DNA of 64,000 nucleotides, taken from Dechloromonas sp. TW-R-39-2 (GTDB lineage: Bacteria; Pseudomonadota; Gammaproteobacteria; Burkholderiales; Rhodocyclaceae). Location: positions 2,077,001-2,141,000 of the forward strand of contig NZ_CP045202.1 of NCBI RefSeq assembly GCF_016864195.1, given 5' to 3'. This document shows positions 1-64,000 of this stretch, piece by piece. The stretch's first letter is position 1, and each line of letters starts with the position of its first letter. The position numbers were made by a program, and so were the translations under genes. Under the pieces are notes generated by a model. It did no database searches. It had not been told where the DNA came from and saw nothing but the letters and a program-made list of their open reading frames with translations.

Positions 1-606
1 ACGGTTGACGTCGAAGAAGACACCCAGGGTGGCGTCATGGAAAGCCTGGGCATGCGCAAGGGCGACCTGACGGACATGGTGCCGGATGGCCGTGGTCGCG
101 TCCGTATCGAATACCGTATCCCGGCCCGTGGTCTGATCGGCTTCCAGGGCGAGTTCATGAACTTGACCCGCGGTAACGGCCTGATGAGCCACGTGTTCGA
201 CGAATATGCGCCGATCAAGGACGGTAATGTTGCCGAGCGTCGCAATGGCGTGCTGATCTCCCAGGACAACGGCGAAGCCGTCGCCTACGCACTGTGGAAG
301 CTGCAGGATCGCGGCCGCATGTTTGTCGTGCCGGGTGACAAGCTGTACGAAGGCATGATCATCGGTATCCACAGCCGTGAAAACGACCTCGTTGTTAACC
401 CGATCAAGGGCAAGCAACTGACCAACGTTCGTGCCTCAGGTACTGACGAAGCTGTCCGCCTGGTGCCAGCTGTTCAGTTGAGCCTGGAAGCTGCTGTCGA
501 GTTCATCGAGGAAGATGAACTGGTCGAGTTGACGCCGAAGTCGATTCGTCTGCGTAAGCGTTACCTGACCGAAATCGAACGCAAGCGTGCTGTGCGCGGT
601 CTGTAA
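1..606 (+). CDS. typA: Ribosome-associated GTPase TypA/BipA, C-terminal part
   Basis: The reading frame is open from the first base of the window, so the 5' part (GTP-binding and domain II regions) lies outside. The visible 201 residues match the C-terminal half of TypA/BipA: the stretch GLIGFQGEFMNLTRGNG, the TypA-specific C-terminal domain with DLVVNPIKGKQLTNVRASG, and the basic end RKRYLTEIERKRAVRGL. TypA is a translational GTPase that binds the ribosome and supports subunit assembly and growth under stress. An intrinsic terminator follows 55 bases after the stop. Confidence 0.97.
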   Translation, partial: TVDVEEDTQGGVMESLGMRKGDLTDMVPDGRGRVRIEYRIPARGLIGFQGEFMNLTRGNGLMSHVFDEYAPIKDGNVAERRNGVLISQDNGEAVAYALWKLQDRGRMFVVPGDKLYEGMIIGIHSRENDLVVNPIKGKQLTNVRASGTDEAVRLVPAVQLSLEAAVEFIEEDELVELTPKSIRLRKRYLTEIERKRAVRGL

Positions 607-660
607 AAAGCAATGAAACTCTGCCAGCCCTGTCGTCACTGGGTAAGGCAACATGAAAAG

Positions 661-684
661 GCGACCCGATGGGTCGCTTTTTTG
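661..684 (+). terminator. Intrinsic terminator after typA
   Basis: A 7-bp GC-rich stem (GCGACCC / GGGTCGC) with a three-base loop is followed by six T. A short A run precedes it, so it may also stop the convergent c-di-GMP gene. Confidence 0.85.
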
Positions 685-773
685 TTGCTGCTGATTTTGT
701 GTCTGCTGGCGTTGGGGACTACATTACCTGTCTTGCCTGCCCAACCGGGGGATTGTGGGTTGTATCGCTGAGT

Positions 774-2675
774 CTAGACGGCTTGGCTCATACTGCGGTC
801 AACCAGGAATTTCTCGGCAAATTCATGGGCCGGCAGCGGGCGGCTAATCAGGTAGCCCTGAATGACATCGCATTCCAGTGCCTGCAAGTGGCGCTGCTGG
901 GGCAGGGTTTCAACCCCTTCGGCAATCACCCTGAACGACAGGCTTTTAGCCATGGCGATGATGGCCCGAACGAGGGGCTCGCTGCCGATCGATCCGTCGT
1001 CAAGTATTAGGTTGTTGATGAAGGATCGATCGATCTTCAGGGTGCCGATCGGCAAGCGTTGAAGGTATGAGAGCGATGAATAGCCTGTGCCAAAATCGTC
1101 CAGCGCAATTGCAATCCCGGCGTTGCGTAGTTGGAGCAATTCCTCGATGCTGCCGCCATCGGCATCGAGCAGTACCGATTCGGTCACTTCGACTTCGAGT
1201 GCCGAGCAAGGCAGTCCGGCTTGTTCGAGCTTGCCGAGAATGAAGCGGGAGACGGAGGGGCGCCAGAACTGACGGGGTGAAAGATTGATCGCAATCGGCG
1301 GAATTTCTCCAAAGCGGTGGTGCCATTCGGCAATTTGCGCGATGGCCCGCTCGATGACCCATTCTCCGATGGGAATGATCAGCCCGCATTCCTCGGCGAC
1401 TGGAATGAAGTGATCCGGCGGTATCTGGGCTTCACCATCGTGCCAGCGAATCAGTGCTTCGGCGCCAATCAGCTTGCCGCTGTGAGCATCAACCTGGGGC
1501 TGGAAATGCAGGTCGAGTTGCCCTTCGTGCAGGGCGCGGCGCAGCCTGGTTTCGAGTGACATCCGGAAAGTGACGCGTTGATTCATCATCGGCGTATGTG
1601 CCCGGATGGCATTACCGCCGGCAGCCTTGGCTTCGTACATGGCTGTATCGGCGTGGCGAAGCAGGCTTTCACCATCGCCGGCATCTTCGGGGAAGAGACT
1701 GATCCCGATGCTCGCGCTGGTGAAGAAATCATTCTCGCCGCCACTGAGTGGCGCTGTGATCAGCTCTTTGAGGAGAATGGCGGTGTCGACCGCGACATGC
1801 GCATCGGCAATCGGGTTGATCAGGACAATGAACTCGTCACCGCCTTGGCGATACAGCTCGCAACCTTCGGGCATTTCGCTGCGCAGGCGTTGAGCAACCA
1901 GTTGAAGTAATTGGTCGCCAGCACGGTGCCCGAGAGTGTCATTGATATTTTTAAAGCGATCGAGGTCGATGAACAGGACTGCCAGGCGATGATTTTTCGT
2001 TTTGGCGTGGCGAATGGCTTCCTGGAGTTGCTCGGCAAAAAGCAGGCGGTTGGGCAAACCGGTCAGCACATCGTGCTGGGCAAGAAACTCCATTTCTTCC
2101 TGGTGCTGTCGTCTTTCGGTGATGTCGGTAACCGAACCCACCATCTGGTATGCCTTGTCATGGCGGTCACGAACGGCAAGGCCGCGCGAGGCGATCCAGC
2201 GGTACAGGCCGCTGCTCGACATAACCCGGTACTCACAGTAGAAGTATTCGCTTTCACCTTTCAGGTGTCGAGCAACGGCAGCGTTGTAATTTGCGATATC
2301 GTCGGGGTGAACCAGTCTCAACCAGGCGTGGGTGTCGGGCAGGAAATCCTCCTGATAACCGAGAATCTCAAGCAGGCGTGTTCCGACGTGCAATTTTTTT
2401 GAGATCGGATTCCACTCCCAGAATCCGTCGTGAGCCGCCAGCATGGCCATGTTGTAAGCCCGCTGAATGGACTGGAAGTGCCGTTTTTCACTGTAGGCCA
2501 GCCAGCTTAGTCCGCCGAGCGTTGCCAGCATCAAGAGGCTGGCCGGCATGCCTGGCACAATGAAAATCGCTGCGAGGCTGGCGAGCGTTGCTGCAATCAG
2601 GGCGAGCGTTTGGGGACGGCGATTTCCTGGGCTACTTTGCAGCGATGATATCCAGCCGTGGCGTAAGCGTGGCAT
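774..2675 (-). CDS. Membrane-bound PAS-GGDEF-EAL cyclic-di-GMP enzyme
   Basis: The 633-residue protein has two N-terminal membrane helices (about 23-40 and 44-61), a PAS/PAC sensor region (about 72-190), a GGDEF diguanylate cyclase domain and an EAL phosphodiesterase domain. The GGDEF signature is intact (RQGGDEF), so cyclase activity is plausible, but no RxxD inhibitory site precedes it. The EAL part keeps EALIRW, NLSPRQF, EVTES, DDFGTGYSS, KIDRSF and AEGVET, the pattern of catalytically competent phosphodiesterases. It should therefore make and/or degrade c-di-GMP in response to a signal sensed by PAS. The gene starts 16 bases after moaA on the same strand and may be cotranscribed. Which activity dominates cannot be read from sequence. 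Confidence 0.93.
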   Translation of the reverse strand: MPRLRHGWISSLQSSPGNRRPQTLALIAATLASLAAIFIVPGMPASLLMLATLGGLSWLAYSEKRHFQSIQRAYNMAMLAAHDGFWEWNPISKKLHVGTRLLEILGYQEDFLPDTHAWLRLVHPDDIANYNAAVARHLKGESEYFYCEYRVMSSSGLYRWIASRGLAVRDRHDKAYQMVGSVTDITERRQHQEEMEFLAQHDVLTGLPNRLLFAEQLQEAIRHAKTKNHRLAVLFIDLDRFKNINDTLGHRAGDQLLQLVAQRLRSEMPEGCELYRQGGDEFIVLINPIADAHVAVDTAILLKELITAPLSGGENDFFTSASIGISLFPEDAGDGESLLRHADTAMYEAKAAGGNAIRAHTPMMNQRVTFRMSLETRLRRALHEGQLDLHFQPQVDAHSGKLIGAEALIRWHDGEAQIPPDHFIPVAEECGLIIPIGEWVIERAIAQIAEWHHRFGEIPPIAINLSPRQFWRPSVSRFILGKLEQAGLPCSALEVEVTESVLLDADGGSIEELLQLRNAGIAIALDDFGTGYSSLSYLQRLPIGTLKIDRSFINNLILDDGSIGSEPLVRAIIAMAKSLSFRVIAEGVETLPQQRHLQALECDVIQGYLISRPLPAHEFAEKFLVDRSMSQAV

Positions 2676-2691
2676 CAGCGGACCGGTTCCG

Positions 2692-3765
2692 TCAGCCGCC
2701 GGTCATGGACATGAAGCGGACGACTTGCGGGGAGTTCATTTGTTGCGAAAAATCGTGACCGTACGGCTTTATTCCCATGCTTTCAACAATTGCCTGGCGC
2801 AAGGCGTCATTGCTTTTCTCCGTGCGTAGCAGTGGCAGCAGCTGGCTGGCATCATTCTGCCCTAGGCAAGGATAAAGCTCTCCCTTGGCAGTGATCCTGA
2901 CGCGATTGCAGGTGTCGCAGAAATTGTGGCTGTGCGGCGAAATGAAACCAATGCGCGACTCCGAACCTGCGACGCGCCAGTAGCGGGCCGGGCCACCGGA
3001 GGATTCGGTTGATGGAATGAGCGCAAAGCGCTCGCTCAGGATCTTTCGCGCCTCTTCGGATGAAATATAGGTGTTTTCCCGCCCATGAATGTCGCCGAGT
3101 GGCATTTCTTCGATGAATGAAATATCAAGTTCGTGGTCGATTGCAAATTGCACCAGATCATTGAACTCATCATCGTTGGTGCCGCGCATCATCACGGTAT
3201 TGAGTTTTGTTCGCCGAAATCCCGCTGCCTGGGCTGCCTCAATGCCGCTGAGTACTTTGCTGATATCGCCAATCCGGGTGATTGCCTTGAAGCGATCGGC
3301 ACGCAGTGTGTCCAAGCTGATGTTCAGGCGTTTGACCCCTGCGTTGCGGAGTGGTGTGGCAAAACGCTCCAGTTGGGAGCCATTGGTGGTCAGGACAAGA
3401 TTTTCGAGGCCGGGCAGGGCGCCCAGTCTTTCGATCAGCCACATCGCATCCTTGCGAACCAGCGGCTCTCCTCCGGTCAATCGTACCTTGCTGACACCCA
3501 GTTCAACGAAAGTCGATGCAACGCGCAGGCATTCCTCCAGACTCATGACTTCATTGCGTGGCAGGAAGGTCATTTCTTCTGCCATGCAATACGTACAACG
3601 AAAATCGCAACGGTCTGTGATCGATAGCCGGATGTAGGTGATGTGCCGGCCGTACTTGTCCACCAGCGTTCCAGGCGCGTGTTTAAGCTCGCCAAAATTT
3701 ACGGCTGGTTTGAATTCGGCCAATCCGGCAGGTGATGATTCCGGCCTCAGTGTTTCGTTGTGCAT
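2692..3765 (-). CDS. moaA: GTP 3',8-cyclase MoaA
   Basis: MoaA is the radical-SAM enzyme that converts GTP to 3',8-cyclo-GTP, the first step of molybdenum cofactor synthesis together with MoaC. The N-terminal radical-SAM cluster is CDFRCTYC (Cys53, Cys57, Cys60). The C-terminal cluster begins at CDTCNRVR with a further Cys in YPCLGQ. The protein ends in the conserved Gly-Gly (SMTGG) needed for activity. At 357 residues it is about 30 longer than the usual form because of an N-terminal extension; no good internal Met exists before the cluster, so this start is kept although the ribosome-binding site is weak. Confidence 0.95.
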   Translation of the reverse strand: MHNETLRPESSPAGLAEFKPAVNFGELKHAPGTLVDKYGRHITYIRLSITDRCDFRCTYCMAEEMTFLPRNEVMSLEECLRVASTFVELGVSKVRLTGGEPLVRKDAMWLIERLGALPGLENLVLTTNGSQLERFATPLRNAGVKRLNISLDTLRADRFKAITRIGDISKVLSGIEAAQAAGFRRTKLNTVMMRGTNDDEFNDLVQFAIDHELDISFIEEMPLGDIHGRENTYISSEEARKILSERFALIPSTESSGGPARYWRVAGSESRIGFISPHSHNFCDTCNRVRITAKGELYPCLGQNDASQLLPLLRTEKSNDALRQAIVESMGIKPYGHDFSQQMNSPQVVRFMSMTGG

Positions 3766-3873
3766 GGCTTGCGGTGGTTTGTTTAGCGGCCCAGAATGTC
3801 GGAGCCCGGCCAGTAGTGTCGGACTCTGGATTATCGATTTTCAAATGCCAACAGACAAGTGGAGACATCAAAA

Positions 3874-4401
3874 ATGCAAAAGTTCATTTTTCCTCTAATG
3901 CTGGGCGCCAGCGGCTTGCTGGCCGGGTGTCACGGAGGGCTGGTCAGTAGTGCTCCGCTACGTGCCGAAGCTGTGTTGAACGCAACGCAGGGCAATGCCG
4001 TTTCGGGCGTTGTTTCGTTTACGCAGGCCGGGGACAAGGTTCGGGTTGTCGCTGAAGTGCAGGGGTTGTCGCCTGGGATGCATGGTTTCCATATTCACGA
4101 CAAAGGTGATTGCAGCGCGCCGGACGGCACAAGCGCCGGTGGTCACTTCAATCCGGCCGGGCGTTCGCACGGCAATCCGGATCATGCGGAACACCATGCT
4201 GGAGATATGCCGCAACTTGTTGCTGGGGCGAATGGTACAGCTCGCCTGACGGCTTATCTCGATGGCGTGCTTATTGCCGAGGGGCCCTCCGGTATTGTCG
4301 GGCGGGGGGTTATTGTCCATGCGGCGCCGGATGATTTTAAAACTCAACCAACTGGAAACTCCGGTGCGCGCCAGGCTTGCGGGGTAGTGCTTGCCCGATA
4401 A
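3874..4401 (+). CDS. sodC: Cu/Zn superoxide dismutase, predicted lipoprotein
   Basis: SodC dismutates superoxide in the periplasm. Copper and zinc ligands are visible in GFHIHDKGDC, in the His-rich GGHFNPAGRSHGNPDH stretch, and in VIVHAAPDD. The two conserved cysteines lie in KGDC and ARQACG. The N-terminus is a lipoprotein signal with lipobox LLAGC (Cys19), so it is probably membrane-anchored. The ATG at 3874 is preferred over an in-frame GTG at 3859, because GGAG sits 9 bases before the ATG and the lipobox then falls at the usual place. The gene is divergent from moaA. Confidence 0.93.
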   Translation: MQKFIFPLMLGASGLLAGCHGGLVSSAPLRAEAVLNATQGNAVSGVVSFTQAGDKVRVVAEVQGLSPGMHGFHIHDKGDCSAPDGTSAGGHFNPAGRSHGNPDHAEHHAGDMPQLVAGANGTARLTAYLDGVLIAEGPSGIVGRGVIVHAAPDDFKTQPTGNSGARQACGVVLAR

Positions 4402-4456
4402 GAACTGATTGGCATTGCCTTGATGCAATGTCAATGTCTTTTGTTTTGCAAATGAA

Positions 4457-4485
4457 AAAGGCCAGCACTTTCGTGCTGGCCTTTA
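4457..4485 (+). terminator. Bidirectional terminator between sodC and tRNA-Asn
   Basis: AAAGGCCAGCAC and GTGCTGGCCTTT form a perfect 12-bp inverted repeat with a four-base loop. Flanking A and T runs let it work for sodC and for the opposing tRNA-Asn. Confidence 0.85.
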
Positions 4486-4491
4486 TAATAC

Positions 4492-4567
4492 TGGCTCCCC
4501 GACCTGGGCTCGAACCAGGGACCTACGGATTAACAGTCCGGCGCTCTACCGACTGAGCTATCGAGGA
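4492..4567 (-). tRNA. tRNA-Asn(GTT)
   Basis: The reverse strand folds as a 76-nt tRNA: acceptor TCCTCGA pairs with TCGGGGA, anticodon GTT stands in CTGTTAA, the T loop is GGTTCGAACC, and the 3' CCA is encoded. Confidence 0.96.
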
Positions 4568-4645
4568 ACAGAAGGTGCGCATTATAGGGGTAAGATTGCT
4601 GCTCGTCAAATAATCTGATCGATTTAGAAGAATAAATACTGATTT

Positions 4646-6280
4646 ATGGATCCCAAGCTTATCTATGTGAAAACGCCGACCGGCGATGAGGCGATCAGGC
4701 AAAGTGCCCATGTCGTCAAGCGCGAGCTCCGGATGGTCCTCGTTCAGGTTGATGGCAAGGTGACCGTTGAGCAGCTTGCGGCCAAGCTTGGCAATCGGGT
4801 CATGGTCGAGGGGGCTTTGGCTGATCTTGAGCAGCGCGGCCTGGTTGCACCATCGGAAAGTGCGGTGGCTGTCTGGGAGCACAGCCGGATGGAGGCTGAC
4901 GGAACGCTGTCTGCATCATCCAGATTTTCGGGATTCGTCCCAAAATCGACGTTGTCTTATGAAACCAAGGAAAAATTTGACGCGAGGAGTCGTTTTTCCG
5001 TTCTGCGCGCGCCTGATGTCCAGATTCCACCGCCTCAGCTTGAGCCTGAGCCTCTTTCTGAATCACCGGTAAGGCACGGGCGATCCCTTGTTTTCCGGTT
5101 GCTGGCCGGCGTGGTTTTGCTCCTTGGGGGGCTGCTGGTTATCGTTCTGTTGTTTCCTTATGATCGCTTCAAGCCTGATTTGGAGGCAGCGGCAGGGCGC
5201 TGGTTGCAAGACAGGGTTGTTATTGAAAAAGTCGGGGTGGTGCTTTGGCCGCGGCCGCAATTGGTCCTGGGCGGCCTGACGATCGGAGGCGGTAATGATT
5301 TTTATATCCACGAAGCGCGCGTTGATTCTCCGGCATCCCTACTGCTTTCTGGCAAGCGGGTAATTCCAAGGGTTGAATTGTCCGAGGTCAAAGTCGGCGT
5401 TCACAAGCTTGCTGGTTTGCCGATGTTTGGTATCGCGGCCAATCCGGTGCCGGGTATTGGTCGAGTCAGAATTGAACGAATGCAGGTCAATGCACGCGAC
5501 CTGTCAATCAGCGATCTTTCGGGGGATCTGCTTTTCAAATCAGACGGGCATCTTGAAAAGACGTCACTACAGACAGTTGACCGCAGCATTTCCCTGGAGG
5601 CTGTGCCAACAGTTCAGGGGATTGCCCTGAATATCGAAGGTGCGGTGCTGGCTATCCCCGGTACGCCGTTGAAATTCGAGTCATTGCAAGCCAAAGGACT
5701 GCTTCTGAAGGATCGATTGCTGATCCAAAGTATTGATGCCTTTTTGCTGGGCGGGACTTTCAAGGGAACCTGGCTGCTTGACTGGAGCAGTGATTTGGTC
5801 ACCGCGGGGGATGGTGCTTTCCGCTTGCTCGATAGTCGGCGGGTTACAAACGCCTTTGCACCGTCATTGAAACTGGAGGGTGACTTCAGTGGGAATCTGG
5901 CCTTGCGTGGCCGAGGGAGCAATTGGGCTGAGCTGTTGGGGCATGTTGAAGCGACGCTTGATGTCGATATTTCCAGGGGCTTGCTGCACGGTGTCGATTT
6001 GGGTGAGGCTACGCGAAAAGGGCCTGGCTCGGTTGTGCGTGCCGGTGCGACAAAATTTGATCGATTTCTTGCTGTTCTGGCCGTGGCTCCGGGCCGAGTC
6101 TCGGCGCGCGACCTTCGACTTGAGTCCGGCATGATGACTGCTGCCGGGCAGTTTTCGGCCAAGGATCGGCAAGTTGATGCAGCATTGATGGTCACCCTGC
6201 AGACATCCGTGTCCACCTTGAGAATTCCGCTGCATGTTCAGGGGCAACTTCCTGAATTGAGTGTGGTGAACGGTAAATAA
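4646..6280 (+). CDS. AsmA-like membrane-anchored protein
   Basis: The 544-residue protein has a cytoplasmic N-terminal region (1-145) that resembles a small winged-helix-like domain followed by a Pro-rich linker, one membrane helix (about 149-170), and a long C-terminal beta-rich region with the repeat pattern of AsmA-family proteins (LEGDFSGNLALRGRG, then DVDISRGLLHGVDLGEATR). AsmA-like proteins are envelope proteins linked to outer-membrane assembly or lipid transport. The cytoplasmic extension is not part of the typical AsmA plan. It stands alone between tRNA-Asn and a terminator. The precise role is unknown. Confidence 0.65.
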   Translation: MDPKLIYVKTPTGDEAIRQSAHVVKRELRMVLVQVDGKVTVEQLAAKLGNRVMVEGALADLEQRGLVAPSESAVAVWEHSRMEADGTLSASSRFSGFVPKSTLSYETKEKFDARSRFSVLRAPDVQIPPPQLEPEPLSESPVRHGRSLVFRLLAGVVLLLGGLLVIVLLFPYDRFKPDLEAAAGRWLQDRVVIEKVGVVLWPRPQLVLGGLTIGGGNDFYIHEARVDSPASLLLSGKRVIPRVELSEVKVGVHKLAGLPMFGIAANPVPGIGRVRIERMQVNARDLSISDLSGDLLFKSDGHLEKTSLQTVDRSISLEAVPTVQGIALNIEGAVLAIPGTPLKFESLQAKGLLLKDRLLIQSIDAFLLGGTFKGTWLLDWSSDLVTAGDGAFRLLDSRRVTNAFAPSLKLEGDFSGNLALRGRGSNWAELLGHVEATLDVDISRGLLHGVDLGEATRKGPGSVVRAGATKFDRFLAVLAVAPGRVSARDLRLESGMMTAAGQFSAKDRQVDAALMVTLQTSVSTLRIPLHVQGQLPELSVVNGK

Positions 6281-6281
6281 A

Positions 6282-6308
6282 AAAGGGCAGGACCGAAGTC
6301 CTGCCCTT
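6282..6308 (+). terminator. Bidirectional terminator between convergent genes
   Basis: AAGGGCAGGAC and GTCCTGCCCTT form an 11-bp perfect stem with loop CGAA. An A run precedes it on the plus strand; the T run this gives on the minus strand suits tyrB as well as the AsmA-like gene. Confidence 0.8.
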
Positions 6309-6338
6309 GCTCAAACTCCTTCAGGAGTCTTGTGTTGC

Positions 6339-7544
6339 TTACTTGATCACTGCGGCAATGGCCTTGGCAACGTAATCGACATTCTTGGTGTTCAGCGCCG
6401 CCAGGCAGATCCGCCCGGTCGACACTGCGTAAATGCCGAATTCGTCTTTCATGCGCTCCACCTGGGCAGCCGTCAGGCCGGTGTAGGAGAACATGCCACG
6501 CTGCTTGATGACGAAGGAGAAGTCCTGGGCAACGCCCTGGGCCTTGATTGCTTCAACCAGACCGGTGCGCATGGCGCGGATGCGGTCACGCATGCCGCCA
6601 AGTTCGTCTTCCCACTGCTGGCGGAGTTCCGGTGAGGAAAGCACGGCAGCAACCAGGGCGCCACCGTGAATCGGCGGGTTGGAGTAGTTGGTGCGGATGA
6701 CGCGCTTGACTTGCGACATGACGCGGCCGGCTTCGTCCTTGCCTGCGGTGATGATCGACAGTGCACCAACGCGTTCGCCGTAGAGCGAGAAGCTCTTCGA
6801 GAAGGAGCTGGAGACGAAGAACTGCAGGCCGGAGGCGGAGAAGGCGCGAACAGCGACAGCGTCGGCATCGATACCATCGGCAAAGCCCTGATAAGCCATG
6901 TCAAGGAACGGAACCAGGCCGCGTTCGCGACAGACATCAACCACTTCCTGCCATTGTGCATCAGACAGATCGGCGCCGGTCGGGTTGTGGCAGCAGGCGT
7001 GCAGGATGATGATCGAGCCGGCATCCAGGCTGTTCAGGCAAGCCTTCATGCCGGTGAAGTTCACGCCGCGCGTGGCAGCGTCGTAGTACGGATAGTTTTC
7101 AACAACGAAACCGGCCGATTCAAACAGGGCGCGGTGGTTTTCCCAGGACGGATCGCTGATGTAGACCTTGGCGTTCGGAGACAGGCGCTTCAGATAGTCA
7201 GCGCCGATTTTCAGGGCGCCGGTGCCGCCGAGAGCCTGGGCGGTGATGACCTGGCCGTTGGCGATCAGGGCGGAATCCTTGCCCAGCAGCAAATTCTGGA
7301 CGGCCTGGTTGTAAGCCGGGGAACCTTCGATCGGCTGGTAGCCACGCGGCAGGGCTGATTTGACACGTGCGTCTTCGGCAGCCTTGACGGCAGCCAGCAG
7401 GGGAATCTTACCGTTGTCGTCGAAATAGACGCCAACACCGAGGTTGACCTTGGTGCTGCGGGTATCTGCGTTGAAAGACTCGTTCAGGCCGAGGATCGGA
7501 TCACGCGGGGCCATTTCCACCGCAGCAAAGATCGAAGAGGACAT
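6339..7544 (-). CDS. tyrB: Aromatic-amino-acid/aspartate aminotransferase
   Basis: This 401-residue class I PLP aminotransferase resembles the AspC/TyrB group. The PLP lysine lies in SFSKSFSLYGERVGAL. Other family signatures are NLGVGVYFDDNGK, HACCHNPTGADL and LDMAYQGFADG. It transfers amino groups between aromatic amino acids or aspartate and 2-oxoglutarate. The open frame extends to 7658, but the Met at 7544 has GGAG five to six bases upstream and matches the family N-terminus (SSSIFAAVEMAPRDPILGL). The choice between tyrB and aspC is by overall resemblance only. Confidence 0.9.
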   Translation of the reverse strand: MSSSIFAAVEMAPRDPILGLNESFNADTRSTKVNLGVGVYFDDNGKIPLLAAVKAAEDARVKSALPRGYQPIEGSPAYNQAVQNLLLGKDSALIANGQVITAQALGGTGALKIGADYLKRLSPNAKVYISDPSWENHRALFESAGFVVENYPYYDAATRGVNFTGMKACLNSLDAGSIIILHACCHNPTGADLSDAQWQEVVDVCRERGLVPFLDMAYQGFADGIDADAVAVRAFSASGLQFFVSSSFSKSFSLYGERVGALSIITAGKDEAGRVMSQVKRVIRTNYSNPPIHGGALVAAVLSSPELRQQWEDELGGMRDRIRAMRTGLVEAIKAQGVAQDFSFVIKQRGMFSYTGLTAAQVERMKDEFGIYAVSTGRICLAALNTKNVDYVAKAIAAVIK

Positions 7545-7576
7545 AAAGACTCCATGGAATAATAGGCACATTGTTC

Positions 7577-7596
7577 GTGCAGCAACCTTGCTGCAC
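7577..7596. promoter_or_regulatory. Palindrome in the tyrB-uvrB divergent promoter region
   Basis: GTGCAGCAA and TTGCTGCAC are 9-bp perfect inverted repeats with a 2-base centre. The site lies between two divergent genes and just before a TACAAT box (7608-7613). It has no T run, so an operator is more likely than a terminator. It does not resemble a LexA (CTG-N10-CAG) or TyrR box. Confidence 0.4.
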
Positions 7597-7619
7597 GAGA
7601 AAAACCGTACAATTTTAGC

Positions 7620-9683
7620 ATGATAGAAACCACAGCCAGCACACCGGTCGTCTGCCACGAAGGCAGCCCATATCGACTACACCAACCCTTTCCTCCGGCC
7701 GGTGATCAACCCGAAGCGATTCGCCTACTGGTCGAGGGAATCGATGACGGACTTTCTTTCCAGACCTTGCTTGGCGTGACCGGCTCGGGCAAGACTTACA
7801 CGATGGCCAACGTCATCGCCAGAACCGGGCGGCCGGCGCTTGTCCTGGCCCCCAACAAGACGCTGGCGGCACAGTTGTATTCGGAGTTCAAGGAGTTCTT
7901 CCCTGAAAATGCCGTCGAGTATTTTGTTTCCTACTACGACTACTATCAGCCGGAAGCCTATGTACCGTCGCGCGATCTGTTCATCGAAAAAGACAGTTCG
8001 ATCAACGACCATATCGAGCAGATGCGCCTTTCGGCGACGAAAAGCCTGATCGAACGGCGTGACGTGGTGATCGTTGCGACCGTCTCCTGCATTTACGGCA
8101 TCGGCGATCGCGATGAATACCACAACATGATCCTGACCGTGCGTGTCGGTGATCGACTCGATCAGCGCGCCATCGTCAAGCGACTGACCGAGATGCAGTA
8201 CGAGCGCAACGATGTCGATTTTCACCGCGGCACCTTCAGGGTGCGTGGCGACATCATCGATGTCTTCCCGGCCGAGCACGCCGAGCACGCCATTCGTATT
8301 TCCTTGTTCGATGATGAAATTGAAGGTCTGCAGTTTTTCGATCCGCTGACCGGTCATCTGCTCCACAAGGCGCTCCGCTTCACGGTTTTTCCAGCCTCGC
8401 ACTATGTGACACCGCGCGATACGGTGGTGCGCGCCATCGAGGCGATCAAGAGCGAGTTGAGCCAACGCATTGATTATTTCACCCACAACAACAAGCTGGT
8501 TGAGGCGCAGCGTATCGAGCAACGTACCCGTTTCGATCTGGAATTGCTCGATCAGATCGGTTTTTGCAAGGGGATCGAAAACTACTCCCGTCATTTCTCC
8601 GGGCGCAAGGCCGGGGAGGCGCCGCCGACGCTGATCGATTACTTGCCTGCCGATGCGCTGATGTTCATCGACGAGTCGCATGTCAGCATCGGCCAGGTGG
8701 GCGGCATGTACAAGGGCGATCGGTCACGCAAGGAAAATCTGGTCGATTACGGCTTCCGCCTGCCGTCGGCGCTTGATAACCGGCCGTTGCAGTTCAACGA
8801 ATTCGAGGCGCATCTACGCCAGACAGTTTTTGTCTCGGCAACGCCTTCCGAATACGAAAATGTTCATGCCGGGCAAGTGGTTGAGCAACTGGTCCGACCG
8901 ACCGGGCTGATCGACCCGAACATCATGGTTCGACCTGCCTCGACGCAGGTCGACGATCTGTTGTCTGAGATCAAGCTGCGGGTCGATGCCGGGGAGCGCG
9001 TACTGGTCACGACGCTGACCAAGCGGATGTCCGAGGATCTGACCGACTTTCTGGCGGATAACGCAATTCGGGTGCGCTATCTGCATTCGGACATCGACAC
9101 CGTTGAGCGTGTCGAAATCATCCGTGATTTGCGCCTTGGTGAATTTGACGTTCTGGTAGGGATCAATCTTCTGCGTGAAGGGCTGGACATTCCTGAAGTG
9201 TCACTGGTTGCCATTCTCGATGCCGACAAGGAAGGCTTCCTGCGTTCAGAGCGTTCATTGATTCAGACAATCGGTCGTGCGGCACGCCATATCAATGGCA
9301 CAGCCATCCTCTATGCTGATACGATTACCAAATCCATGCAGCGAGCGATTGCCGAGACGGAACGGCGGCGCGAAAAGCAGGTCCGGTTCAATGCGGAACA
9401 TGGCATTACGCCACGCGGTGTATCCAAGAAGATCAAGGACATCATCGACGGCGTGTACGATGCCGAGTCAGCCCAGACCGAGCTCAAGGCTGCGCAGCAA
9501 CAGGCTGCCTACGAGGCAATGGATGAGAAAACGGTAGCCAGGGAGATCAAGCGCCTCGAAAAATTGATGCTCGAGTGTGCCAAGAACCTTGAATTCGAAA
9601 AAGCGGCGGCGGCCCGCGACGATTTGTTCCGGCTCAGGGAGCGGATATTCGGCGTAGTACCGCACGACCCTGACGGAGGATGA
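7620..9683 (+). CDS. uvrB: Excinuclease ABC subunit B
   Basis: UvrB is the helicase-like damage-verification subunit of nucleotide excision repair; it is loaded by UvrA and recruits UvrC. The 687 residues show Walker [11 protein letters not shown], the beta-hairpin region [10 protein letters not shown], helicase motifs ([40 protein letters not shown]) and the C-terminal UVR domain that contacts UvrC ([18 protein letters not shown]). No Shine-Dalgarno precedes the ATG, and TACAAT ends 6 bases upstream of it, so the mRNA may be leaderless. The original downstream partner, the phosphatase gene, is now 13.5 kb away because of element 1. Confidence 0.97.
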
Positions 9684-9689
9684 GACAAA

Positions 9690-9723
9690 ATGACTTTTCG
9701 CGTTCTGCTCGTTTGCATGGGCA
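9690..9723 (+). other. attL of element 1
   Basis: These 34 bases match 23208-23241 except at three positions (9707, 9710, 9713), all third codon positions and all synonymous. The likely crossover lies in the last 10 bases, TGCATGGGCA (9714-9723), identical at both ends. The first 17 bases (9690-9706) are also identical. Confidence 0.85.
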
Positions 9724-9743
9724 GCAAAGAAAAAGTCCAGTAA
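9690..9743 (+). pseudogene. Stump of the low-molecular-weight phosphatase gene at the left junction
   Basis: Starting 6 bases after uvrB, with GGAGG upstream, the frame encodes the first 11 residues of the phosphatase found intact at 23208 (MTFRVLLVCMG). It then diverges and stops after 17 codons. This is the host's original start cut off from its body by element 1. The catalytic Cys is present but nothing after the loop start. Confidence 0.9.
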
Positions 9744-9833
9744 ACGCAATGCTTTCCGGTGTTTTGTGTAGCGGTTTGGGTATCGATTTTGCCGTTTGCT
9801 ACATATCCACCGTCTAGTTGCCAGCCAGGATAG

Positions 9834-10232
9834 TTACGGCAGGGCGCTGTCTGCTAAGAAATTGGCGTACTGCAAATCTTCGGCCTTGATGTGGTCCAGA
9901 ATCCACCCCCGGATTGTCTGGACCATTTTTTCGTCTATTTCCTGGCCTGCCTCTATCCCGTCCCAAAGGGCCGCCACATCGTCAGCAATCGCCTTGTGTT
10001 CTGCAATGTGGTTGTCTAGGTGGGGGTAGTTCCACTGCCCGAGTAGCTGTTCCTCAAAGGCGAAATGGAAGCGCGTGTAATCCATTAGTGTGTTGAGTGC
10101 AGTAAACCCCGCGGCGAAGCCGTAAGAACTGCCGATGTAGTCCTGTAGATCATCCAGGCATTTAACCAATTGGGTGTGTTGTTGGTCGATTTCCTCGATA
10201 CCCGTCAGCGGGACAACTACTTGTTCGGTCAT
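9834..10232 (-). CDS. Bacteriohemerythrin
   Basis: This 132-residue single-domain hemerythrin carries all expected di-iron ligands: His19, His56, Glu60, His75, His79, His114 and Asp119 (H, HxxxE, HxxxH and HxxxxD patterns). Such proteins bind O2 reversibly at a di-iron site and serve in oxygen sensing, storage or delivery. The start at 10232 has CGGAG about 9 bases upstream; an upstream in-frame start (10256) lacks this. It is the first gene inside element 1 and points against its right neighbour. Hemerythrins are common in Rhodocyclales genomes, so capture from a host is plausible. Confidence 0.92.
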   Translation of the reverse strand: MTEQVVVPLTGIEEIDQQHTQLVKCLDDLQDYIGSSYGFAAGFTALNTLMDYTRFHFAFEEQLLGQWNYPHLDNHIAEHKAIADDVAALWDGIEAGQEIDEKMVQTIRGWILDHIKAEDLQYANFLADSALP

Positions 10233-10344
10233 TGCATTCACTCCGTAAGGGGACAAATTATAGCGGAGTGCGGCTATTACTTTTGTCAGTATTCCAATTG
10301 GATTTTAGGCCGGCGAAAATGCAGCCAATTCATAGGGAGTTGGA

Positions 10345-10752
10345 ATGATGGGAAAAGAATGCAAGCGATGCGGTTATGTGCGCACCGCGGGGGATAATGC
10401 GCCGGAGTACGAATGCCCTAAGTGCGGCATCGTTTACGCAAAGGTTGAGGACGCGACGCGTAAAGAGCCCGAAATGCCGGAGGCTTGGCGTACCGAGGAT
10501 GCCCCTCGCATGGTTGCGGATACCGACGTTTACCGCCCATCAAGTCCGGCTAGCGTTGTTGCCCCCGCGTCTGTTCGTATCGTGGATATCGACATGAAGT
10601 TTTGGTCGATGGTCTGGTTCATGGTCAAGTGGGCTATAGCGACCATTCCGGCCGTTATCATTTTGATCTTCGTTGGCTTCATGGTCTTTGGGTTTGTTGG
10701 CGGACTTAGTGGCTCCACGCATACCCCTAAGAGCTTCCCCAGGACGTACTAG
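10345..10752 (+). CDS. Zinc-ribbon protein with a C-terminal membrane segment
   Basis: The 135-residue protein starts with two Cys pairs (KECKRCGY, then YECPKCGIVY) typical of a small zinc ribbon. A linker of about 55 residues follows, then a long hydrophobic stretch (about 88-122) that can form one or two membrane helices. GGGAG is placed for either ATG 10345 or ATG 10348. No function can be assigned. It lies 92 bases after an HTH-free stretch and 164 bases before the HslV-like gene on the same strand, so the two could be expressed together. Confidence 0.7.
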   Translation: MMGKECKRCGYVRTAGDNAPEYECPKCGIVYAKVEDATRKEPEMPEAWRTEDAPRMVADTDVYRPSSPASVVAPASVRIVDIDMKFWSMVWFMVKWAIATIPAVIILIFVGFMVFGFVGGLSGSTHTPKSFPRTY

Positions 10753-10916
10753 TCGCCTGTTGTGGCAATCTATCGCCTGGGGGCGCAACGTCCTGGGATG
10801 GATTGCAAGTGGTGCGGGTTGTTTAAGGCAGTGTAAAAGTATGACGGAATGAATGGACATAGGACAATGTAATCCGATATCATGCGCGGCCTTTTGCAAG
10901 GAGGAGCAGTGTTTCG

Positions 10917-11708
10917 ATGACTACCAATGTATATGACAAGGATCAGGCATGTCTTGCGTCTGATTCTAGGTGGTCGGCGATTTCCTCTTGCGGAAATTAC
11001 ATGCTTTTCACTGATGATGCATATTTTGACAAAATATGCGTGTCCGATGAAATGGGGGTTGCATTCGCTTTCACCGGCGATGCGGACCTAGTAGATCAAT
11101 TTAAAACGTGGTTGGTGCTAGATGCCCCCAAAGGTGTGCCACACCCAGATATCCCCGAACGGGCTAGATTCACGTTCTTTACTGTGGATTTGTCCAACGG
11201 ACTTGTGGAAGGTCTTCACTTTCCGGATGAGTTTCCCCCGTTGATTGTTGGTTCGGGGTCAAAACAGTGCGGAGATGATATTGATGCCTTGTTTGCCGGG
11301 AGTGGCTCAAGCTCAGCGCACCAGTGCTGGATGGCTTATCTAGACCCCATGCTTGCAATTCAAGCTGCAATGGATAATGATTCACGTACAGGAGGCAAGA
11401 CTATCACTACTTGCCTTCGCAGCAGGACGCACAATTCAGAGACAGGGACGATTGAAGGCTTGCTTCAAGCCCTGCTAAAAGGAAATGTAATGGAAAAGAT
11501 AGAGACTACTTACTCCAATCAGCGCCCGCTTAGCGAGGTTCGCAGCATTCCTGAAGTCGCTGAGTTGGTTCGTGGCATCTCGAACGGATCAGTTGTCGCC
11601 TCTGCACCTTTTCCGGGAATGGGTGAAGCTATTTTTTCCGCTCAGAAATTGCAAGAAACAAGCGCTTATCTAAATAAACTTCAAGCACGAGTGTTTAAAA
11701 AAAGCTGA
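10917..11708 (+). CDS. Proteasome/HslV-like Ntn-hydrolase
   Basis: The N-terminus resembles HslV and other proteasome beta-type proteins: MTTNVYDKDQACLASDSRW aligns with the HslV start (MTTIVS...AGDGQAT). Removing Met would expose Thr1, with ASDS as the catalytic-Asp segment and FDKI as the catalytic-Lys segment. GVAFAFTGDADLVDQF and LIVGSGS match the FAGGTADAF and IGSGG segments of HslV. That pattern suggests a self-contained threonine peptidase or amidase. The roughly 90 C-terminal residues have no recognised match, and no HslU-like ATPase is nearby. GGAGG lies upstream at a rather long spacing. The low-GC look suggests recent transfer. Family assignment is by eye. Confidence 0.6.
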   Translation: MTTNVYDKDQACLASDSRWSAISSCGNYMLFTDDAYFDKICVSDEMGVAFAFTGDADLVDQFKTWLVLDAPKGVPHPDIPERARFTFFTVDLSNGLVEGLHFPDEFPPLIVGSGSKQCGDDIDALFAGSGSSSAHQCWMAYLDPMLAIQAAMDNDSRTGGKTITTCLRSRTHNSETGTIEGLLQALLKGNVMEKIETTYSNQRPLSEVRSIPEVAELVRGISNGSVVASAPFPGMGEAIFSAQKLQETSAYLNKLQARVFKKS

Positions 11709-11723
11709 TTTGTTTTGAAATCT

Positions 11724-11753
11724 AAAAAGGCTCCCGAATAGAGGAGCTTTTTT
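11724..11753 (+). terminator. Terminator between the HslV-like gene and the minus-strand phage operon
   Basis: GCTCC and GGAGC form a short stem flanked by A5 and T6. It can serve the HslV-like gene and also the convergent operon ending at 11787. Confidence 0.65.
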
Positions 11754-11786
11754 ATTGGGCTTTTCCATGATCCCATCGTTTTATTT

Positions 11787-11999
11787 TCAGATAATTTCTA
11801 CCGCGGTCAGGTGTCCGTTACCCTGCCAAAAGTTGTCATAGGCATCCACGGACGACGCAAACACGGCGGCATTGACGGTTGGGCCGGATGCCAGAATGCG
11901 CCCCGAAGCATCTAGCACGGCCAGGGTTAGCGGGCGGCCATCCTTAGAGAGCAGGCTTAACCCTTCATCGACCTTGGCGCGGACGATTACGTTATCCAT
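11787..11999 (-). CDS. Small phage-element protein, unknown
   Basis: A 70-residue protein starting MDNVIVRAKVDEGLSLLSKD. No family is recognised. The start at 11999 overlaps the end of the upstream 66-residue gene by 8 bases, the coupling expected in a phage operon; a longer open frame to 12065 has no support. It is the last gene of the minus-strand run. Confidence 0.55.
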   Translation of the reverse strand: MDNVIVRAKVDEGLSLLSKDGRPLTLAVLDASGRILASGPTVNAAVFASSVDAYDNFWQGNGHLTAVEII

Positions 12000-12192
12000 G
12001 GTGCGCCCCCTGGGTCTGGTAAATGCGGTCGGCGATGGCGCCGATTTCAGCGGTGCGCAGTGCATCCTCTAGTGCCGGTATGGTCGAGTAGCGCAGTCTG
12101 CAGTTTGCACCATGAATTGCGGCGTCCTGTTCGATTGCCGCGGCCAGGGTGGTGCGGGCTTCGGTTATTTTCTGGGTGTTTCCGATAATCAT
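11992..12192 (-). CDS. Small phage-element protein, unknown
   Basis: A 66-residue protein (MIIGNTQKITEART...) with a good Shine-Dalgarno (GGGAGGAAAAC) before the ATG. It is mostly helical by composition and has no recognised family. It overlaps the following 70-residue gene, so the two are probably translated together. Confidence 0.55.
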   Translation of the reverse strand: MIIGNTQKITEARTTLAAAIEQDAAIHGANCRLRYSTIPALEDALRTAEIGAIADRIYQTQGAHHG

Positions 12193-12324
12193 TTGTTTTC
12201 CTCCCGTGTTTTGGTTCGGAGCGGAGATTAAGGGGCGCCGGATATATCCGCCAAATAATAATTTTTCATATGACTTGGTAGAAATACCCGGTATTTATTC
12301 TTATCTAAACTCTTTTAGTAAAAA

Positions 12325-12651
12325 CTAAATAGTTTGGCTTTTCCCGGAGTTGGCTAAACCCTGCAGCTTAAATAGGGTCAATAATTCGGGCGTGCCTTCC
12401 GCCGTACCCTCTGGATATGCGGTTTTCAGCCCTTCGGCGATGTAATCCGAAATCAGCGATAAATCGGGGAGGGTGACGCTGTGCGCTGTGTGGTTTAGTC
12501 GAATCTGATTTAGCGAACGGTAAATTCCCTCGATAATTATTTTTTCCGGCGTGTCTCCGGTCGTGAAGGTTTTTCGGTCGCGTTCGATGGTGTGCAGCAT
12601 CCCATCAACCAAAAACAGGATGTGCGCCGCGGTGAATTTGGCCTTTTCCAT
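12325..12651 (-). CDS. Hypothetical protein directly after the tape measure gene
   Basis: A 108-residue soluble protein (MEKAKFTAAHILFLVDGM...). The start is two bases after the tape measure stop, indicating cotranslation. In tailed phages this position usually holds a minor tail protein, but no sequence similarity to one is visible. The 132 bases between this gene and the next hold only an AT-rich spacer. Confidence 0.6.
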   Translation of the reverse strand: MEKAKFTAAHILFLVDGMLHTIERDRKTFTTGDTPEKIIIEGIYRSLNQIRLNHTAHSVTLPDLSLISDYIAEGLKTAYPEGTAEGTPELLTLFKLQGLANSGKSQTI

Positions 12652-12653
12652 GG

Positions 12654-15600
12654 TTAGTACGCCCTCCCGGAATCAGCTTCAAGCTGCCGGAGAATGCCCG
12701 TAAGCGCAGCGGCGTCCCTGGTTGTTGCCATGTTCACCGCCTGAGTCTTGCCGCCGATGGTGATGTGCACCGGCTGGGCCTTCGCCTCATTGCCCGCGTT
12801 TTTGATTGCCGCGGTCTGTACTTGGACGCCATCCACGCCCGAGTGATATCCGATTTTTGCGAGCGCCTGGGCCTGCAGATCGCTAACCGATGTGCCAAGG
12901 TCCACCGCCTTGCCGGTCTGCAGTTCAGAGCGCGCCAGTTCAAGCGCCTGCTCGATAGCCTGGTTGCTCGCCATGTTCGTCATGGCCGTCGCGTTGGAGG
13001 CGTTCCCGAGATTGCCGGTAAGCATGGTGGCCGAATTGCGCTGATACAGTTCGCCGTAATACTTCTGTGCGGCCCTGACTTCCTCAATCGTGGCGCCTTT
13101 CTTGTACATAAGGGCGGCTACATCCACGCTCTTGTCCGCCTGGTGGCCGCCGTCAAGGAAGCTGCCGGAGCTTTTCGGGTCGGAATATTTGTTGGCCTCG
13201 TACTTGTCCAAATCGCTCATTGCGGCAACGGCCTGGCCTGCCGCTTCGGCTACACCCTGCAGCGATGCTATGAGGACTTCGTGGCTCCCCACAGCATTGC
13301 GAGAGGCGCCAGCCGCGGTGTTGGTTACGGCGGCCAGATCGCGGGCGCGCTTCGCCAGTTCGGCGGAGATATCCGCTTCCACTTTCTTGACCTTGGCGGC
13401 GGCTTCCTGGGCCTTGAGTTCAGCTTCCTTGGCCGCCGTGAGTTGGCCGGAGGCTTGTAGTTCGGCACGCTTGGCGGCAACGGTCAGCATGGCCGCCTCG
13501 GCTTCGGCGCGCTTGGCCTGGGCCGTCAATTCGGCAAGTTTGATTTCGAGGCGCTTGATTTCGAGCAGTGCGGCGCTGGCCGCGTACTCGTCGCCACGCG
13601 CTCGGGCTACTTGATAAATGGTTTGCTGCTGCTGGATAGCCAGGCTAATGCCCGCCTGGTCGACCTTGAATTGCGACTGCTTGGCCGTCGCGTTTTGCTC
13701 TACCGCCTTGGTTTGGTCGTTCAGTGCGTCCCGGTAGAGGTATGCGGCTTCGCCGGCTGCGATTGCGGCGGCCTGTTCGTCGGCCAGGGTGGCGATACCC
13801 ATTTCCCGCGATAGCTTGACGTTCTCAAGGGTCGCGGCGGTTGCCTCATAAGCTGTTTTGAGTTCGGTCACGCGGCCGGAGTTATCAGTAATCGCCGCGG
13901 CTTCGGTTGCCAGTTGTGCGGCGTGCTGTTGAGAGGCGAGGGCGGCGGCCGCTGCCTGGTCGGCTTCGGATTGCTTCGCGGTCGCACTGTCCTGGGCGGC
14001 CTGTATGGCTTTCAGCTTGGCCTCGCTTACCTTTTCTTCGGCTTTGGCAGCTTCGGACAAGGCGGCAACGTTACTTGCTGCCGTTTCGGATTCGATACGG
14101 CGGGCGGCGGCTACGGCCTGCAATGCGGCGGTGTTGGCCTTCGCAACGTTAAGCGCGGTTTCGCGCTTCTCGGTTTCAGTGCCGAACGCCTGCGCCAAGT
14201 CCAGGGCGGCTTTGCCTTCCGCTTCCTTGGCTGCTGCGTTTTTCTCTGCCAGCTTTGTCGACTGTTCGGCCGCCGTGGTCACTTTGCTATATGCATTGAC
14301 CACGGCGAGCCATGAAACCGCCTGGCTATCTGCGCTCTTGCTGGCCTGCTGCCCACTGTCCGCAAGTTTGGCTTGAGCTACTGCCGTTTTGTCGGCGGCG
14401 CCGCGTGCTGCGTCCAGCTTCTTTTGGATATCGTCGCCTGCTTGGCTTACTGCTTCCTTCCAGCGATTGACCGAGTCAATCGGGTGTTTCCAATCAAACG
14501 ATGCAATGGCGCCGAACGTGATACCGATTATTTTGCCGAGAAGATCGAAGGCGCCCGTAAGGCCGCGCACTGCAAAGCCAAGTTGAGTTAATGCCGCCAC
14601 TAGGAAGGTAACGACGCCCGAATCACCGAGAAATTCCATGGTTTCGGTGATTGCGTTTTTCAGCCTTGCCCATGACGACGTAAGGCCGTCCACCTGGGTG
14701 TCGGTGCCGTACAGCTTTTGCAAACCCTCGGTCATTTTCGGGAGCAGGTCGCTGGCGAGTACCTGGCCGGTGCCGATCATCTGCACAAGCTCGTCCACTG
14801 TCACGCCTACCGCGTCCGCCGTTGCTTGCATGGCGCCGGGCAGTCGCTCGCCCAATTGTTGCCGCATTTCTTCCATGCTGACGACGCCCTTAGACATCAT
14901 CTGTGAAACGGCCTGCAGTGCGCCCTCTGTTTCGGCTGACGACTTCCCGAGTTTCGACATTGCACCGGCTACGGCCTCAAAAATCGCCCGTGTTTGGGCG
15001 CCTTCCATGGTCGTGCCTTTGGCGGCGGCGGTCAGGCCGATATATGCCCGGCCGGCTTCCTGTACATCGATCCCCAGCCGGTTAGATGCGCTCTTGAGGT
15101 ATTCGATTTCCTTGGCGGCGGCCGTGGCGCTGCCGGTCATCAATTCCAGGGTACGCCGGAGGGATTCGGCGCCCGTGTTGGCCTTGAGAAATTGATCCAC
15201 GCCGAAAGCTGCGGCCAGGGGTGCCACCAAGCCGCGGATAGATCGCGCCATGCCGGAGAATGCGCCCTCGGTTTTCTTTCCCGCTTCCTGGGCCGAATCG
15301 GCGGTTTTAACCATGGCCGCTTTCAGGCGTTCGGCCTCGGCTACGGCGTCTGCTGTGGCTGCTTTCAGCCGGGAGAATTCCGGCGCGGTTGCTGCGACTG
15401 CTGCGCGGGCCGAATCGTATCCGGCCTTAGTGTCTCGCACCGCCTGGTTGAGTTTGGCAAGCTGGGCCGTCTGCTCTGCCGTTGCGGCTTTGGTGCCGCC
15501 GATAGCTGCCGTGTAGCTGGAAACCGCGGCGCGGGCCTCCAGGGCGCTTTGTTTGGCCGCCTGCAGGCCGATAGCCGCGTCCCGTGCTGTTTTGGCCTGC

Positions 15601-15779
15601 TGACCTTCCGCGGTGGTCGCTTCCTCAAGCCTTCGGGCCATCTGCTCGAATTCGGGGGAAGTGCCGCCGGCTGTTGTGCCTAATTTGCGAATTTCTGCCG
15701 CCAGGGCATTAACGCTTTCAGCACCTTGCGTCTGCGCGTTAAGGGTTAATGTTACGGTCCTGGAATTATTGCCAGCCAT
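12654..15779 (-). CDS. Phage tail tape measure protein
   Basis: The tape measure protein sets tail length in long-tailed phages and is ejected with DNA. The 1041 residues show a helical N-terminal part rich in Ala, Lys and Glu (1-180), the conserved tape-measure core (about 190-380: TGAESLRRTLELMTGSA, LGIDVQEAGRAYIGLTAAAKG, VSMEEMRQQLGERLPGAMQ), a hydrophobic segment (about 385-425), and a very long Ala-rich coiled coil to about residue 800. It is by far the largest structural gene in the element and the only tail gene recognised with confidence. If tail length follows the usual rule of about 1.5 angstrom per residue, it would specify a tail of roughly 150 nm. Confidence 0.92.
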   Translation of the reverse strand: MAGNNSRTVTLTLNAQTQGAESVNALAAEIRKLGTTAGGTSPEFEQMARRLEEATTAEGQQAKTARDAAIGLQAAKQSALEARAAVSSYTAAIGGTKAATAEQTAQLAKLNQAVRDTKAGYDSARAAVAATAPEFSRLKAATADAVAEAERLKAAMVKTADSAQEAGKKTEGAFSGMARSIRGLVAPLAAAFGVDQFLKANTGAESLRRTLELMTGSATAAAKEIEYLKSASNRLGIDVQEAGRAYIGLTAAAKGTTMEGAQTRAIFEAVAGAMSKLGKSSAETEGALQAVSQMMSKGVVSMEEMRQQLGERLPGAMQATADAVGVTVDELVQMIGTGQVLASDLLPKMTEGLQKLYGTDTQVDGLTSSWARLKNAITETMEFLGDSGVVTFLVAALTQLGFAVRGLTGAFDLLGKIIGITFGAIASFDWKHPIDSVNRWKEAVSQAGDDIQKKLDAARGAADKTAVAQAKLADSGQQASKSADSQAVSWLAVVNAYSKVTTAAEQSTKLAEKNAAAKEAEGKAALDLAQAFGTETEKRETALNVAKANTAALQAVAAARRIESETAASNVAALSEAAKAEEKVSEAKLKAIQAAQDSATAKQSEADQAAAAALASQQHAAQLATEAAAITDNSGRVTELKTAYEATAATLENVKLSREMGIATLADEQAAAIAAGEAAYLYRDALNDQTKAVEQNATAKQSQFKVDQAGISLAIQQQQTIYQVARARGDEYAASAALLEIKRLEIKLAELTAQAKRAEAEAAMLTVAAKRAELQASGQLTAAKEAELKAQEAAAKVKKVEADISAELAKRARDLAAVTNTAAGASRNAVGSHEVLIASLQGVAEAAGQAVAAMSDLDKYEANKYSDPKSSGSFLDGGHQADKSVDVAALMYKKGATIEEVRAAQKYYGELYQRNSATMLTGNLGNASNATAMTNMASNQAIEQALELARSELQTGKAVDLGTSVSDLQAQALAKIGYHSGVDGVQVQTAAIKNAGNEAKAQPVHITIGGKTQAVNMATTRDAAALTGILRQLEADSGRAY

Positions 15780-15789
15780 TTTTGGTACC

Positions 15790-16029
15790 TCAATTTAGGT
15801 TCAGGATTTCTTCTTCCGTGTAGAGGTTCCGATAGACCTCAATCCACAGCGTCCGGGTGTCGAAAAGCTCAGTGCACAAGCAACGGCAAACCGCTTCTCG
15901 CAGGTCGAATTCGGATATCTCGCCTGGGAATTCACGGGCCGCCATTGCAGCGAAGCGGCGGGAAAGGCTGATGATTTTTTGTTGCTCTTCCCGTGCTCGC
16001 TTTTTGAAGGTGGTTAGATCGTTGTTCAT
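15790..16029 (-). CDS. Small protein before the tape measure gene
   Basis: A 79-residue protein (MNNDLTTFKKRAREEQQKI...) with a charged helical N-terminus. By position just upstream of the tape measure gene it could be a tail assembly chaperone, but no slippery sequence for the usual frameshift is visible. It stops 10 bases before the tape measure start. Function unknown. Confidence 0.6.
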   Translation of the reverse strand: MNNDLTTFKKRAREEQQKIISLSRRFAAMAAREFPGEISEFDLREAVCRCLCTELFDTRTLWIEVYRNLYTEEEILNLN

Positions 16030-16067
16030 TGCTGCTAATCCGTTGGTTTTCGCGCCCTAGCTGCCGG

Positions 16068-16289
16068 CTAGCTGTAGGTAAGCGAGTTTCTGTCCGCCCA
16101 TGCATGGACGAAATTGGAATCCCCGTTGGCGAACTTTTCAGTGACGCCCCCGGCCAGCAAAAACTCGATTCGCTTGATACGCCAAACGGGTTCGTGATCT
16201 TCGGCGCCTGGGTCGGCTTCGCCGTGATAGCAGATGGTTTCGCTAACCAAATCACCCTTGAGGATGTTTTGCAGGCTCGTATCACTCAT
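16068..16289 (-). CDS. Small phage-element protein, unknown
   Basis: A 73-residue acidic protein (MSDTSLQNILKGDLVSET...). Its start overlaps the end of the preceding gene by 8 bases. No family is recognised; Trp-rich patches (PVWRIKRIEFLL, FVHAWADR) suggest a folded domain. Confidence 0.55.
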   Translation of the reverse strand: MSDTSLQNILKGDLVSETICYHGEADPGAEDHEPVWRIKRIEFLLAGGVTEKFANGDSNFVHAWADRNSLTYS

Positions 16290-16521
16290 TGCGACCGCCG
16301 TTGCTCGCCTTAATGGCGTTCAAAGTTTTCCGCCAAGCCGCGCATAACTTGACCTTCGGGAATTCCTGAATTTGCAGGTCCGAACATTGGACGGCCGCTT
16401 TTAGCGTTCTCGGGTCTTGCTGGTCGCGCATGTGTTCGGTTACACGGTCGGCGGCCTTCATAACCTTGGGGCTGGCGAGGGTGCGGGAAATGGTTTCCTG
16501 CAGGTCGGTTGCCTTAGTCAT
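16282..16521 (-). CDS. Small phage-element protein, unknown
   Basis: A 79-residue protein (MTKATDLQETISRTLASP...), helical and basic at its end. The ATG at 16521 overlaps the stop of the Mor-like gene (ATGACTAA) and follows GGGGGCC; the longer frame to 16656 lies inside that gene and is not supported. No family is recognised. Confidence 0.55.
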   Translation of the reverse strand: MTKATDLQETISRTLASPKVMKAADRVTEHMRDQQDPRTLKAAVQCSDLQIQEFPKVKLCAAWRKTLNAIKASNGGRNE

Positions 16522-16942
16522 GGTGGCCCCCTTCGCTTTCAGTGATTTCCTCGACCTGCAGTGTGTCCGCCAGGTCTGTGAAACCTTCAAGGCGGAGTTC
16601 TGCGCGGATCGCCTTAACGCTGCGCGGCGCAGCACCAACCAAGTGCGCGATATCATGCACCGGCACCCCGCGGTTACTCAGGCGATAGATAATTCCAGCG
16701 CGCCGGAGTGCGGACAGGTCCACTTCCGGGACTTCCAGATATTCGCCACCAAAGGCGTCCACCAGCCGGTTGAAATCGTGTTCCCCGACCAGTTTTTTAA
16801 GCAGGTGCTCCGGTTTCGCCGTGGTCGGGATATAGACACGCTGCCCGGCCTTGCCGAAAAAGCCGCACATAGCCATGGTGCCGGGCAGGCCGATTACGTC
16901 ACAAATGCGGCTGGCGGTCTTGAAGTTGGTTTTAATTGCCAT
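16514..16942 (-). CDS. Mor/C-family transcription activator-like protein
   Basis: The 142 residues show the plan of Mu Mor-type activators: GQRVYIPTTAKPEHLLKKLVGEHDFNRLVDAFGGEYLEVP, then a C-terminal helix-turn-helix (RGVPVHDIAHLVGAAPRSVKAIRAEL). Mor-type proteins activate phage middle or late promoters. The start at 16942 follows GAGGTGG at good spacing; an upstream in-frame start at 17113 would overlap the previous gene. It is unusual to find it in the middle of the operon it might control. Confidence 0.7.
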   Translation of the reverse strand: MAIKTNFKTASRICDVIGLPGTMAMCGFFGKAGQRVYIPTTAKPEHLLKKLVGEHDFNRLVDAFGGEYLEVPEVDLSALRRAGIIYRLSNRGVPVHDIAHLVGAAPRSVKAIRAELRLEGFTDLADTLQVEEITESEGGHHD

Positions 16943-16952
16943 CGCTGCCACC

Positions 16953-17444
16953 TCAAACCAGCTCGCACTCGATAGCGATATCCAACGGCACGCCGATGTA
17001 TGCCGCCCCCGAAACGTCGGCCCGTTGCGGCTCGGTACCGATAACGGTCTGCTCTTCGAGTTCGATCGAATAACGCTCGCGCTTGAGGTCGGCGAGCTTG
17101 GCTTCCTTCTCACTCACGGGCATGCGTTCCGGTGCGCCTTCCATCTGGGAAACCTGGGCAACGGCTACCCCGACGATGTGGTCCACGCCCAGCGCGGCGA
17201 GGGCCAGGCCGATAGCGAAATCAGTCTTTCCGGCCGGTGTTTCGGGGGTAAGGTAGGTAAAGCTCCCGGAGGTCAGCGAGTCGACAGAGTTTTCGATCAA
17301 TGCCGACATAGGGCGCGCCATGATTTCGAGGTGCTGCCGAAGTTCGGCTTCGAGTTCGTCGAGAGGCGGGCGGGTAGCGTTAACGCGTTTGATCTCAGCC
17401 GTCAGTTCGGAAACTTTGGCGCGGATTTTTTGAAGATTTTTCAT
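16953..17444 (-). CDS. Coiled-coil phage-element protein, unknown
   Basis: A 163-residue protein with an N-terminal coiled coil (MKNLQKIRAKVSELTAEIKR), a hydrophobic Ala/Gly-rich middle (IGLALAALGVDHIVGVAVAQV) and an acidic tail. The start at 17444 follows AGGGAA and begins 17 bases after the stop of the upstream gene; the longer frame to 17510 would overlap it. No family is recognised. Confidence 0.55.
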   Translation of the reverse strand: MKNLQKIRAKVSELTAEIKRVNATRPPLDELEAELRQHLEIMARPMSALIENSVDSLTSGSFTYLTPETPAGKTDFAIGLALAALGVDHIVGVAVAQVSQMEGAPERMPVSEKEAKLADLKRERYSIELEEQTVIGTEPQRADVSGAAYIGVPLDIAIECELV

Positions 17445-17460
17445 GGTCGTTTCCCTGGGG

Positions 17461-17886
17461 TTAATTGAAATTGCCGTAGCGGATATTTCCGGTGGCGCGT
17501 TGATAGGCAAACAAGGCGCGCTCTTTCAGTGCCCTGGCGTCTTTTGCCTTCTCGAGTGCCTCGTTCTGGCGGGTTTTTGCTTCGGCTATTTGCGCGGAGT
17601 GGGCTTCAATCACAGCATCAAGGCCGGAGATCATGGTTTCGATCTGGGCGTTGAATACATCCGGGTAGACTTTCTCGGATACGCTGCCGCGGGGGATGGG
17701 GGTGGCGGCTAACTCCTTACGCCGATCCTGTAGTTTCTGCAGTGCCATCGAGGGGCCGAATACCTCGGTTTGATAAATCACTTCGGCGGCGGCTGTGAAG
17801 GTGCTGACGACGGATTCGAGGCGGAGCATTTTTGCCTCTGCAGTGATTTGCCAGTCACTCTTGCGGAATTTATCGATATTGCTCAT
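17461..17886 (-). CDS. Helical phage-element protein, unknown
   Basis: A 141-residue, strongly helical protein (MSNIDKFRKSDWQITAEAKMLRL...) with heptad-like Ala/Glu/Leu patterning in its second half. AAGGAGCCC precedes the start. It begins the gene run that leads to the tape measure gene, 122 bases downstream of the terminase-like gene. No family is recognised. Confidence 0.55.
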   Translation of the reverse strand: MSNIDKFRKSDWQITAEAKMLRLESVVSTFTAAAEVIYQTEVFGPSMALQKLQDRRKELAATPIPRGSVSEKVYPDVFNAQIETMISGLDAVIEAHSAQIAEAKTRQNEALEKAKDARALKERALFAYQRATGNIRYGNFN

Positions 17887-18008
17887 TTCTAGGGCTCCTT
17901 GTTTTGAATGGATGCCCCTAATTTATTCGCAATATTCTCACCCCGATACCTAGCGCCATTTCCCTATTTGACCGTGGTCTGATAGGGAAATGGCGTAATG
18001 CAATGTGG

Positions 18009-18500
18009 TTATTCTGTCGCGGTTTCGTGCGCCCGTTTCATGTCTGAATAGAGCGTGTCGAGTATGTTTGTCACGATGTTTTCTACCGTTTCGACTTGAT
18101 CTGACGACAGGCCGCATTTGCGTTCTAGGTTGTCGGGAAGGCTCAAAATCGCCTGTGCGCATGTCGCGTATGCGGTGGCCGTCGCGTTCTTGTAGGCGTC
18201 GCGCAGCATGTACTCGCCGGTACGGATATGTAGTTGCTGCTCTTTCAGCTTGGCGTCTGCCAGGTTCTTCCGGTCAGCGGGGGAGAGGGTCGCCGGGTCG
18301 AGGTCGGCGCCTCGCCGGGAGAACATAGCGCGCAGGGCGTCGCGTAGGGCGTAGGCGGGATATCCGCCTCGTCTGCTTGACGGTTGAATGCCGGCACGTT
18401 CGATTGTGCTGCGCACCGTGTCCCGGTCAATGTCCAGCAATTGAGACAAGCCGCGGATAGACATGGCCGGCAGTTCACTAAAGGTCGTTGAGTTGTTCAT
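18009..18500 (-). CDS. Terminase small subunit-like (Nu1/DUF1441-type) protein
   Basis: The 163 residues start with a helix-turn-helix (MSIRGLSQLLDIDRDTVRSTIERAG), then AYALRDALRAMF, then LDPATLSPADRKNLADAKLKEQQLHIRTGEY, and a helical C-terminus. That order (HTH, 'L..P..RK..A...E', GE..) is typical of Nu1-like small terminases annotated as DUF1441. Small terminases recognise phage packaging sites; satellites often carry one to redirect the helper's packaging. No large terminase is found in the element. A plain DNA-binding regulator is the alternative. Confidence 0.55.
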   Translation of the reverse strand: MNNSTTFSELPAMSIRGLSQLLDIDRDTVRSTIERAGIQPSSRRGGYPAYALRDALRAMFSRRGADLDPATLSPADRKNLADAKLKEQQLHIRTGEYMLRDAYKNATATAYATCAQAILSLPDNLERKCGLSSDQVETVENIVTNILDTLYSDMKRAHETATE

Positions 18501-18694
18501 TTTTCGCTTTCAAATATGCAATATGGTTTATAAGGTGTGGTGGCTAGGGGGCCGCAAATTTCTTGGATTCATCGAGCGTCTATGGTCCCGCACGTACTTT
18601 TGCGGCTACAGGAGCCTCCGGTGTTTTTCAAGGGTTTGGTTTGTTGATCGCTGGCTCGCCGGTGCAGTGTTCGAGGGTCGCGCCCCCGCTGTCC

Positions 18695-18721
18695 GGTAAC
18701 GCTGGTAACGCTGGTTACGCT
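18695..18721. repeat. Three 9-bp iterons, left arm of the putative origin
   Basis: Tandem units GGTAACGCT, GGTAACGCT and GGTTACGCT. The third is the exact reverse complement of the unit repeated six times at 18782-18835. Confidence 0.9.
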
Positions 18722-18781
18722 ATGGGGGAGAACTCCAAGCATGACTTTTAACGGTTTATCGTTTTGCTCTCGTCTAGAGTC

Positions 18782-18835
18782 AGCGTAACCAGCGTAACCA
18801 GCGTAACCAGCGTAACCAGCGTAACCAGCGTAACC
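18782..18835. repeat. Six 9-bp iterons, right arm of the putative origin
   Basis: Six perfect head-to-tail copies of AGCGTAACC with no spacers, ending 9 bases before the primase-helicase stop codon. The regular period gives a spurious Val-Thr-Ser open frame on the plus strand. Confidence 0.95.
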
Positions 18836-18843
18836 GCACCAAG

Positions 18844-21477
18844 TCAGCGGTGGGCGTCCTCTTCCTGTTCGGCAATCCGCGTCTCTAGAACGTCGAGTGC
18901 GTCGTTCTCGCTTTCTGCCTTCCTCAACTCTTCGCGTAGCAAATCGTTATCAGCGCCTTGCCACTTCGCTTTATTGCGGACAATGGAAAGCCGAACGGGG
19001 TTAGCATCAACCTTTATCGGTTTGCCGAGTGCGACGATGCCGTACTGTTCCAGGGTCTTGCGGTGCGCCGACGTGAGGCAGCGCTTTGTGTCGTCCACCG
19101 CGTGCCGCTGTTCCAATACCGAGTAGAGGTCAGCCGCCGTAATCAGGTCGCTAGGCCAATACTTGACCAGCGCCTCACATTGCGCGGCCATCGGGGTTTG
19201 GCTCGCCTTCGTCGCTTGCTGCTTCGCCTCGTTGTTCGTTGCATGGGCGCCGGGGTTGAACGTCGATATGTCGCGTTCGCCTAGAAATTTGGCTACGGCC
19301 GCAATAAACAAAGGATTGTTGAGGGCCGCATAGAGCGTGCTGTAATAGGCGGGCGTTTTCGGCTGTCCCTCGGTGACAACAACCTCAATGCGCCGGTCGC
19401 CTTTTTCCATCGGAATCGCGCTCAAATGCTGGCTGAACATGAGCCAGCGACATGCGTTGTATTCGACAGATTGCCGGCCGTACTTCGGGTTAATCAGCCG
19501 TGATTCTTCGGTAATAATGCTTTTCAGCTTCTCGGCGTGCGCCCATTGGGTATCGCGTCCGCCTTCTCGTATCTCGTCGACAATCGCTATTACCTTGCGG
19601 GAAAGGCGGCCATTAAACCCCTTGTCGAACATTTCGACCAGATCGAGGTTTGGCGCCACTGAACCAGCCCACACCCGAGCGAGTACGGACGCAAGCCAGT
19701 TGCGACCCATGCCAAAATTCTTAGCGATATGCAGCCAAGCGGTGTGCGGCAGGATGCCGGGGGATTGTTCAATGTGGGCGAGCCAATCGAGAAAGCGGTC
19801 AGCATCCAGGCCGAACAAAAACCGGATGTGGTCGATAAACAAATTGACCCCGGCCGCCACCGGGTCGGGAACCGCAATAGAGCGGCTGTAGGGCCGCCAC
19901 GAATTAACGGCGGGCCTGCCTTCGGGGTCGAGCAGGATAAGCGGGCCGCCTGCCTTGAACGTTCTGCAAACGGCTGTTTGCCGGCGGGGTGATTCCACCC
20001 ACAAGCGGGCAACCGGGATTTCCTTGTCGGCTACTTTTTCCTTTCGCCCGCCGGCTAGTACCTTGTCAGGCTGGGGGAAGATTTCCTTTGATGCCGCATA
20101 GGTTGATTTCCAATCGCTTAGAGCCATGTCGTAATGCGGGTTGAAAATATCCGCTACCCGCGAACCGTCAGACAGAAAAACGTAGCGGTGCAGGGCGGTT
20201 TCAAGCGAGATAACTTCGGCGGTCGGGATCTTGTGTTCGCCCTCGCCGATTTGTTCGTTTTCCCTCCTTTGGTGTTCGCGGCGGGCGTTCTCCAATGCGT
20301 CGCGCCCTTCGGTGAACTTGGCCTTGTCGATTGCCTTCTGTGCCATGCGTTCGGCTTGCAGATTATTGCGCCGCATGATTTCGGCCTGCTCGTCCGCTTC
20401 TTCCGGTGTCGGTTCAGGCAGTTCCTCAAAGCCTTCGATAGACCAGCCGATTGCGTCCTTGAATTCGCCGTCCGTTCTGTTCATGCAGTGCGCGTGAAGG
20501 CATTTGTAGTGGCCTCTGTCAAATCCGCCGACCCCGGCAGGGTAGTAGCTGGTAGCGGTATCGCCGGTGTCGGTCGTATGGTCGTCGGCGAAAGGGCAGG
20601 TAATGTCCAGGCGCCCCGAGCGGTGATAGTCCAACACAAGGCCGCGGGCCTCTAGGTAGTCGACTAACGGGTCGTTCACGTCGTCCATGCTGCGAGGCTT
20701 AACCGGCGCGATACCTTTGCGAGCTTCTACGCTCGCCTCGGTCCCGAATTTCGCATTCAACAATGCCCACAAGTCCTCGAATTGCTGGTCAGACAATTGC
20801 GGGATATGGTCGGGCAAACCGCCGTCGAATTCATACCGCACGCCTGACGGATGGGTGCCGCAAACAACCGCCTGCTGCCTCCCTGCTAAGAATTCAATAA
20901 CCCCGCCGGCCGTTTTGAAGCGGCGCTTGGTGAAATCACCCGGCATCTTGAACAGGACCAAAAACTTAGATGAATTCGACCGGCGGCGGATAGGTAACGC
21001 CACGCCTAAAAACTTGGCTATATCGATTTCAATATCAATGGCCTCGTCCAAATCCTCAACGTCAACGTCGATCGCACGGACGAGCCTGGTATTTAGGCAA
21101 ATCCCTAGCCGGTCATCCTTGGACCATTTGGCAACATCGCGGGGCGTGGTGTGGTGTTCGGTCCACTTGGCGAAGCCGACCATATGGCCGTCGCGCCGGT
21201 AAGTGCTGGGCAGCTTGCCGGGCTGCTTAATGGTGCTTTCCGGTGCCGGTACGGCGGTCGGGTCTGACACGACCGGGAGTAGGTCGTCTATCAATCCAAG
21301 CGCGCCGAGCTTTTCCCATTCACCGGGAAGGGCGCCGTAGGGGGTGGGGTGAGATTGTCCTGAATAGGAAGCGGCGGCGGTAGCTGGTACCGTTGCATCA
21401 TTCCGTTGGATTTCAATTTCTTCGGCCTCGCTTGCCGGCAAACTGCGAGGTCGAAGCCTTTTTTCGCCCGCGTTCAT
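18844..21477 (-). CDS. Primase-polymerase/helicase replication protein
   Basis: The 877 residues contain an archaeo-eukaryotic-type primase-polymerase domain (about 90-245) with metal-binding DVD at 137-139 and a GTHPSG motif at 207-212. A Cys/His cluster follows (Cys294, His300, Cys326, Cys331), then a charged linker, then a C-terminal DUF5906-like SF3 helicase region. There the P-loop position reads NFGMGRNW (587-594), without the classical Lys-Ser/Thr, while Walker B (VIAIVDEI, 629-636) is intact. Such proteins prime and unwind satellite and phage replicons. The gene overlaps the AlpA-like gene by 4 bases (ATGA) and ends beside the iterons. Confidence 0.82.
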   Translation of the reverse strand: MNAGEKRLRPRSLPASEAEEIEIQRNDATVPATAAASYSGQSHPTPYGALPGEWEKLGALGLIDDLLPVVSDPTAVPAPESTIKQPGKLPSTYRRDGHMVGFAKWTEHHTTPRDVAKWSKDDRLGICLNTRLVRAIDVDVEDLDEAIDIEIDIAKFLGVALPIRRRSNSSKFLVLFKMPGDFTKRRFKTAGGVIEFLAGRQQAVVCGTHPSGVRYEFDGGLPDHIPQLSDQQFEDLWALLNAKFGTEASVEARKGIAPVKPRSMDDVNDPLVDYLEARGLVLDYHRSGRLDITCPFADDHTTDTGDTATSYYPAGVGGFDRGHYKCLHAHCMNRTDGEFKDAIGWSIEGFEELPEPTPEEADEQAEIMRRNNLQAERMAQKAIDKAKFTEGRDALENARREHQRRENEQIGEGEHKIPTAEVISLETALHRYVFLSDGSRVADIFNPHYDMALSDWKSTYAASKEIFPQPDKVLAGGRKEKVADKEIPVARLWVESPRRQTAVCRTFKAGGPLILLDPEGRPAVNSWRPYSRSIAVPDPVAAGVNLFIDHIRFLFGLDADRFLDWLAHIEQSPGILPHTAWLHIAKNFGMGRNWLASVLARVWAGSVAPNLDLVEMFDKGFNGRLSRKVIAIVDEIREGGRDTQWAHAEKLKSIITEESRLINPKYGRQSVEYNACRWLMFSQHLSAIPMEKGDRRIEVVVTEGQPKTPAYYSTLYAALNNPLFIAAVAKFLGERDISTFNPGAHATNNEAKQQATKASQTPMAAQCEALVKYWPSDLITAADLYSVLEQRHAVDDTKRCLTSAHRKTLEQYGIVALGKPIKVDANPVRLSIVRNKAKWQGADNDLLREELRKAESENDALDVLETRIAEQEEDAHR

Positions 21478-21740
21478 TGGACACCCCGACGATTGTAGCG
21501 ACGTGGCACATAGGCGGCGCGGGCGGCCATTTGGTCGATCCAGGCGAGTGCGTCAGCCTTGCGGATATATCGACGGCGGCCAAGTAAAAAGAATTTGGGA
21601 CCGTCCTTCTCGCGGACGAGTTCTTCCCCAGTGGCTTCCGGGATGCCAAGAATCCCGAGCCAAAATTCAGACCAAGAGAGGGCGGGTTTCGCCATCAAAT
21701 CGACGGCTGAAGGTAGGGGGTGGTGTAGTGCGTCAGACAT
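21474..21740 (-). CDS. AlpA/excisionase-like DNA-binding protein
   Basis: An 88-residue protein with the winged-helix signature of AlpA- or Xis-type regulators (GPKFFLLGRRRYIRKADALAWID). In P4-like elements such proteins regulate the integrase or assist excision. It is coupled to the primase-helicase gene by an ATGA overlap and is preceded by the repeated TGTCTGCC sites. Confidence 0.7.
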   Translation of the reverse strand: MSDALHHPLPSAVDLMAKPALSWSEFWLGILGIPEATGEELVREKDGPKFFLLGRRRYIRKADALAWIDQMAARAAYVPRRYNRRGVQ

Positions 21741-21759
21741 TATCGATATTCCTGATAAT

Positions 21760-21816
21760 TGTCTGCCAAGTGGCTAATACGTTGGGCGCAATGGCAGACA
21801 CATTAAAATGTCTGCC
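21760..21816. promoter_or_regulatory. Repeated TGTCTGCC operator-like sites
   Basis: TGTCTGCC occurs at 21760-21767 and 21809-21816, and inverted (GGCAGACA) at 21793-21800. The last two form an 8-bp inverted repeat with an 8-base spacer. They lie just upstream of the alpA-primase operon, in the 327-base gap before the integrase. No repressor gene is obvious in the element. The remainder of the gap (21817-22067) shows no gene. Confidence 0.55.
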
Positions 21817-22067
21817 GGTCCTCTTCGCCACCACCGCCACACCGTTTCCGGGGGGTTTAACTGTTCAACATACCGCCGTCCGGCAGGGGTGCGGGCTTTT
21901 TGAACAGCGCTCGCTGTTGCGAGCGTCTCCACCTACCTACATTCGAGAACCGGGTCGGGAGGGCGCGTTGCCCGGTGGCGTTGAATAATGCAGTGCGAGA
22001 ACTTTAGCAAATAAATTGCAGTTAATGTCGGTAGATATAGTTAAATATTTTCGGCCTGTGCATGCAA

Positions 22068-23102
22068 TTAGCTCCCACTCCCGGCCAGGATGCGCTCAAG
22101 CTCGGTTGACCACTGTTCGGCGGCCGCGATGCGTTCGGCGGCGTAGTCGTGCCGGTTGTAGACAGCCATTACGCCTTGCATCCGATGATTTAGGCACTTC
22201 TCGATAACGTGCGGCGCAATACCAATCCCGGCGAGTCTGGTCGCAAAGGTACGGCGCAAGTCGTGGGGGGTAAATGGTTGTACCTTCTCGCGCTCGCACC
22301 AACGTTTTAGCTTTGACTGAATACTTGTCGGCGATGTGGTCCAGGGTTCTATCTGGCTGCTTGCAAGGGGGGTTAGGTGCACCCAATGCGGATCGCCGTT
22401 TTTGGTGCTATCGAGGTGCCACTTGTCCTGCTCTTGCGTTCCTTTTTGGGCCTCGCTTATCCGTAGTCCGGTCAGCAGCAAAAACCGCATTATCGTTTCG
22501 CCGGAATTCCAAACTGTCCGGATTTCGCTGTCGGATAGCGTCCGATCCCGCGTCTTCTCTTCGCCACCAACTACCCGGCTTGTCGTCCGAGCTAGCGGGT
22601 TGTTGTCCAGGGCGCCAATTTCACAAGCGTAGTCGAGTGCAAGTTTCCAGTTGCTCAGGCATCGATTGGCCGATACGGGAGCGGATTCGGCATATTCCTG
22701 CAGCTTGGATACCATGGCCGAAGTGGTGAGGCGGACTAACTGCGTGTGTCCAAGCCACTGCTTGCCCTTGGCAACGTAGGTTTGAATATTCGCTGTGACT
22801 TTGTAACGCGGCTCAATTCGCAGGTCGTACCACCTATCGAGCAATGCACCAAATGTCATCGCCTCCGGTATATCGTTACCGGACATTTCGAGGGCTTTTT
22901 GCCTTGCCTGTGCAAGCGCCATCGTCGGCCATTGACCCAAAGTGACTACGCGCCATGCACCACCTTTTCTCGTTCGGAATAACCACGATTTCCGTCCGCT
23001 GGTGTAGAGTTTGAGGTAGAGGCCCTGTGTAGCATCATCGCTTAGAAGTTCGTGCTTTTCGGGAGCCTTCAAGGCCCGCAGTGCAGTTTCGGTTAGTTTC
23101 AT
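22068..23102 (-). CDS. int: Tyrosine integrase of element 1
   Basis: This 344-residue P4-type integrase has the N-terminal DUF4102-like arm-binding domain, a core-binding domain and a complete catalytic set: Arg214 (TGLRISEA), His280 and Arg283 (HDLRRTFA), His306 (LNHRMQG) and Tyr315 (AVYNRHDY). It lies 105 bases from attR and points inward, the usual arrangement. It should recombine the element into the start of the phosphatase gene rather than a tRNA gene. Confidence 0.95.
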   Translation of the reverse strand: MKLTETALRALKAPEKHELLSDDATQGLYLKLYTSGRKSWLFRTRKGGAWRVVTLGQWPTMALAQARQKALEMSGNDIPEAMTFGALLDRWYDLRIEPRYKVTANIQTYVAKGKQWLGHTQLVRLTTSAMVSKLQEYAESAPVSANRCLSNWKLALDYACEIGALDNNPLARTTSRVVGGEEKTRDRTLSDSEIRTVWNSGETIMRFLLLTGLRISEAQKGTQEQDKWHLDSTKNGDPHWVHLTPLASSQIEPWTTSPTSIQSKLKRWCEREKVQPFTPHDLRRTFATRLAGIGIAPHVIEKCLNHRMQGVMAVYNRHDYAAERIAAAEQWSTELERILAGSGS

Positions 23103-23207
23103 CTGACGGCAGATTTGTTGTGTAGCAGTCAGTGTATACCTAGCAGAGGATTTACCGAAATTAACCGGACTTTACTGATAATAACTATATGATTTTATGG
23201 AGTAGAC
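23103..23207 (+). promoter_or_regulatory. Element-supplied leader for the regenerated phosphatase gene
   Basis: This AT-rich segment belongs to the element and now provides the ribosome-binding site (TGGAG) and presumably a promoter for the phosphatase gene. GATAAT (23177-23182) is a -10-like box, but no well-spaced -35 box is visible. The integrase promoter must lie here too, on the other strand. Confidence 0.4.
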
Positions 23208-23241
23208 ATGACTTTTCGCGTTCTACTGGTCTGCATGGGCA
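23208..23241 (+). other. attR of element 1
   Basis: Partner of 9690-9723. Its three differences (CTA for CTG, CTG for CTC, GTC for GTT) leave the protein unchanged. The variant codons are probably the element's own attP sequence. Confidence 0.85.
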
Positions 23242-23690
23242 ATATCTGTCGCTCACCAACTGCTGAAGGGGTGTTGAGAAGTTTCATACGGACCAATAAT
23301 CTGGGCGACAAGGTTGAGGTTGATTCTGCAGGAACGCATGGTTACCACGTAGGAGAGGCGCCAGACTCAAGAACCCAGCGTGCGGCCATGGTTCGCGGCT
23401 ATAACCTATCGCAGTTGCGCGCCCGAAAAGTGGCACGGCAGGATCTGGATTATTTCGATCTGATTTTGGCGATGGACAAAAGCAATCTGGATAACCTGAT
23501 GCGATTGGCGACCCCTGAGCAGCAAGGCAGGATCAAGCTGTTCATGGACTACTCAAAGAATTTCGACGATGAAGAGGTGCCTGATCCTTATTATGGCTTG
23601 GGCCATGGTTTTGATTTAGTGCTCGATATGGTCGAGGATGCTTCAAAAGGGCTGGTTGAGGAAATCAAGGCAACGTTGGGGCGCCGCTGA
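23208..23690 (+). CDS. Low-molecular-weight protein tyrosine phosphatase
   Basis: A 160-residue cytosolic phosphatase with the P-loop CMGNICRS (Cys9 nucleophile, Arg15) and the general-acid loop DPYYG (Asp near residue 127). It removes phosphate from tyrosines or small molecules. The first 8 to 11 codons come from element 1 and the rest from the host, with an intact frame. Before insertion it would have formed an operon with uvrB (6-base gap); now it depends on element-borne signals. It ends before a strong terminator. Confidence 0.95.
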   Translation: MTFRVLLVCMGNICRSPTAEGVLRSFIRTNNLGDKVEVDSAGTHGYHVGEAPDSRTQRAAMVRGYNLSQLRARKVARQDLDYFDLILAMDKSNLDNLMRLATPEQQGRIKLFMDYSKNFDDEEVPDPYYGLGHGFDLVLDMVEDASKGLVEEIKATLGRR

Positions 23691-23710
23691 TTTTTCAGAG
23701 TTGAGTAATA

Positions 23711-23740
23711 AAAAAGGGGCACCAGCTGGTGCCCCTTTTT
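23711..23740. terminator. Bidirectional terminator between the phosphatase gene and rne
   Basis: A perfect 30-base palindrome: 15-bp arms starting A5GGGGCACCAG and ending in T5. It serves both convergent genes. Confidence 0.92.
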
Positions 23741-23758
23741 GTTTCATGCATGGACCGC

Positions 23759-26455
23759 TTACTTGCCGGTTTCAACCATGACCAGTGCTTCTTCAGCCTG
23801 CTCAACAACAGCCTTCGGCTTGCGCGGGCGTCCCAGCTTGACTGGAGCTTCCGGTTGGGCAACGACGGCGGCCGATGTTGTTTGAACCATGACCAGACCA
23901 CTGTCATTCAACGTCTTCTCAAGATCAACAGGCTGCGGTGCCGGCGTCGAAACAGGTGCGGCTGGCGTGATTTCAGGCTCGACAGGCACGTCGACCGTAG
24001 CAACCTGCGCCGGTACTTCAACTGGAGCTACAGCTTCGACCGGTGCTGTGATCTCAACCGGAGCAGCAGCTTGGATCACCGGAGCGATTTCAACTACCGG
24101 TTCGAATACCGGCGCCGGAGCGGCTTCAACTGCCGGTTCGACGGCGATAACGACGGCAGGGGCTGCCTCTACGGGTTGCGGTGCTGGTTCTGCTGCAGGA
24201 ATGATGACAACAACCGGTTCCTGATTGATTGCGGGGGCAAATTCAGGGGAGGTTGCATCCAGAGCTTCCGGCTGAGACTGGGTACCTTCGGCTTCGTTGC
24301 GGCGTTCGCCACGTCCGCGGCCACCACGGCGACCGCGACGGCGGCTGCCTTGCTCTTCACCGCCGGATGACTCCGGAGCGGCAGTTGCAACGGGTGCGGA
24401 AACCTCGAGTGCAGCAACGTCGGCGTTCAGCTTGCTGATTTCGGCTGACTCGACTTGTACACGCTCCTTGCGTTCCTTGCGCTCGCCACGCGGACGACGC
24501 TCCTGGCGCGGTTCGGTATTGGCGGTCGGTGCGCTATCTTCACGCGGTGATTTCTCGGCCGAATTGCGCTCGTTGCGATTGCCACGTTCCTGACGTTCGC
24601 CACGTTCTTCGTCACGACGGTTGTTGCGACCGCCGCGGCGGCCGTCACGACCTTCGCCTCTTTCGCGACGACCTTCGCTGCGTCCGTCACGCCCCTTTTT
24701 CTGGGCGGGTTGCGGTGCCGGTGCAGGCTCTTCGGCTTTGGGTTCGCTACGGAACCAGGATGCAATGCGGGCCAAAAGACCCGGCTCCGACTTGTTGACC
24801 GGAGCAGCTTGTTCCTGTGTCTTTTCCGGGAGGTTCGGTGCCGGCTGTTCCGGTGCGATGCCCTTGATGACTGCTTCCTGGCGCGGCTTGGCGGTATCGT
24901 CCTTGCTGCTGCCAAGTTTGGTGACTTCTTCGACAGGTGCATCAACCATCCGGTAGGACGGTGCGCGCGCATCATCATTGTTCAGGTCATCATGGCGCAG
25001 ACGGACAATGGTATGTGCCGGTGTTTCCAGATTGATGTTCGGAATCAGCAGGATCGTTACCTTGTGGCGCAATTCGATGGCCTGGATATCCGGGCGCTTT
25101 TCGTTGAGCAGGAAGGTGGCAACATCGACCGGAACCTGAACATTGACTGCTGCCGTGTTTTCCTTCATGGCTTCCTCTTCGAGGATGCGCAGGATGTGCA
25201 GTGCGGCAGATTCGGTAGAACGGATGTGACCGGTGCCGGTACAGCGCGGGCAGGAAATGTAGCTGGTTTCAGCCAGGGCCGGACGCAGACGCTGGCGTGA
25301 CAGCTCCATCAGGCCAAAGCGGCTGATTTTGCCCATCTGGACGCGGGCGCGGTCGAAACGCAGCGCATCGCGTAGGCGATTTTCGACTTCACGCTGGTTC
25401 TTCTGGTTTTCCATGTCGATGAAGTCGATCACGATCAGGCCGCCCAGGTCGCGCAGGCGAAGCTGGCGGGCCAGTTCTTCAGCGGCTTCCAGATTGGTCT
25501 TGAAGGCGGTTTCTTCAATGTCGGCGCCCTTGGTGGCACGACCGGAGTTCACGTCGACAGCGACCAGTGCTTCGGTATGGTCAATGACGATGGCGCCGCC
25601 GGACGGCAGGTTGACCTGGCGCACGAAGGCGGTTTCGATCTGATGTTCGATCTGGAAACGCGAAAAGAGAGGGACATCGTCGCGATAGCGTTTGACGCGA
25701 TTGACGTTGCCCGGCATGACGGTACCCATGAAGGCACGAGCCTGCTCGTAAACATCGTCGGTATCGATCAGGATTTCGCCGATTTCGGAATGGAAATAGT
25801 CGCGAATGGCGCGGATGACCAGGCTACCTTCGAGGTAGATCAGAAAGGCGCCATTTTGCTGTTTGGCGGCGCCTTCGATGGCGGTCCACAGCTGCAGCAG
25901 GTAGTTCAAGTCCCACTGCAGTTCTTCAGCCTGGCGGCCAATGGCTGCGGTGCGGGCGATCAGGCTCATGCCTTGCGGTACGGCGAGCTGATCCATGGTT
26001 TCACGCAGTTCAGCGCGCTCGTCACCGTCTACGCGGCGGGAAACACCGCCACCACGCGGATTGTTCGGCATCAGGACCAGATAGCGGCCAGCCAGGGAAA
26101 CATAGGTGGTCAGGGCGGCGCCCTTGTTGCCACGTTCGTCCTTGTCGACCTGAACGATCAATTCCTGGCCTTCTTTCAGGGCCTCGTTGATCTTGGCGCG
26201 ACCTACGTCGACGCCGGGCTGGAAATAAGAGCGGGAAATTTCCTTGAAAGGAAGGAAACCATGCCGGTCTGCACCATAGTCCACGAAGCAGGCTTCGAGA
26301 GATGGCTCGATACGGGTGATGACCCCTTTGTAGATATTGCTCTTGCGTTGCTCTTTGGCGGCTGACTCAATGTCGAGATCAATCAGTTTCTGACCATCGA
26401 CAATGGCGACACGGAGTTCTTCAGCCTGTGTCGCATTGAAAAGCATGCGTTTCAT
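23759..26455 (-). CDS. rne: Ribonuclease E
   Basis: RNase E is the endonuclease that starts mRNA decay and processes rRNA and tRNA. The 898 residues have an N-terminal catalytic half with an S1 domain (about 36-118), the catalytic Asp segments VAVDVNSG and IVIDFIDMENQ, and the zinc-link CPRCTGTG. The C-terminal half (from about 510) is disordered: Arg-rich patches likely bind RNA, followed by a long Pro/Ala/Val/Glu-rich tail. It is divergent from rluC, with a long leader. Confidence 0.97.
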   Translation of the reverse strand: MKRMLFNATQAEELRVAIVDGQKLIDLDIESAAKEQRKSNIYKGVITRIEPSLEACFVDYGADRHGFLPFKEISRSYFQPGVDVGRAKINEALKEGQELIVQVDKDERGNKGAALTTYVSLAGRYLVLMPNNPRGGGVSRRVDGDERAELRETMDQLAVPQGMSLIARTAAIGRQAEELQWDLNYLLQLWTAIEGAAKQQNGAFLIYLEGSLVIRAIRDYFHSEIGEILIDTDDVYEQARAFMGTVMPGNVNRVKRYRDDVPLFSRFQIEHQIETAFVRQVNLPSGGAIVIDHTEALVAVDVNSGRATKGADIEETAFKTNLEAAEELARQLRLRDLGGLIVIDFIDMENQKNQREVENRLRDALRFDRARVQMGKISRFGLMELSRQRLRPALAETSYISCPRCTGTGHIRSTESAALHILRILEEEAMKENTAAVNVQVPVDVATFLLNEKRPDIQAIELRHKVTILLIPNINLETPAHTIVRLRHDDLNNDDARAPSYRMVDAPVEEVTKLGSSKDDTAKPRQEAVIKGIAPEQPAPNLPEKTQEQAAPVNKSEPGLLARIASWFRSEPKAEEPAPAPQPAQKKGRDGRSEGRRERGEGRDGRRGGRNNRRDEERGERQERGNRNERNSAEKSPREDSAPTANTEPRQERRPRGERKERKERVQVESAEISKLNADVAALEVSAPVATAAPESSGGEEQGSRRRGRRGGRGRGERRNEAEGTQSQPEALDATSPEFAPAINQEPVVVIIPAAEPAPQPVEAAPAVVIAVEPAVEAAPAPVFEPVVEIAPVIQAAAPVEITAPVEAVAPVEVPAQVATVDVPVEPEITPAAPVSTPAPQPVDLEKTLNDSGLVMVQTTSAAVVAQPEAPVKLGRPRKPKAVVEQAEEALVMVETGK

Positions 26456-26853
26456 TTATTGGGGCTCCAGCGCGCTTGGGGTCACGACAAGGAAGCGCCC
26501 GTTCAGGCAGCGACAGTTTCAGTTAGCGGATTGCGTCATAAAGTAAATGGCAAAAGGCGACGAAGAAAGTGCTGATCAACAAATGGCTGCGTGTTTTTTA
26601 TTGAAATTCGCAACCTGATAATTCCTGCAACGGGCAATCCGTGCGTGCTTAAGGCGGGCTAATCCATTAACATCACTACTTTTGGTGAGTGAACTTAACC
26701 AGTCGTTTTGCGTTGGTCTGGCTTGTGCAAGTGGCGCAAGTGAGACTTCGGAGCCTGCCGCATGGCGGTCGCGCTTGTAGCGCGAGGCAAACGGTCTGAC
26801 GGTTCAGGATCTCTTGCAAACCGAGACGCAAAACGTAGGCAGTATATTAGAAA
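26456..26853. promoter_or_regulatory. rne-rluC divergent control region
   Basis: This 398-base gap contains no credible gene. In enterobacteria the rne mRNA carries a leader of about 360 nt in the same place that RNase E cleaves to control its own level; the same arrangement is likely here by position. Inverted repeat TCGCGCTT/GCGCGA occurs near 26769-26784, and TATATT (26843-26848) close to the rluC start is a possible -10 box. Confidence 0.5.
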
Positions 26854-27870
26854 ATGAATGGTGCTGGGAACAATTCGGTTGCCTATGTGGTAATCAGTGA
26901 AGAAGAGCAGGGCCAGCGCCTTGACAACTTTTTGATACGACGCTGCAAAGGGGTGCCGAAGAGCCACCTTTATCGCATTTTGCGCAGCGGCGAAGTGCGG
27001 GTGAATAGCCGCCGGGTTGATGCAACTTATCGCCTGTGTACCGGCGACAATCTCCGTATTCCGCCCATGCGGATTGCCGAGCGTCCACAGAATGAAGTCG
27101 ACGAAGCCGCCAAACAGCGTACCGATTTGCCGATCATCTACGAAGATGACGCAATGCTGATTATCGACAAGCCGGAGGGAATTGCTGTTCATGGCGGCAG
27201 CGGTGTCAGCTTTGGTGTGATCGAGGCGCTTCGCCGCCAACGTCCGCAAGCCAAGTTTCTTGAATTGGCGCACCGTCTCGATCGTGAAACATCGGGCATT
27301 CTTCTGGTCGGCAAGAAGAGGTTGGCGCTGACGGCGCTGCATGACATGTTCCGCGAGCACGGTGCCGGTGCCGACAAGCGCTACTTGGTATTGGTCAAGG
27401 GGCGCTGGATGAACAACACCCAGCACGTCAAGCTGCCTTTGTACAAATATCTGACCGAAGGCGGTGAGCGTCGCGTCATGGTGCGCGATGACGGCAAGGC
27501 GTCGCACACGGTTTTCCGCCTGCTGGCTCGCTGGCCGGGCGTGAGCTTGATTGAGGCTCAGTTGAAGACTGGCCGGACACACCAGATTCGCGTCCATTTG
27601 TCGCATCTGGGATTTCCCATTCTCGGCGACGAGAAGTATGGTGATTTTTCACTCAACAAAGTGCTCAAGCGCGATGGATTGAAACGCATGGCGCTTCACG
27701 CTTGGCGCATGGCATTCAAGCATCCGTTAACCGGTGATCCGCTCGAATCGTTTGCGCCCATGCCGGATGGCATTCGCAGCTATATTGCTGCGGTCGACGC
27801 GCAAAACGTGAGGGAATTCACGGCGGACAATTACGAGCAGATTCTTTCTCGGCAGAATTCGAATTCATGA
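26854..27870 (+). CDS. rluC: 23S rRNA pseudouridine synthase RluC
   Basis: The 338-residue protein has an N-terminal S4 RNA-binding domain (EEQGQRLDNFLIRRCKGVPKS) and the RsuA/RluA catalytic domain with HRLDRETSGILL, whose Asp attacks uridine. The further motif is LKTGRTHQIRVHLSHLGFP. RluC modifies U955, U2504 and U2580 of 23S rRNA in E. coli. Position divergent from rne is the conserved arrangement. Its stop overlaps the next start (ATGA). Confidence 0.95.
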   Translation: MNGAGNNSVAYVVISEEEQGQRLDNFLIRRCKGVPKSHLYRILRSGEVRVNSRRVDATYRLCTGDNLRIPPMRIAERPQNEVDEAAKQRTDLPIIYEDDAMLIIDKPEGIAVHGGSGVSFGVIEALRRQRPQAKFLELAHRLDRETSGILLVGKKRLALTALHDMFREHGAGADKRYLVLVKGRWMNNTQHVKLPLYKYLTEGGERRVMVRDDGKASHTVFRLLARWPGVSLIEAQLKTGRTHQIRVHLSHLGFPILGDEKYGDFSLNKVLKRDGLKRMALHAWRMAFKHPLTGDPLESFAPMPDGIRSYIAAVDAQNVREFTADNYEQILSRQNSNS

Positions 27871-28517
27871 AATACCAACTTGTTGTTTTTGACTGGGATG
27901 GCACATTGCTTGATTCCGCAGGGGCTATCGTCAATGCGATTCAGGCCTCGTGTCGCGACCTTGGCCTGGAAGAGCCAAGCGATGCGCAGGCGCGGCATGT
28001 GATCGGCCTCGGGCTGGCGGATGCCATGCGGCACGCCGTGCCAAGCCTGCCGCCTGAGCGGATTCACGAAATGGTTGAGCGCTATCGCTTCCATTATCTT
28101 TCCGCCGATCATCAACTGGTGCTATTTCCCGGCGTTTGCGAAATGCTTGCTCGCCTGCAGGTCGCGGGACACGTGCTGGCGGTTGCGACAGGTAAAAGTC
28201 GCCTCGGACTGAATCGTGCCTTCGAGCATTCGGGCTTGGGAGCATTGTTCCAGGCGTCGCGCTGCGCCGATGAGTGTCACTCGAAACCGCATCCGCAAAT
28301 GCTTGAGGAGTTGATGGCCGAATTTGGCGTTGCGAGCGAGTCGACCGTGATGATCGGTGATACCTCGCATGATCTGCTAATGGCAAAAAATGCAGGCGTC
28401 GACGGCCTGGCTGTGACTTATGGCGCCCATCCGCTGGTGCATTTGCAGGAGTGCCAACCCAAAGCTTGTTTGCACGATGTTCGGGAACTCGATCAGTGGC
28501 TGAAAACTTACGGCTGA
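27867..28517 (+). CDS. HAD-family phosphatase (phosphoglycolate phosphatase-like)
   Basis: A 216-residue HAD subfamily IA hydrolase with motif I VFDWDGTLLDS, motif II VATGKS, a conserved Lys (HSKPHPQM) and motif III MIGDTSHDLLMAKNAG. It probably dephosphorylates a small sugar phosphate or nucleotide; the substrate is unknown. It is translationally coupled to rluC by a 4-base overlap. Confidence 0.85.
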   Translation: MKYQLVVFDWDGTLLDSAGAIVNAIQASCRDLGLEEPSDAQARHVIGLGLADAMRHAVPSLPPERIHEMVERYRFHYLSADHQLVLFPGVCEMLARLQVAGHVLAVATGKSRLGLNRAFEHSGLGALFQASRCADECHSKPHPQMLEELMAEFGVASESTVMIGDTSHDLLMAKNAGVDGLAVTYGAHPLVHLQECQPKACLHDVRELDQWLKTYG

Positions 28518-28855
28518 TCTGCGATGGCTCGGCGGTGATCGAGTCGGGCAAAGGCGTTCGCTTTTCTGTCGAGCGTTACGGCCGAACCGTGCCGGCCTTC
28601 GTGATTCGCTACCGGGGAGGCGTCTTTGCTTATTTCAATGAATGTGCGCACGTTCCGGCGCAGCTGGATTGGCAGCCCGGTGAGTTCTTTGATGATTCCA
28701 AGCTATACTTGATCTGCTCGATACATGGCGCGCTTTATGCTCCTGAAACCGGGCGCTGCCTGGGTGGACGCTGTCAGGGTAGGGGTTTGAAACCCTTGGT
28801 GGTCTGCGAAATTAACGGGCAGGTTTTTTTGGATCAAGAAACGATAAATGGATAA
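28451..28855 (+). CDS. Rieske [2Fe-2S] protein
   Basis: A small Rieske ferredoxin-like protein with cluster motifs CAHVPAQ and CSIHGALYAP (CxH...CxxH). The start is uncertain: the longest frame begins at GTG 28451 and overlaps the HAD gene by 67 bases, while family similarity begins only at LICDGSAVIESGKGVRF. A CTG at 28514 overlapping the HAD stop (CTGA) or a GTG at 28535 would fit better. It is likely an electron carrier or a subunit of an unknown oxygenase; no oxygenase is nearby. Confidence 0.8.
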   Translation: MPTQSLFARCSGTRSVAENLRLICDGSAVIESGKGVRFSVERYGRTVPAFVIRYRGGVFAYFNECAHVPAQLDWQPGEFFDDSKLYLICSIHGALYAPETGRCLGGRCQGRGLKPLVVCEINGQVFLDQETING

Positions 28856-29810
28856 TTCCCAACTCCCCGGCAATACCCCCACATGGGAGCGTCAGACGCT
28901 CGAAAAACTCGCCTTTGCTGCGCTCGATGAGCAAAAAGCCAAGCGTCGCTGGGGGATTTTTTTTAAAGCTCTGGGCTTTGCCTATTTGCTGGTTGTGCTT
29001 TTTGCAGTTGTTGATTGGGGATCCGGCGCTCAGCACGAGGAGCGCCATACCGCACTGATCAATCTGTCGGGCGTCATCGAATCAAAAGGCGAGGCTACGG
29101 CCGAAAACCTGATTGCCGCCTTGCATGCCGCCTACGAAGAAAAGAATGTGGCCGGCGTCATTCTTCGCATCAACAGCCCCGGCGGAAGCCCGGTGCAGGC
29201 CGGGATGATCAACGACGAAATTCGTCGTTTGCGGGCCAAGTATCCGGATAAGCCGATCTACGCGGTGATCGAGGATATGTGTGCCTCGGGTGGCTATTAC
29301 GTGGCTGTCGCGGCAGATTCGATCTACGTCAACAAAGCAAGCATCGTCGGCTCGATCGGTGTGCTGATGGATGGTTTCGGCTTTAATGGCGTGATGGATA
29401 AATTTGGTGTCGAGCGTCGTTTGCTGACTGCCGGTGAGAACAAGGGGTTCCTTGATCCATTCTCGCCGCAGGTTGAGAAGCACAAGCAACATGCTCAGTC
29501 CTTGCTTAACGATATTCACGCGCAGTTCATCGATGTCGTCAAGACCGGGCGCGGCAAGCGTCTCAAGGAGTCTCCGGATATGTTCTCCGGTTTGATGTGG
29601 ACCGGCGCACAGAGTATCCAGCTGGGTCTGGCCGATCAGTTTGGTAGCGTCGATTCCGTGGCGCGCGATGTCATCAAGGCGGAAAAAGTCCTCGATTATT
29701 CGGTCAAGGACAATATCGCCGAGCGTTTTGCCAAGCGTCTTGGGGCTGGCGCGGTCAACGGCTTATGGAAAGGCATTTCCGAAAGCGCACAGGATGCACG
29801 CTTTCGTTAA
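28848..29810 (+). CDS. sppA: Signal peptide peptidase SppA (short form)
   Basis: A 320-residue S49 serine protease with one N-terminal membrane helix (about 37-55). Ser147 (MCASGGYY) and Lys199 (TAGENKGFLDPFSP) form the catalytic dyad, at the same positions as in the B. subtilis short-form enzyme. It digests leftover signal peptides in the membrane. The start overlaps the Rieske stop by 8 bases. Confidence 0.93.
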   Translation: MDNSQLPGNTPTWERQTLEKLAFAALDEQKAKRRWGIFFKALGFAYLLVVLFAVVDWGSGAQHEERHTALINLSGVIESKGEATAENLIAALHAAYEEKNVAGVILRINSPGGSPVQAGMINDEIRRLRAKYPDKPIYAVIEDMCASGGYYVAVAADSIYVNKASIVGSIGVLMDGFGFNGVMDKFGVERRLLTAGENKGFLDPFSPQVEKHKQHAQSLLNDIHAQFIDVVKTGRGKRLKESPDMFSGLMWTGAQSIQLGLADQFGSVDSVARDVIKAEKVLDYSVKDNIAERFAKRLGAGAVNGLWKGISESAQDARFR

Positions 29811-29814
29811 GGCT

Positions 29815-30522
29815 TCAGGCTAGCATCAGAAAAACAGTTGGACGCCGCTCGATTTCGGGCGGCGTTTGTTTTTTCCACTGGGCAATTGTTCGTGTCAGGA
29901 CTGACTCGCTCGGCAGTGTCAGGTCGGTGGCAACGGTAAGGCGGGTTGCCGGCTGGCAGGTTTGCAGGATTGCATCGAACATCGCCCGGTTGCGGTAGGG
30001 TGTTTCGATAAACAACTGAGTCTGCTGACGCTTTCGGGATTCGCTTTCAAGGTCGCGCAGCGCCTTGCTGCGGTCGACTTCCTTGGTGGGCAGATATCCC
30101 TGGAAGGCAAAACGCTGGCCGTTAAGGCCAGAGGCCATCAATGCCAGGAGTAGCGACGATGGGCCAATCAGTGGAACAACGCGGATTCCTTCTTTCTGGG
30201 CGAGGGCTACGAGATTTGCCCCCGGATCGGCGACAGCCGGGCAGCCAGCTTCGGAAAGCAGACCTACATCGAGCCCGAGGCGCAGCGGGGCAAGCAGGCG
30301 ATCAAGGGCATCAGATTTGGTGTGCTCGTTGAGTTCTTCAAGTTGCAACTCCTGGAGCGCCTTGTTCGTCCCGGCTGCTTTGAGAAAAGCGCGGGCGGTT
30401 TTTGCCTGCTCAACGACAAAATATTCGAGCGGGCGAATGGTATCCAGAACATTGGCTGGCAAAGAGTGCTCCGGCGCTGTTGGGCCGAGCGGTACCGGAA
30501 TGAGATATAGCGTGCCGGGCAT
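29815..30522 (-). CDS. RsmI-like tetrapyrrole-family methyltransferase
   Basis: A 235-residue SAM-dependent methyltransferase of the RsmI/tetrapyrrole methylase fold, with LYLIPVPLG, GLLSEAGCPAVADPGANLV, PLIGPSSLLLALMASGL and FIETPYRNRAMF. It resembles but is shorter than 16S rRNA 2'-O-methyltransferase RsmI; target unknown. It overlaps the Maf gene by one base and converges on sppA with a 4-base gap. Confidence 0.85.
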   Translation of the reverse strand: MPGTLYLIPVPLGPTAPEHSLPANVLDTIRPLEYFVVEQAKTARAFLKAAGTNKALQELQLEELNEHTKSDALDRLLAPLRLGLDVGLLSEAGCPAVADPGANLVALAQKEGIRVVPLIGPSSLLLALMASGLNGQRFAFQGYLPTKEVDRSKALRDLESESRKRQQTQLFIETPYRNRAMFDAILQTCQPATRLTVATDLTLPSESVLTRTIAQWKKQTPPEIERRPTVFLMLA

Positions 30523-31103
30523 TACAGGATGGCCACGTTTTGTTGGCGCAGCAGGTCGCAGAGGGCGATCAGGGGTAGGCCAACCAATGCATTCGGATCG
30601 TCACCCTGCATGCTTTTGAGTAATGCGATCCCCAGTCCTTCGGATTTTGCCGAGCCGGCGCAGTTATAGGCAGGCTCGCGGCGCAGGTAGTTGTCGATTT
30701 CGTTGTCGCTGAGTTCACGAAAGCTGACCAGTGTCGAAACACCGCGCACTTCGGCTTGATCGGTGCGAGCGTTGTACAGGCAAAGGCCGGTAAAGAAATT
30801 GACGGTTTTTCCCGAGAGTGCACGCAACTGTTCAACGGCGCGCTCGTGCGTGCCGGGTTTTCCATAGATTTTGCCGTCGACCGTGGCAACCTGGTCGCTG
30901 CCAATAATCAGTGCGCCAGGATGGTTTGCGGCGGCAGCCCGTGCCTTGGCTTCGGACAGGCGCAGGGCAAGCGCCTGTGGAGCCTCGTCGGGAAGGGGGG
31001 TTTCGTCGGTCTGGGGGTTGGCGACGGTGAATGGCAGGCCAAGTCGCTCCAGAAGTTCGCGGCGATATGGGGAGGTTGAGGCGAGAATAAGTGGCTGGGT
31101 CAT
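30522..31103 (-). CDS. Maf-family nucleotide pyrophosphatase (YceF type)
   Basis: A 193-residue Maf protein with the signature [17 protein letters not shown], the SDQVA motif and a KSEGLG segment. The YceF group hydrolyses 7-methyl-GTP and related modified nucleotides, keeping them out of nucleic acids. It is cotranscribed with the methyltransferase gene and divergent from the fatty acid cluster, an arrangement (yceF / yceD-rpmF-plsX) also found in E. coli. Confidence 0.92.
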
Positions 31104-31157
31104 GAAAGTTTAGTTACAACAATGTGTTGCGCCGACTTCTTGAAGCAGCACTTTGTT

Positions 31158-31186
31158 TTGACTTGGAAAGCCAAAAATAATATCAT
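31158..31186 (+). promoter_or_regulatory. Sigma-70 promoter of the yceD-rpmF-fatty-acid cluster
   Basis: TTGACT (31158-31163), a 17-base spacer, then TATCAT (31181-31186): five of six consensus bases in each box. Transcription would begin near 31193, downstream of the ATG at 31122, which argues against that start for YceD. Confidence 0.7.
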
Positions 31187-31214
31187 CTCGCGTTTAAGTC
31201 GTAACGGTTCGAGA

Positions 31215-31703
31215 TTGAAAAGAATTACTGACGCTTTTGTCTTTGCCCGGGATGGTCGAGTTCTCAAGGGAACGCTACCTGTCTCGAGCTTTGAACGCTT
31301 GGAAGATTTGCTGGTTGAAACGACTGGTGATCTGGAATTCCAGCTTCATGGCTACAAGGCCGAGCACGGAAAGTACATGCTGCACTTGGAAGTGAGCGGG
31401 ATTCTCCCGCTGGCATGCCAGCGCTGCCTGCAGGCAATTCCATTTGAGCTTGATGTCGATAGTCTGCTGGAGCTGATCCCGGAAGGCGCCGACATGTCGC
31501 AAGACGAACTGGAAGACGACACCCGTGATTTCCTGCCGGTGGCAGGCGAACTTGATGTGGTCGAATTGGTAGAGGATGAAATTCTTCTGACGCTGCCGTT
31601 CGCACCGAGGCATGAAAAATGTGGTTTGCCTGGTGCAGCCGATGCTGGTGAGCGGATTAACCCGTTTGCCACGCTGGCTGGGCTTAAAGGCAAGCCGAAC
31701 TGA
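31215..31703 (+). CDS. yceD: YceD/DUF177 family protein
   Basis: The protein has the DUF177 layout: VLKGTLPVSSFERLEDLL near the start, the cysteine pair in LACQRCLQ, then an acidic end before the HEKCG motif. YceD is linked to 23S rRNA and ribosome assembly and nearly always precedes rpmF. The open frame reaches an ATG at 31122, but the promoter found at 31158-31186 and the family length (about 165 residues) favour the TTG at 31215, giving 162 residues. The ribosome-binding site there is weak, so the start is the least certain point. Confidence 0.8.
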   Translation: MKRITDAFVFARDGRVLKGTLPVSSFERLEDLLVETTGDLEFQLHGYKAEHGKYMLHLEVSGILPLACQRCLQAIPFELDVDSLLELIPEGADMSQDELEDDTRDFLPVAGELDVVELVEDEILLTLPFAPRHEKCGLPGAADAGERINPFATLAGLKGKPN

Positions 31704-31721
31704 TTTTATTGGAGTATCAAC

Positions 31722-31901
31722 ATGGCCGTTCAACAGAACAAAAAATCCCCTTCCAAGCGTGGCATGCACCGCGCACACGACTTCCTGGTTGCCCCGCCGC
31801 TGGCTGTTGAGCCGACGACCGGCGAAACGCACCTGCGCCACCATATTTCCCCCAACGGTTTCTACCGTGGCAAGAAGGTCCTGAAGGCCAAGGGCGAGTA
31901 A
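31722..31901 (+). CDS. rpmF: 50S ribosomal protein L32
   Basis: A 59-residue basic protein beginning [20 protein letters not shown] and ending [12 protein letters not shown], typical of L32. It lacks the zinc-binding cysteines of the C+ type. GGAG lies 7 bases before the ATG. It follows yceD by 18 bases, as in most proteobacteria. Confidence 0.96.
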
Positions 31902-31914
31902 TCGTTCATTGAAG

Positions 31915-31950
31915 GGCAGGCGACTCTGATGGGTCGCCTGCCTTTTATTT
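31915..31950 (+). terminator. Terminator or attenuator between rpmF and plsX
   Basis: GGCAGGCGAC and GTCGCCTGCC form a 10-bp stem with an 8-base loop, followed by TTTTATTTT. It ends about 5 bases before the plsX start, so it either ends the rpmF mRNA or modulates read-through into lipid synthesis genes. Confidence 0.75.
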
Positions 31951-31954
31951 TGCC

Positions 31955-32986
31955 ATGACATCCCGCATCGCTATTGATTGCATGGGGGGAGACCACGGTC
32001 CGTCAGTGACGGTACCTGCGGCTACCCAATTTCTGGCACAGCATCCGGCAGCTCATCTGATCCTCGTTGGTCAGGAGGACGTTTTGCGTCCATTGCTTGG
32101 TGTTGATGCCGAAAATCCGCGTCTGCGCATCGTTCACGCCTCCGAAGTAGTGGAGATGGACGAATCGCCCGCGCTCGCCATGCGCAACAAAAAAGACTCG
32201 TCCATGCGTGTCGCCGTCAATCTCGTCAAGTCCGGCGAGGCGGACGCCTGCGTTTCTGCGGGCAATACTGGCGCACTGATGGCGATTTCACGCTTTGTTC
32301 TCAAAATGCTGCCAGGCATTGAGCGCCCTGCAATTTGCGCGCCTCTGCCGACGGTTAACGGCCATACCCACATGCTTGACCTGGGGGCCAACGTTGACTG
32401 CGGCCCCGAGCACTTGCTTCAGTTCGGCATCATGGGGGCCATGCTGGTTGCTGCCATGGAGCAGAAGGACCGGCCAAGCGTCGGCATCCTCAATATTGGC
32501 ACCGAGGAAATCAAGGGCAACGAGGTCGTCAAGGCGGCGGCTGAACTGCTCCGCGCCTCCGATCTGAACTTCATTGGCAATGTTGAGGGTGATGGCATCT
32601 ACAAGGGTGAAGCAGATGTCATTGTCTGTGACGGCTTTGTGGGTAACGTGGCACTTAAAACATCGGAAGGCCTGGCGCAGATGCTGGCGTCTTCCTTGCG
32701 CAGCGAATTCAAGCGCAACTGGCTGACCAAATTTGCCGCACTGATCGCCATATCCGTGTTGAATAATTTCAAACGCCGTTTCGATCATCGTCGTTATAAC
32801 GGTGCGATCCTGCTTGGTTTGAAGGGCATTTCCGTCAAAAGTCATGGTTCGGCTGACGTTCTGTCATTCGGCAATGCGATTGGCCGGGCGTACGACGCTG
32901 CAGAGAACCGTGTCCTGGAGCGAATCGCCGGTCGTATCGCCGAGATGACCAGCGCTGCACCGGCTGAAGCCGGAGAGAGTATCTGA
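31955..32986 (+). CDS. plsX: Phosphate acyltransferase PlsX
   Basis: PlsX converts acyl-ACP to acyl-phosphate for phospholipid synthesis. The 343 residues show [11 protein letters not shown] at the N-terminus and the conserved [20 protein letters not shown] and [16 protein letters not shown]. No Shine-Dalgarno precedes the ATG because the terminator stem occupies that place; no later Met would keep the conserved N-terminus. Confidence 0.96.
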
Positions 32987-33946
32987 ATGTTTGCACGATT
33001 GATCGGTACTGGTAGCTACCTGCCCGGTGAGCCTGTCAGCAACAACGACCTCGCAGCACGTGGCATCGATACGAACGATGAATGGATTGTGACGCGGACC
33101 GGTATTCGCAGTCGTCACCTGGCCACGCCGGGTGCAACCTCGAGTGAATTGGGTCTTATTGCTGCACAACGTGCGCTCGAAATGGCGGGCGTATCAGCCG
33201 GCGATCTTGATCTGATTATCGTTGCCACATCGACGCCGGACTTTATTTTCCCGAGCACCGCCTGTTTGATTCAGGGCAACCTGGGTAACAAGGGGGCTGC
33301 GGCATTCGATGTCCAGGCTGTTTGTGCCGGCTTCACCTACGCGCTCGGCATTGCTGAAAAATTCATTTGTTCCGGCAGTCACAAGCGGGCGCTTGTGATC
33401 GGTGCAGAAGTTTTTTCGCGTATTCTCGACTGGAATGATCGCGGCACCTGCGTGCTTTTTGGCGATGGTGCGGGTGCGGTTGTTCTTGAAGCCTCCGAAG
33501 AAACCGGCATTCTTGCAACTGCAATGCATGCCGATGGCAGCCAGAACGGAATTCTCAACGTGCCAGGCCAGATTTGTGGCGGGCAAGTGACTGGCGATCC
33601 TTTCCTGCGCATGGACGGGCAGGCTGTCTTCAAGTTTGCCGTGCGCGTTCTGGCTGATATTGCCGAAGAAGTCTGTCTTGCTGCGAATTGCGCAACGAAC
33701 GATGTCGATTGGTTGATTCCGCATCAAGCCAATATCCGCATCATCGAAGCGACCGGCAAGCGCCTGGGAATTGATCGCAGCAAAGTGATTGTCAGCGTCG
33801 ACCGCCACGGCAATACCTCGGCTGCTTCGGTGCCGCTAGCTCTCGATGAAGCTGTGCGCGATGGCCGCATCCAGCGCGGCCAGAAAGTTTTGCTTGAAGG
33901 CGTCGGTGGCGGCTTCACCTGGGGCGCAGCCCTGCTTGAATTCTGA
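32987..33946 (+). CDS. fabH: 3-oxoacyl-ACP synthase III
   Basis: FabH starts fatty acid chains by condensing acetyl-CoA with malonyl-ACP. The 319 residues contain the Cys113 nucleophile ([11 protein letters not shown]), the catalytic His (IPHQANIRI) and Asn (HGNTSAAS). Its ATG directly follows the plsX stop. Confidence 0.97.
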
Positions 33947-33962
33947 TACAGGAGACCGAAGA

Positions 33963-34889
33963 ATGTCTTTTGCTTTCGTTTTTCCCGGCCAAGGCTCACA
34001 AAGTGTTGGCATGATGGCCGCCTACGGCGATGCAGCCGTTGTCCGCGCCACTTTTGACGAAGCCTCGGCGGCATTGGGCGATGATCTGTGGGCCATGGTT
34101 GCCGAAGGTCCGGCTGAAATCCTCACCCAAACCGTTAATACGCAGCCAGTCATGTTGACCGTAGCAATCGCTGCATGGCGCTTGTGGCTGGAAAAAGGCG
34201 GCCGCCAACCTGCTGTTCTCGCCGGACATAGCCTGGGCGAATACTCCGCACTGGTTGCTGCTGGCGTGATTGAGTTCAAGGATGCTGTGCCGCTGGTGCG
34301 TCTGCGCGCCGCCGCAATGCAGGAAGCCGTTCCGGTGGGTACCGGTGCAATGGCCGCAGTACTGGGGCTTGATAATGCCGGTATCGTCGCAGCCTGCGTT
34401 GAGGCAGCACAGGGCGAGGTTGTCGAACCAGTTAACTTCAACGCCAATGGTCAGACCGTAATTGCCGGCCACAAGGCGGCAGTCGAACGCGCCATGGAGG
34501 CCTGCAAAGCCCGTGGGGCAAAAATGGCCAAGGCATTGCCGGTTTCTGCCCCGTTCCATTCTTCGCTGATTCGTCCTGCCGCCGACAAGCTGGCCGCACG
34601 TCTGGCTGAATTGACACTGAACGCACCGAATATTCCGGTAATCAACAACGTTGATGTTGCCATCGAAAACGATCCAGCCTGCATCAAGGATGCCCTGATT
34701 CGCCAGGCTTACAACCCTGTTCGCTGGGTGGAAACCATTCAGGCCATGGCTGCGCTGGGCGTGACCACCGTCGCCGAATGCGGTCCGGGCAAAGTTCTTG
34801 CTGGCCTAACCAAGCGCTGTGCCGACGGGGTAAGTGGCGTCGCACTGGCTGATGCCGCCTCGATCGAAGCAAATCTTGGGCTGGAATAA
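33963..34889 (+). CDS. fabD: Malonyl-CoA:ACP transacylase
   Basis: FabD loads malonyl groups onto acyl carrier protein. The 308 residues start MSFAFVFPGQGSQ and contain the nucleophile Ser90 in GHSLGE; the catalytic His is in SAPFHSSL. The start at 33963 follows AGGAG and matches the family; the longer frame to 33846 runs inside fabH. Confidence 0.97.
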   Translation: MSFAFVFPGQGSQSVGMMAAYGDAAVVRATFDEASAALGDDLWAMVAEGPAEILTQTVNTQPVMLTVAIAAWRLWLEKGGRQPAVLAGHSLGEYSALVAAGVIEFKDAVPLVRLRAAAMQEAVPVGTGAMAAVLGLDNAGIVAACVEAAQGEVVEPVNFNANGQTVIAGHKAAVERAMEACKARGAKMAKALPVSAPFHSSLIRPAADKLAARLAELTLNAPNIPVINNVDVAIENDPACIKDALIRQAYNPVRWVETIQAMAALGVTTVAECGPGKVLAGLTKRCADGVSGVALADAASIEANLGLE

Positions 34890-34891
34890 TC

Positions 34892-35632
34892 ATGTTGAAC
34901 GATAAAATTGCACTGGTTACCGGTGCCACCCGCGGTATCGGGCGTGCCATTGCACTCGAACTGGGAAAGCAGGGCGCAACTGTCGTTGGTACTGCAACCA
35001 GTGCCGATGGCGCAGAAAAAATTTCTGCCTATCTGGCTGAAGCAGGTATCAAGGGCAAGGGTATTGCACTCGATGTCTGCGATGTACCGCAGACTGATGC
35101 GGCACTGGCTGATATTTCCAAGGAATTTGGCGCGATCGGGATTTTGGTCAATAACGCCGGAATTACTCGTGACAATCTGACCATGCGCATGGGTGACGAT
35201 GAGTGGGATGCCGTCATCGATACCAACCTGAAAGCGGTATTCCGGCTTTCGCGCGGTGTCATGCGCGGCATGATGAAAGCCCGTTTTGGCCGTATTGTTA
35301 ATATTACTTCCGTGGTGGGCTACTCCGGCAATGCCGGGCAGGCCAACTATTGCGCCGCCAAGGCTGGCGTCGCTGGCATGTCCCGTTCGCTGGCACGTGA
35401 ACTGGGTAGCCGCAACATCACGGTCAACTGCGTTGCGCCGGGCTTTATTGCAACCGACATGACGCATGCACTCGATGACAAGCAGAAGGAAGCCATGCTG
35501 GCTTCCATTCCGCTTGGCCGTGCTGGCACACCGGAGGATATCGCCGGTGCCGTCAGTTTCCTCGTATCCCCGGCAGCTGCCTATGTCACCGGCACGACAG
35601 TGCATGTGAATGGCGGCATGTTCATGGATTAA
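34892..35632 (+). CDS. fabG: 3-oxoacyl-ACP reductase
   Basis: FabG is the NADPH-dependent reductase of chain elongation. The 246 residues show the short-chain dehydrogenase motifs TGATRGIGRAIA, NNAG, the catalytic Ser (NITSVVG) and Tyr-x-x-x-Lys (YCAAK), ending in the substrate-loop sequence VTGTTVHVNGGMFMD. It begins 2 bases after fabD. Confidence 0.97.
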   Translation: MLNDKIALVTGATRGIGRAIALELGKQGATVVGTATSADGAEKISAYLAEAGIKGKGIALDVCDVPQTDAALADISKEFGAIGILVNNAGITRDNLTMRMGDDEWDAVIDTNLKAVFRLSRGVMRGMMKARFGRIVNITSVVGYSGNAGQANYCAAKAGVAGMSRSLARELGSRNITVNCVAPGFIATDMTHALDDKQKEAMLASIPLGRAGTPEDIAGAVSFLVSPAAAYVTGTTVHVNGGMFMD

Positions 35633-35705
35633 TTCCCCGAAGCCCCGGCTTTTGGTAAACTTATAACGTTTTTTTTCGTACCCCTCAGGGGAAGGAGCTT
35701 TTCTA

Positions 35706-35942
35706 ATGGATAACATCGTAGAGCGCGTCAAGAAGATCGTCGCCGAACAACTGGGCGTGAACGAAGCGGACATCAAGAACGAGTCCTCCTTCGTGGACGA
35801 TCTGGGCGCGGATTCCCTGGACACCGTTGAACTGGTCATGGCACTGGAAGAGGAATTCGAGACCGAAATTCCGGACGACCAGGCTGAAAAGATCACGACG
35901 GTTCAACAGGCTGTCGATTTCATCCTCGCCAACAAGAAGTAA
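35706..35942 (+). CDS. acpP: Acyl carrier protein
   Basis: A 78-residue acidic protein with the phosphopantetheine site GADSLD (Ser37). It carries growing acyl chains for all Fab enzymes. AAGGAG precedes the start. The gene follows a 73-base gap after fabG. The holo-synthase that activates it (acpS) is also in this window. Confidence 0.97.
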
Positions 35943-36014
35943 TCCAATTCTGGTTGAACCAGGCAAGGCCGGCCCCCATGGCCGGCCTTGCTACATTTGC
36001 TTTCGGAGTGCACC

Positions 36015-37250
36015 TTGGCGCGTCGCAGAGTCGTAGTCACCGGTCTGGGCATTGTCAGTCCGGTCGGAAATACCGTCGAAGAAGCTTGGCAGAATATTCT
36101 GGCAGGTCGTTCCGGTATTGCCCCCATCACCAAGTTCGATACATCCACCTTCCCGGTTCAGTTTGGCGGTGAGGTCAAGAACTTTGATATCACCCAATAC
36201 ATTTCTGCCAAGGATGCGCGGCGAATGGATGATTTCATCCATTTCGGCCTGGCTGCCGGCATGCAGGCTGTACGTGATGCAGGTCTGGACAAGGAAAACG
36301 TTGTCGATCTGGAACGCGTCGGTGTAGCCATTGGTTCGGGCATCGGCGGTTTGCCGCTGATCGAGCAAACCAAGGAAGAGTACACAGCCGGTGGTGTCCG
36401 CAAGGTATCGCCGTTCTTTGTGCCTGGCTCGATCATCAACATGATTTCCGGCAATCTGTCGATCGAATACGGGTTCAAGGGGCCGAATATCGCCCTGGTT
36501 TCCGCTTGTACTACAGGAACACATTCAATCGGTGATGCTGCACGTATCATCGAATACGGTGATGCCGACGTGATGGTGGCCGGCGGTGCTGAATCAACCG
36601 TTTCGCCGCTCGGCATGGGCGGTTTCTGTGCCGCTCGCGCCTTGTCGACGCGCAACGATGATCCCAGCACGGCTAGTCGTCCGTGGGACAAGGATCGCGA
36701 TGGCTTTGTGCTGGGTGAAGGAGCCGGTGTTCTTGTTCTTGAAGAGTACGAACACGCCAAGGCCCGCGGCGCCAAGATCTATGCCGAACTGGTTGGCTAC
36801 GGCATGAGTGCCGATGCTTATCACATCACCGCACCGAACATGGACGGCCCACGTCGTTCCATGGTCAATGCACTGAAGAATGCCGGTATTGCTCCATCCG
36901 ATGTTCAGTACCTGAATGCCCATGGTACGTCGACGCCTTTGGGCGACAAGAACGAGTCGGATGCAGTCAAGGCTGCCTTTGGTGATGCTGCCTACAAGCT
37001 GGTGGTCAATTCGACGAAGTCGATGACTGGTCACTTGCTGGGTGGTGCGGGCGGTATCGAGTCGCTGTTTACCGTGCTGGCACTACATAACCAGATTTCC
37101 CCACCGACAATCAATATCTTTAATCAGGATCCGGAGTGCGATCTTGATTACTGTGCCAATACGGCACGACCAATGAATATTGAATATGCGCTGAAGAACA
37201 ACTTCGGCTTTGGTGGGACCAACGGATCGCTGGTTTTCAAGCGTATCTAA
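36015..37250 (+). CDS. fabF: 3-oxoacyl-ACP synthase II
   Basis: FabF elongates acyl-ACP. The 411 residues contain the Cys nucleophile in [14 protein letters not shown], the two catalytic His segments ([25 protein letters not shown]) and the C-terminal NNFGFGGTN. The TTG at 36015 follows CGGAG at 6 bases and gives the family N-terminus [12 protein letters not shown]; the frame is open to 35988. A stem-loop (AAGGCCGGCC/GGCCGGCCTT, 35965-35989) separates it from acpP. Confidence 0.96.
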
Positions 37251-37270
37251 AAGCGGTTTCCGAAAGGAAT

Positions 37271-37312
37271 AGAACGGTGCAGCTTCCGATCACCATCGGG
37301 CTGCACCGTTCT
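37271..37312 (+). promoter_or_regulatory. Strong hairpin spanning the ygfX start codon
   Basis: AGAACGGTGCAG (37271-37282) and CTGCACCGTTCT (37301-37312) are perfect 12-bp inverted repeats, with a second stem CCGAT/ATCGG inside the loop. The GTG start of ygfX (37277) lies in the left arm. It may act as a fabF terminator (a short T run follows) and/or block translation of ygfX. Confidence 0.6.
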
Positions 37313-37714
37313 CGTTTTATCGGTATCGCGCTCCAATTTACTGCTGTGCTGGCAGGTATCACGGTCTTTTTGATGCCCGTGGACCTGGCATTTCGTCTGG
37401 CTGGATTGGCAGTGATCGGCGCATTGGGCATCACCGCATGGCGTTGCTACAAAACACCGATACCGTGCATTCGCCTTGAACATAACGGCGATATAAACCT
37501 GCTTTCGGTGTCAGAGGCAGAGGCTGTCACCATGCAATTATTGCCCGGCGCTATTGTCCATCCGTGGCTGACGGTATTTCGTTTGAAATCCGGGCAAACC
37601 GGAGCGATCGTGATGATTGCCACGGTCGACAGCCTTGATAAGCAAAATTTTCGCCGCCTGCGCACTTTTTTGCGCTGGCGGGCTTCGTTCAATGCCCCGA
37701 GCGACGATGCTTGA
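37277..37714 (+). CDS. YgfX/CptA-like membrane protein
   Basis: A 145-residue protein with two N-terminal membrane helices (about 14-56) and a short cytoplasmic beta-rich tail ([20 protein letters not shown]). This matches the YgfX family (a toxin-like partner of SdhE in enterobacteria, a general family member elsewhere). The GTG start has AAGGA upstream. It is convergent with nadB and overlaps its 3' end by 26 bases. Confidence 0.6.
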
Positions 37715-39266
37715 GAACGGTGTTTTTTGCTTTTGACAGCATTTCCGGGTAGTCGCGCGAGAAGTGCAGGCCGCGGCTTTCCTTGCGTTGCATGGCGCAG
37801 CGGACAATCAAATCAGCCGTTACCACCAGGTTGCGCAACTCGATCAGGTCGTGACTGACCCGGAAGTTGGCATAAAACTCGTCAATTTCACGTTTTAACA
37901 AGCCAATACGGTGTTTGGCACGCTTCAGGCGCTTGGTTGTCCGGACAATCCCGACGTAATCCCACATGAAACGACGCAATTCGTCCCAGTTGTGTGAAAT
38001 GACGACTTCTTCGTCGGCATCCGTGACCCGGCTCTCGTCCCATTGGGGAAGTGCAGGGGCATCCATGGTTTTACTTGCCAGAATGTCGTTGACCGCAGCT
38101 TCGGCAAAAACGAGGCATTCAAGCAGGGAGTTCGAGGCCAGGCGATTCGCTCCATGCAAGCCGGTGCACGATGCTTCGCCGGCGACATACAGGCCGGCAA
38201 CATCGGTACGGCCATGCAGGTCGCTGACGATGCCGCCGCAGGTGTAGTGCGCGGCAGGAACGACAGGAATCGGTTGGCTGGTGATGTCGATACCGAGTTC
38301 GAGGCAACGGGCGTGAATGTTTGGAAAATGGGTGCGAATGAACTCTTCGCCTTTGTGTGAAATGTCGAGGAAAACGCAATCGAGGCCGCGTTTTTTCATT
38401 TCAAAATCGATGGCTCGCGCCACGATGTCACGCGGTGCCAGTTCGGCGCGTTCGTCATGGTCGAGCATGAAACGAGTGCCGTCAGGCAGGCGAAGCAGAC
38501 CGCCTTCACCGCGTACAGCCTCCGAGATCAGGAATGATTTGGCTTGCGGGTGATACAGGCAGGTGGGATGGAACTGGATGAATTCCATGTTCGAAACGCG
38601 GCATCCGGCACGGTAGGCCATGGCAATGCCATCCCCCGTCGAAGTATCCGGATTGGTCGTATAGAGATAAACCTTGCCGGCGCCGCCCGTGGCAAGCAGT
38701 GTATTGTTCGCGCCGATCGTGATCACATCGCCGCTGCGGCTATCTAGTATATAGGCACCAAAGCACCGATTTTCGCCCGTGCCGAGTTTGTCGCCGGTGA
38801 TCAGGTCGATGGCAATGTGGCTTTCAAGAATAGTGATGTTTGGGTTGGCGCGGACTTTTTTAGTCAGCGTGTCCTGCACGGCAAAACCAGTAGCATCCGC
38901 GACGTGAATGACCCGACGTGCGCTATGGCCGCCTTCGCGGGTCAGGTGGTAGCCGGCGGCATCCTTGGTGAAGGGAACGCCCTGTTCGATCAGCCAATCG
39001 ATTGCACGACGACCGTTTTCAACGACAAAGCGGGTTGCCGGCTCATCGTTGAGCCAGGCACCGGCGATTTGTGTGTCAAGGATGTGTGCTTCGATTGAGT
39101 CCTGGCTGTCGAGGACCGCGGCAATGCCGCCCTGGGCCCAGCCGGATGCAGAGTCTTCGAGACTCCGTTTGCTGACAAGAACCACGCGGCAATGCTTTGC
39201 CAGGCGAAGAGCGGCTGACTGACCGGCAAGGCCACTGCCAATGATAAGGACATCAAAATTCTGCAC
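37689..39266 (-). CDS. nadB: L-aspartate oxidase
   Basis: NadB is the FAD enzyme that oxidises L-aspartate to iminoaspartate, the first step of NAD synthesis. The 525 residues show the FAD motif [16 protein letters not shown], the ASGWAQGG segment, [15 protein letters not shown] THREGGHS region (here [12 protein letters not shown]), [23 protein letters not shown] and the RLASNSLLE motif. It is divergent from rpoE, an arrangement shared with E. coli. Confidence 0.96.
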
Positions 39267-39436
39267 GGCTGTTCTTTGGTGGGTTTATTTCGCGCGAAAT
39301 ATAGCACGCAGCCAACGATTCATCCCGTTACATAAAGTCACAATTAAGGATAATTACCTATCGGCAGCCATAAAACGCCTGCGCTATACTGCGCTCCATA
39401 AACATACCAATGATTTCCCCGGGAAACACGAGAGCC

Positions 39437-40036
39437 ATGACTGAGCGCGAGGTCGATCAAAAACTGGTCGAGAAGGCGCAAGGCGGAGATAAGCACGCCT
39501 TCGACCTGTTGGTTAGCAAATATCAGCGAAAGCTGGGGCGTTTGCTGTCGCGCTTTATTCGCGATCCGGCCGAGGTGGAGGACGTCTCCCAAGAGGCTTT
39601 CATCAAGGCTTACCGTGCCTTGCCCTCCTTCCGGGGGGACAGTGCTTTCTATACCTGGCTCTACCGGATCGGTATCAATACCGCAAAAAACTATCTGGTA
39701 TCACAAGGCCGGCGTGCGCCGACCAGTACCGAGTTCGATAGCGAGGAGGCCGAAACTTTCGAGGATGCGGGCCTGTTGCGTGATATCAACACGCCGGAAA
39801 GCCTTTTACTGTCGAAACAAATCGGTCAGACAGTCAATGCCGCCATGGATGCCTTGCCCGATGAGTTGCGCCAGGCCATCGTTCTGCGCGAAATCGACGG
39901 CATGTCCTACGATGAGATTGCCGAGATCATGGATTGTCCGATAGGTACTGTTCGCTCCCGCATTTTCCGGGCACGCGAAGCTGTGGCTGCCAAATTGCGG
40001 CCCTTGCTCGATATTGCGCCGGATCGTCGCTGGTGA
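39437..40036 (+). CDS. rpoE: RNA polymerase sigma factor RpoE
   Basis: A 199-residue extracytoplasmic-function sigma factor. Region 2 (FDLLVSKYQRKLGRLLSRFI...DVSQEAFIKAYRAL, FYTWLYRIGINTAKNYL) and region 4 (MDALPDELRQAIVLREIDG, SYDEIAEIMDCPIGTVRSRI) are complete. It directs the response to envelope stress. The ATG at 39437 gives the usual N-terminus (MTEREVDQKLVEKAQ); an in-frame ATG at 39410 is less likely. No rseA or rseB follows. Confidence 0.95.
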   Translation: MTEREVDQKLVEKAQGGDKHAFDLLVSKYQRKLGRLLSRFIRDPAEVEDVSQEAFIKAYRALPSFRGDSAFYTWLYRIGINTAKNYLVSQGRRAPTSTEFDSEEAETFEDAGLLRDINTPESLLLSKQIGQTVNAAMDALPDELRQAIVLREIDGMSYDEIAEIMDCPIGTVRSRIFRAREAVAAKLRPLLDIAPDRRW

Positions 40037-40470
40037 GCGCGCCGACCGAGTCGAGTACCGTCCGGGCGGTTGTTCGGGCGCTGGATGCAACGCAGGCCGT
40101 TGTTGAGGTTGAGTCCGGCGGTTGTGGTCGCTGCCATGAAGAAGGGGGCTGTGGCGGCCAGAATCTGACACAGATGTTTTGTGCCGGTCCCAAAACCTAT
40201 CGTGTCGATAACGCAATCGGGGCTTCCGTTGGTGATCGGGTCACCGTTGCCATTGCACCGGGCAGTGTGCGTCGAGTGGCCAATCTGGCTTATGGCGTGC
40301 CGTTGACCGCGACAATCGCCGGCGCCGCATTCGGCGCTCAATATGGCGATGTCGGCTCGATGCTCGGCGCAGTTTCCGCATTGCTGCTCGCGGTGCTGTA
40401 CGTTCGTTTTCGTTCGCGGGACGGCGCTGGAAATTACGCGGCTCGTCCCCATATTATTTCCCGTTCCTAG
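40033..40470 (+). CDS. rseC: RseC/MucC-family envelope-stress regulator
   Basis: A 145-residue membrane protein: an N-terminal Cys-rich cytoplasmic part (GGCGRCHEEGGCGG), then two membrane helices (about 92-112 and 116-133). RseC proteins modulate sigma-E and SoxR reduction. The GTG at 40033 overlaps the rpoE stop (GTGA) and fits the family; the longer frame to 39934 lies inside rpoE. Confidence 0.88.
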   Translation: MSAPTESSTVRAVVRALDATQAVVEVESGGCGRCHEEGGCGGQNLTQMFCAGPKTYRVDNAIGASVGDRVTVAIAPGSVRRVANLAYGVPLTATIAGAAFGAQYGDVGSMLGAVSALLLAVLYVRFRSRDGAGNYAARPHIISRS

Positions 40471-40491
40471 TTGATCAGGAGGTAACTGCCC

Positions 40492-41910
40492 ATGAAACGT
40501 TTCATGGTTTTGATTTCCCTTTGTCTGTTCTTTTCTCTGGCCAGCGCACAGTCTCGCGGTTTGCCGGATTTTTCCGAACTGGCTGAGAAGCAGGGGCCAG
40601 CAGTCGTCAATATCAGTACGACACAAGTGGCGCGTAATGCTCAGGCAACGCCTTTCCCGTTCGATGAAAGCGACCCGGCCTTCGAGTTTTTCAAGCGATT
40701 CATCCCACGCGCTCCCGGTGGGAATGCGCCTCGGGAGTTTGAGAACAAGTCGCTCGGTTCCGGTTTCGTGATCAGTGCCGACGGGCACATCCTGACCAAT
40801 GCTCACGTTGTCGATGGCGCGGATGAGGTCACCGTTCGCCTGACGGACAAGCGTGAATTCAAAGCCAAAATCATTGGTGCCGACAAACGGACGGATGTGG
40901 CGTTGATCAAGATTGAGGCCAGCAATCTGCCTGTCGTCAAGTTGGCCGACCCGGCGCAATTGAAGGTTGGCGAGTGGGTGGTGGCGATCGGTTCCCCTTT
41001 TGGTTTCGATAACTCGGTGACGGCCGGGATTGTTTCGGCCAAGGGGCGCTCGCTGCCGCAAGAGAATTACGTGCCGTTTATCCAGACTGACGTGGCCATC
41101 AATCCGGGTAACTCTGGTGGCCCCTTGTTCAACATGCGTGGCGAAGTGGTAGGCATCAATTCGCAGATATATAGCCGCAGCGGCGGTTATATGGGTGTTT
41201 CGTTTGCTATTCCGATCGATGTGGCGATGGATGTCCAGCATCAATTGCGCGCCTCGGGCAAGGTCAGTCGCGGTCGACTGGGGGTTGTGATCCAGGAAGT
41301 CAGCAAGGAGCTGGCTGACTCGCTCGGCTTGAGCAAGCCGATGGGGGCTGTGGTCAATGCCGTCGAAAAAGGCGGGCCGGCAGACAAGGCCGGCTTGGAG
41401 GCGGGCGATGTCATTCTCCGTTTCGAGGGCAAGGTAATCGGCAATTCAGCCGATCTGCCACGCATGGTCGGTGCAACGCGGCCGGGTACGCGTTCGGTGC
41501 TTCAAGTCTGGCGCAAGGGCGCAACACGCGACATTCCGGTCGTTGTCGGTGAAATGGCTGACGAGAAACAAGCGGCCAGTCGACCGCAGCGTGGCATCAA
41601 GCCAGCAGAACAGGCGGCGAATCGACTTGGTCTGGTGGTCAGCGAACTAACGCCTGAACAAAAGCGCGAGTTGAAACTCCAGTCAGGCTTGCTTATCGAG
41701 GATATTCGTGGTGCCGGAGCACGTTCTGAACTTCGGGCGGGGGACATCATCGTTGCGCTGATCAGCAAGGGAGCAACCACGGAGGCCCGCACCGTTGAGC
41801 AATTCAACAAGTTGCTTGCCCAGTTTGAGAAGGGTAGCAACGTAACGTTGCTGATTCGGCGCGGTGAAATGCAGACTTTTGTAACCATAAAGGGCTTGAA
41901 TGGCAATTGA
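40492..41910 (+). CDS. mucD: Periplasmic serine protease MucD/DegP
   Basis: A 472-residue Do-family protease with a signal peptide ending near SLASAQS. The triad is His in TNAHVVDGA, Asp in RTDVALIK and Ser in GNSGGPLF; two PDZ domains follow (about 265-350 and 375-465). It degrades misfolded envelope proteins and sits naturally in the rpoE operon. AGGAGG precedes the start. Confidence 0.95.
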   Translation: MKRFMVLISLCLFFSLASAQSRGLPDFSELAEKQGPAVVNISTTQVARNAQATPFPFDESDPAFEFFKRFIPRAPGGNAPREFENKSLGSGFVISADGHILTNAHVVDGADEVTVRLTDKREFKAKIIGADKRTDVALIKIEASNLPVVKLADPAQLKVGEWVVAIGSPFGFDNSVTAGIVSAKGRSLPQENYVPFIQTDVAINPGNSGGPLFNMRGEVVGINSQIYSRSGGYMGVSFAIPIDVAMDVQHQLRASGKVSRGRLGVVIQEVSKELADSLGLSKPMGAVVNAVEKGGPADKAGLEAGDVILRFEGKVIGNSADLPRMVGATRPGTRSVLQVWRKGATRDIPVVVGEMADEKQAASRPQRGIKPAEQAANRLGLVVSELTPEQKRELKLQSGLLIEDIRGAGARSELRAGDIIVALISKGATTEARTVEQFNKLLAQFEKGSNVTLLIRRGEMQTFVTIKGLNGN

Positions 41911-42145
41911 ACTCAAATTGTTGAGTCGCAGCTACTGCCATCTCTGTCATGACATGGAAGTGGCCCTGGCCCCGATCGCCGCTGAATTCGCGGCGACGGT
42001 GCTCGTTATCGATGTCGATGCGTATCCTGAACTGGAAGCTCGCTACGATGAACTGGTGCCTGTGTTGCTGCATGGCGAGGTTGAACTCTGCCATTACTTC
42101 CTGGACGCCCCTAAAGTCCGTGAATATTTGACCAAAATCCGCTAA
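41900..42145 (+). CDS. Glutaredoxin-like DUF836 protein
   Basis: An 81-residue thioredoxin-fold protein with a CHLC active-site motif at residues 13-16 and the cis-Pro segment LVPVLL. It overlaps mucD by 11 bases, so it is likely translated together with it. The redox partner is unknown. This small gene commonly sits between mucD and lepA in betaproteobacteria. Confidence 0.88.
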   Translation: MAIELKLLSRSYCHLCHDMEVALAPIAAEFAATVLVIDVDAYPELEARYDELVPVLLHGEVELCHYFLDAPKVREYLTKIR

Positions 42146-42168
42146 AATTCAGGGTCTTCTGAACAGGG

Positions 42169-42195
42169 AAGGGCGCCGTGAAAGCGCCCTTTTTT
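42169..42195 (+). terminator. Terminator just upstream of lepA
   Basis: GGGCGC and GCGCCC form a stem with a 7-base loop, extended by A-T pairs and followed by T6. It ends 11 bases before the lepA ATG, taking the place of a Shine-Dalgarno. Confidence 0.75.
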
Positions 42196-42205
42196 ACTAG
42201 CATCA

Positions 42206-43996
42206 ATGGATCTAATTAGAAACTTTTCGATCATCGCGCATATCGACCATGGCAAGTCGACGCTGGCAGATCGCATCATCCACCTTTGTGGTGGCCTTTC
42301 CGATCGCGAAATGGAAGCGCAGGTGCTTGACTCGATGGATATCGAGCGCGAGCGCGGCATTACCATCAAGGCCCAGACTGCCGCCCTGAAATACAAGGCG
42401 CGGGATGGCAAGGTCTATAACCTCAATTTGATTGATACGCCGGGACACGTCGACTTCTCGTACGAAGTTTCCCGTTCGCTGTCAGCCTGCGAGGGAGCGC
42501 TGCTTGTTGTCGATGCTTCTCAAGGCGTTGAGGCGCAGACAGTCGCCAACTGCTACACGGCGCTCGATCTTGATGTCGAGGTCGTGCCGGTACTGAACAA
42601 GATCGATTTGCCATCGGCCGATCCGGACAATGCCCGTCAGGAAATCGAGGATGTGATCGGGATCGATGCAACCGATGCGGTGCTTTGCTCAGCCAAGACC
42701 GGTCTCGGTGTGGCCGACATCCTTGAGTCCGTGATTGCCCGTGTGCCGCCGCCCAAGGGCGATCGTAGCGCGCCACTCAAGGCCTTGATCATCGACTCGT
42801 GGTTCGACAACTACGTCGGCGTGGTCATGCTGGTACGCGTGGTCGAAGGCGAAATGAAGCCGAAAGACAAGCTGTTCTTCATGGCCACAGAGGCGATTCA
42901 GTTGTGCGAACAGGTTGGCGTTTTTGCCCCCAAATCCGAGCAGCGTCCCTCATTGCGTGCGGGCGAGGTTGGTTTCGTCATTTCCGGCATCAAGGAACTG
43001 AAAGCCGCCAAGGTCGGTGACACGATTACCACGGTCGACCGCAAGGCGAGCGAAGCTTTGCCCGGTTTCAAGGAAATCAAGCCGCAGGTGTTTGCCGGCT
43101 TGTATCCGGTTGAATCGAACCAGTACGACTCACTGCGCGAATCGCTTGAAAAGCTCAAGCTGAATGATGCCTCCCTGCAATATGAGCCGGAAGTGTCACA
43201 AGCGCTCGGTTTTGGTTTCCGTTGTGGCTTCCTCGGTTTGCTGCACATGGAAATCGTCCAGGAACGTCTTGAGCGCGAGTTTGACCAGGATCTGATCACG
43301 ACGGCCCCAACTGTCGTCTATGAAGTTGTTTTGCGTGACGGCACCGTGGTCCAGGTGGAAAATCCGGCCAAGCTGCCGGAAATCACCAAGACGGAAGAGG
43401 TCCGCGAGCCGATCATCACGGCGACCATCTTCGTTCCGCAGGATTACCTCGGCAACGTCATCACGCTGTGCAATCAGAAGCGTGGCAATCAGGTCGACAT
43501 GCATTACCACGGCCGCCAGGTCAAACTGGTCTATGAAATGCCGATGGCCGAAGTGGTGATGGATTTCTTCGACAAGCTGAAGTCCTGCTCCAAAGGCTAC
43601 GCCTCGCTCGACTACGACTTCAAGGAATATCGTGCGGCCGATGTGGTCAAGCTCGATATCCTGATCAACAGCGAGAAGGTTGATGCCCTGTCGCTCATCG
43701 TGCACCGCTCCAATGCGACGTATCGCGGACGTGAGCTGGCTTCCAAGATGCGCGAGCTGATTCCCCGCCAGATGTATGACGTGGCTATCCAGGCAGCGAT
43801 TGGTTCGCACATCATCTCGCGTGAAAACGTCAAGGCAATGCGCAAGGACGTGCTGGCCAAGTGTTATGGCGGCGACATCAGCCGGAAGAAAAAGCTGCTT
43901 GAGAAGCAAAAGGCCGGCAAGAAACGGATGAAGCAGGTGGGTAGTGTTGAAATCCCGCAGGAAGCCTTCCTTGCCGTTTTGCGCGTCGATAACTAA
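42206..43996 (+). CDS. lepA: Elongation factor 4 (LepA)
   Basis: LepA is a ribosomal GTPase that back-translocates stalled ribosomes or aids 30S assembly. The 596 residues have G1 AHIDHGKST, switch [12 protein letters not shown]3 DTPGHVDF, G4 NKIDLP, and the LepA-specific C-terminal domain with [20 protein letters not shown]. No Shine-Dalgarno is visible upstream. Confidence 0.97.
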
Positions 43997-44007
43997 GAAA
44001 CCGAACG

Positions 44008-44796
44008 ATGAACTTTGCGCTGATTCTTTTTGTCCTGCTGTTGATCACGGGTGCACTTTACGCGGTCGACGTCCTCAAATGCCGTAAATTGCGGGCTCGC
44101 AATGCACCGGAACCGCTCTGGGTGGAGTGGGGCGCCAGCTTCTTTCCGGTCATCCTGATCGTTTTCGTGCTGCGTTCCTTTTTGTTCGAACCGTTCAAGA
44201 TCCCCTCCGGTTCGATGATCCCGACCTTGCTGGTGGGTGATTTCATCCTTGTGAACAAATTCACCTACGGCATCCGCCTGCCGGTGATCAACAAGAAAAT
44301 CATCAGCATCAACGATCCGCAGCGCGGCGATGTGATGGTTTTCCGCTACCCGGAAGATCCTTCGCTGGATTACATCAAGCGTGTTGTCGGCTTGCCTGGC
44401 GATACGATTGCCTACCAGAACAAGCGACTGACGATTAACGGTCAGGCGGTCGACGCAAGCAAACAGGCCGATTTCGAGCATAAGGAACGCCTTTATTTCT
44501 CCGATCAGTTCAGCGAGAAACTTGGCGAGGTCGAACACCGTTTCCTGAACGACAAGGATGCACCGGCTTTCATCCCTGACCCGGCACATTTTCCTCATCG
44601 TGAAAACTGTACCTACAATGCCGCAGGCGTTGTTTGCAAAGTTCCGGCAGGCCATTACTTCATGATGGGCGACAATCGTGACAACAGCCGGGACAGCCGT
44701 GCCTGGGGTTTCGTGCCAGAAGAAAATATCGTTGGCAGAGCGTTCTTTATCTGGTTGAATTTAAGTGATCTGAGCCGTATCGGTTCATTCCGCTGA
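44008..44796 (+). CDS. lepB: Signal peptidase I
   Basis: LepB cleaves signal peptides at the outer face of the inner membrane. The 262 residues have two N-terminal membrane helices (about 2-20 and 44-60), catalytic Ser69 (PSGSMIPTL), Lys124 (DYIKRVVGLPGD) and the GDNRDNSRDSRAWGFV box. It follows lepA by 11 bases, the conserved arrangement. Confidence 0.96.
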   Translation: MNFALILFVLLLITGALYAVDVLKCRKLRARNAPEPLWVEWGASFFPVILIVFVLRSFLFEPFKIPSGSMIPTLLVGDFILVNKFTYGIRLPVINKKIISINDPQRGDVMVFRYPEDPSLDYIKRVVGLPGDTIAYQNKRLTINGQAVDASKQADFEHKERLYFSDQFSEKLGEVEHRFLNDKDAPAFIPDPAHFPHRENCTYNAAGVVCKVPAGHYFMMGDNRDNSRDSRAWGFVPEENIVGRAFFIWLNLSDLSRIGSFR

Positions 44797-44804
44797 GAGT
44801 GAAT

Positions 44805-45158
44805 ATGAAAAAACAACGTGGCGTTGCGCTTTCCGGTTTGCTGTTCTGGAGCATTGTTCTGGTGCTTGTGGCTGTTCTGGGGATGAAGGTTGCTCCGACC
44901 TACATCGAGTACGCCAAGACGCTCAAGGATACGAAGGCTGTCGTTGCACAAGTAGCGCCGGATGCCAGCGTGACCGATGTGCGCAAGGCTTTTGACAAAT
45001 ATGCCGAGATCGATCATCTGGCCATGCCGTCAAGCCAACTCGAAATATTCAAGGATGGCGGCAAGATCGTGATCGAATTTGCCTATGAAAAACGTATTCC
45101 TCTCTTTGCGAACGTCAGCCTGCTGATCGACTACAAGGGAACGACCGCTGGAAACTAA
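44805..45158 (+). CDS. DUF4845 membrane protein
   Basis: A 117-residue protein with an N-terminal membrane anchor resembling a pseudopilin or type II membrane leader (RGVALSGLLFWSIVLVLVAVLGMK), followed by a small periplasmic domain. DUF4845 proteins sit between lepB and rnc in many betaproteobacteria; function unknown. ATG 44805 is chosen over GTG 44799 because of its spacing to GAGAG. Confidence 0.85.
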   Translation: MKKQRGVALSGLLFWSIVLVLVAVLGMKVAPTYIEYAKTLKDTKAVVAQVAPDASVTDVRKAFDKYAEIDHLAMPSSQLEIFKDGGKIVIEFAYEKRIPLFANVSLLIDYKGTTAGN

Positions 45159-45161
45159 GGC

Positions 45162-45830
45162 ATGAGCGCCGTTGCATTGGCCCAGGCCATCGGTCACCGA
45201 TTTGCCGACCCGAGCTTGCTCAAGACGGCACTGACGCATCGTAGTTTCGGCTCGCCGAATAACGAGCGACTTGAGTTTCTCGGTGATGGCTTGCTGAATT
45301 GCGTGGTTGCCGCCGCCTTATACAGGCGTTTTCCTGCGATGCCGGAAGGCGATTTGTCACGTCAGCGAGCCAATCTTGTCCGGCAAGATGCGCTGCATGG
45401 CCTGGCCCTCAAGCTCAAGGTCGGCGAATATCTTCGTCTGGGCGAGGGGGAGCTCAAAAGCGGTGGCGCCCAACGTCCATCGATTCTGGCCGATGCTCTG
45501 GAAGCCCTGTTCGGTGCGATTTATCTCGATGCCGGTTTCGAAGCGGTCGATGCGGTGATCAATCGCCTCTATCAGCCCCTGTTCGAGGCGCTGACGCCCG
45601 GCGAGGTCAAGAAGGACGCCAAGACCTGTCTGCAGGAATGGCTTCAGGGGCGCAAGAAAGCTCTTCCCAAATATCACTTGCTTGAAGCGACGGGCGCTGC
45701 GCACGAACAGCGTTTCGAAGTTGCCTGCGAAATCGAAAATCCGCCCTTGCGTACGATCGGTCACGGCACCAGTCGCCGTATCGCTGAGCAAGTTGCCGCT
45801 GACAACGCACTGAAAGTACTCAAGGCATGA
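45162..45830 (+). CDS. rnc: Ribonuclease III
   Basis: RNase III cleaves double-stranded RNA in rRNA processing and decay. The 222 residues have the signature [13 protein letters not shown] (with catalytic Glu and Asp), the second acidic segment [16 protein letters not shown], and a C-terminal double-stranded-RNA-binding domain ([17 protein letters not shown]). Confidence 0.97.
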
Positions 45831-46711
45831 AAAAAATGCACTCCGGCTATATCGCCATCGTCGGTCGCCCGAATGTCGGGAAGTCGACCCTTCTGAATCG
45901 CCTGGTGGGCGAAAAAATCAGCATCACCTCGCGCAAGGCGCAAACTACCCGCCACCGCGTCACCGGCATCGTGACAAACGACGATGCCCAGTTTGTCTTC
46001 GTCGATACACCGGGCTTCCAGACCAAGTTCTCGAATGCGCTGAATCGCACGATGAACCGTGGTGTGACGCAAACTTTGGCGGACGTCGATGTCGTTCTCT
46101 TCGTGGTTGAAGCTGGTCGTTTCGACGACAAGGACAAAGCGGTCATTCGCCTGTTGCCGAAAGACCGGCCGGTCATCCTGGTGATCAACAAGACCGACCA
46201 GATCAAGGATCGGACCGAGTTGTATCCCTTCGTTGCCATGGTTTCGGCCGAATACGATTTCGCGGCAGTCGTGCCGGTCAGTGCTGCCAAGGGCCGTCAG
46301 ACCGACGATTTGCTGGCCGCCGCACGCAAGCATCTGCCAAATGAAGGCTTGATGTTCCCCGAGGATGAACTGACCGACAAGAGCGAACGTTTTCTGGCTT
46401 CGGAATACATTCGCGAAAAAGTTTTCCGTCTGCTCGGCGATGAGTTGCCGTATGCCACTGCCGTCGAAATCGAGAAATTCGAGACCGAAGGCAACCTGCG
46501 TCGAATCTTCGCCGCCATCGTTGTCGACCGCGAAGGCCACAAGGCCATCGTTATCGGCAAGGGCGGCGAGTCGCTCAAGCGTATCGCCAGCGAAGCCCGC
46601 CAGGACATGGAGCGCTTGTTCGACGGCAAGGTTTACCTTGAAATCTGGGTCAAGGTGAAATCCGGCTGGAACGACGACGAACGCTTGCTCAAGAGTCTCG
46701 GTTACGAATGA
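45827..46711 (+). CDS. era: GTPase Era
   Basis: Era is the 16S rRNA-binding GTPase required for 30S maturation. The 294 residues show G1 [10 protein letters not shown]3 DTPGF, G4 NKTD, and a C-terminal KH domain ([14 protein letters not shown]). It overlaps rnc by 4 bases (ATGA). Confidence 0.97.
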
Positions 46712-47436
46712 ACCTGCGCGGCAAAGTCGACGGCCAGCCGGCCTACGTCTTGCACACCTACCCGTTTCGGGAAACCAGTCTCATCGTTGAAGTGTTTTCC
46801 CGCGACTTCGGGCGGATGTCGCTGCTGGCCCGTGGTGCCCGCCGCCCGCGCGCCGCGATTCGCGGGCTGCTGATGGCTTTTCAGCCGATTGAAGTAGCTT
46901 GGGCCGGCAAGGGCGAAGTCCTGACGCTGATGAAGGCCGAATGGCAGGGCGGCTTGCCGCTACTGGCCGGCGAAGCCCTGTTTTGCGGCTATTACCTCAA
47001 TGAATTGCTGATGCACCTGTTGCCCCGTGAAGATGCCCATGAGCATCTTTTCGAGCGCTATGGCGACATGCTCGCTCGCCTTGCGGCCGATCCGACCGGC
47101 AAAGTACGCGAAGCCAACCTGCGCAGTTTTGAAAAGGCCTTGCTGCAGGAACTGGGTTATGGCCTGACCCTGAATCACGATAGCGAAGGCCAGGCGATTG
47201 TGCCTGATGCTTTCTACAGCTACCGGATGGAGCAAGGGCCTGTGCGCATGGCGCACGATGAGGCTGCGGCACAAATTGTTGGCGGCCAAACCTTGCTCGA
47301 TCTTGAAGCAGAGGATTTTTCCAATCCGCGTTCGCGCAGCGAGGCAAAAATGCTGATGCGCAGCCTGATGGCCTATTACCTGGCCGGTATCGAACTCGAA
47401 ACACGAAAGATATTCAAGGAGTTACAGGAACTATGA
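46708..47436 (+). CDS. recO: DNA repair protein RecO
   Basis: RecO helps RecR load RecA onto SSB-coated single strands. The 242 residues start with the OB-fold ([39 protein letters not shown]) and continue with the helical domain ([25 protein letters not shown]). The start overlaps era by 4 bases. Confidence 0.95.
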
Positions 47437-48188
47437 TCGAACTTGGCGTCAATATCGACCACGTTGCCACGCTGCGTCAGGCACGCATGACCTACGAGCC
47501 GGACCCGGTTTGGGCGGCCGTCGAGGCTCATCTCGGCGGAGCCGACGGGATTACCGTGCATCTGCGTGAAGACCGCCGTCACATCCAGGATGACGACGTC
47601 CGCCGCCTGCGCGATACGACGCAGATCAAGCTTAATTTCGAAATGGCGGCAACGGATGAAATGGTTGGCATTGCCTGTGGCTTGAAGCCGGAAATGGCCA
47701 TGCTGGTCCCGGAAGGACGGCATGAGGTGACGACCGAAGGTGGTCTCGATGTGCTCGCCCAGGAGGCGCGCCTGAAAGGCGTGATCGGGCGCATGGCCGA
47801 TACGGGTATCGTGACCAGCGTCTTCATCGATGCCGAAGAGGCCCAGATCGAGGCTGCCGCCCGGATTGGTGCCCGTGTCTGCGAAATCCATACTGGCCCC
47901 TACGCCCACGCTTTTCATGCGCATGGGCGCGATGCCGAAGCGCCGGCCGTGCTGGCCGAGCTGGAAAAAATCCGTCAGGCCGGTATTGCCATCCGGCAAC
48001 TCGGCATGCGCTTCAACGCCGGGCATGCACTGAATTTCTACAACGTTCAGCCGGTCGCCCGACTGGAAGGTATTCGCGAACTGCACATTGGTCATTCCAT
48101 CGTCAGCCGCTCGGTTTTCGTCGGCCTGCGCGAAGCGGTTCGTGAAATGAAACAACTGATGCGCGAAGCGGCGCAGCGCGGCGAATGA
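47433..48188 (+). CDS. pdxJ: Pyridoxine 5'-phosphate synthase
   Basis: PdxJ condenses 1-deoxyxylulose 5-phosphate with 3-amino-2-oxopropyl phosphate to make pyridoxine phosphate. The 251-residue TIM barrel starts [15 protein letters not shown] and has the loop [15 protein letters not shown], the Glu/His active-site segments (HTGPYAHAF) and [13 protein letters not shown]. It overlaps recO by 4 bases. Confidence 0.97.
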
Positions 48189-48562
48189 TTTACGGCATCG
48201 GCACCGATATCGTTGCCATTGCCCGCCTGCAAGGCATGTGGGACCGGCACGGCGAGAAGGCGCTGGACAGACTGCTGGCGCCCGATGAACGGGCTGATTT
48301 CGAGCGAGCTGCCGACAAGGGGCGTTTTCTCGCCAAACGCTTTGCGGCCAAGGAAGCCTTCAGCAAGGCACTCGGCACCGGTGTGCGTCCGCCAGCCGTT
48401 TTACCTGCCATTGCCGTCGGGCATGACGAACTCGGCAAGCCGACGCTGGTTTTTCACGGTCAACTGGCTGAAATGATCAAAAACAAGCAACTCAAGGCCC
48501 ACCTATCGATCAGCGATGAAGCGGATTACGCCATCGCCCATGTCATTCTGGAGCACGCATGA
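48185..48562 (+). CDS. acpS: Holo-[acyl-carrier-protein] synthase
   Basis: AcpS transfers 4'-phosphopantetheine from CoA to Ser37 of acyl carrier protein. The 125 residues show [11 protein letters not shown] (metal-binding Asp) and [15 protein letters not shown]. It overlaps pdxJ by 4 bases. Confidence 0.96.
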
Positions 48563-49578
48563 AGCATATTCCGCTCGGTCCGCTGATGATCGATATTGAC
48601 GGCCACGCATTGACCGATCTGGATCGCGAGCGACTCTGTCATCCGCTGGTCGGCGGCATCATCCTGTTTTCGCGCAATTATGCCGATCGTGAGCAGTTGA
48701 CCGCGCTCACCCGAGAAATTCATGCGCTGCGCCAACCCAAACTGCTGATCGCCGTCGATCATGAAGGGGGCAGGGTGCAGCGCTTCCGCGAAGGTTTTAC
48801 CCGCCTGCCGTCGATGCGGACATTGGGCCAGCTTTACGACCGTGATCCCGAAGCCGGCCTGTCTGCGACGCGCGATGTCGGCTTTGTGCTGGCCGCTGAA
48901 TTGCGTGCCTGCGGTGTCGATTACTCATTCACCCCGGTGCTCGATCTCGATTACGGCCCTTCGCGAGTTATCGGCGACCGTGCCTTCCACCGTGATCCAG
49001 TTGTAATCATTGCCCTGGCAAGCGCCTTGGGTGAGGGCTTGAAGCTGGGTGGTATGGGTACTTGCGGCAAGCATTATCCGGGGCATGGTTACGTCATTCC
49101 GGATTCGCATGTCGAGTTGCCGATCGATGATCGTCCGCTGGATGCGATGCAGGATGATCTCTTGCCGTACCGCCATTTGCCGCTTGATGCAGTCATGGCG
49201 GCGCACGTTATTTATGAATGTTTTGATTGCAATACTGCTGTTTTTTCAAATAGATGGATAGATTATCTAAGAAATAACATTAAATTTAATGGCGTCGTCT
49301 TTACCGACGATTTATCAATGGCCGGGGCTGGCGTGGTGGGGGACATGCTGGCTCGCGTGCAAACAGCGTATGGCGCCGGTTGCGACATGTTGCTGGTCTG
49401 CAATTCACCGGACTCGGTTGCGCTGGTCCTTGAAAACTGGCATCCGGAAATTGACCCGGTACGCCGGCAACGGGTCGAGCGACTGGCGGCCAATGCCGGG
49501 CAGGACATCGCGTTCCCACCAGATCGTCTGCTCGCTGCGCAGACGGTTGCCAGCGCATTGTTTGCCGCTCAGGGCTGA
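48559..49578 (+). CDS. nagZ: Beta-N-acetylhexosaminidase NagZ
   Basis: NagZ trims N-acetylglucosamine from recycled muropeptides in the cytoplasm. The 339 residues show GGIILFSRNY, AVDHEGGRVQRF, GKHYPGHG (catalytic His loop) and FTDDLSMAG with the nucleophile Asp. A roughly 85-base stretch (49208-49292) inside the gene is very AT-rich, with rare codons ATA, CTA and AGA, unlike the flanks. The frame is intact. It overlaps acpS by 4 bases and ends the operon. Confidence 0.94.
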   Translation: MKHIPLGPLMIDIDGHALTDLDRERLCHPLVGGIILFSRNYADREQLTALTREIHALRQPKLLIAVDHEGGRVQRFREGFTRLPSMRTLGQLYDRDPEAGLSATRDVGFVLAAELRACGVDYSFTPVLDLDYGPSRVIGDRAFHRDPVVIIALASALGEGLKLGGMGTCGKHYPGHGYVIPDSHVELPIDDRPLDAMQDDLLPYRHLPLDAVMAAHVIYECFDCNTAVFSNRWIDYLRNNIKFNGVVFTDDLSMAGAGVVGDMLARVQTAYGAGCDMLLVCNSPDSVALVLENWHPEIDPVRRQRVERLAANAGQDIAFPPDRLLAAQTVASALFAAQG

Positions 49579-49579
49579 G

Positions 49580-49771
49580 TCAGGGTCGCGCTTGGCGCGG
49601 CTCAAACCACTGGCAGATCATTCCGGAGTTTTCCAGCACGTCGCGACTGGGCTGGCGACGGCTGCGGAAACCCAGCGCCTGACAGGCATAAGGAAAATGG
49701 GTGTCGTAGGTGATCAGATGGTGGCGGCAACGCATGCAGTTGGGCGCCTGTGCCGGAGAGTCGGTATTCAT
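49580..49771 (-). CDS. Small Cys-containing conserved protein, unknown
   Basis: A 63-residue protein (MNTDSPAQAPNCMRCRHHLI...) with CMRC followed by two further Cys (YACQALGF, MICQWF), a pattern suggesting a small metal-binding fold. It looks like a known betaproteobacterial hypothetical, but I cannot name the family. The ATG at 49771 is preferred to a TTG at 49783. It lies just after the argC terminator and converges on nagZ. Confidence 0.6.
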   Translation of the reverse strand: MNTDSPAQAPNCMRCRHHLITYDTHFPYACQALGFRSRRQPSRDVLENSGMICQWFEPRQARP

Positions 49772-49785
49772 TACGTTCAGCAAAT

Positions 49786-49817
49786 AAAAACCCGCCGGAG
49801 CTAACGCTGCGGCGGGT
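49786..49817 (-). terminator. Terminator of argC
   Basis: On the minus strand CCCGCCG pairs with CGGCGGG across a 12-base loop, followed by T5. Confidence 0.75.
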
Positions 49818-49835
49818 CAAGTGATCAATCAGCGA

Positions 49836-50786
49836 TCAAACCAGCCCAAGGCTTTCATCAACGCCCAGATGCACGTTCATGGCCTGGACTGCAGCGCCCG
49901 AGGCGCCTTTACCCAGGTTGTCGAGGCGGGCAATGATCAGCATGCGCTCTTCGTTGCCGAATACGGCGATATCGACCCGGTTGGTGTCGTTATTCGCTTC
50001 GACGTTGTAGAAACCGCCTTCGGTCGTGGCTTCCAGATCGACCGGCAGGACGCGGATGAAGGCTTCGCCGGCGTAGTAGTCGGCAATGATCTTCTGGACA
50101 TCGGTCGGCGTGACCTTGCGGGTGAATTGCTTCGGGTGCAGGTAGGCAGTGACGGCCAGACCCTTGTAGAACGGCCCGACGATGGGCTGGAAGATCGGTT
50201 CCACGGTCAACCCGGTGTAGGCGCACATTTCCGGCAGATGCTTGTGGCTCAATGCCAGGGCGTAAGAGCGCGGTGCCTTCAGTTGTGTCGCGCTGGCACT
50301 GGCCGCCTCGTAGTCGGCGATCATCTTCTTGCCGCCACCGGAATAGCCGGTGATGGAATTGGCCGCAATTTGCGTGTCGACCGGGAGAAGGCCAGCCGCG
50401 ACCAGCGGCTTGAGCGCCAGGATGAAGGCCGAGGCATGGCAACCCGGATTGGCGATACGCTTGCTGCGGCGAATTTTCTCGCGCTGATCCTTGGCAACTT
50501 CGGGCAGGCCGAACGTCCACTCCGGATTGATCCGGTGCGCCGTCGATGCATCGATAACGCAAGTGTTCGGGTTGTCGACCAGGGCGACCGATTCCTTGGC
50601 AGCGTCGTCCGGCAGACAGAGGAAGGTGATGTCGGATTCGTTGATCAGGCGTTTGCGCTCGGCGACATCCTTGCGCTTGTCGGCATCAATCTTGAGCAGC
50701 GTGATATCGGCACGCTTGGCGAGATATTCGTTGATCTGCAGGCCGGTCGTGCCTTCCTGTCCATCGACAAAGACTTTATAGGTCAT
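49836..50786 (-). CDS. argC: N-acetyl-gamma-glutamyl-phosphate reductase (short type)
   Basis: ArgC reduces N-acetylglutamyl phosphate in arginine synthesis. The 316 residues belong to the short class: NAD-binding [18 protein letters not shown], active-site Cys116 in [11 protein letters not shown], and the conserved YSGGGKKMI. It stands alone between terminators. Confidence 0.93.
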
Positions 50787-50874
50787 CTTGAATCCGAGAG
50801 TCTGGTGTTGTTCGAAAGCGGAATTCTGGCAGAAAAACAGGTCAGTTTGGTGACAGCCGACAATTCAGCCAAGT

Positions 50875-50906
50875 AAAAAAGAATCGGGCAGCCGAAGCTG
50901 CCCGAT
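50875..50906 (-). terminator. Terminator of efp
   Basis: ATCGGGCAGC and GCTGCCCGAT form a 10-bp stem with a four-base loop; on the minus strand it is followed by a T-rich run. Confidence 0.85.
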
Positions 50907-50928
50907 CGCACTGCCGAAAACCGCTGGA

Positions 50929-51486
50929 TTACTTGACGCGGTTCTTGTATTCGTCGGTACGGGTGTCGATTTCGATCTTGTCGCCGATCGAAACGAAAGC
51001 CGGGACCGGCAGTTCGAAACCGGTAGCCAGTTTGGCCGGCTTCATGACCTTGCCGGAGGTGTCGCCCTTGACGGCCGGTTCGGTGTAGACCACTTCGCGA
51101 ACGACGCTGTTCGGCAGTTCGACGGAAATTGCCTTGCCGTTGTAGAAAACGACTTCGCAGGCCAGGCCGTCTTCCAGGTACTTCAGCGCATCGACCATGT
51201 TTTCGGCTTCGACTTCGAACTGCTCGTAGTCGGCGTCCATGAAAACGTACATCGGGTCGGCGAAGTAGGAGTAGGTCACTTCCTTCTTGTCGAGCTGAAC
51301 AACTTCGAACTTGTCGTCAGCCTTGTAAACAGCTTCGGAAGCTGCTGCGGTCAACAGGTTCTTGAGCTTCATTTTGACGACCGCAGCGTTGCGGCCGGAC
51401 TTGTTGTACTCGGTCTTTTGGACGACGAGCGGGTCGGCGCCGACCATGATGACGTTGCCGGAGCGGAGTTCCATTGCGGTTTTCAT
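50929..51486 (-). CDS. efp: Elongation factor P, Arg32 type
   Basis: EF-P rescues ribosomes stalled at consecutive prolines. The 185 residues have the loop NKSGRNAAV, placing Arg at position 32 where E. coli has a modified Lys at 34. In this subgroup Arg32 is rhamnosylated by EarP, encoded just upstream (39-base gap, same strand). The three-domain plan is complete to the end. Confidence 0.96.
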
Positions 51487-51525
51487 ACTGAGATTCCCGA
51501 AAGCTGAAAAAAGAAAAACGTTAAA

Positions 51526-52608
51526 TTATACCTTGGGGCGGCAGAAATTGACGAGTGCGGTCGCCAGATCCGGGCTTTTTGCCAGCCCTGCCGCCCAATC
51601 CAGGGTGTGGGCTTCGATTTCAGCCTGATTGGCGAGAAAGTCAGCCCAGGCTGAAGCAAGTCCCTGGCCGGTATTCCAGGCGCTAAAAATTGTCTTGAGA
51701 CTGGATCGAAGATCGGGCTGCAAGGCCTCGGTGTAGCGTTGGACGAAAGCCTCCAGCTTGATCAGGTGCGCCTCGTCTTCCTGCTCGTAAATCTGCCAGA
51801 CAAACGGTTTGCCGGCCCACTGGGCGCGCAGGAAAGAGTCTTCGCCGCGCACGAAATTGATATCGCAGCGCCAGAGCAGCCGGTCATATTCATCCAGAGG
51901 CAAGAACGGAATTGGCTCGACCGACAGCTGCCCCAATCGCCACGGGCCGCTGCCGCCGAGGTGTGCCGTCACTGCAGCCAGGGGTTTGCCGGGCGAAACA
52001 TGGCAGCGAATCGGCCGCGCCGAACCGGCCATTAGATCGATCAGCTCGGCAACAGGTGCACTGTCGTAGCAAAACAAGCTGATTTCAAGCGGCTCATCCG
52101 CTGTCTTTTTTGCGGCTGTCGCGGCGCATGCGGCGAGTAATCCTTTTTCGCGCAACAGCCCGCCTGTCGCAGCAGTAAATCCGGGAAAGAAAAAATGTTT
52201 GACCAGCGGCAGGGAAGGGTGGGGAGAGGCCATGCCGTGACAACCGTCAGCCCAGCTTTCTGCTGTCAGGTATTCAAGATTGATCCAGCGCGGCTTCGGC
52301 GTCGCCCCAGCCATTGCTTCGATATAAGCAGCCGGTAGTTCGCAGGCAAACGCTTCGATAATGACCCCGGCAACGCGGTCGACCGCGAAATCTGCCGTCC
52401 ATTGGCAAATTTCGACACCGGCGATGTTTTGCGCCGGGAGCTCGGTATCCAGCATCGGGCAAAGCGGCTTCAGACTGTTCAGGTCATCGACCCACAGGCG
52501 GATCGCCAGATGATGTTCGGCCGCCAGTTGCCGGGCAAGGCGCCAGCACACGCCGATGTCGCCGAAGTTGTCGATGACCCGGCAAAAGATGTCCCAATGA
52601 GGCTTCAT
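51526..52608 (-). CDS. earP: EF-P arginine rhamnosyltransferase EarP
   Basis: EarP transfers rhamnose from dTDP-rhamnose to Arg32 of EF-P. The 360 residues carry the EarP/DUF2331 hallmarks: WDIFCRVIDNFGDIGVCWRLARQ with the catalytic Asp residues, WINLEYLTAE, and the C-terminal RGEDSFLRAQWAGKPFVWQIY-type nucleotide-sugar segment followed by EDEAHL. The Met at 52608 fits the family; the longer frame to 52827 overlaps the divergent glycosylase gene. Confidence 0.95.
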   Translation of the reverse strand: MKPHWDIFCRVIDNFGDIGVCWRLARQLAAEHHLAIRLWVDDLNSLKPLCPMLDTELPAQNIAGVEICQWTADFAVDRVAGVIIEAFACELPAAYIEAMAGATPKPRWINLEYLTAESWADGCHGMASPHPSLPLVKHFFFPGFTAATGGLLREKGLLAACAATAAKKTADEPLEISLFCYDSAPVAELIDLMAGSARPIRCHVSPGKPLAAVTAHLGGSGPWRLGQLSVEPIPFLPLDEYDRLLWRCDINFVRGEDSFLRAQWAGKPFVWQIYEQEDEAHLIKLEAFVQRYTEALQPDLRSSLKTIFSAWNTGQGLASAWADFLANQAEIEAHTLDWAAGLAKSPDLATALVNFCRPKV

Positions 52609-52633
52609 GGGGCGCCATGCTAACATTCCGGCC

Positions 52634-53281
52634 ATGCCTGAGTTCAAAGATCCCCGAGACTGCACCGCCTGCCCAAGGCTGGCCGAGCACCTTGCCAATA
52701 TCCGCCGACGTGACCCTGAGTGGCACGCACTTCCCGTTCCCGCCTTCGGCTCGCTCGATGCCCGCTTGCTCGTTGTCGGCCTCGGGCCGGGTGAAAAAGG
52801 CGCCAATCGCACCGGCCGGCCATTCACTGGCGACGTGGCAGGTGAGCTGCTTTATCCGGCTTTGCATCGCTTTGGCTACGCCAGTGCAGGCGAGCCACTG
52901 GGCAAGGATATGTGGGCCAATCCGGCCATGAGCCTGACCGATTGCCGAATTACCAATGCGGTGCGCTGCCTGCCGCCGGCCAACAAGCCGACAACGGCGG
53001 AAATTCGCCAGTGCAATAGCCATCTCAAGGCAGAGTTGGCCGCCATGCCCAACCTGAAAGTGATCATCGTGCTGGGCGCCATTGCCCATCAGGCGCTGCT
53101 CTGGACCTACGGCCTGAAGGTCAAGGATTACCCCTTCGGTCACAACGTCACCCACACCTTGCCGGATGGCCGCCGTCTGGTGGCCAGTTACCATTGCAGT
53201 GGTTACAACTGGCGGACCGGACGCTTGACGCGCGAAAGCTTCGAGGGCGTTTTTGCCGATATCAAGGCTTTTCTCGGCTAG
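52634..53281 (+). CDS. Family 5 uracil-DNA glycosylase (UDGb)
   Basis: The 215 residues show motif GLGPGEKGANRTGRPFTGD, typical of family 5 enzymes, the cluster Cys starting CTACPRL, and the later motif SYHCSGYNWRTGRLT. It should remove uracil and other deaminated bases. Its start lies only 25 bases from the divergent earP start, so the promoters must overlap the genes. The start at 52634 gives the usual N-terminus; the frame is open from 52607. Confidence 0.9.
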   Translation: MPEFKDPRDCTACPRLAEHLANIRRRDPEWHALPVPAFGSLDARLLVVGLGPGEKGANRTGRPFTGDVAGELLYPALHRFGYASAGEPLGKDMWANPAMSLTDCRITNAVRCLPPANKPTTAEIRQCNSHLKAELAAMPNLKVIIVLGAIAHQALLWTYGLKVKDYPFGHNVTHTLPDGRRLVASYHCSGYNWRTGRLTRESFEGVFADIKAFLG

Positions 53282-53293
53282 CCCTATCGCTCC

Positions 53294-55105
53294 ATGAGTT
53301 TCGATGCAAAGGCCTTCCTGGCCACCCTGACGGAATTGCCCGGCGTCTACCGCATGCTCAATGCGGAAGGCACGGTACTTTACGTCGGCAAGGCCAAGAA
53401 TCTCAAGAAGCGGGTGACTTCGTATTTTCGCGAGAATCTGCCGAGCCTGCGGATCGCGCACATGGTCAGCCAGATCGACCATATCGAAACAACTGCAACG
53501 CGTACCGAAGCCGAAGCGCTGCTGCTTGAAAACAACCTGATCAAGTCACTGGCGCCGCGTTACAACATCCTGTTTCGCGACGACAAGTCCTACCCCTATA
53601 TCGTTCTGACGCGTGACGAATACCCTCGGCTGGGTTTTTACCGGGGCAACCCGGATCGCAAGGCGGATTACTTCGGGCCATATCCTTCTTCATGGGCAGT
53701 GCGCGACAGCATTCACCTGCTGCAGAAAATGTTCCGGCTGCGCACTTGTGAAGACACGGTATTCGCCAATCGCTCGCGCCCCTGTCTGCTCTATCAAATC
53801 AAACGGTGCAGCGGTCCTTGTGTGGCGCATGTTTCACCCGAGGATTACGCCGGCGACGTCCAGATGGCAGCAATGTTCCTGCTTGGCAAACAACAGGAAG
53901 TCACCAAACGCCTCAATGCGGCGATGGAGGAAGCTTCGGCCCGGCTGGCTTTTGAACTGGCAGCGATCTATCGCGACCAGATCCAGTCCTTGCACCAGGT
54001 CCAGGAAAAGCAGTTCATCTCCAGCAGCAAGGGCGAGGACGTTGACATCATCGTCGCCCTGAAGGAAGCCGGGCAGTTGTGCGTCAACCTGGCGATGGTC
54101 CGTGGTGGGCGACATCTCGGTGACCGGCCGCTGTTTCCCAGCAATGCGGGGGAATCGTCGGCCGCCGATGCCGCAACGGCCTTCATTCACCAGCACTATG
54201 CCGCGCATCCGGCACCGGCCCGCTTGCTGGTATCTCCGTTGCCAGAGGATGAAGAGCGCGCTGAAACAGAAAGCACCATGGCAGAACTGGCTGGTCGGCC
54301 AGTGCCCATTCAGGAAGGTCGCTCCGTACTGCATCGTGCCTGGGTGGATATGGCCAAGCAAAATGCCCAGCTGGCAATTCTGGCGCGTAACCAGGCAACG
54401 GCCCAGCAAGAGCAACGGCTTGCCGCGCTCCAGGATGCCCTGGGTCTGCCAGAGGCGATTGTCCGTATCGAGTGTTTCGATATCAGCCACACGCAAGGTG
54501 AGGCAACGATGGCGTCGTGCGTTGTTTATCACGGTAACGGGATGAAAAAAGCCGATTACCGTCGTTTCAATATTCGCGATATCACGCCCGGCGATGACTA
54601 CGCCGCCATGCGACAAGCTGTTTTTCGCCGCTACGACGCAGTCGCCAATGGTGATGGCGTGGCTCCCGACCTGATCTTGATCGACGGCGGCAAAGGGCAG
54701 GTGGCTTCCGCACATGCTGCTCTGGCGGATCTCGGTTTGGCCCACTTGCCGATGATAGGCGTGGCCAAGGGGGAAGGGCGCAAGGCCGGGCTTGAGACCC
54801 TGATTTTTCCTGACCAGCGCGAGCCGCTACAATTGCCCCCGGACCACCCTGCGCTGCACCTGATTCAGGAAGTTCGCGACGAAGCCCATCGCTTTGCCAT
54901 TACGGGCATGCGGGCTCAGCGCAGCAAGGCACGCAAGACGTCGACGCTGGAAAGCTTGCCGGGGATTGGTCCGGCTCGCAGAAAAGCACTGGTTGCCCGC
55001 TTCGGCGGCCTGCCGGGCGTGCTGGCGGCGAGCATGGATCAATTGGAAGAAGTGCCTGGCATCAGTCGGGAATTGGCCGAAAAAATTTATATAGCGCTAC
55101 ACTGA
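53294..55105 (+). CDS. uvrC: Excinuclease ABC subunit C
   Basis: UvrC makes both incisions in nucleotide excision repair. The 603 residues have the GIY-YIG nuclease (LPGVYRMLNAEGTVLYVGKAKNLKKR), a UVR domain, the RNase H-like nuclease (RIECFDISHTQGEATMASCVV) and C-terminal helix-hairpin-helix motifs (LESLPGIGPARRKALVARFGG). It follows the glycosylase gene by 12 bases. Confidence 0.97.
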   Translation: MSFDAKAFLATLTELPGVYRMLNAEGTVLYVGKAKNLKKRVTSYFRENLPSLRIAHMVSQIDHIETTATRTEAEALLLENNLIKSLAPRYNILFRDDKSYPYIVLTRDEYPRLGFYRGNPDRKADYFGPYPSSWAVRDSIHLLQKMFRLRTCEDTVFANRSRPCLLYQIKRCSGPCVAHVSPEDYAGDVQMAAMFLLGKQQEVTKRLNAAMEEASARLAFELAAIYRDQIQSLHQVQEKQFISSSKGEDVDIIVALKEAGQLCVNLAMVRGGRHLGDRPLFPSNAGESSAADAATAFIHQHYAAHPAPARLLVSPLPEDEERAETESTMAELAGRPVPIQEGRSVLHRAWVDMAKQNAQLAILARNQATAQQEQRLAALQDALGLPEAIVRIECFDISHTQGEATMASCVVYHGNGMKKADYRRFNIRDITPGDDYAAMRQAVFRRYDAVANGDGVAPDLILIDGGKGQVASAHAALADLGLAHLPMIGVAKGEGRKAGLETLIFPDQREPLQLPPDHPALHLIQEVRDEAHRFAITGMRAQRSKARKTSTLESLPGIGPARRKALVARFGGLPGVLAASMDQLEEVPGISRELAEKIYIALH

Positions 55106-55109
55106 ACGC

Positions 55110-55688
55110 ATGCCCCTGAATTTACCCATCCTGCTGACATGGCTGCGTATCCTTGCGATACCGCTGCTGATCGCCGTCTATTACATGCCCGAGCCATGGG
55201 CCACGCTCAGCGAGCGGGATGTGGCGGCAACACTGATTTTCATGGCAGCGGCGCTGACTGACTGGGCAGATGGTTACCTGGCGCGCAAACTGAATCAGAC
55301 CTCGGCTTTCGGTGCCTTTCTTGACCCGGTTGCCGACAAGTTGATGGTTGCCGCAGCGCTGATCATCCTTGTTCAGCTTGGGCGAACAGACGCCATCGTT
55401 GCGACAATCATCATCGGCCGCGAAATCACCATTTCTGCACTGCGTGAATGGATGGCCAAGATAGGTGCAGCCAAGAGCGTTGCCGTTTCGATGCTCGGCA
55501 AGATCAAGACCGCCGCACAAATGCTGGCGATTCCGCTCTTGCTTTACTACGTCCCCCTGTTCGGCGTGGATGTGAAGCAATTGGGTAACTGGTTGATGTG
55601 GATCGCAGCATTGCTGACTCTGTGGTCGATGGGATATTACATGCGCATGGCCTGGCCCGAGATTGCCCGCCGTAGTGGAGAAAAATAG
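55110..55688 (+). CDS. pgsA: CDP-diacylglycerol-glycerol-3-phosphate phosphatidyltransferase
   Basis: PgsA makes phosphatidylglycerol phosphate. The 192-residue membrane protein has the CDP-alcohol transferase signature DWADGYLARKLN...GAFLDPVADK (DGxxAR...GxxxDxxxD) and about five membrane helices. It follows uvrC by 4 bases, a common pairing. Confidence 0.95.
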   Translation: MPLNLPILLTWLRILAIPLLIAVYYMPEPWATLSERDVAATLIFMAAALTDWADGYLARKLNQTSAFGAFLDPVADKLMVAAALIILVQLGRTDAIVATIIIGREITISALREWMAKIGAAKSVAVSMLGKIKTAAQMLAIPLLLYYVPLFGVDVKQLGNWLMWIAALLTLWSMGYYMRMAWPEIARRSGEK

Positions 55689-55698
55689 CAAGACGCTG

Positions 55699-55726
55699 TT
55701 GACATCGCGCGCCCTTGGCCTATAAT
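55699..55726 (+). promoter_or_regulatory. Consensus promoter of the tRNA operon
   Basis: TTGACA (55699-55704), a 16-base GC-rich spacer and TATAAT (55721-55726): both boxes match the sigma-70 consensus exactly. GCGCGC after the -10 box is a likely discriminator for stringent control. Confidence 0.92.
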
Positions 55727-55742
55727 GCGCGCTCTGTTTGAC

Positions 55743-55818
55743 GCGGCAGTAGCTCAGTTGGTAGAGCGATACCTTGCCAAGGTATAGGTCGAGAGTTCGA
55801 GACTCTTCTGCCGCTCCA
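55743..55818 (+). tRNA. tRNA-Gly(GCC), copy 1
   Basis: A 76-nt cloverleaf with acceptor GCGGCAG/CTGCCGC, anticodon GCC in CTTGCCAAG, T loop AGTTCGAGA, and encoded CCA. It is identical to the two later copies. Confidence 0.96.
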
Positions 55819-55867
55819 GTTTCACCGGGAAAGCTCGGCTTTTCCAAAGCAGTAAAAGTAGTGCGAA

Positions 55868-55941
55868 GGCGCGATAGCAAAGCGGTTATGCACCGGATTG
55901 CAAATCCGTGTAGGTCGGTTCGACTCCGGCTCGCGCCTCCA
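55868..55941 (+). tRNA. tRNA-Cys(GCA)
   Basis: A 74-nt cloverleaf with acceptor GGCGCGA/TCGCGCC, anticodon GCA in GATTGCAAATC, discriminator T and encoded CCA. Confidence 0.95.
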
Positions 55942-55948
55942 AAAAGAT

Positions 55949-56024
55949 GCGGCAGTAGCTCAGTTGGTAGAGCGATACCTTGCCAAGGTATAGGTCGAGA
56001 GTTCGAGACTCTTCTGCCGCTCCA
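55949..56024 (+). tRNA. tRNA-Gly(GCC), copy 2
   Basis: Identical over 76 nt to copy 1; it begins 7 bases after tRNA-Cys, so the two are processed from one transcript. Confidence 0.96.
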
Positions 56025-56075
56025 AAAATTCAGTAGCATGAATTTTGGTGCAATAAAGTTGTACCGAAAGAATAT

Positions 56076-56151
56076 GCGGCAGTAGCTCAGTTGGTAGAGC
56101 GATACCTTGCCAAGGTATAGGTCGAGAGTTCGAGACTCTTCTGCCGCTCCA
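56076..56151 (+). tRNA. tRNA-Gly(GCC), copy 3
   Basis: Identical to copies 1 and 2. A short AT hairpin (AAAATTCA/TGAATTTT) lies in the spacer before it. A terminator follows 6 bases later. Confidence 0.96.
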
Positions 56152-56157
56152 AATATA

Positions 56158-56191
56158 GAAAAAGGGAAAGCACGCATGCTTTCCCTTTTTC
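56158..56191 (+). terminator. Terminator of the Gly-Cys-Gly-Gly tRNA operon
   Basis: GAAAAAGGGAAAGCA and TGCTTTCCCTTTTTC form a long perfect stem with a four-base loop, ending in T5. Confidence 0.88.
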
Positions 56192-56226
56192 ATATCCCGG
56201 CACCGATCGATATAATCGGCCAGCCA

Positions 56227-56312
56227 GCCCGGATGGTGAAATCGGTAGACACAAGAGACTTAAAATCTCTCGGCTTATGGCTGTGCGGGTTCGATTCCCG
56301 CTCCGGGCACCA
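56227..56312 (+). tRNA. tRNA-Leu(TAA), target site of element 2
   Basis: An 86-nt class II tRNA with acceptor GCCCGGA/TCCGGGC, anticodon TAA in ACTTAAAATCT, a variable arm, T loop GGTTCGATTCC and encoded ACCA end. TATAAT at 56211-56216 gives it its own promoter. Its 3' end (56295-56312) is the left junction of element 2, and the gene is intact. Confidence 0.96.
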
Positions 56313-56345
56313 ATCAAGCGTTTAACGTGATCCAAGCAAGTCCAG

Positions 56346-56372
56346 AAAACCCGCCTAAGTGCGGGTTTTTTA
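56346..56372 (+). terminator. Terminator after tRNA-Leu
   Basis: AAAACCCGC and GCGGGTTTTT form a stem with loop CTAAGT, followed by a T run. Confidence 0.85.
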
Positions 56373-56425
56373 TTGGATTTTTGTTTTTCTGAGTGTAGTA
56401 TCGTCCAACACCATCCGGGCATTGA

Positions 56426-56445
56426 TGGGGGTAACCATGGGGGTA
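56426..56445. repeat. Paired GGGGGTA arm-type sites, left end of element 2
   Basis: TGGGGGTA occurs at 56426 and 56438 (12-base period). Inverted copies TTACCCCCA (56468-56476) and TTACCCCA (56511-56518) follow before the integrase start. The same pair recurs at 62040-62058. Confidence 0.7.
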
Positions 56446-56518
56446 GGTGGGCAAATCCTGAGTTCTGTTACCCCCAAACACCTCGGATTGACACCGATTC
56501 AGGGATGGAGTTACCCCA

Positions 56519-57733
56519 ATGCCTTTGACCGATACAGCGATCCGCACCGCCAAGCCGACCGAAAAGCCCTACAAGCTCACCGACGAGAAGGGCCTCTTCC
56601 TGTTGATCAATCCGAATGGGGCCAAATGGTGGCGATTGAAGTTCAGGGTTGATGGGAAAGAAAAGCTGCTCTCATTCGGCACTTATCCCGATGTCGGATT
56701 GAAGGACGCACGAAACAAGCGAGACGAAGCCCGTAAGCTGCTGGCTGCAGGCGTTGATCCGGCTGAGAATCGAAAAGCACAGAAAGCAGCCAGGCAAGAG
56801 CTAAACGCCAACAGCTTTGAAGTTATAGCCAGGGAGTGGCTTGAAGGGCAGAAGTCTCTAGTCACCTCCGGGCAGTACGATAAGACCTTGGCTCGCCTGC
56901 AGAATGATGTTTTCCCGTGGCTTGGTGCAAAGCCTGTCACCGAAATTTCCGCTCCAGATGTGTTGTCGGTCATTCGTCGCATCGATGCGCGAGGCGCTCG
57001 CTATACCGCCCATCGATGCCGGGGGCAGATTAGTCAGGTAATGCGCTACGCGATAGCGACAGGCAGGGCAGAGCGTGACCCATGCCCTGACTTGAAAGGT
57101 GCTATTCCATCAGCAGTCTCGGGAAATTTCGCCAGCATCACCGATCCTCGCGAGGTTGGCGACATGCTCCGCTCGTTTGAAGCATTCAGAGGCACGTTTG
57201 TGGTCAAGTGCGCCCTGGAGATTGCGCCGAGGGTATTTGTTCGGCCCGGTGAGTTGCGAAAAGCCGAATGGGAAATGTTTGACTTGGATAAAGCTGAATG
57301 GCGCTACTTCGTCACAAAAACCAAGACAGAACACTTGGTGCCGCTCGCGTCACAAGTTGTAGTAACCCTACGAGAGCTTCATGCTTTGACAGGACACGGA
57401 CGCCACGTTTTCCCCGGACGTGACCCCCAGAAGCCAATGAGCGAGGCCGCAGTCAATGCAGCGTTACGCCGCATGGGGTACGACACCAAGACCGAAATAA
57501 CCGGGCACGGCTTCAGGGCTATGGCTCGGACGATCCTTCACGAAGAACTGCATGTAAAGCCGGAAGTGATTGAACATCAGTTGGCCCACAAAGTGCCTGA
57601 CGCTAACGGCACAGCTTACAACCGAACCAAGTTCCTCAAGGAGCGCAAAGCGATGATGCAGCTATGGGCGGACTATCTGGATAAGCTCAAAGCGGGCACA
57701 GATGTCGTCTCTTTACACGCTAGTGCAGCATAG
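56519..57733 (+). CDS. int: P4-type tyrosine integrase of element 2
   Basis: A complete 404-residue integrase with the N-terminal DUF4102 domain (LTDTAIRTAKPTEKPYKLTDEKGLFL), a core-binding domain and catalytic Arg242 (VRPGELR), His330 and Arg333 (GHGFRAMA), His357 (QLAHK) and Tyr367 (TAYNRT). It reads away from tRNA-Leu, as is typical for integrases that target the 3' end of a tRNA gene. Confidence 0.95.
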   Translation: MPLTDTAIRTAKPTEKPYKLTDEKGLFLLINPNGAKWWRLKFRVDGKEKLLSFGTYPDVGLKDARNKRDEARKLLAAGVDPAENRKAQKAARQELNANSFEVIAREWLEGQKSLVTSGQYDKTLARLQNDVFPWLGAKPVTEISAPDVLSVIRRIDARGARYTAHRCRGQISQVMRYAIATGRAERDPCPDLKGAIPSAVSGNFASITDPREVGDMLRSFEAFRGTFVVKCALEIAPRVFVRPGELRKAEWEMFDLDKAEWRYFVTKTKTEHLVPLASQVVVTLRELHALTGHGRHVFPGRDPQKPMSEAAVNAALRRMGYDTKTEITGHGFRAMARTILHEELHVKPEVIEHQLAHKVPDANGTAYNRTKFLKERKAMMQLWADYLDKLKAGTDVVSLHASAA

Positions 57734-57813
57734 AGCGACCTCCAGGCGCTGATGATGCGTCAGCGTCTTAAATGCAAAACCCGCCACAGTGGGCGGGGGC
57801 AAGGGTGTTTTTC

Positions 57814-58149
57814 TTAGGGCTTACTGCTTCTTATGAATAGATTCATATCCGCTTCACACTCAAGCTCTTGCAGCGTCAAAACAAACTCAAGTTGAGATGC
57901 AATCGAATATAAAAGCCGATGAATATTTTTGTCATCGATAAAAGCTCCTGATGCATCAACCGGGTTGTGATTGGAGTCGTTAGCAATTAGGCTGGCAATC
58001 CCTTCAACAGTAGTTTTGAGATTGGAAACACTCCCTTTTGCTTCGTCACAAGCAATCATCGAAATGTTTTTCAATTCATCATCGCTCAGCTTGTCTTGTG
58101 CTTTTTTAAACAAGTTGAAGATCATGTCACGTACACGATAGTCGCTCAT
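57814..58149 (-). CDS. Unknown protein, last gene of a four-gene micro-operon
   Basis: A 111-residue helical, acidic protein (MSDYRVRDMIFNLFKKAQDK...). The start overlaps the stop of the upstream gene by 4 bases (ATGA). No family recognised. The rest of the operon lies at 58146-58643. Confidence 0.6.
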   Translation of the reverse strand: MSDYRVRDMIFNLFKKAQDKLSDDELKNISMIACDEAKGSVSNLKTTVEGIASLIANDSNHNPVDASGAFIDDKNIHRLLYSIASQLEFVLTLQELECEADMNLFIRSSKP

Positions 58150-58376
58150 TTCTTCACCTCGCGAGCAACAGCTTTTTCGATCATTTTGCGACCTTTTATA
58201 AGCAGCATATCAATGCCGTGCAGCGCTTCGCCGAGCATCTCTGAGTTGATCTGAATACTTCCGCCATTCTGGTTCAAGCACAGATTGGATAGCGTTGAAA
58301 TGATGCCTTCTGCGCACTGGATGCACATCAGGCCATCTTCGTGCTTGCTGGTGTTGATTTCTACGGAGCGGATCAT
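58146..58376 (-). CDS. Unknown protein, third gene of the micro-operon
   Basis: A 76-residue protein (MIRSVEINTSKHEDGLMCIQ...) with three Cys and a basic C-terminus. It overlaps both neighbours through ATGA junctions, so its translation is probably coupled to theirs. No family recognised. Confidence 0.6.
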   Translation of the reverse strand: MIRSVEINTSKHEDGLMCIQCAEGIISTLSNLCLNQNGGSIQINSEMLGEALHGIDMLLIKGRKMIEKAVAREVKK

Positions 58377-58534
58377 TGCGTCACTCCAATGTTTGAGAGT
58401 TTTCCAGCCATGCGCTGGATGGATTCAACGAGGGCAGGAATGCTGCTGGTTGATGCTTCTCCTGCTTCCAGGCGAAGACATTGCGTTGCGGCACACCTGG
58501 CTGCTTGGCATGCGCCAGGGGTGGTGTTAGCCAT
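58373..58534 (-). CDS. Unknown 53-residue protein, second gene of the micro-operon
   Basis: A short frame starting MANTTPGACQAARCAA and ending NIGVTQ, preceded by GAGGTG. Its stop overlaps the next start (ATGA), and its start overlaps the stop of the 38-residue gene. The perfect chain of overlaps is the main evidence that it is real. Confidence 0.55.
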   Translation of the reverse strand: MANTTPGACQAARCAATQCLRLEAGEASTSSIPALVESIQRMAGKLSNIGVTQ

Positions 58535-58643
58535 GATTCACCTCTGCGCCAATGAATGAAGCAAGATGCTTGCCCAGAAAGACGAACGGCTTCCCATCGG
58601 GGGCCGGTGCTTGATGTGCTGCGTTATTATTGACAGTAGCCAT
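58527..58643 (-). CDS. Unknown 38-residue protein, first gene of the micro-operon
   Basis: A short frame starting MATVNNNAAHQAPAPDG with a strong Shine-Dalgarno (AAAGGAG) 8 bases upstream. It overlaps the next gene by 8 bases. No family recognised. Confidence 0.5.
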   Translation of the reverse strand: MATVNNNAAHQAPAPDGKPFVFLGKHLASFIGAEVNHG

Positions 58644-58728
58644 ACTGATTACTCCTTTAGTCAGTTTCGGTTAGAGCGCCCCTTGGATTGCAGTCCTCGG
58701 GGCGTTTGCGTTTGTGAGGTAGAAGGCG

Positions 58729-59010
58729 GTGCCTATCGGCGTGAAGAACACAGACTTGGTAAAGGTGCTGCAAGTAACAGATTTCCCTTTTCCGGAAGAC
58801 CGGCTCCTTGGTGATGCCGTCAAGGCAATGGGGCTGTTAGGTAACGGAGTAATTGGAATTACCCTTGGTTACGGGATTTTGATCCGCGAAGGTCACTATT
58901 CCGAAAGATTGCTGGCCCATGAATGTAGGCACATCTACCAGTTTGAACAGGCAGGTTCGCTCGATTCATTCCTTATGGCGTATGTTCGAGGTGTCAATAA
59001 GTATGGATAA
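58729..59010 (+). pseudogene. HExxH metallopeptidase-like protein, probably truncated
   Basis: The 93-residue frame (GTG start) contains LLAHECRHIYQFEQAG, an HExxH zinc-binding motif, after GLLGNGVIGITLGYGILI. It resembles the middle of small conserved HExxH proteins of about 150 residues (family recall, no search). It stops at TAA right after NKYG, where the family would continue; the next codons in the same frame read SPLIYF, so a nonsense change is possible. Function unknown. Confidence 0.5.
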
Positions 59011-59560
59011 AGTCCTTTGATATACTTCTGAAACTGGTGGAACGTTCGGTAAATCAGCTTCCGCGTGAGTCTCTTCGGAGGGAATAGCTGGCTTGATCCA
59101 GCATCTGCTGTCCCTCCCGCCAGCCACCATGATCTATAATACTTTTGCTCTGGCTCGGAGTCATCGTGGTTGTCGCACCGGCATAGGCGACGATTCAGCA
59201 AGCGAGTTAGCACCGGATGCAACAGTGGGAACGGACGCCCCACTCCAGAGTACCTAGTCGCAGTGGTTTGATTTTTTTCTATGAGGCCCCGTTAGGTTGC
59301 TGCAAAGCGGCGGGGTTGCTTAACTGCCCGGATGTAACGGCATTCGTGAAGGCAGTGGCCAAGTATCGTAGCGCCCCGCCTCATAGCGACAGTGCTCTGG
59401 TCGACGGATTGCAAGTTAATCCTAGCCGGTTACCAATTTTGGTTACCACCCAATCGGTGAAATCAGATTGAACGTTGTGATCACTTGGCGATGCCGTATG
59501 ACCTATTGGTTTTAGTGGGCAGTAATGGCTAAGCTGTCCAGTGGGCGTATCAACTGCTTT
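59011..59560. other. Gene-free stretch in element 2
   Basis: About 550 bases with no convincing frame, ribosome-binding site or RNA gene on either strand. It may be decayed sequence following the damaged HExxH gene. Confidence 0.5.
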
Positions 59561-59767
59561 TCACTCCGTTTTTTTGTGCGCATTATTGTTCGTATTTTGC
59601 TGGTTTTTCTCGACAGCCTGCGGAGACTCCGCTTGCAAGAACATTTCCCTGTCTCCGTCGAATACTACCAATTCCGTTATCGGCCCGAATGTTCGTGGAA
59701 ACACTTGCGGTTTGCTCCACTTCGGGTCGTCCATTGAAGGCACTAGGTTTTTCTTGGTGGTGGTCAT
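59561..59767 (-). CDS. Small hydrophilic protein, unknown
   Basis: A 68-residue protein (MTTTKKNLVPSMDDPKWSKP...) with an Asn/Gln-rich tail. CAGGGAA lies about 6 bases before the ATG. Three TAATCGG repeats with 12-base spacing (59837-59867) lie upstream. Two open frames on the opposite strand look worse. No family recognised. Confidence 0.45.
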   Translation of the reverse strand: MTTTKKNLVPSMDDPKWSKPQVFPRTFGPITELVVFDGDREMFLQAESPQAVEKNQQNTNNNAHKKTE

Positions 59768-59836
59768 GAAATTCCCTGTGTTTTGTCGCCTCCCGTTAGG
59801 AGCTAGACTGGCGTTAAATGAGGGAGATTTATAGCC

Positions 59837-59870
59837 TAATCGGCTAGGTAATCGGACATTTAATCGGCTA
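59837..59870. promoter_or_regulatory. Three TAATCGG repeats upstream of the small gene
   Basis: TAATCGGCTA (59837-59846), TAATCGGA (59849-59856) and TAATCGGCTA (59861-59870) repeat every 12 bases, i.e. near one helical turn. They look like binding sites for a regulator. The surrounding 59871-60064 shows no gene. Confidence 0.45.
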
Positions 59871-60064
59871 AGAAACGGGAGTAGCTGAGGTCAATAGGTG
59901 TTCTTGCTAAGTACAGTAATCTGCACATAAATCTGTACAGGATTTCATTGCCTAGCCCTTAGTTTTCCCGATGGGAAAATGGCCAATAAGGTCCCTAACA
60001 AAGCGCCATTGCTACGTTGCGTATGAATAGATGGTGCCAGATGCCAGCAGATTGAAGTCCTATT

Positions 60065-60244
60065 TTACTTCGTTGGCGGTACTGGAATATCTGTGGTGTA
60101 GTACGGCCCTGTTTCCTTGAACATCTCCGTTACTTGATCCATGAACAACTGAGCTTCCGGCGTCATCTCTTGACCAACCTTCGGCCACGCTCCTTGAGGA
60201 CGCTGGAAGATAATTAAAGGCTTCTGCTTGTGATTGGCATCCAT
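60065..60244 (-). CDS. Small protein downstream of the nuclease-like gene, unknown
   Basis: A 59-residue protein (MDANHKQKPLIIFQRPQGAW...) rich in Pro and Gln. The ATG at 60244 has AGG about 11 bases upstream; a TTG at 60313 overlapping the nuclease stop by a few bases is an alternative start. No family recognised. It probably shares the nuclease operon. Confidence 0.5.
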   Translation of the reverse strand: MDANHKQKPLIIFQRPQGAWPKVGQEMTPEAQLFMDQVTEMFKETGPYYTTDIPVPPTK

Positions 60245-60306
60245 GATAAAACGCCTATTCTGGTCTTGAGCCCGATCAAGAAGATTGATCGGTAGGTAAG
60301 GCGAAT

Positions 60307-61032
60307 TTAACAAATTTGTCCGAAACGGTTTACAAAAATGCTGATGTCTTGACTATTGTTTAGTGAGTACTTTCGAGTTTTACTGTCATAAGTGATTCGC
60401 ATCGATAGCGTGTCTTGCCCTCGAATTACTCCGAGAGCAACGAAATTGGCAATCTGGCTATTCGGCATGATGACATAGTCACATCTAAACTCTTTGCGCA
60501 AAACGAAGACGTAAAAAGTTTGGCTTGAATGATTGGCATCGAAAGATTTACGTCGAATGCCAAACTGAAAAATTCCATCTTTAGGATTGGCTGTCTTTAC
60601 TTGCAAGTGAAAATACTTGTCTTTTTCGTTCGCGGCAACGATGTCAATCCCCTTGTCGACGGACATCAATGACACATTAAATCCGCGGAAAAGAAGTTCC
60701 GACATGACTGCATATTCGCCACCTTTGCCTATAAATCCAGTGTCCTCTACCGCGCTCGGTTCAGGAATCGATGGTTCGATAGTGGTTGGTCGAGTGCGCT
60801 TTAGCCGATAAACGCCTCGTTTAAAGCCACCCGCTTTGTTTTTTACTTTGGCGAAGGGCGTTGTAGTGCGCTTAACACTTAACGAAAGTGCGGAGGATAG
60901 TTTGCTGGCAAGACTATCCAATGAGATGCCTTGAATTAATGCACCTTCAAGTGCTTTTTTTGCAATCTCATCGACATGCAGTTCAGTATTTGCGGTCTCA
61001 AGAATTATTTTTGCAATGTCTAGATTGTTCAT
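60307..61032 (-). CDS. PD-(D/E)XK nuclease-like protein with an N-terminal winged-helix-like domain
   Basis: The N-terminal region (1-78) resembles the HARE-HTH/winged-helix domain of restriction-related proteins (HVDEIAKKALEGALIQGIS, then GGFKRGVYRLK). The C-terminal region has the PD-(D/E)XK pattern: Glu106 (GKGGEYAVMSELLFRG), Asp130 (DKGIDIVAA) and Gln144-x-Lys146 (FHLQVKTA). Such proteins cut DNA and occur in restriction, defence or mobile-element maintenance. Its start is coupled by ATGA to a 47-residue upstream gene. Family calls are by motif only. Confidence 0.65.
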   Translation of the reverse strand: MNNLDIAKIILETANTELHVDEIAKKALEGALIQGISLDSLASKLSSALSLSVKRTTTPFAKVKNKAGGFKRGVYRLKRTRPTTIEPSIPEPSAVEDTGFIGKGGEYAVMSELLFRGFNVSLMSVDKGIDIVAANEKDKYFHLQVKTANPKDGIFQFGIRRKSFDANHSSQTFYVFVLRKEFRCDYVIMPNSQIANFVALGVIRGQDTLSMRITYDSKTRKYSLNNSQDISIFVNRFGQIC

Positions 61033-61172
61033 CCCGCCTCCTGTTTGTCATCTACAGAAATAATGCCTTGAGATGTTGAGTCAAACAATCGCTTACAAAA
61101 GTCATAGATTCCTTCTGGCGGTGGTGTAAAGCGCCCTCGGTACAAAGTCAGGTTGGCGCGTTTTACATTCAT
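61029..61172 (-). CDS. 47-residue protein coupled to the nuclease-like gene
   Basis: A short frame starting MNVKRANLTLYRGRFTPPPEG. Its stop overlaps the nuclease start (GGATGA), and the AGGAGG for the nuclease lies in its last codons. This tight coupling suggests a real gene, perhaps an antidote or regulator, but no family is recognised and its own ribosome-binding site is weak. Confidence 0.5.
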   Translation of the reverse strand: MNVKRANLTLYRGRFTPPPEGIYDFCKRLFDSTSQGIISVDDKQEAG

Positions 61173-61205
61173 TGAGCTAAGTTACACAGCCAGTTACACC
61201 CCAAG

Positions 61206-61221
61206 GTTACCCCGAGGTAAC
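61206..61221. promoter_or_regulatory. GTTACC-CCGA-GGTAAC inverted repeat
   Basis: A perfect 6-bp inverted repeat with a 4-base centre, 34 bases upstream of the nuclease operon. Two GTTACAC copies lie nearby. It is probably an operator, or a stray integrase-arm-like site because it also contains TTACCCC. Confidence 0.4.
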
Positions 61222-61341
61222 ACTAAGGTCGCACTAACATCAGACTATGGTGAAGCGATGCAGGCTATAACCTTTGGCTGATTTCCAGCCTCACATAATT
61301 TCAGTAACCTTCGGCCTCACAAATCGAGGGGGAGGCTAAAA

Positions 61342-61785
61342 ATGCGTTCATTACTGGTTGCTGCGGCAGTGCTAACTGTCACCGGGTGTGCAAATGTACC
61401 GATGGGGGATCCGGCTAGAAGTGCTGAGATTAAAAAATTCGAACCCAAATCCGAACTGGCCCAAATCTACGTTTGCCGGAACAGCAGGACGATGGGCATG
61501 GGGATTCGTCCCGACGTCGAGCTTGATGGGAAGCAAGTAGCCATCATTCCTCGTAGCACCTACCTCTATCAGGAGGTTAAGCCAGGAACACACACCCTAG
61601 TTGTGAAGACTCTAGAGCACGATTCGAAGATGCCATTCACGATTGCCGCAGGAGAACAGAAGTTCTTCCAGACTTGGATCTCCCTAGGAGTCCTATCGGG
61701 GTGGGGAATCATTGATGAGATTGACCCAAAGGCGGGAAAAGAGTGCGTTACCGCTGGTGAGCTACTCGAGACAGCGCAACGGTAG
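61342..61785 (+). CDS. DUF2846-like lipoprotein
   Basis: A 147-residue protein with a lipoprotein signal (MRSLLVAAAVLTVTGC, lipobox Cys16) and a beta-rich domain: LAQIYVCRNSRTMGMGIRPDVELDGKQVAII, then PGTHTLVV. This matches the plan of DUF2846 envelope lipoproteins. GGGGGAGG precedes the start. Function unknown. It is the last gene inside element 2. Confidence 0.6.
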   Translation: MRSLLVAAAVLTVTGCANVPMGDPARSAEIKKFEPKSELAQIYVCRNSRTMGMGIRPDVELDGKQVAIIPRSTYLYQEVKPGTHTLVVKTLEHDSKMPFTIAAGEQKFFQTWISLGVLSGWGIIDEIDPKAGKECVTAGELLETAQR

Positions 61786-62039
61786 CAGCAACTGACGAGC
61801 CTGCATTTTTGCCATCATGCGGTCGCCTTCGACCGTAATCCCGCTTTGAAAAACTCAGGAATCGACCTGGCTCCTAATTGGTCTGCTGACCATCGCCTTG
61901 CTGCCATTGCCACAGCGCCAACTGAACAACTTGGCGAAATGATGGAGAGATGGCTATGAGATTGTGAGATTGCGAGAAATAAAAACCAGCGGCGTGCTGA
62001 CATCAAGATTGGGCAGAGAAGGGGCAACGCCGTTCACGC

Positions 62040-62058
62040 GGGGGTAACTTTGGGGGTA
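62040..62058. repeat. Paired GGGGGTA arm-type sites, right end of element 2
   Basis: GGGGGTAACTTTGGGGGTA differs from the left-end copy (56427-56445) at only two of 19 positions and has the same 12-base period. Confidence 0.7.
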
Positions 62059-62117
62059 TATCGAAAAGTTATAAATTGAAGATGACTCTGCTGCAATAGT
62101 TTTCGCGGTTTGTTTTA

Positions 62118-62134
62118 TTCCCGATCCGGCACCA
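62118..62134. other. Putative attR of element 2
   Basis: TTCCCGATCCGGCACCA matches the 3' end of tRNA-Leu (56295-56312) with one substitution and one missing base. It lies 60 bases outside the right-end GGGGGTA pair, as expected for an att core. Confidence 0.5.
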
Positions 62135-62388
62135 CTTGATTTGTCGATACGCCAAAAAGCCGCATCAATGCGTGTTTTTTTCCGTCGGAGCATCGGCATG
62201 CACTCCCCATTTTTACGCACAGCATCATTCCAACCTTACTTCAATGCCAGCCAATGCAGCACCCAAGTGCTTGTTGCGACGGCAAGTTATTCATTCCGCT
62301 TGCCCTCTATGACCTTTGGACAATTGCTGAATGGGTAAGTGTCCGCAGAGAATCTCCCCTCTCTCTTTTCTCCTCGCGAGCAAGCCCC

Positions 62389-62916
62389 ATGAACAAGTTG
62401 ATGAAATTCGTAATTGCTTTCCTGGCAACCCTGTCGATGACCTGCGCTTGGTCTGGCGAGCAAGATTCCAGCAAACGATACCAGGCTGTATATGTCGCCA
62501 AGGTGGCCATTGAGGCGGATATGGATAGAAATAGCCCGGATGAAGTCAAGTATTACGAAGACCTGGAAACAGAGGCAACTGCAAATCTGGCCAAATGGTT
62601 CAAGGGTGAGGGCTACACGGTTGCGGAAGCGCCCGATTCCAATAACGAGCGACTGTTAATCATCAACACCAAAGCACTTTTCAATGCAGGCAATCGTGCA
62701 TTGCGATGGATTGGTGGGATCGGTGGCGCCGGCAAGGCTAGCGCAGACGTGACAATCGATGCAGTGGAGTCCGCGTCCGGAAAATTGATCACCTCGAAGA
62801 ACGCCAAGGGCTCTTTGCGGATGGGTGGGTTTGGCGGTAGCGCCCCTGGCATGCTGATGGGAGCGATTGATTCGGCGTGGAATGAAGTCATTGCCGAAGT
62901 GTCCGCACAAAAATAA
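62389..62916 (+). CDS. Secreted DUF4410-like protein
   Basis: A 175-residue protein with a signal peptide (LMKFVIAFLATLSMTCAWS) followed by a mixed domain with KRYQAVYVAKVAIEAD and a Gly-rich stretch (RWIGGIGGAGKASADVTIDAV, ending GGFGGSAPGMLMGAIDSAW). It resembles DUF4410 envelope proteins. The Met at 62389 fits the signal; the longer frame to 62254 is not supported. Function unknown. Confidence 0.55.
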   Translation: MNKLMKFVIAFLATLSMTCAWSGEQDSSKRYQAVYVAKVAIEADMDRNSPDEVKYYEDLETEATANLAKWFKGEGYTVAEAPDSNNERLLIINTKALFNAGNRALRWIGGIGGAGKASADVTIDAVESASGKLITSKNAKGSLRMGGFGGSAPGMLMGAIDSAWNEVIAEVSAQK

Positions 62917-62963
62917 TTCGCTGCAAATCCGGGGGAGCCACACCAAACCCCGGTGGGCGAGGT

Positions 62964-63734
62964 TCAATGTGTTTTGTTTTCGGGCAGATAGCGTCGGGTC
63001 AAGGCGGTCAAACGGCCGTCTTTTTTTGCCTGCAGCAATGCACCGTTGAGTTGGGCAACGATTTGGGGACTGGTTTCAAGGCTGATACCAAACCAGTACT
63101 CTGAGCTGTCATCAACCAGGATGGCAGGCTCCAGTTCATCGACATTCATGTTGTTTTGCTTGGCGTTGTACATCGCCGCCCAATCGAGCGACAGCAAAAG
63201 ATCGAAGCGACCGGCCTTGAACTTGCGCATGTTTTTATCGTCATCAATCGCCAGATCGAGTTCCTTGCCGACCTGAAAACCTCGCTTGAGCAAGGTTTTT
63301 ACTGCGGCTGACTCCTGAACGGCGCCGATCTGAAAGCGTTTTGCATCTTCGATATAGGCCAGCGAGATGTCAGTTCTCCGGCTTGATTTGTAGAGGTAAA
63401 TACGCCTTTTGCTGATCGGCCCGACCCACTGAAAGAGGGATTCGCGCTCGGGGGTCCGAACCAGTGAGTAAAGTATGGTGTTTTTTTGCTGCTGGGCCAT
63501 TTGATAGGCACGGGCCCAGGGCAGGATATTTTTGTGCAGGGTCAGGCCGCAGTCTTTCGCCAGCATGTCGAGCAGCTCGCTGGAGAAACCGACAATTTTG
63601 CCGTTCTGCTCGTAATTGAGTGGGGGCAAAGGCTCCGTCAAGGCGTTCAACTCTACGGCTGCCAGCTGGCTTGCAGGAGCAAGGCCGACGAGCGAGGTGA
63701 GCAAAACAACGAAAAGCCGATGCCTGAGATTCAT
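62964..63734 (-). CDS. Periplasmic solute-binding protein (SBP family 3)
   Basis: A 256-residue protein with a signal peptide ending near LAAVEL and the amino-acid-binding-protein fold (PLPPLNYEQNGKIVGFSSELLDMLAKDCG...ILPWARAYQMAQQQ). It lacks neighbouring ABC transporter genes, as is common for the large group of orphan family-3 proteins in Rhodocyclales. The start at 63734 has CGGAA upstream; the longer frame to 63947 overlaps the next gene. Confidence 0.85.
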   Translation of the reverse strand: MNLRHRLFVVLLTSLVGLAPASQLAAVELNALTEPLPPLNYEQNGKIVGFSSELLDMLAKDCGLTLHKNILPWARAYQMAQQQKNTILYSLVRTPERESLFQWVGPISKRRIYLYKSSRRTDISLAYIEDAKRFQIGAVQESAAVKTLLKRGFQVGKELDLAIDDDKNMRKFKAGRFDLLLSLDWAAMYNAKQNNMNVDELEPAILVDDSSEYWFGISLETSPQIVAQLNGALLQAKKDGRLTALTRRYLPENKTH

Positions 63735-63843
63735 GGAATTCCGACGGGTGATGTTCTTGCGAGTATAAAACAGCGACGAGTCGGTTTTATGACCAAACGG
63801 CATGTTGACCGCAGCAAGCCTAGCTACCAGGCTTGCTAGCGCA

Positions 63844-64000
63844 TCAAAGGGACGCGGAGAGAGTGATGATTTTCCCCAGTTGCTTGAGTGCGCTGTCGAT
63901 TTCACGGGTGAACGGGGCACCGCAATTGAGGCGAATGTAGCCATCAAAGCGGTTCGAATTGGAAAACATCAGCCCTGGCGCAATGAAAATGCCCTCGGCC
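63844..64000 (-). CDS. PLP-dependent aminotransferase-family protein, C-terminal end
   Basis: The last 51 residues are visible: GIFIAPGLMFSNSNRFDGYIRLNCGAPF, ending LGKIITLSASL. This matches the C-terminus of MocR/PdxR-type regulators (GntR DNA-binding domain fused to an aminotransferase fold) or a related class I aminotransferase. The rest lies beyond the window, so the type cannot be decided. Confidence 0.7.
   Translation of the reverse strand, partial: AEGIFIAPGLMFSNSNRFDGYIRLNCGAPFTREIDSALKQLGKIITLSASL

Follow-up and report, generated by a model that had tools for sequence, protein, structure and literature searches.

A capsid-less integrated element with an intact tape measure gene in Dechloromonas is probably a PICI-like phage satellite

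What is an intact tape measure gene doing in an integrated element that has no recognisable capsid, portal or large terminase gene? The question is raised by a 64,000-nt stretch of Dechloromonas sp. TW-R-39-2 (NZ_CP045202.1, positions 2,077,001 to 2,141,000), here called the window, in which all unprefixed coordinates are given. We examined the element's ends, genes and relatives and weighed the explanations for the tape measure protein (TMP) that it encodes.

Results

The element spans 9690-23207 (13.5 kb) and is bounded by two copies of a 34-bp sequence.

9690..9723, plus strand: attL, the start of the original LMW-PTP gene (its first 34 bp), lying directly after uvrB
23208..23241, plus strand: attR, the 34-bp copy at the LMW-PTP start

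The two copies are identical at 31 of 34 positions, and the second-longest repeat between the flanks is only 12 bp. A preliminary description had placed the element at 9714..23241; the two att copies correct these ends. The empty site was compared in nine relatives, the best of 35 matching genomes. The end of uvrB lies at most ~20 bp from LMW-PTP in four of the nine (L087, L088, L092 and L095), within ~170 bp in two and at ~1 kb in one; in two of the nine, uvrB was not seen. Together, the att repeat and the empty site count in favour of an intact, site-specifically integrated satellite.

Genes for integration, replication and packaging occupy the attR side.

22068..23102, minus strand: tyrosine integrase, 344 aa (PF00589, PF13356)
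21474..21740, minus strand: AlpA-like HTH regulator (HTH_17, 21.7 bits, under the curated cut-off of 27)
18844..21477, minus strand: primase-helicase (DUF5906), 877 aa (phrog_1156, E 2.6e-36; PF19263, 48.6 bits)
18695..18835, no strand: iteron origin (three inverted and six direct units of 9 bp each, separated by a 59-bp spacer)
18009..18500, minus strand: small terminase subunit TerS (DUF1441; PF07278, 83 bits; phrog_141, E 1.4e-27)
17461..17886, minus strand: unknown protein (homologous by BLAST to an L031 protein, with counterparts by position in L028 and L029)

These matches bear out the integrase, alpA-like, primase-helicase, iteron and small-terminase-like features that had been named earlier. 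The six direct iterons are in tandem at 18781-18835, the three inverted ones lie at 18695-18721, and the spacer is 56% AT. In letter-shuffle controls, the window held seven copies against a shuffle maximum of five and the related element L028 six against four; in L029 and L031, six copies equalled the highest of 200 shuffles. No iterons above the letter-shuffle level were found in L197, L203 or L213. The AlpA-like regulator is 49% identical over 78 aa to its L031 counterpart, the primase 50-54% identical overall to those of L028, L029 and L031, and the 17461..17886 protein 23-27% identical in alignment with its three counterparts. TerS was not seen in L028, L029 or L031, so redirection of packaging by TerS is not general.

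The late genes follow, with cargo at the attL end.

16953..17510, minus strand: conserved all-helical protein (alignment of 12; start probably at 17444)
16514..16942, minus strand: Mor-like late transcriptional activator (phrog_836, E 3.7e-16)
16282..16656, minus strand: short ORF between the Mor-like and collagen-domain genes (ORF only; best PHROG E 0.077; start probably internal)
16068..16289, minus strand: C-terminal domain of a collagen-like virion protein (L029 and L031 have the full collagen form)
15790..16029, minus strand: 79-aa protein upstream of TMP (no PHROG match at 0.1, no Pfam match above cut-off)
12654..15779, minus strand: TMP, 1041 aa, intact (PF20155, 103 bits; phrog_2335, E 1.9e-46; TIGR02675, 63 bits)
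12325..12651, minus strand: protein directly downstream of TMP (no PHROG or Pfam match)
11787..12065, minus strand: small protein downstream of TMP (homologue also downstream of TMP in L028)
10917..11708, plus strand: HslV-like peptidase family protein, cargo (phrog_1040, E 1.6e-10)
10345..10752, plus strand: zinc-ribbon-like cargo protein that has a hydrophobic stretch (zinc-ribbon matches all below cut-off)
9834..10256, minus strand: bacteriohemerythrin, accessory cargo (NF033749, 98 bits; PF01814, 53 bits)

The Mor-like gene, recognised as such earlier, is conserved in L028, L029 and L031; a search of viral contigs with it gave six weak loci. The all-helical protein was modelled by AF2 with a pLDDT of 84.6 and had no fold match at E<=0.001 in the PDB and viral searches; its PHROG match, to a head-tail adaptor, is weak (phrog_118, E 2.5e-4). 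The collagen-protein domain is 45-49% identical to the L029 and L031 forms, and the 11787..12065 protein 45% identical over 67 aa to L028:14180-14404. An Rfam search gave no match.

The TMP is of siphophage type and, as described before, a full 1041 residues in one open frame. Its C-terminal segment resembles, by eye, that of phage-context TMPs such as that of L201. The other 67 ORFs of at least 60 aa (ATG, GTG or TTG start) in 9690-23241 were scanned against PHROGs at E<=0.01. Nine families were matched: TerS (two), late activator, HslV-type peptidase, head-tail adaptor (weakly) and four without assigned function. None of the nine is a family for capsid, portal, large terminase, tail tube or lysis; for all of these but the tail tube, this agrees with the earlier reading that no such gene is recognisable. 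P4-like satellites carry psu, delta and sid genes; no PHROG family so named was among the element's matches, P4 being compared by family names only. A tail assembly chaperone (TAC) likewise had no PHROG match in the element, and the gene next upstream of TMP encodes the matchless 79-aa protein. In L201 and L204, tmp begins 69 and 23 bp after the presumed tube gene with no gene between.

Elements with this layout occur in other hosts. L028, L029 and L031, from other MAGs, carry the primase, 16953-type, Mor and TMP genes in the window's order, with intact frames and with TMP and primase 50-57% identical to the window's. L028 and L031 each have a serine recombinase, and their terminal repeats of 120 bp and 102 bp (imperfect) coincide with the 3' part of a radical-SAM gene, the same gene in both; L029 has a 17-bp repeat and a tyrosine integrase. 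No head, portal or TerL match was found in the 38 ORFs scanned from the three, a set that left out the opposite-strand ORF L028:9172-9594. Same-order elements that lack the same genes in different hosts had been proposed as a mark of a satellite, and L028, L029 and L031 are such elements.

Their TMPs belong to a clade of 16 distinct sequences with support of 1.0 (19 rows less three duplicates: P0006 of L031, P0009 of L028 and P0013 of L029). When the tree was repeated with more phage-context TMPs, none fell inside the clade; L038 (= P0020), L040, L041, L201, L202, L204, L205 and others lay outside. The TMP has matches in 1019 of 50,697 records of known phages, all at <60% identity and none covering >80% of its length. 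Identity to the L028 TMP at codon positions 1/2/3 is.64/.73/.40 (position 2 > 1 >> 3), a pattern from which we read that the clade is under purifying selection. Clade TMPs are 992-1064 aa long, in a search admitting only proteins 0.55-1.75 times the query length, and those of phages L201 and L202 are 1089 and 1018 aa. Since these ranges overlap, we rejected predicting tail length from TMP length, and no consistent tail-length change is expected.

TMPs are also present in other small integrated elements (the L203/L206/L207/L208/L210/L213 clade, L032 and L214; L215-L220 were left out of the context counts). L207, L208 and L213 carry a lone major capsid protein. A PHROG scan of these elements gave one 'minor tail' match among the 25 of 64 families listed, probably L206:708-2057 as judged by BLAST. 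G226 holds a related element that is split over two contigs and has a portal gene; an L213-type capsid protein was not found there, in a search run without a control. In L236, a Mor-like gene is followed by a portal gene (PF05136) and a full-form collagen-domain gene.

A tail donor was sought in the host genomes. The Dechloromonas genome has a prophage at about G000:C1:1917000-1947000 that is complete by its gene list, as read by eye. We rejected it as the obvious tail donor: its TMP matches over 56 aa only (E 0.008), its TerS has no BLAST match to the element's, and the two share only two 15-bp DNA words. It may still be a capsid donor. The L201-type tube gene, called tube by its position as the query has no Pfam match, turned up in three of the 14 genomes covered: G504, G308 as the control and, as a weak match, the L031 genome G783. 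It was not found in the Dechloromonas genome or in those of L028, L029 and L032, so no resident helper was identified, and the host genome yielded no prophage with a cognate tail.

Discussion

Collectively, these results suggest that the element is probably a PICI-like phage satellite, intact and integrated at a specific site, whose TMP replaces that of its helper, giving chimeric tails. L028, L029 and L031, with the same layout and the same genes absent, support the satellite interpretation already put forward. By satellite we mean an element mobilised by a helper; mobilisation, the helper and incorporation into tails are what we infer. Infection by a tailed helper would lead the AlpA-like and Mor-like regulators to turn the element on, and it would then excise and replicate from its iterons. 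The element's TerS would direct the helper's large terminase onto satellite DNA, and helper tube protein would polymerise on the satellite TMP as its scaffold in place of the helper's own. Satellite DNA would leave in helper capsids on chimeric tails, and the satellite would set both the length of those tails and the inner protein that they eject.

An unlikely alternative role for the TMP is that of a weapon: expressed late, it would bind helper tube or tip proteins and jam the assembly of helper tails, which would either give the satellite an advantage or shield the host population. Defences carried by satellites and prophages are known to act on tail assembly, as described for Tai (PMC11364771) and Rta (PMC12987554), and the phage-like C-terminal segment could compete for the tip. 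However, the near-constant full length of the clade's TMPs, within the span that the search admits, exceeds what a decoy needs, and PADLOC assigned the ten element proteins scanned to no defence family, the only exceptions being weak matches for the zinc-ribbon-like cargo protein.

Slightly less plausible is a deletion remnant of a siphophage prophage, its head and tail genes lost and its TMP an idle leftover. Prophage L202 has its primase, Mor and TMP genes in a collinear order (primase, TerL-like, Mor, further genes and TMP, then a large tail protein, several of them named by eye), L236 keeps its Mor-like, portal and collagen-domain genes in order, and the broken G226 element retains a portal, which we counted against the satellite explanation. 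A complete prophage containing the segment had been named as the finding that would speak for a deletion; L202 provides this only module by module, but its primase is only 21% identical to the window's over 366 aa and its TMP lies outside the clade. Against a remnant, L028, L029 and L031 miss the same genes, yet their frames are intact and the codon pattern is a purifying one; intact frames had been cited against simple decay before. The element is also mosaic: outside these three, no locus seen has a closer primase than prophage L073 (62% over 494 aa), with no TMP match in its 19.9-kb stretch, which ends inside the prophage, whereas the element's TMP is siphophage-type.

Ejected TMPs contact the recipient envelope. 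Least probable is that the TMP serves DNA entry rather than tail length, meeting recipient envelope proteins once ejected and suiting the satellite's recipients or evading TMP-directed immunity as PLE11's own TMP is described as evading Rta (PMC12987554); the overlap of clade and phage lengths means that a length change may not be its point, but this role is compatible with chimeric tails and differs only in the benefit.

There is about an even chance that satellites in general have evolved, more than once, the strategy of carrying a TMP of their own, within a graded series of elements that supply only head-size and tail-length pieces and leave the bulk polymers to the helper. In Rhodocyclales-type bacteria, different replication modules may have joined siphophage TMPs separately, and some elements add a bare major capsid protein (L207, L208, L213) or a portal (G226). 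Since same-layout relatives occur in other bacteria, phage parasites may more widely re-tool particles by exchanging the tail ruler. A capsid-less, TMP-bearing element in betaproteobacteria, together with separate TMP lineages, makes the generality of chimeric tails testable outside Vibrio. If satellite TMPs do enter particles, these elements are natural experiments on swappable tail parts and on TMP roles besides length measuring.

Comparison with known systems

Among described satellites, AH14b of Pseudomonas sp. ANT_H14 is a 16.8-kb satellite-like element that likewise has an integrase, an AlpA-like regulator and a primase; in its description (PMC4936722) the one tail-related gene is a tail assembly protein I homologue, and neither TMP nor terminase is identified. 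PICMIs share the core of integrase, HTH_17-type AlpA (below cut-off in the window) and DUF5906 primase, but are described as sitting at fis and lacking capsid-remodelling genes (PMC10803314), whereas our element has late genes and an LMW-PTP site. SaPIbov5 and PmCI172 carry a capsid-protein homologue (PMC6092414, PMC8569155), as L208 and L213 carry a lone major capsid protein; the window element has no counterpart.

Gram-negative PICIs are described with an integrase, an AlpA-type regulator, a primase with origin, TerS, a size of ~15 kb and a specific att site (PMC6092414). The window element has the integrase, the AlpA-like gene (below the Pfam cut-off), the primase with origin and TerS in 13.5 kb, and a 34-bp att. 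However, the same account describes PICIs by absent phage structural genes, and we call the element PICI-like, not a PICI, because it has a full-length TMP and part of a collagen-like virion protein. Putative tmp genes are reported in some cf-PICIs and in PLE-like elements (PMC12987554, Extended Data Fig. 10 legend), but cf-PICIs are described as encoding head, portal and both terminase subunits (PMC10690885, PMC12987554), of which the window element has TerS only.

A precedent in mechanism comes from the PLEs of Vibrio cholerae (PLE11, PLE1, PLE4), which are likewise integrated and encode a TMP, and which use helper capsids as is proposed for the window element. In March 2026 they were shown to build chimeric tails with it (PMC12987554), so the idea that TMP-bearing satellites are new in principle finds no support. 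In that report, the PLE11 TMP replaces that of ICP1, tails become ~10 nm shorter, and tmp deletion lowers transfer by ~99.9%; PLEs are presented as the first satellites known with chimeric tails, and generality is left open. PLEs are also described there as encoding TAC in a gene next to tmp, and PLE11 a BhuB, and as depending on ICP1. By comparison with that description, the window element has no recognised TAC or hub but does have TerS and a Mor-like activator, and the chimeric tails shown for PLEs are proposed here.

The uvrB-phosphatase interval holds an element with a tape measure gene and no recognised head genes

The host genome (3.46 Mb, one contig) carries a 13.5-kb element at window positions 9690-23207, with uvrB on one side and an LMW protein-tyrosine-phosphatase gene on the other. 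Its two ends carry a 34-bp repeat (31/34 identical) that duplicates the beginning of the phosphatase gene. Nine relatives were examined: uvrB is directly beside the phosphatase gene in four, within about 170 bp in two and about 1 kb away in one, and it was not seen near this gene in two. In genome G090, another small integrase-primase element (L075:4929-13383) lies a few kb upstream of uvrB; over 438 aa, its 496-aa ORF shares 39% identity with the window primase. Elsewhere in the window, G+C drops to 47-52% at 57000-63000, beyond a cluster of five tRNA genes (55743-56312); this region is possibly another island.

Leftward from its right end, the element encodes an integrase, an AlpA-like HTH protein, a DUF5906 primase, an iteron origin (9-bp units, three inverted and six direct, flanking 59 bp), a DUF1441 small terminase subunit (TerS), two unknown proteins, a Mor-like late activator, a short ORF, a collagen-like virion protein domain, a 79-aa protein and the 1041-aa tape measure protein (TMP). 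Small unknown genes follow, and cargo genes at the end of the element encode a hemerythrin, a zinc-ribbon-like protein and an HslV-like peptidase:

9834-10256, minus strand, bacteriohemerythrin gene, left-end cargo
10917-11708, plus strand, HslV-family peptidase-like protein (phrog_1040), cargo

The collagen-like domain is the C-terminal domain of a virion protein and stands alone here. In two other loci, the gene for the collagen-like virion protein was found directly 3' of a portal gene (L236:3730-4737, PF05136; L235:1978-2952, portal by eye). The 67 other ORFs of the element (≥60 aa) matched nine PHROG families at E≤0.01, and no capsid, portal, large terminase (TerL) or lysis family was among them. 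This confirms the preliminary description of an element that has a TMP gene and lacks recognisable genes for these four functions.

Related elements share the layout, and the TMP is under selection

With the TMP as query, a protein search that scored 8000 candidates found 574 proteins at E≤0.001. Alignment identity is 52-63% for the first 32 relatives (P0002-P0033), 29 of which span at least 81% of the query. A contig scan with an alignment of 26 listed TMP proteins, the window's own among them, yielded 10 loci. The loci L028, L029 and L031, from Azonexaceae, Betaproteobacteria HGW-6 and Dechloromonas MAGs, have primase, the conserved all-helical protein gene (16953-17510 in the window, minus strand), Mor and TMP in the same order. 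For the window gene at 17461-17886 (minus strand), BLAST gives a match in L031, and L028 and L029 have a gene in the corresponding position. Serine recombinases are encoded in L028 and L031 and a tyrosine integrase in L029. L028 (2211-15579) and L031 (1009-14877), in different hosts, are both inserted in the same radical-SAM gene, and their ends carry imperfect repeats of 120 bp and 102 bp, each copying the 3' part of that gene; the L029 end repeat is 17 bp. Six copies of an inverted repeated word follow the primase in each of the three. No shuffle reached this number for L028, whereas the highest shuffle equalled it for L029 and L031; the iteron words of the window element are partly common to L031. 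Apart from the recombinase, primase, TMP and collagen genes, 38 further ORFs of these loci matched 13 PHROG families, eight of them without description, and none was a head, portal, TerL or tail match. The shared layout and the lack of a head match support the satellite reading proposed in the preliminary description.

The window TMP is 57% identical to those of L028, L029 and L031, with identities of.64-.66,.73-.74 and.40-.42 at codon positions 1, 2 and 3. The primase has the same pattern, which is one of selection on the protein. The window TMP clade (support 1.0) comprises 16 distinct sequences of 992-1064 aa, from four loci and 12 proteins without known context; the TMPs of the phage tail contexts L038 (identical to P0020), L040 and L041 branch outside it. 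Independent recent deletions would hardly explain the same set of missing genes across such divergence.

A broken relative was found in genome G226. One contig carries integrase, AlpA-like gene, primase, TerS, the all-helical protein gene and Mor; beyond Mor, close to where the contig begins, comes a portal gene (PF05136, E 2e-97). A second contig has at its end a TMP fragment, the last 320 residues of the protein, after which come a 91-aa ORF and pilus-type genes of the host; no large tail gene was seen after the TMP fragment, and no att repeat was found for the element. We infer that both contigs belong to one element. Since it has a portal, related elements can carry a head gene.

TMP-bearing elements in the host's family and order

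The TMP alignment search matched 40 of 395 genomes in the host's family (at most two candidates scored per genome among the matches listed) and 10 of 399 in its order at E≤1e-30, own genome included in both. Twenty loci were fetched from the family search and gene lists were read for 14 (L201-L214; L202 on one strand; L201 and L030 are one contig). By eye, a large presumed tail protein follows the TMP in seven (L201, L202, L204, L205, L209, L211, L212) and not in the other seven (L203, L206, L207, L208, L210, L213, L214). End repeats were observed in L203 (64 bp), L208 (92 bp), L213 and L214 (49 bp each), and none was found closing L206, L207 or L210. L032, from the contig scan, has a 56-bp repeat at both ends, at tRNA-Leu. 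The TMPs of L203, L206, L207, L208, L210 and L213 form one clade (support 1.0, or 0.96 in a second tree); that of L032 branches inside a group with phage-context L038, and that of L214 elsewhere.

L208 (7232-8449) and L213 (7168-8412) encode a major capsid protein without a protease part, 53% and 57% identical, respectively, to the capsid half of a protein of the host's own prophage. Judged by eye from its gene list, this siphophage prophage (L077 and L084; G000:C1, about 1917000-1947000) is complete; it encodes a protease-capsid fusion, and a portal-like gene follows that for its large tail protein. In L208 and L213, a conserved 196-240-aa protein precedes the lone capsid protein and may be a scaffold. 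L207 has a different major head protein and L206 a minor-tail-like ORF. The scan of these elements lists 25 of 64 matched families, and the rest of the elements may carry head genes as well. Together, these elements hint at a broader, repeatedly evolved class of TMP-bearing satellites.

Potential mechanism and comparison with known satellites

The window element is delimited and combines replication, packaging-recognition and late-activator genes with a TMP under selection. Helper infection would switch the element on, its TerS would recruit the helper's large terminase, and its TMP would nucleate the helper tube protein. In the phage loci L201 and L204, tmp starts 69 bp and 23 bp after the presumed tube gene with no gene between, and the missing recognised chaperone in the window element may therefore be no defect. 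By eye, the C-terminal segment of the window TMP is like those of phages such as L201 and unlike that of the own-genome prophage; this resemblance points to a helper of the L201 kind. The host genome yielded no L201-type tube gene, so the helper would more probably arrive by superinfection, as with PLE and PICMI, than reside in that genome. The proposed chimeric-tail mechanism is plausible and has a published precedent in the PLE satellites of Vibrio (PMC12987554).

The definitions of PICI and PICMI follow PMC6092414 and PMC10803314, respectively. According to the legend of Extended Data Fig. 10 in PMC12987554, putative tmp genes occur in PLE-like elements and cf-PICIs. AH14b of Pseudomonas (PMC4936722) has one tail-assembly gene and no TMP, in contrast to the window element. 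Among the papers listed by literature searches, in a collection short of preprints and most subscription journals, none described a TMP satellite without capsid genes outside Vibrio. On this reading, the window element would join the TMP-bearing satellites as a further variant of a kind that is itself already known.
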